The notes under the pieces: generated by a model
What the model was told of the DNA's origin: nothing
What the model saw: only the letters and a program-made list of their open reading frames with translations
Databases searched by the model: none
Made by a program: the position numbers and the translations under genes
Source: Burkholderiaceae bacterium
GTDB taxonomy: Bacteria > Pseudomonadota > Gammaproteobacteria > Burkholderiales > Burkholderiaceae
Direction: 5' to 3'
NCBI GenBank assembly: GCA_017998575.1
Contig: JAGOCV010000092.1
Span: 1-12,947 of the forward strand
Length of the DNA: 12,947 nucleotides
Part shown: positions 1 through 12,947 of the stretch, in pieces
Layout of the letters: each line of letters starts with the position of its first letter
Numbering within the stretch: the stretch's first letter is position 1

Positions 1-769
1 GCCCCAGCACACCGATCAGCACGAACGACGACGACGCGAGGAAGGTGAACAGCCCGCCATACGACGCCGAGGCCAGCGCGCTGTAGGCCAGGAAGGTGGG
101 GTTGCGCACGATTGCGCCCCAGGTGCGCAGCAGCGTGGCGGGCTCCAGCGCGCGCGGGTTCGGCTGCGGCAGTGTCTCGGTGAAGCGCAGCGCGATCAGC
201 GCCAGGCTGGCCGCGCCGAACAGCGCCAGGGCCAGCAGCGCGGCGCGCCAGCCCAGCAGCTCGGCCAGCACGCTGCCCAACGGGACGGCCAGGCAGGCGA
301 TCACGCCCAGGCCCGTGAGGCCGCGCGACATGGCGCGCGCGCCCTGATCGGGGGTGTAGAGATCGCGCACCACCGCGCGTGCGCACATCACGGCCGCGCC
401 CATAGCCGCGCCCTGCACGGTGCGCGCGACGATCAGCAGCGCCATGTCGGGCGCCAGCGCACCCAGCACCGACGCGAGCGTGTACGCCGCCAGGCCCCAC
501 AGCAGGACCGGGCGGCGGCCGAACCGGTCCGACAGCGGGCCCCACACCAGCTGGGAAATGCCGAAGGCCAGCAGCAGCGCCGACAACGTGAGCTGCGACC
601 GCGCCACCGGCGCGCCCAGCTCCAAGGTGAGCGCCGGCAGCGCGGGAAGGTAGAGGTCGGTGGTGACGGGCTGGATGCCCAGCAGCAGGGTGAGCACCAG
701 CACGACGAGCGAATCGGGCATGGGCGTGGCGCGCGGCGCGTCGGCCTGCGCGCGGGAGGCGGAAGACAT
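1..769 (-). CDS. Bcr/CflA-family MFS drug exporter, N-terminal part (cut by left edge)
   Basis: This is probably a proton-driven inner-membrane efflux pump of the major facilitator superfamily. About 256 codons are present and the C-terminal part lies beyond the left edge. After a polar start of about 20 residues come hydrophobic helices. DLYLPALP follows the first helix (residues 38-45) and is typical of the Bcr/CflA drug-resistance subfamily. MFS motif A, GPLSDRFGRRP, lies in the loop after helix 2 (77-87), and ARTVQGAAMGA (115-125) holds the conserved helix-4 arginine. RAVVRDLY (131-138) also recalls Bcr/CflA proteins. The ATG at 767-769 begins MSSASRAQ; a second ATG 16 codons further in is possible. 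The lipoprotein gene lies 66 bp upstream in the same direction, with a GC-rich hairpin between them, so co-transcription is uncertain. The substrate cannot be told from sequence. Confidence 0.88.
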   Translation of the reverse strand, partial: MSSASRAQADAPRATPMPDSLVVLVLTLLLGIQPVTTDLYLPALPALTLELGAPVARSQLTLSALLLAFGISQLVWGPLSDRFGRRPVLLWGLAAYTLASVLGALAPDMALLIVARTVQGAAMGAAVMCARAVVRDLYTPDQGARAMSRGLTGLGVIACLAVPLGSVLAELLGWRAALLALALFGAASLALIALRFTETLPQPNPRALEPATLLRTWGAIVRNPTFLAYSALASASYGGLFTFLASSSFVLIGVLG

Positions 770-810
770 CCGGTCGAGGTTAGCAGAAGGCAGCGCGTGG
801 GACGCTACCG

Positions 811-830
811 GCAGGCCATGCCCGGCCTGC
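811..830 (-). terminator. GC-rich hairpin after the lipoprotein gene
   Basis: Perfect 7-bp arms (GCAGGCC and GGCCTGC) enclose a 6-nt loop just 3' of the lipoprotein stop codon and before the MFS start. There is no T-run after it, so it could be a weak terminator, a site of Rho-dependent termination or simply an RNA-stabilising stem. Confidence 0.35.
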
Positions 831-835
831 GTGCG

Positions 836-1735
836 TCAGAGCGCCGAGGCCTGCAGCGTGTCGGCCGCCTGCGGCTGGAACGCGGGCTGCTCCCCGAACA
901 GCGTGCGCAGCGCCTCGCGGTACTGCGTGTGGCCGATGGTGTTTGTGCTGAAGTGCGAGCCGCCTTCCACCAGCACGAAAAGCTTCGGGCCCACGGCGGC
1001 CTCGTAGAGCTTCTTGCCCAGCGAGGGCAGGATCAGGTTGTCGGCCGAGCCGTGCACCACCATCAGCGGCGAGCCGATGCGGTTGACCTTGGCCGTCGAT
1101 TCGAAGCGCTGCGTGATCAGGCCCGACAGCGGCAGCCAGCCCCACTTGAAGGTGCTGACCACTTCGGGGATGGAGGTGAACGTGCCTTCGACGATGGTGC
1201 CGGCCTCGTCCTTCACCTGCGCGGCCAGATCGATGCCGATGGCACCACCCAGCGAGTGGCCGAAGATGTAACGCGGCCGGCCGGGGTAGTTCTTCGCCAG
1301 CCAGTCCCACGCGGCCCGGGCGTCTTCGTAGGCGGTCTTCTCCGAGGGCAACAACGACGTGCTCTTGCCGAAGCCCCGGTAGTCGATGGCCAGCACCGAG
1401 AAGCCCAGCTCCTGCATGCGGCGGATGCGCGGCGCCGAGCCGGCCACGTTCCACTTGGCGCCGTGCAGGAACAGCAGCACGGGGCCCAGGGCGCCGGCCT
1501 CGGGCGGGCCATCCATCCACAGGCCGTGCAGCCGCGTGGATTCGCCGGATACGCGCGAATCGAAGTCGATCCAGACGTCCTTCATGTCCGAGGCCATCGC
1601 GGCGCTGTTGCCCCAGCTGGCGTCGCTGGGCTGGAAGATCCACTGACGCTGCTTCTCGTCCAGCGACGAGCATCCCGCCAGCAACAGCAGGGCAGCGAAC
1701 ATGGCGACGAGGGGGTGGCGCAGCAGGCGGCTCAT
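836..1735 (-). CDS. Alpha/beta-hydrolase lipoprotein
   Basis: This 299-aa predicted lipid-anchored serine hydrolase opens with a short basic segment, a hydrophobic stretch and the lipobox LLAGC, whose cysteine is residue 22. It therefore probably sits in the periplasm on the inner or outer membrane. The alpha/beta-hydrolase fold is shown by the oxyanion-loop HGAKWN, the nucleophile elbow FGHSLGG (Ser161), the acid in HGSADNL (Asp232) and the histidine in EGGSHF (His261), in the canonical order. It resembles the BEM46/YqiA-like group with a C-terminal HGSAD segment, but no substrate can be assigned. The ATG at 1733-1735 places the signal peptide correctly. An in-frame TTG nine codons upstream would lengthen it and is less likely. 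No good ribosome-binding site is visible. The long gap upstream is rich in inverted repeats, suggesting separate control. Confidence 0.88.
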   Translation of the reverse strand: MSRLLRHPLVAMFAALLLLAGCSSLDEKQRQWIFQPSDASWGNSAAMASDMKDVWIDFDSRVSGESTRLHGLWMDGPPEAGALGPVLLFLHGAKWNVAGSAPRIRRMQELGFSVLAIDYRGFGKSTSLLPSEKTAYEDARAAWDWLAKNYPGRPRYIFGHSLGGAIGIDLAAQVKDEAGTIVEGTFTSIPEVVSTFKWGWLPLSGLITQRFESTAKVNRIGSPLMVVHGSADNLILPSLGKKLYEAAVGPKLFVLVEGGSHFSTNTIGHTQYREALRTLFGEQPAFQPQAADTLQASAL

Positions 1736-1769
1736 GGGCAACAGAGTCCGGTGTTTTGACAAAGTTCAA

Positions 1770-1782
1770 GCACGTAACGTGC
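1770..1782. promoter_or_regulatory. Short palindrome upstream of the lipoprotein gene
   Basis: GCACGT, a central A, then ACGTGC form a perfect 6-bp-arm inverted repeat 35-47 bp upstream of the lipoprotein ATG. Its size and place suit a repressor operator, but no regulator is assigned. Confidence 0.3.
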
Positions 1783-1785
1783 CGT

Positions 1786-1803
1786 TGCCAGACCGGTCTG
1801 ACA
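1786..1803. promoter_or_regulatory. 18-bp imperfect palindrome (core CAGACCGGTCTG)
   Basis: A perfect 12-bp palindrome, CAGACCGGTCTG (1789-1800), is extended after one mismatched pair by TG on the left and CA on the right. The short-arm, spacerless form resembles sites bound by GntR- or TetR-type dimers. This is a resemblance of shape only. Confidence 0.35.
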
Positions 1804-1821
1804 GGGTTGACCCCGAGCGCC

Positions 1822-1852
1822 GCACTGTTACACGCCCAGTGTGTAACAGTGC
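1822..1852. promoter_or_regulatory. 12-bp-arm inverted repeat with 7-nt spacer
   Basis: GCACTGTTACAC and GTGTAACAGTGC are exact inverse copies separated by GCCCAGT, 87-117 bp upstream of the lipoprotein start. It could be a double-arm operator or a strong stem-loop. It does not follow a stop codon closely and has no T-run, so an operator seems likelier than a terminator. Confidence 0.45.
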
Positions 1853-1892
1853 CTTGGCGGCGGCGTGCGCCATCTGAAACATTCATGCGCGC

Positions 1893-1912
1893 CCGCGTGT
1901 ACGTAAACGCGG
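1893..1912. promoter_or_regulatory. 20-bp imperfect palindrome centred on TACGTA
   Basis: CCGCGT (1893-1898) and ACGCGG (1907-1912) flank TACGTA, with a single mismatched pair (G1899/A1906). It lies 36 bp beyond the stop of the DUF962 gene and more than 150 bp upstream of the lipoprotein gene, so its target is unclear. A smaller hairpin, CGTGG-GGCG-CCACG (1924-1937), sits between it and the DUF962 stop and might end that transcript. Confidence 0.3.
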
Positions 1913-1947
1913 CGACGCACCGTCGTGGGGCGCCACGCGTTGGCCGC

Positions 1948-2292
1948 TCAGAATGGGATGCGGCCCAGCCAGATATCGCGGTACATCGCCCAGTCGCCCA
2001 TGAAGCTGTAGAGCGGGCGCTTGAACGAGGCTGGCCGGTTTTTCTCGAAGCCGAAATGGCCGACCCACGCGAACCCGTAGCCACACAGCAACCCCGCCAG
2101 CAGGAAGCCGGGCCGGCCCGTGAACACCAGCGCGGCCAGGCAGGCCAGCGCCAGTGTCGAGCCCACGAAGTGCAGGCGTCGGCAGGTGCGGTTGGAATGC
2201 TCCGTCAGGTAGAACGGATAGAACTCCGCGAAGCTCGCGAAGCTGCGCGGGTCGGGCGCGGCGCCGGCGCGGGAAGGGGTCGTGGTGTCCAT
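1948..2292 (-). CDS. DUF962 / Mpo1-like membrane protein
   Basis: This small (114 aa) membrane protein belongs to the DUF962 family, whose yeast member Mpo1 is an iron-dependent dioxygenase acting in alpha-oxidation of 2-hydroxy fatty acids. The family pattern is clear: EHSNRTCRRLHFVG (His32 and His41) before the first hydrophobic stretch, two membrane segments at about 43-76, then GHFGFEKNRPASF (His79) and a C-terminal GDWAMYRDIWLGR. The histidines are the expected metal ligands. The bacterial function is not established and may differ from the yeast enzyme. The ATG at 2290-2292 has a good ribosome-binding site, AGGAGA, about 6 nt upstream. A candidate promoter lies 47-74 bp upstream. The thioredoxin-like gene is divergent, with 116 bp between the two starts. 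Confidence 0.88.
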   Translation of the reverse strand: MDTTTPSRAGAAPDPRSFASFAEFYPFYLTEHSNRTCRRLHFVGSTLALACLAALVFTGRPGFLLAGLLCGYGFAWVGHFGFEKNRPASFKRPLYSFMGDWAMYRDIWLGRIPF

Positions 2293-2338
2293 GGGATGTC
2301 TCCTGGAGCGGGAAGGCCTCTGGCGGGCCGGTCCGTCC

Positions 2339-2366
2339 ATTCTTGCGGACGAGTCACAATAGTCAA
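2339..2366 (-). promoter_or_regulatory. Candidate sigma70 promoter for the DUF962 gene
   Basis: Read on the minus strand, TTGACT (-35, 2361-2366) is followed after 16 bp by AAGAAT (-10, 2339-2344). That is 5/6 and 4/6 matches to consensus. The predicted transcript would start near 2332, about 40 nt before the ATG. This is the most AT-rich piece of the divergent gap; no equally good promoter was seen for the thioredoxin-like gene. Confidence 0.4.
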
Positions 2367-2408
2367 GCCAGTGCGCGACAGCGCGCCGCCCTTTCCGACC
2401 TGCCGCCG

Positions 2409-2759
2409 ATGTCCACGTTGCCGCCCACCTCCCGCCTGATCGCCTGCCTCTGCGCCGAATGGTGCGGTACCTGCCGCGACTGGCGCGCTCTGTTCGACGA
2501 GGTGACGGCGCGGCACCCGCGGGCGCGCGTGCGCTGGATCGACATCGAGGACGAAGCCGACCTGGTGGGCGACATCGACGTCGAAACCTTCCCCACGGTG
2601 CTGGTGGTGGATGGCGGCGAGCGCGTGCGCTTCTTTGGTCCGCTGCTGCCGCATGCGCAGACGCTGGCCCGCCTGCTCGATTCGCTCGAACCCGGCGGCG
2701 CGGAGCAGGCCGTGGATGGTGACGTGAAGGCGCTGGCGCGCCGGCTGGCGGCCGGCTGA
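2409..2759 (+). CDS. Thioredoxin-like protein
   Basis: This 116-aa cytoplasmic protein has a thioredoxin fold. The redox-active motif is WCGTC (residues 18-22, in CAEWCGTCRDW) and the cis-proline is in ETFPTVLV (Pro62). The central strand RVRWIDIEDEADLVGDIDV and the late glycine-containing strand RVRFFGPL fit thioredoxins. It has no signal peptide. CGTC differs from the CGPC of classical thioredoxins, so it may be a more specialised thiol-disulfide reductase. The start at 2409 fits the fold; an open frame runs further upstream but would overlap the divergent DUF962 gene and adds no recognisable sequence. No clear ribosome-binding site is seen. It is the only plus-strand gene here and converges on cofD, with 9 bp between the stops. 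Confidence 0.85.
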   Translation: MSTLPPTSRLIACLCAEWCGTCRDWRALFDEVTARHPRARVRWIDIEDEADLVGDIDVETFPTVLVVDGGERVRFFGPLLPHAQTLARLLDSLEPGGAEQAVDGDVKALARRLAAG

Positions 2760-2767
2760 TCCAGCCG
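2753..2767. terminator. Small hairpin between convergent thioredoxin-like and cofD genes
   Basis: CGGCTG and CAGCCG, separated by ATC, form a compact 6-bp stem overlapping the thioredoxin-like stop and ending just before the cofD stop. Its place suits a two-way terminator, but it is short and has no T-run. Confidence 0.3.
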
Positions 2768-2768
2768 T

Positions 2769-3710
2769 TCAGCCGCAGCGCGCGATCAATTCGAGCGAAG
2801 CGCGGGCCACGCGTTCGCGCGAGGCGGCATCGGTCATCAGCGTGTCGGTCACGCCCACCCGAATGCCCAGCGCCTCGATGGCGGGCGCCTGCGCGGCATC
2901 GCGTTCGTCCAGCACCAGGCCGTCGATGAGGCCGGCGTAGCGCCGCGCCACGCCCAGCGCAGATACCTCCAGCCCCAGCTCGTCCATCATCTTGGCGGCC
3001 GGGCCCTTCACGGCCTGGCCAGCGATGATCGGGCTCACGGCCACGCAGGGCGCGCGGCGCTGTTCCAGCCGCGTGCGCAGTCCGGCCACGGCAAGCATCG
3101 GGTCGATGCTCACGAACGGGTTGGAGGGGCAGATCACCCAGCCATCCACCCCGCCGGCATCGGCGCGCGCCACCAGCGGCGCGGCCAGGCGGGCGCTGTC
3201 GGCACCGTCGAACCGGATGCCGCGGCACACCGGCTCGCAGCGCCGCCGCACGAAGTAGTCCTGGAACGGCAGCTCGCCCTCGGGCGTGTCGACGTGCGTG
3301 CGCACGGGGTCGTCGCTCATGGGCACGATGTCGAACGCCAGGCCCAGCGCACGCGCCATGCGCGCCGTCACTTCGGACAGCGTGGCGCCCTGGCGGAGCC
3401 AGTCGGTGCGCAGCACGTGGGTGGCCAGGTCGCGGTCGCCCAGCATGAACCAGCTCTCGAAGCCCAGTTGCGGCAGGCTGTGATGGAAGTTCCAGCTCTC
3501 GTTCTCGCGGCCCCAGCCGCGCACGGTGTCGTTGAGCCCGGCCGCGGCGTAGAGCACGCTGTCGATGTCGGGGCACACGCGCAGGCCGAGGTAGTCGAAG
3601 TCGTCGCCCGTGTTGACCACGGCCATGAGTGAGCCGGGCACGCACACGGCGGCCAGGCCGCTGACGAGTTTGGCGCCGCCCACGCCGCCAGACAGTGCAA
3701 CGATGGTCAT
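2769..3710 (-). CDS. cofD: CofD, phospho-side-chain transferase to FO (F420 biosynthesis)
   Basis: CofD moves the GMP-activated phospho-side-chain (from CofC) onto the deazaflavin FO, giving F420-0 or its dehydro/3-phosphoglycerate analogue. The 313-aa length is normal for the family. Diagnostic motifs are GGVGGAKL at the N-terminus (8-15), NTGDDF (33-38), PDIDSVLY and the mid-protein WGRENESWNF. ICPSNPFVSIDP and VSPIIAGQAVKGPAAKMM form the GDP/FO-binding core. The protein is cytosolic. It is the last gene of the F420 operon, and its ATG overlaps the cofE stop by 4 bp (ATGA, 3707-3710), implying translational coupling. No extra domains are present. The family is very well recognised; only the exact side chain used is open. 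Confidence 0.97.
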   Translation of the reverse strand: MTIVALSGGVGGAKLVSGLAAVCVPGSLMAVVNTGDDFDYLGLRVCPDIDSVLYAAAGLNDTVRGWGRENESWNFHHSLPQLGFESWFMLGDRDLATHVLRTDWLRQGATLSEVTARMARALGLAFDIVPMSDDPVRTHVDTPEGELPFQDYFVRRRCEPVCRGIRFDGADSARLAAPLVARADAGGVDGWVICPSNPFVSIDPMLAVAGLRTRLEQRRAPCVAVSPIIAGQAVKGPAAKMMDELGLEVSALGVARRYAGLIDGLVLDERDAAQAPAIEALGIRVGVTDTLMTDAASRERVARASLELIARCG

Positions 3711-4465
3711 CGGAACAGGTCTTCAGTGAGCGGGCGCTGCAGGTCGCGGGCCGTCGCGCCCGCGCGCGCCTGCCACGCGAAACCCCGGATCACCACCGCC
3801 GGCGTGCCCTCGCTGCCCTGGCCCATGACGGCGGACGCGGCGGCGGCCAGCTCGTCGGCCGCGCCCACTTCGGAGGACACCAGCCGGTAGCCATACAGGT
3901 CGGTGTCGCCGCGCAGATCGTTCAGGCACACCAGGCCGCTGGCGCCGATGGCCTGACCCACGGTGCCGCGCCGCCAGGCCCGGCCCAGGCTGTCGTTGAT
4001 GATCACGGGCACGTCGAATCCGCAGCGCGTGGCCAGTGCCGCCGACAGCCGCGCGGCCGACGCATCGGGATCGCGCGGCCACGTCACCACCCATTCGCCG
4101 GGACCCAGCTGCGGCACGTTGGAGCGATCGACACCGGCATTGGCCAGCACCACGCCGCTCTTGTGGCGCGTGATGATCACGTGCGGCGTGCAACGCACCA
4201 CCTCGCTCGATTCGGACAGCACCACCTGCACCAGTCGCGGGTCGCGCTTCATCAGGGCGCCCAGTTCGCGCGCGCGGTCGGTGGGCTCCACCGCCTCGAC
4301 GTTGACTAAGCAGTTCTCGGTCTTGGAGACCACTTTCTGCGCGAACACCAGCAGGTCGCCAGAGGCGAGGCCGCCGGCCTGGGTGGCGGCGGCGTCGAAT
4401 GCGAGCTGGCAGAGGTCGTCGCCCGGCCCCAGGCGGGGCGGCAGGCGCAGGGCGATCAATTGCAT
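3707..4465 (-). CDS. cofE: CofE, F420-0:gamma-glutamyl ligase
   Basis: CofE adds L-glutamate residues to F420-0 through GTP-dependent amide bonds, making the polyglutamate tail. The 252-aa protein carries the family signatures QKVVSKTE (43-50), RHKSGVVLANAGVDRSN (100-116), NDSLGRAWRRGTVGQAIG (157-174) and GQGSEGTPAVVIRG (215-228). It ends after the ligase domain. The FMN nitroreductase-like domain fused in mycobacterial FbiB, which reduces dehydro-F420-0, is absent. The start at 4465 gives the expected N-terminus MQLIALRLP, but no strong ribosome-binding site precedes it. A 66-bp gap with a stable hairpin separates it from npdG, the loosest junction inside the operon. The 3' end overlaps cofD by 4 bp. 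Confidence 0.96.
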   Translation of the reverse strand: MQLIALRLPPRLGPGDDLCQLAFDAAATQAGGLASGDLLVFAQKVVSKTENCLVNVEAVEPTDRARELGALMKRDPRLVQVVLSESSEVVRCTPHVIITRHKSGVVLANAGVDRSNVPQLGPGEWVVTWPRDPDASAARLSAALATRCGFDVPVIINDSLGRAWRRGTVGQAIGASGLVCLNDLRGDTDLYGYRLVSSEVGAADELAAAASAVMGQGSEGTPAVVIRGFAWQARAGATARDLQRPLTEDLFR

Positions 4466-4509
4466 CGTCGGGTCGGCACGGTCATGCGCGGTGTGTTCGG
4501 AACCCCCGA

Positions 4510-4534
4510 TGATGCCTGCGCCGCGTGGGCATCA
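4510..4534 (-). other. Intercistronic hairpin between npdG and cofE
   Basis: TGATGCC and GGCATCA are exact 7-bp arms; inner C-G pairs and G-T wobbles can lengthen the stem to about 11 bp with a 3-nt loop. It covers the npdG stop codon and lies 45 bp before the cofE start. It has no T-run. It may protect or process the mRNA, or reduce read-through into cofE-cofD. Confidence 0.4.
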
Positions 4535-5212
4535 CGACGCCTGCGGCGGCAGGCCCGTGATGCGGATGCCCGAATCGGGCACCTTGTAGTTGCGGTTGAG
4601 CCAGATCAGCACCGAGGTGAGCGCCTCGGCCACCACGGAGTTGGCCAGCGCACCGGCTTCCACCGCGCTCATGCCGATGCCGCGGATGAGCGTCGCCACT
4701 GCGCGGCGCGCCTCGGCGTCGTCGGCGCAGACGAGCACGTCGCAGTCCACCGCGTGCGCGAGGTCCAGCAAGGCATGGGCCGACACGTTCTGGAACGCCG
4801 ACACCACGCGCACGTCGGTGCCCAGTTGCTCCTGCAGCAGCTTCACGCACGACTGGCCGCCGGGCAGTTGCGCCACGCTGACCTTGGGCGGCACCAGCGG
4901 CACCGTCACGTCGATGAGGATTTTGCCGGCCAGCTCGGCCTTCAGCGCCAGCGCCGTGGCCTGCTGTGCGCTGAACGGCACGGCCAGGATCACGATGTCG
5001 CCCGCCGCCGCGGCTTCGGCCAGGCTGGCGCCGCGCAGGTTGGATGTCCTGGTGAGCGTATTCAGCTCGGCGGCCTTGTCCGCCGCGCGCTGGGCGTCGC
5101 GCGAGCCGATGACCACCGGGTGGCCGCCCAGGGCCAGCCGCGCGGCGATGCCGGCGCCTTCGTGGCCGGTGCCACCGAGCACGGAAACGGTCGTGGATGT
5201 GGAAAGCGTCAT
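4532..5212 (-). CDS. npdG: F420:NADPH oxidoreductase (Fno/NpdG type)
   Basis: This enzyme passes hydride between NADPH and F420; in a bacterium without other F420 reductases it would make F420H2. The 226-aa protein starts with a Rossmann nucleotide site, VSVLGGTGHEGAGIAARLA (residues 9-27). It then has VVIGSR (33-38), whose Ser-Arg pair is expected to hold the NADPH 2'-phosphate. Later segments (ILAVPF, ILIDVTVPL, VVSAFQNVSAHAL, CDVLVCADD, GALANSVVAEALT) follow the archaeal Fno plan in order. It is cytosolic. Its ATG overlaps the fbiC stop by 4 bp (ATGA, 5209-5212), coupling it to F420 synthesis, and this context favours F420 over other acceptors. Some homologues are annotated only as NAD(P)-binding proteins, so cofactor use rests on family and context. 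Confidence 0.9.
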   Translation of the reverse strand: MTLSTSTTVSVLGGTGHEGAGIAARLALGGHPVVIGSRDAQRAADKAAELNTLTRTSNLRGASLAEAAAAGDIVILAVPFSAQQATALALKAELAGKILIDVTVPLVPPKVSVAQLPGGQSCVKLLQEQLGTDVRVVSAFQNVSAHALLDLAHAVDCDVLVCADDAEARRAVATLIRGIGMSAVEAGALANSVVAEALTSVLIWLNRNYKVPDSGIRITGLPPQAS

Positions 5213-7581
5213 GCCTGGAGGGTCTCCTGTTTGTGCGGGTATTGCATGGGAAGGTCGGCCGGCACGACAGGGCGCGCGCGGGCGACGGGTTGGTAGAGGG
5301 TGGTGCGCTGCTGCAGGCGGCGGCCGGTGGCCCCGGCGATGACCTGCAGCTGGCCCAGCGTCATCTCCTGGCCCCAGTCGGCGCCGGCAGCGCGCGAGAT
5401 GCTCTCGTTCATCAGGATGCCGCCGAAGTCGTTCACGCCCGCGGCCATCGTCTCCTGCATGCCGGCGGGGCCGAGCTTGACCCACGAGGTCTGGATGTTC
5501 GGAATCAGCGGATTGAGCACGAGGCGCGACACCGCGTACATCAGGATGTTCTCTCGCCAGGTGGGGCCGCCGCGCGAGACGTGGCGCTTGAACATCGGCG
5601 TGTTCATGGGCACGAAGGGCAGGGGCACGAATTCGGTGAAGCCGCCCGTGCGCTGCTGCACGTCGCGCACGGCCAGGATGTGGCGCGCCCAGTGGATGGT
5701 GCGGTCCACGTGGCCGAACATGATGGTGGCCGTGGTGGCGATGCCCTCGCGGTGCGCGTCCTCGATCACCGACAGCCATTCGGATGTGTTCACCTTGTCG
5801 GGGCAGATGATGGCGCGCACCTCGTCGTCGAGTATTTCGGCGGCCGTACCGGGCAGCGAGCCCAGGCCGTGCGATTTCAGTTCGCGCAGCAACTCGCGGT
5901 GGCTGATGCCCAGGGTCTGCGCGCCGTGCCAGATCTCCAGTGGCGAGAAGGCATGCACGTGCATGTCGGGCACGGCGGCCTTCACGGCCTTGAGCAGGCC
6001 GATGTAGGTGTTGCCGTCGAAGCTGGGGTGGATGCCGCCCTGCATGCAGACCTCGGTGGCGCCGCGCTGCCAGGCCTCCATCGCCATGCCGGCCACTTCG
6101 GCGTAGGCCAGGTTGTAGGGCCCGTCCACCTTGCGCTCGCCGCCCGTGCGCTTGGAGAACGCGCAGAACGAGCACTTGTAGCCGCACACGTTGGTGTAGT
6201 TGATGTTGCGGTTGACCACGTAGCGGGCCACGTCGCCGCTCACGCGCTGGCGCACTTCGTCGGCGGAGCGCACGATGTGGCGGTAGTCGGCGCCACGGGC
6301 TTCGAAGAGCCGGGCCACTTCGGCTTCATGAAGGCGCTGGCCGGCCACGGCACGTGCCACCAGATCGCGCACGTCGGCCGAGGGGCGTTCGGCCGCATGC
6401 ACCGGGGCCGAACCCACGGTCGGCTGCGCGCAGGCCACATCGCCCGGGCGCCAGTCGCCCTCGCGCGCCAGGCCGGACACGTCGCTGCGCAGCATCACGC
6501 GGCCCAGCAGCGCGGGCGCGATCCAGGTGGCGGCATCGCGCACGTAGGCGGGGTAGACGGGCAGGCGCTGGGCCAGGGTGAAGTCGGCTTCTTCCAGCTC
6601 GCGCGCCAGCACCGGCAGTTGCGGCCAGGCGGCCTCGGGGTTGACGTAGTCGATGGTGACGGGCGAGATGCCGCCCAGGTCGCTCACGCCCGCATCGAGC
6701 AAGTCCAGCACTTCGCTGCCGGCGGTGAGGTTGGGCGGCGCCTGCACGGCGATGCTGGCGGGCAGCATGAGGCGCGCGGCGGCGATGGTCCACAGGTGCT
6801 CGGCGTGCGAGGGCTCGGCCCAGTCGCGCATGGGCGTGTTGTCCTTGGCGCGGAAGTTCTGCACGATCACTTCCTGGATGTGGCCGAACTCGTCGTGCAG
6901 CTCGCGGATGGCGGCCAGCGCCTGCAGCCGCTCTTCGCGCGTCTCGCCGATGCCGATCAGGATGCCGGTGGTGGTGGGGATGCGCAGGCGGCCCGCGTCG
7001 CGCAGCATGGCCAGCCGCACGGCGGGCTGCTTGTCGGGCGAGCGGTAGTGGGCGCCGCCCTTGCTCATCAGACGGTCCGAGGTGCTCTCCAGCATCAGGC
7101 CCATCGACACGCTGTGCTCGCGCAGCGCGGCCAGCTCGTTGGCGGTCAGGATGCCGGCGTTGACGTGCGGCAGCAGCGTGCTGTTGCGATTGACCTCGCG
7201 GCAGGCGGCCAGCAGGTAATCGACGGTGGATGCATGGCCGTGCGCCTGCAGCCACTGGCGCGCGACTTCAAAGCGCAGCTCGGGCTTGTCGCCCAGAGTG
7301 AACAGCAGCTCGGTGCAGCCCTGCTTCTGGCCGTCGCGGGCGAGCTTCACCACCGCATCCATGTCCATGTAGGGCGGCGTGCTGGCGCGCGGCGGGCGCG
7401 AGAAGGTGCAGTAGCCGCAGAAGTCGCGGCACAGCATGGTGAGCGGCGCGAACACCTTGCGCGAGTACGTGATGACCGGGCCGTGCAGCGCGCGGGCGCG
7501 GGCGCCGGCGGCGGCCATGAGTTCGGTGGCAGGTGTGGCCAGCACCTGGCTGGCGTTCCATCCGGGATGGGAGAAGGACAT
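5209..7581 (-). CDS. fbiC: FbiC, fused CofG-CofH FO synthase (radical SAM)
   Basis: FbiC makes the deazaflavin FO from 5-amino-6-ribitylaminouracil (a riboflavin intermediate) and tyrosine, using two radical-SAM halves. Each half has its own 4Fe-4S CxxxCxxC site. The N-terminal CofG half has CRDFCGYC (Cys51, 55, 58), followed by ELLFTLGDKPE, GHIQEVIVQNFRAK and the C-terminal GISPVTIDYVNPE. The C-terminal CofH half has CGYKCSFC (Cys466, 470, 473), followed by EVCMQGGIHPSF, HAFSPLEI and GSLPGTAAEIL. A linker of roughly 70 residues joins the halves. At 790 aa it is somewhat shorter than the mycobacterial protein but has the same CofG-CofH order; methanogens encode the halves separately. The ATG at 7579-7581 has a good ribosome-binding site (AGGAG). 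It lies 39 bp after cofC and overlaps npdG by 4 bp. Confidence 0.97.
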   Translation of the reverse strand: MSFSHPGWNASQVLATPATELMAAAGARARALHGPVITYSRKVFAPLTMLCRDFCGYCTFSRPPRASTPPYMDMDAVVKLARDGQKQGCTELLFTLGDKPELRFEVARQWLQAHGHASTVDYLLAACREVNRNSTLLPHVNAGILTANELAALREHSVSMGLMLESTSDRLMSKGGAHYRSPDKQPAVRLAMLRDAGRLRIPTTTGILIGIGETREERLQALAAIRELHDEFGHIQEVIVQNFRAKDNTPMRDWAEPSHAEHLWTIAAARLMLPASIAVQAPPNLTAGSEVLDLLDAGVSDLGGISPVTIDYVNPEAAWPQLPVLARELEEADFTLAQRLPVYPAYVRDAATWIAPALLGRVMLRSDVSGLAREGDWRPGDVACAQPTVGSAPVHAAERPSADVRDLVARAVAGQRLHEAEVARLFEARGADYRHIVRSADEVRQRVSGDVARYVVNRNINYTNVCGYKCSFCAFSKRTGGERKVDGPYNLAYAEVAGMAMEAWQRGATEVCMQGGIHPSFDGNTYIGLLKAVKAAVPDMHVHAFSPLEIWHGAQTLGISHRELLRELKSHGLGSLPGTAAEILDDEVRAIICPDKVNTSEWLSVIEDAHREGIATTATIMFGHVDRTIHWARHILAVRDVQQRTGGFTEFVPLPFVPMNTPMFKRHVSRGGPTWRENILMYAVSRLVLNPLIPNIQTSWVKLGPAGMQETMAAGVNDFGGILMNESISRAAGADWGQEMTLGQLQVIAGATGRRLQQRTTLYQPVARARPVVPADLPMQYPHKQETLQA

Positions 7582-7620
7582 GGGAGGGCTCCTGGCGGGG
7601 CGTTCGCTGTGCGCCGCGGG

Positions 7621-8277
7621 TCAGGCCTGCAGCGCGGGTTCGGGCCTGCACGCGGCCGGGGCGTCGGCGTTGGCGGCGCGGGCGGGGCGCCAGCGCAGGT
7701 AGTCGGCCGGCTCGTCGATGTCGAAGGCGAAGACAGAATCGTCCTGCACGACCGGCCGCAAGCCTTCGCGCCACGCCATCAGCCGGTGGCGCACCAGGCT
7801 GCCGGGGCCGAAGGCGTAGTCGTGCAGCGCGACCGGCGACTGGAACAGCAGGTTGGTGCCCTGGCCATGGTGATCGGGCACGAGCACGCACACCGGCCCG
7901 TCGGGGGCCGATTCCACCAGGCGCCGCAGGTCGTCGCCGCTGCCGCCCGGCAGATCCACCGGCATCACGAGGACGGCGTCGGCGCCCGACTCGCGCGCAT
8001 GCATCGCGCCCCACTGCACGGCCGCGTTCAGCCCGTAGGGCGCAGGCTCGGGCAGGGCCTGGCAGCCGTGCTCGCGGGCGATGCGCAGCACCTCGAGCGA
8101 ACGGCTCACCACCAGCGTGCGGCCGGCACCGGGATAGGCGCTGGCGCGCTCGAGCGTGCGCAGCAGCAACTGGCGGTTGAGGCCCACGCGCTCGGCCGGC
8201 GAGAGCATGCCGGCCAGGCGGGTCTTGCCCTCCTCGAAAGGCTTGACGGGAATGACCGCGTGGAGCTGGCGGGGCAT
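7621..8277 (-). CDS. cofC: CofC/FbiD, phospho-side-chain guanylyltransferase
   Basis: CofC uses GTP to activate the F420 side-chain precursor, giving a GDP-linked intermediate for CofD. Depending on the organism the precursor is 2-phospho-L-lactate, phosphoenolpyruvate or 3-phospho-D-glycerate. The 218-aa protein has a nucleotidyltransferase fold. It shows IPVKPFEEGKTRLA (9-22, phosphate-binding), MPVDLP with the metal-binding Asp108, DHHGQGTNLL (135-144), YAFGPGSLVRH (154-164) and FDIDEPADY (185-193). A poorly conserved tail of about 20 residues follows. The ATG at 8275-8277 gives the usual N-terminus. An in-frame TTG 27 codons upstream would fall inside the predicted -35 element and is rejected. 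It is the first gene of the F420 operon, under the candidate promoter at 8330-8358. Its substrate cannot be settled by eye. Confidence 0.94.
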   Translation of the reverse strand: MPRQLHAVIPVKPFEEGKTRLAGMLSPAERVGLNRQLLLRTLERASAYPGAGRTLVVSRSLEVLRIAREHGCQALPEPAPYGLNAAVQWGAMHARESGADAVLVMPVDLPGGSGDDLRRLVESAPDGPVCVLVPDHHGQGTNLLFQSPVALHDYAFGPGSLVRHRLMAWREGLRPVVQDDSVFAFDIDEPADYLRWRPARAANADAPAACRPEPALQA

Positions 8278-8329
8278 GGCAGTGGCAGGGCGGCGGGGCA
8301 AGGAGAGAGCAACGGGCTCGTGTGGAACC

Positions 8330-8358
8330 AGTATCGGCAAGCCGCCGGGGCGTCTCAA
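8330..8358 (-). promoter_or_regulatory. Candidate sigma70 promoter of the F420 operon
   Basis: On the minus strand, TTGAGA (-35, 8353-8358; 5/6 consensus) is followed after exactly 17 bp by GATACT (-10, 8330-8335; 4/6). Transcription would start near 8323, about 46 nt before the cofC ATG. It is the best promoter-like match I found in the gap between the regulator gene and cofC, and a LysR-type dyad sits directly upstream. Confidence 0.55.
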
Positions 8359-8378
8359 CAGCCAGCCCTATTTGGGCG

Positions 8379-8393
8379 ATAAGCGCTGCTTAT
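8379..8393. promoter_or_regulatory. LysR-type operator dyad (ATAAGC-GCT-GCTTAT)
   Basis: Perfect 6-bp arms around GCT contain the T-N11-A core of LysR-type recognition sites. The AT-rich arm ends stand out in very GC-rich surroundings. The centre (8386) is about 63 bp upstream of the transcript start predicted from the promoter at 8330-8358, where such regulators usually place their primary site (near -65). The adjacent LysR-type gene at 8434-9378 is the likely binder. A small GC stem (8410-8423) between that gene's stop and the dyad might separate the two transcripts. Confidence 0.6.
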
Positions 8394-8433
8394 GCGTGCC
8401 CGGCCCCGCGGCGGCCCACCGCCCGTGCGTCAG

Positions 8434-9378
8434 TCAGGCCACGCGCAGGCGCGGCGAGGCGTCGCCCTGGCCGCGCAGGGTGCGCAGCTTTTCCTGGTCG
8501 TCGGCCAGCTGCATGCGCATGCAGCGCAGCAGGGTCTTGCTCGCTTCGGACATCAACACGCCCGGGCGGGACACCATCACGCACGAGAACAGCACGTTGA
8601 GCGAGAACGGCCGGATCACCAGGCCACGCTCCACGAAATCGATGGCGACGATGGGGTTGACCAGCCCGATGCCCACGCCGGCCAGCGCCAGCTCGCAGAT
8701 GGTGCTGGCATAGGGGGTTTCGACCACGGGGGCGAGAAGGTGATCGGTCGCCTGCAGCATCTTCTCGAGCCGCAGCCGCGAGGCGTCCTCGGGGTTGAGG
8801 CCCACGTGCGGATGTGCCACCAGGTCGGCCGGCTCGATCACGCTCTTGCGCGCGAGCGCGTGGCCGGGCGCCATCACGATCACGCCGTTCATGTGGGCGA
8901 AGGCGTGGTGCTCCAGGCCCGAGGCCGGCGTCTCGTCGGCCATCAGGCCGAAGTCGTACTGGCCGGCCAGCACGTTCTGGTAGACGTCGCGCGAGCTCAT
9001 CACCTGCAGCGAAACCTTCATGTTGTCCAGCTGCGGCTGCATGCGTGCGATGGCGCGCGGCACGAAGCTGGTGCCGTAGGCCGGATAGGCGGCGATGCGC
9101 AGGCGGCCCATCACGCCCGAGCGCAGGCTGCGGATGCGGTGCTGGATGAGTTCGAGGCCCACGAAGCACTGGTTCACCTCGGCCAGCAGCGCCTCGGCTT
9201 CCTGCGTGGGCACCAGCCGTCCTCGCACGCGCTCGAACAGGCGGAACTCGGCGCTGGTCTCGAGCTTGCGGATGATCTGGCTGACCGCCGGTTGCGAGAT
9301 GCCGAGCAGGGTGGCCGCCTTGCTGGTGCTGCCCGCCCCCATCACGGCCCGGAAGACTTCGATTTCGCGCAGCAGCAT
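8434..9378 (-). CDS. LysR-type transcriptional regulator, likely controlling F420 operon
   Basis: This DNA-binding regulator of 314 aa has a normal length for LysR-type proteins. The N-terminal winged helix-turn-helix spans about residues 3-62, with the recognition region GSTSKAATLLGISQPAVSQIIRKLE (16-40). A linker helix follows. From about residue 91 comes the periplasmic-binding-protein-like effector domain (GRLRIAAYPAYGTSFVPRAI; later ALAGVGIGLVNP). The ligand is not predictable. The ATG at 9376-9378 gives a typical start, MLLREIEVFRAV, but no clear ribosome-binding site precedes it. Unusually for the family the gene is not divergent from its probable target: it lies upstream of cofC in the same direction, and the operator-like dyad falls in the 156-bp gap between them. 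No strong promoter of its own was seen. Confidence 0.93.
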   Translation of the reverse strand: MLLREIEVFRAVMGAGSTSKAATLLGISQPAVSQIIRKLETSAEFRLFERVRGRLVPTQEAEALLAEVNQCFVGLELIQHRIRSLRSGVMGRLRIAAYPAYGTSFVPRAIARMQPQLDNMKVSLQVMSSRDVYQNVLAGQYDFGLMADETPASGLEHHAFAHMNGVIVMAPGHALARKSVIEPADLVAHPHVGLNPEDASRLRLEKMLQATDHLLAPVVETPYASTICELALAGVGIGLVNPIVAIDFVERGLVIRPFSLNVLFSCVMVSRPGVLMSEASKTLLRCMRMQLADDQEKLRTLRGQGDASPRLRVA

Positions 9379-9616
9379 GGTGATATCGCCTGTGAGTTCG
9401 CCGCCCCGGCAGAGCGCCTCGGGCTTCGATGCTCAATCTAGCAACTTGCATGCCGCAGGCGCGAGCGGGCGAGCCCGGTTGCCGTCGCGCGCGAAGCGCT
9501 GTAGGCACGCCTGTCCATGTGTACTTTCGACTCCGTGACCTCACGCTTTTGCGCCGTGGCGGCCCACCCCGCGCACCTGCAGCGCGCATCCGCCGGTCAC
9601 CGCAGCGGTGCCAGGC
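9379..9616. other. 238-bp intergenic region between the GFA-like gene and the LysR-type gene
   Basis: This is the largest gap in the window. It should hold the regulator's promoter, but I found no convincing -35/-10 pair. TAGATT near 9436-9441 (minus strand) is the best -10-like word. No open frame here looks like a gene. Confidence 0.5.
9598..9610 (-). terminator. Short hairpin after the GFA-like gene
   Basis: CACCG and CGGTG with a CAG loop form a 5-bp stem 6 bp beyond the stop codon of the GFA-like gene. Position favours a terminator role, but the stem is short and lacks a T-run. Confidence 0.25.
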
Positions 9617-10024
9617 CTAGGGTTGGCCGTCGAAGGAGGGCGTGCCGTGAGGCAGTTGCACCCACGCCTGCCGACGCCGCGTCCAGATCTCGCGCTGCGG
9701 GCCGCCGAGTTCGTGGCGCTGCGCCAGCGTGCCGGTGCGCAGCGAGTACGACGGCGGGTCCTGCACGGCACAGGCGTAGAGCTGCGTGGCGCAGATCTCG
9801 CAGAACGCCGTGAGCCGCTGCCTTCCGCTGGCCGCTGTCTTGACGTAGGTGCGCGGCGTGCCTCTGACGAGCCGGAAGCCCGCCGCAGGTGCCTGGATGT
9901 TGGCCCGGAAGGCCGAGCCGGACTGCACCTGGCAATCGATGCAATGGCAGATGGTCACCGTGCCGGGCTCGACATCGGCTTCGTATGCGATCGCGCCGCA
10001 GTGGCACGCGCCTTCGACTTTCAT
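9617..10024 (-). CDS. GFA/CENP-V family zinc-binding protein
   Basis: This 135-aa protein is of the family named after glutathione-dependent formaldehyde-activating enzyme (Gfa) and centromere protein V. The full cysteine set is present: GACHCGAI (Cys7, 9), ICHCIDCQ (Cys26, 28, 31) and FCEICATQLY (Cys75, 78). These ligands hold two zinc ions in characterised members. The usual glycine after the last cysteine (CGT) is alanine here. The start at 10024 has a good ribosome-binding site, AAGGAG; longer in-frame versions lack one. Most members have no proven reaction, and a glutathione-formaldehyde role should not be assumed. It lies alone between the LLM gene and the LysR-type gene, all on the minus strand. 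The 165-bp leader and its hairpins suggest it is transcribed separately from the LLM gene. Confidence 0.88.
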   Translation of the reverse strand: MKVEGACHCGAIAYEADVEPGTVTICHCIDCQVQSGSAFRANIQAPAAGFRLVRGTPRTYVKTAASGRQRLTAFCEICATQLYACAVQDPPSYSLRTGTLAQRHELGGPQREIWTRRRQAWVQLPHGTPSFDGQP

Positions 10025-10125
10025 GGAGGTCTCCTTGGGCTTCGCGACCGCGCGTTGGCGGCGGCCGGATGGCGATGCTCCCACGATATCGCCGATCGCG
10101 CCGGCCGACCCTTGCCGGGTGCATG

Positions 10126-10150
10126 CGCATGGAGACCGCCATGCGTCTCC
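10126..10150. repeat. Two overlapping, mutually exclusive inverted repeats upstream of the GFA-like gene
   Basis: CGCATGG/CCATGCG (10126-10132 and 10139-10145, 6-nt loop) and GGAGAC/GTCTCC (10131-10136 and 10145-10150, 8-nt loop) share bases, so only one stem can form at a time. They lie 102-126 bp before the GFA-like ATG and could be operator or leader structure; nothing proves either. Confidence 0.3.
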
Positions 10151-10173
10151 TGCACAGCGAATGGGGGAAGCAC

Positions 10174-10195
10174 CGCTGACGCCGCAGCGTCAGCG
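10174..10195 (-). terminator. Strong GC hairpin over the LLM gene stop codon
   Basis: CGCTGACGC and GCGTCAGCG are perfect 9-bp arms around CGCA. The stem includes the LLM stop codon at 10190-10192. There is no T-run downstream on the minus strand, so this is a terminator-like or 3'-end-protecting structure rather than a textbook intrinsic terminator. Confidence 0.45.
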
Positions 10196-11197
10196 CACCA
10201 CCGCCAGCGCTTCGCCGATCCCCGCGCGGTCGTCGATGCCGCCGATGGTGACTTCGTCCAGCCCCAGCGCCATGTATTCGGCGTAGCGCGCGCGCACCTG
10301 CTGCGGCGTGCCGGCGGCGGCATGCGCGCGGATCACGTCGTCGGTGACCAGGCGTTCGAGCGTGGGCCAGTCTTCGTCGCGGAAGGCGTTCCACACAGCC
10401 GTCTGGTCCAGCCGCGTGCCCGACAGTTCCACGTTCTTCGCATGGTGCGGGCCGCGCAGGATGAAGCCCATGGTGCGGCGGATGCTGCCCAGGGCTTCGG
10501 CTTGCGTGCCGGCGATGCGTGTGTAGACGATGGCCGTGCGGCTGCAGCGGCCCGGCGCGGTGCGGCGCGCCTCGCCCTGGTCCACCTGTTGCAGGCACCA
10601 GCGGATGAAGGGCGTGCCGGTGGCGGCCGAGATCAGCACGCCATCGGCCTCGGCGCCGGCCAGCTCCAGCATCTGCGGGCCCGACGCGGCGAGCACGATG
10701 GGCACGCGCGTCGTGGGATTGGGCAGGCGTCGGCCCTGCACGTTGAAGACTTCGCCCGCGTGCGCCATGGTCTCGCCGGCCAGCAGCGCGCGGCACACGC
10801 GGATGGCTTCGCGCAGCGTGACCAGCGGGCGCGGCGCCTCGATGCCGGCGGCGGCCAGGTCGCCCGGTGCGCCCACGCCCAGGCACAGCACGACGCGGCC
10901 CGGAAACAGCTCGTCCAGCGCGGCAGCGGCCATGGCGATGTAGACCGGGTGCACCGAGAACGGGCTCATCGCCATCAGCGCGACCTTGATGCGCGACGTG
11001 GCGGCCAGTGCGGCATGCGCCGCCGTCACCGGGTCGCGCAGGAAGAGGTGGCAGGCCACCCAGATCGTCGAGGCGCCGCCGGCTTCGGCCACGCGCGCCT
11101 GTTCGACGAATTCGGCCAGCGTGGCGCGGCCATCGGAGGCCACGCCGATCTGGCTGGCGCGGATGGACGCGTGGGCGTCAGGCGACGTCGAAACCAT
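10190..11197 (-). CDS. LLM-family (luciferase-like) oxidoreductase, candidate F420-dependent
   Basis: This 335-aa TIM-barrel protein of the bacterial luciferase/LLM family, whose members use F420H2 or FMNH2, resembles 5,10-methylenetetrahydromethanopterin reductase. Family marks are GVASDGRATLAEFVEQARVAEAGG near the start, SPFSVHP (78-84), LDELFPGRVVLCLGVG (94-109) and VPIVLAASGPQMLELAGAEADGVL (165-188). It is cytosolic. The start codon at 11195-11197 lies inside the end of the PLP-enzyme gene (20-bp overlap), so the two are surely co-expressed. F420 use is inferred from family and from the F420 operon 1.9 kb away, not from a diagnostic residue; an FMN-dependent monooxygenase is the main alternative. 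The substrate is unknown and is probably linked to what the neighbouring PLP enzyme or transporter handles. Confidence 0.88.
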   Translation of the reverse strand: MVSTSPDAHASIRASQIGVASDGRATLAEFVEQARVAEAGGASTIWVACHLFLRDPVTAAHAALAATSRIKVALMAMSPFSVHPVYIAMAAAALDELFPGRVVLCLGVGAPGDLAAAGIEAPRPLVTLREAIRVCRALLAGETMAHAGEVFNVQGRRLPNPTTRVPIVLAASGPQMLELAGAEADGVLISAATGTPFIRWCLQQVDQGEARRTAPGRCSRTAIVYTRIAGTQAEALGSIRRTMGFILRGPHHAKNVELSGTRLDQTAVWNAFRDEDWPTLERLVTDDVIRAHAAAGTPQQVRARYAEYMALGLDEVTIGGIDDRAGIGEALAVVR

Positions 11198-12428
11198 AGT
11201 GTTCCTTGAGTGTGGCGAGCGCCGCGTCCAGCCGGGGGGCGGTGCGCGGCACCGGCGGCAGGTGGCGCTCGGTCACGGGGTTGTCCTTGAGGCCGGAGGC
11301 GGTGAGCAGCGACACCACGCGATCGTGCGGCGCGATGGTGCCGTCGGCGCGTAGCCGCTCGATGGCCGGCAACGTGGCTACCGAGGCCGGCTCGGCGTAG
11401 ATGCCTTCGGCCGGGCCCAGGCGTGCATGCCAGCGCAGGATGTCCTCGTCGGGCACGTGAACCGACACGCCGCGCGAGGCGCGCAGCGCCATCAGCCCCT
11501 GCAGCGTGCCCTGGGCGGCGGCGATGGACGCCGCCGACGACGGTGCCGCCAGCGGGCGCACGGGCGGCACGTCGCCGCCTTCGGCCAGGGCCTCGGTGAT
11601 CGAGCCCGATACTTCGGCGGCCAGCAGGCGCGGCACGCGCTGCGTCCAGCCCAGCGTGCGCAGGTCGTCGAAGCCCTTCCAGATGCCATAGAGCGAGTCG
11701 CCGTAGCAGGCCGGGACGGCGCACCACTCGGGCACGTCCCAGTCCATGGCTTCGGCGATTTCGTAGGCGATGGTCTTGTAGCCCTCGATGCCCAGCGGGC
11801 TGCTGCCGATCACGGGGCCGAAGTAAGCGGTGGTGGGAAACCAGCCGTGGCGCGCCACCGCATCGACCAGCACCGTCCAGCGGTCGGCGCTGGTGGGCAC
11901 CTTGAGCAGCAGCGCGCCGTACGCCTGCATCTGCGTGACCATGGCGCCGCCCGCGTTCTCGGTGGTCAGCACCACGCAGGGCAGTCCCGCGCGCGCGGCA
12001 TAGGCGGCGGTGGCTGCGCCCGCGTTGCCCGACGAGCTGCAGGCGATCACGCGCGCGCCCATGCGGCGCGCCATCGTCACGGCCGCGCTGGCCAGCCGGT
12101 CCTTGAACGACCAGGTGGGATTGCGGCTCTCGTCCTTGAACCACAGCGGGCCCAGGCCCAGGCGAGGCGCCTGCAGCAGCGGCGTGAGCCCTTCGCCCAG
12201 GCTCACGGCCGCATCGGCGGGCGCGTGCAGCAGGTCGGCGTACCGCCACATCGAACGCGGCCCGCGCTGCAGGTCGTCGGGCCTGAGCGCGGGCCAGGGC
12301 GCGTCGTAGCCCACCGTGAGGTTGGCCGCGACGCCCTGGGCGGCACAGGCGTCGCAGCCGCGCACGTGGTCGGCCAGCGCGAACCGCTTGCCGCAGCGGA
12401 TGCAGTACAGGTGGGTCGATTCGCGCAT
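11178..12428 (-). CDS. Threonine-synthase-like PLP-dependent enzyme with N-terminal zinc ribbon
   Basis: This 416-aa enzyme is a fold-type II PLP enzyme of the threonine synthase group. The N-terminus carries two CxxC pairs (Cys9/12 and Cys25/28) forming a zinc-ribbon-like knuckle, as in many archaeal-type threonine synthases. The catalytic lysine is in NPTWSFKDR (Lys109), the PLP phosphate loop is CSSSGNAGAATAAY (130-143), and TASGLKDN near the C-terminus matches the family's TGxGLKD. It could make threonine from O-phosphohomoserine. However, beta-proteobacteria normally use the longer ThrC, so a specialised beta- or gamma-replacement/elimination activity is plausible; cysteate synthase and diaminopropionate ammonia-lyase are relatives. 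It lies 17 bp after the binding-protein gene and overlaps the LLM gene. No ribosome-binding site is evident. Confidence 0.88.
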   Translation of the reverse strand: MRESTHLYCIRCGKRFALADHVRGCDACAAQGVAANLTVGYDAPWPALRPDDLQRGPRSMWRYADLLHAPADAAVSLGEGLTPLLQAPRLGLGPLWFKDESRNPTWSFKDRLASAAVTMARRMGARVIACSSSGNAGAATAAYAARAGLPCVVLTTENAGGAMVTQMQAYGALLLKVPTSADRWTVLVDAVARHGWFPTTAYFGPVIGSSPLGIEGYKTIAYEIAEAMDWDVPEWCAVPACYGDSLYGIWKGFDDLRTLGWTQRVPRLLAAEVSGSITEALAEGGDVPPVRPLAAPSSAASIAAAQGTLQGLMALRASRGVSVHVPDEDILRWHARLGPAEGIYAEPASVATLPAIERLRADGTIAPHDRVVSLLTASGLKDNPVTERHLPPVPRTAPRLDAALATLKEHYGFDVA

Positions 12429-12445
12429 GGGCCGGGCGATCGCGC

Positions 12446-12947
12446 TTACTTCAGCTCGTAGGTGTCGAGCACCGATACCTTGCGGTCCTTGACCTGGTTG
12501 ATGACCACCAGGCGGCCGGCCTGGTTGTTGGCGTCGAAGGACAGCTTGCCGCCATGCAGGCCGGTGATGCTGGCCTTGGCCATGGCGTCGCGCACCTTGA
12601 CCGGGTCATCGCTCTGCGCATCGCGGATCGCAGCGGCGATCATGCGCACGCTGTCGTAGCCCGCCCAGGCCTGCAGGTTGGCGGGAATCTTGTGGCGCGC
12701 GAGGATGGTGGCGGCGAACTTCTTGTTGGCCGGGTTGTCGATCTCGGGCGCATACGTCCAGGCCGAGATCGAACCGTTCAGGCCGCCGGCCTGGATCAGC
12801 TCCACCGTCTTGCCGGAAAGGTCGGCGCGGCCGGTGAAGGGAATGTTCACGCCCATCTGCATGGCGGTGCGGAAGAAGTTCAGCGAATCCGCGCCGAGCA
12901 TGAACATGGCGATCGCGTCGGGCCGGCGCTGCGTCACGCGCGTGAGC
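12446..12947 (-). CDS. ABC transporter periplasmic binding protein, branched-chain amino acid (Liv) type, C-terminal part
   Basis: This is the C-terminal 166 codons of a type-I periplasmic binding protein (Peripla_BP_6 group), continuing past the right edge. Recognisable segments are DAIAMFMLGADSLNFFRTAMQMG (the hinge and ligand-lobe strand/helix), the late helix AWAGYDSVRMIAAAIRDA, DDPVKVRDAMAKASITGLHGGKLSFDANNQ, and a final strand ending DTYELK, all typical for LivJ-like proteins. It would capture an amino acid or small carboxylate for an ABC importer whose membrane and ATPase genes are not in the window. The stop codon is TAA at 12446-12448. The PLP-enzyme gene follows 17 bp later, so uptake and conversion of an amino-acid-like compound are probably linked. 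Confidence 0.9.
   Translation of the reverse strand, partial: LTRVTQRRPDAIAMFMLGADSLNFFRTAMQMGVNIPFTGRADLSGKTVELIQAGGLNGSISAWTYAPEIDNPANKKFAATILARHKIPANLQAWAGYDSVRMIAAAIRDAQSDDPVKVRDAMAKASITGLHGGKLSFDANNQAGRLVVINQVKDRKVSVLDTYELK

Follow-up and report, generated by a model that had tools for sequence, protein, structure and literature searches.

A five-gene F420 operon of a probable Burkholderiales bacterium in which cofC stands first, probably through rotation of the commoner gene order

The window, by which we mean the whole stretch of 12,947 nucleotides analyzed here, contains five F420 biosynthesis genes in the order cofC-fbiC-npdG-cofE-cofD, all on the (-) strand and occupying exactly positions 8277..2769. 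The first gene of the operon, cofC (7621..8277, (-) strand), encodes a 218-aa 2-phospho-L-lactate/phosphoenolpyruvate guanylyltransferase (TIGR03552, 129.6 bits, cut-off 105). It is followed after 39 bp by fbiC (5209..7581, (-) strand), which encodes a 790-aa fused CofG-CofH FO synthase with two radical-SAM domains, whose motifs, CRDFCGYC and CGYKCSFC, were both read directly; this protein scored 1019.8 bits to NF006687 (cut-off 1018) and far exceeded the cut-offs of TIGR03550 and TIGR03551. Overlapping fbiC by 4 bp, npdG (also named fno; 4532..5212, (-) strand) encodes a 226-aa NADPH-dependent F420 reductase (TIGR01915, 177 bits, cut-off 149.8), with the F420:NADP oxidoreductase 5n2i as closest solved structure (E 4e-36). 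A 66-bp gap separates npdG from cofE (3707..4465, (-) strand), which encodes a 252-aa F420-0:gamma-glutamyl ligase without the C-terminal reductase domain of FbiB (TIGR01916, 240.2 bits, cut-off 180.65; structural matches 2g9i, 7uld, and 2phn, E 1.1e-38). Finally, cofD (2769..3710, (-) strand), overlapping cofE by 4 bp, encodes a 313-aa phospho-lactate/PEP transferase (TIGR01819, 296.5 bits, cut-off 257.45). The preliminary description of this DNA had reported five intact families in one strand-consistent run, and we can confirm this, given that all five proteins exceed curated NCBIfam family cut-offs and all frames are open.

The probable betaproteobacterial source proposed in that description also agrees with our results, as locus L001, a relative with 93.3% and 91.6% nucleotide identity to the window in two blocks, originates from a Burkholderiales MAG (genome G001). 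Compared to L001, the five operon genes had dN/dS values of 0.12–0.26, including the tail genes cofC, cofD, and cofE, which excludes chance or decay for these genes. A decaying or FO-only remnant, serving for instance a photolyase chromophore, would have a parallel in two alphaproteobacteria that yielded F420 in trace amounts only, according to an excerpt of PMC8498797. Given five open frames and the dN/dS of each gene, we consider a decayed or FO-only locus ruled out, with a negligible probability left to it. Based on these sequence comparisons, the locus is almost certainly a functional F420 operon with five genes, from a member of the Burkholderiales. Third-position GC in the operon genes (0.89–0.93) matched that in the six neighbors measured (0.87–0.93), so that base composition gave no hint of a recent acquisition.

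Directly upstream of the operon and on the same strand, the gene at 8434..9378 (-) encodes a LysR-family regulator (PF00126 and PF03466), had a dN/dS of 0.019 compared to L001, and is a candidate regulator of the operon. A gene for a GFA-family protein (9617..10024, (-) strand; PF04828, scanned with the frame 9617–10036) lies between this gene and that of a luciferase-like (LLM), Mer-like oxidoreductase (10190..11197, (-) strand; PF00296). The best solved relatives of the LLM protein were F420-dependent Mer enzymes (E 1.3e-30); it scored 154.8 bits to the Mer model NF002619 (cut-off 276) and remained under the cut-offs of all 25 listed NCBIfam models. It is probably an F420H2-dependent partner enzyme. 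The end of a gene for a PLP enzyme of the threonine-synthase group (11178..12428, (-) strand; PF00291; NF006050, 241.8 bits, under the cut-off of 303) overlaps the LLM gene, and the C-terminal part of a LivK-type substrate-binding protein (12446..12946, (-) strand; PF13458) is truncated by the window end. LLM genes were present at 15 of 20 F420 loci, compared to 2 of 20 control regions taken from these genomes (P 3.4e-5), which, together with the dN/dS values, supports the real physiological use that had been suggested for this operon. Tripartite-transporter receptors (TctC) were not enriched, being found at 8/20 F420 loci vs. 5/20 controls. In G001, genes for hydantoinase/oxoprolinase A and B, which are cyclic-amide hydrolases, lie upstream of the window's cluster. 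Such hydrolases occurred at 8 of 148 loci (7 of 147 once L291, the upstream stretch from G001, is set aside), where approximately 2 were expected from a background of ∼1 per Mb (190 genes across 40 genomes); as they were near 1/20 F420 loci vs. 0/20 controls, we treat them as a lead only.

According to the established functions of these families, FbiC would make FO, CofC would activate 2-phospho-L-lactate (2-PL) or PEP with GTP, CofD would join the activated 2-PL or PEP to FO, and CofE would add gamma-glutamates. NpdG would pass hydride from NADPH to F420, and F420H2 would then feed luciferase-like reductases such as the 10190..11197 product, making this probably an NADPH-fed F420 operon that serves nearby luciferase-like reductases. 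The identity of the tail can be predicted from CofC, for which an excerpt of PMC8764529 describes S162 (serine or threonine) as the 3PG-diagnostic site. At the equivalent position, mapped via G163 of FbiD in an ungapped alignment to 6bwg (aligned directly to 7p97, the sequence shows a one-residue gap at this site), the window CofC has a glycine, and M91 and C95 are replaced by leucine and valine. Among 134 CofC proteins, this site was occupied by glycine in 131, alanine in two, and glutamate in one, and serine or threonine was found in none. A 3PG-F420 operon, as present in the betaproteobacterium Mycetohabitans rhizoxinica, could have been anticipated from the shared bacterial class and from the 3PG enzyme 7p97 being the top solved CofC relative in phmmer searches, but it is ruled out on these CofC residues and we consider it highly improbable. 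Given the glycine at the published diagnostic site, a 2-PL or PEP tail is instead predicted with high confidence. CofD scored 228.4 bits to the 2-PL transferase 3c3d and 180.6 bits to the PEP transferase 6uvx, its greater similarity to the former being a lead only. None of the scanned window proteins was a nitroreductase, and phmmer detected no FbiE-like frame in the window. The best match to a dehydro-F420 reductase in the relative's MAG G001, which is possibly incomplete, reached 25.9 bits, compared to 163 for the Thermomicrobium roseum FbiE, and no match above 100 bits was present in 35 of 36 genomes searched. Given that no dehydro-F420 reductase was detected, a PEP route would depend on a reductase not yet known. 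Three points had been absent from the preliminary description: the position of cofC at the start rather than the end, the lack of a detected dehydro-F420 reductase gene next to the operon, and the predictability of the tail type from CofC.

Complete five-gene F420 sets are already known in relatives, the difference here being the position of cofC at the other end. We read gene order in 167 long cofD loci (157 plus 10 plasmid loci), 87 of which had all five genes and entered the order tree, while the other 80, contig-cut, scattered, or lacking a gene, were uncounted. These 87 rows derive from proteobacterial records or searches, except for L274 from a Chloroflexota search, and the loci set includes near-copies (the window and L001; five Zhongshania loci). 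Rotating the commoner order fbiC-npdG-cofE-cofD-cofC by one gene yields that of the window. Of 81 five-gene loci with all genes on the same strand, 73 shared one circular order, with four of the five possible cuts of the circle observed. Considering also that cofD was present in 32/399 sampled genomes of the Burkholderiales, the relative's order, and in 58/385 of an alphaproteobacterial class, the rarity of proteobacterial producers had initially been overstated. The cofC-first order had at least three independent origins: based on the other four genes, single-origin clades {WIN, L001, L158} and {L158, L205, L242}, WIN being the window, were rejected (p 2.7e-6 and 6.6e-7), as was a single clade of all five cofC-first rows (p 5e-40). 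The 79-row main clade had seven rotations, one other same-strand move, and three inversions, so that rotations represented 7/8 same-strand changes (P 8.4e-5 under random block moves). Across the whole tree, they represented 7–8 of 12 (P 0.0006–0.004), a weaker result, as changes outside the main clade were mostly non-rotational. When only events first seen after the idea arose were counted, rotations were 4/5 in the main clade (P 0.007) and 4–5 of 9 in the whole tree (P 0.02–0.09).

Gene trees and AU tests on 40 or 41 rows chosen out of the 87 bear both on the gain of the operon as one module, as previously suggested, and on the origin of its order. The window and L001 grouped with L029 and L180 in the FbiC, NpdG, and CofE trees (support 100, 98, and 99, respectively) and when the four genes other than FbiC were combined (support 100); CofD alone weakly placed the window with the same sisters (support 24). 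While GyrB identity was 85.5–87.5% among genomes G001, G027, and G1078, FbiC identity was 84.9% between G027 and G1078 and 60.7–61.8% when either was compared to G001, a disagreement in distances that supports module transfer. Additionally, cofD was found on 39 plasmid-collection records, 17 of them typed conjugative and one mobilizable. From these sequence data we consider it quite likely that the F420 set was acquired and kept as one module. If the window's cofC, perhaps with cofD, had been re-acquired from another lineage and had landed in front, with subsequent loss of the old end copy, gene replacement would account for the order. Consistent with this, CofC was only 32–33% identical between the window and L029/L180, compared to 61–62% for FbiC, and the window grouped with L148 in the CofC tree (support 47, low) and when CofD and CofC were combined (support 96). 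However, the CofC data did not reject the clade {WIN, L001, L029, L180} (AU test, p 0.28), the window CofC still fell inside the set of fbiC-first rows plus L148 (support 89), L148 itself having cofC last, and the L029 CofC was distant from all compared rows except L180 (25–33% identity). We therefore regard separate re-acquisition of cofC as rather unlikely, and rotation as the likely explanation for the window order.

How such rotations arose is a separate matter. The operon could have been doubled by tandem duplication, or by a circular copy integrating, and loss of complementary parts would then leave a rotated single-copy order, with cofC shifted from last to first; a plasmid-borne copy recombining with a resident copy is one example of how the tandem or circular state could be reached. 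Relic gene fragments were absent from cofC-first and cofD-first loci (flanks of up to 3.5 kb, 87 loci, E <0.5); the search returned one cofE-like match of 10.2 bits and 12 npdG-like matches, none of which exceeded 16.2 bits; a match of 10.2 bits lay at L286, a locus counted as a rotation. No second operon copy or duplicated intermediate was seen in a genome-list check that covered cofD only, in which the two cofD rows each of G422 and G307 proved to be parts of a single gene, interrupted by in-frame stops in G422 and split over two contigs in G307. Given the lack of a second copy and of relics at cofC-first or cofD-first loci, the duplication step is unseen. Ordinary single-gene or block moves, with selection keeping certain neighbors together, would require neither a tandem copy nor a circle, and this is consistent with the missing duplicate, with the non-rotational swap in L148 and the mostly non-rotational changes outside the main clade, and with several rotations needing just one end gene to be moved. 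Such moves are expected to give rotations in 4/20 (block) or 2/16 (single-gene) cases, however, below the proportions observed in the main clade and the whole tree. Moreover, four of the five neighbor pairs are each separated in at least one rotation, and the remaining one, npdG-cofE, is broken in L148 and the FDCEN loci, indicating that no adjacency is obligatory. Ordinary moves are in our view a serious possibility of somewhat less than even probability, and tandem duplication or a circle is a tentative proposal for the mechanism. It is doubtful that proteobacterial F420 operons in general evolve by rotation, with a fixed circular order whose cut point shifts repeatedly and independently via a duplicate or circular state. 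The combined CofD and CofC tree and the whole-tree count, both less favorable than the count in the main clade, weaken the case for rotation, for its mechanism, and for this general reading. Overall, a functional NADPH-fed F420 operon, acquired as a module and with its order rotated, is very probably the best explanation for this locus.

According to an excerpt of PMC8764529, it is unknown what F420 does in Gram-negative producers. This locus offers a clean, conserved, and probably NADPH-fed operon near a gene for a luciferase-like reductase. It also reveals a gap, namely a CofC of the 2-PL/PEP type without a detectable dehydro-F420 reductase. If proteobacterial F420 operons do evolve by rotation, the operon would regularly go through a tandem-duplicate or circular state and then be trimmed to single copies; if this is general, operons could change their order and promoter-proximal gene without ever losing function. 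The rotation pattern makes it testable whether operons rearrange via duplicated or circular intermediates or via single-gene moves.

The operons of Aromatoleum aromaticum EbN1 plasmid 2 and Croceicoccus marinus pCME4A9I have the same five one-strand genes, with fused FbiC, stand-alone CofE, and internal NpdG, in the order fbiC-npdG-cofE-cofD-cofC, in contrast to the cofC-first window. A further resemblance is their neighborhood, with a gene of the pyridoxamine-phosphate-oxidase family next door in EbN1 and LLM genes in Croceicoccus. The window operon occupies a different site, preceded by a LysR gene and an LLM cluster. The species Mycetohabitans (Paraburkholderia) rhizoxinica is likewise a betaproteobacterium with F420-type biosynthesis by CofC, CofD, and CofE, as described in excerpts of PMC8764529 and PMC8498797, but it represents the 3PG-F420 type, while the diagnostic residues of the window CofC are of the 2-PL/PEP type. 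The PEP route of Thermomicrobium roseum and mycobacteria shares CofC/FbiD and CofD/FbiA homologues with the window, and includes FbiE or the C-terminal reductase of FbiB, whereas no FbiE gene was found in the window. Finally, the archaeal 2-PL route of methanogens has in common with the window a stand-alone CofE and 2-PL-type CofD similarity, and the window differs from it in having CofG and CofH fused and NpdG inside the operon.

The five F420 biosynthesis genes lie where the preliminary description had placed them, in one minus-strand run from 8277 down to 2769 in the order cofC, fbiC, npdG, cofE and cofD, and all five products exceed curated equivalog cut-offs. Intergenic distances are tight (39, -4, 66 and -4 bp from cofC to cofD). 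Upstream, the same strand encodes a LysR-family regulator, a GFA-family protein, a luciferase-like (LLM) oxidoreductase resembling Mer, a PLP enzyme and, truncated by the window end, a binding protein of the LivK type. On the opposite strand a thioredoxin-like gene is oriented towards cofD, and no tRNA genes were found in the window. The closest relative is L001, a contig of a Burkholderiales MAG (G001), with 93.3% identity over window positions 1-9527 and 91.6% over 9608-12645, the alignment stopping close to the end of L001 itself. Gene order agrees between the two, aside from one additional reading frame that separates the GFA gene of L001 from its LysR gene (3110-4117, 335 aa, no Pfam match at E 1e-5). 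Between them, dN/dS was 0.17 for cofC, 0.13 for fbiC, 0.12 for npdG, 0.14 for cofE and 0.26 for cofD. The identification as an F420 operon was correct, and on sequence grounds the locus is an ordinary, functional operon of a known kind, unusual in its rotated gene order.

Writing fbiC, npdG, cofE, cofD and cofC as F, N, E, D and C, the window reads CFNED. Among 81 same-strand five-gene loci, 73 share one circular order cut at different points (NEDCF 33, FNEDC 31, CFNED 5, DCFNE 4), the others being FDCEN (5), NFEDC, DCFEN and NFDCE (1 each); six further five-gene loci have inverted parts. A tree of the 87 loci requires 15 order changes, with five root states equally good. CFNED occupies three positions, two of them in the FNEDC clade, where the window and L001 stand apart from L158, and one in the NEDCF clade (L205 with L242). 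With the four genes other than cofC, clades of the window, L001 and L158 (p 2.7e-6), of L158, L205 and L242 (p 6.6e-7) and of all five CFNED rows (p 5e-40) were rejected, as was a single clade of the DCFNE rows L237, L004 and L021 (p 4e-63). CofC alone rejected the five-row clade (p 0.0025) and the window with L001, L205 and L242 (p 0.0006), but not the window with L001 and L158 (p 0.13). Four loci (L186, L202, L203, L210), which form one clade, have a divergent arrangement in which fbiC and cofC point away from npdG-cofE-cofD. A second architecture, F(or GH)-D-C-E-N, occurs at L225, L251, L261, L287, L289 and L288, with separate cofG and cofH in annotated records; Variovorax PBL-E5 carries a rotation of this second order, N-GH-D-C-E.

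In a 79-row main clade, delimited by our own choice, an NEDCF base gives seven rotations (L286; L237; the 33-row FNEDC clade; the window with L001; L158; L205 with L242; L004/L021/L032), one other same-strand move (L148) and three changes with inversion (L266; L282; four -F-CNED loci); an FNEDC base gives eight rotations and one other. Since random block moves yield a rotation in 4 of 20 cases, seven of eight has P 8.4e-5, presupposing, as do all these tests, independent events and the right tree, the trees having been made by quick methods with several long branches flagged. Outside the main clade the majority of changes are non-rotational, and over the whole tree rotations make up 7-8 of 12 (P 0.0006-0.004, depending on the root). 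Of the events found after the pattern was first noticed, the main clade has five, four rotations plus L148 (4/5, P 0.007); counted over the whole tree they number nine, of which 4-5 are rotations (P 0.02-0.09).

Tandem duplication followed by complementary loss would convert FNEDC to CFNED with every gene retained, and so would loss after a circular copy had integrated. The excess of rotations and the occurrence of the operon on conjugative plasmids speak for such a possible mechanism, but no tandem duplicate, circle or relic was seen at the F420 loci. Among the papers listed on circularly permuted operons, or on tandem-duplication-random-loss in operons of bacteria, none on the rotation pattern appeared, nor did one among those listed on F420 gene order or synteny (first 20 of 2,483), and an F420 review (PMC8498797) lacks 'permut', 'synten' and 'gene order'. 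The window's order belongs to a wider pattern for which we found no prior report, which is weak evidence of novelty, since most subscription papers lay outside the coverage.

Proteobacterial F420 producers had been called sparse. Counts of cofD (TIGR01819) indicate instead that the operon is patchily distributed there, though not rare: at E 1e-20, 32 of 399 genomes in the order of the window's relative carry cofD, and at E 1e-40 the counts are 9/399 in that relative's family, 58/385 in the class to which the alphaproteobacterium Aquamicrobium belongs and 14/321 in that of the gammaproteobacterium Zhongshania, as well as 71/121 in the phylum containing an Anaerolineaceae MAG. A CofD relative also occurs in 39 plasmid-collection records (17 conjugative, 1 mobilizable, 21 non-mobilizable), at least one of which is an evident chromosome (an 11.85-Mb Nonomuraea record). 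The same review describes variable distribution across Proteobacteria and horizontal transfer of F420 genes (PMC8498797). A full operon is present in L035 (CAMAVY010000041.1), titled a Klebsiella pneumoniae MAG, the label or binning probably being wrong. Lone proteobacterial cofD homologues, with no other F420 gene found in the fetched stretch, occur at L036, L157, L172-L174, L257 and L259, and likewise at L034, L175 and L177, but there the loci are truncated by contig ends.

Gain of the operon as one module, also proposed previously, is supported. In quick-method gene trees of 41 rows, the window and L001 are sister to the loci L029 and L180 for FbiC (support 100), NpdG (98) and CofE (99), but with support of only 24 for CofD; the four genes without FbiC combined give the same placement (100). 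In the CofC tree the window adjoins L148 (47) within a group made up of L148 and fbiC-first rows (89); combined, CofD and CofC join it to L148 (96), although an AU test on CofC did not reject L029/L180 as sisters (p 0.28). FbiC, NpdG and CofE therefore agree, and CofD and CofC leave room for exchange inside the same clade. GyrB identities among G001 and two other genomes, G027 and G1078, are nearly equal (G001-G1078 87.5, G027-G1078 85.9, G001-G027 85.5; G1078 over a 503-aa match only), whereas FbiC identity is 84.9 for G027-G1078 and 60.7-61.8 for G001 against either; over 55 pairs among 11 genomes the two barely correlate (Spearman 0.21). Transfer of the operon is a simpler reading than simple descent.

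Within the operon, NpdG would provide NADPH-fed F420 reduction. Genes for the NAD(P) transhydrogenase PntAB near some F420 operons (L180 9579-12432, L219, L287; PntA alone at L029 and L284) would supply NpdG with NADPH. LLM genes occur at 15 of 20 F420 loci; of 20 control regions taken 34-65 kb away on these contigs, 2 have one (Fisher P 3.4e-5). Overall, 80 of 147 F420 loci have an LLM gene, and in 32 the nearest one is a same-strand gene no more than 500 bp away. The nearest relative of the window's LLM is F420-dependent Mer, with scores beneath subfamily cut-offs. Farther upstream in G001, the same-strand cluster extends to a second LLM and hydantoinase/oxoprolinase A and B genes (stretch L291, 5212-10088) and Liv-type transporter genes. 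The operon may plausibly serve the breakdown of a nitrogenous compound, but hydantoinase/oxoprolinase enrichment near F420 loci is weak.

A study of Mycetohabitans CofC found that Ser/Thr at position 162 tracks 3-PG use, with effects also of M91 and C95, and equates FbiD G163 with CofC S162 (PMC8764529). In the window's CofC the corresponding residues are G, L and V, the first mapped via FbiD G163, ungapped against the window (aligned directly, the Mycetohabitans enzyme shows a gap of one residue at this site), which predicts a tail of the 2-PL or PEP type; among 134 CofC proteins of the collected loci, site 162 is G in 131, A in two, E in one and never S/T.

The PEP route requires a dehydro-F420 reductase. 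The FbiB C-terminal cut-off (249.55) alone is no guide, because FbiE of Thermomicrobium roseum scores 163 bits with that model. The top score in G001 was 25.9 bits, and among 36 genomes only G009 exceeded 100 (136; next best 68). Unlike in the window, an FbiE-like nitroreductase gene occupies an enlarged cofE-cofD gap at four proteobacterial loci (L147, L156, L245, L250; 151-173 bits to T. roseum FbiE, phmmer), a six-gene variant that presumably uses the PEP route; two further proteobacterial loci, L202 and L210, give weaker matches. Such genes also occur in Chloroflexota loci, and the plasmid of Variovorax PBL-E5 has one (123 bits). Given these scores, the window's operon type appears to lack a known dehydro-F420 reductase. 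Either a reductase of a kind not yet known would serve it, or it uses 2-PL, as is hinted by its CofD, which scores 228.4 bits to the solved 2-PL transferase 3c3d vs 180.6 to the PEP transferase 6uvx.
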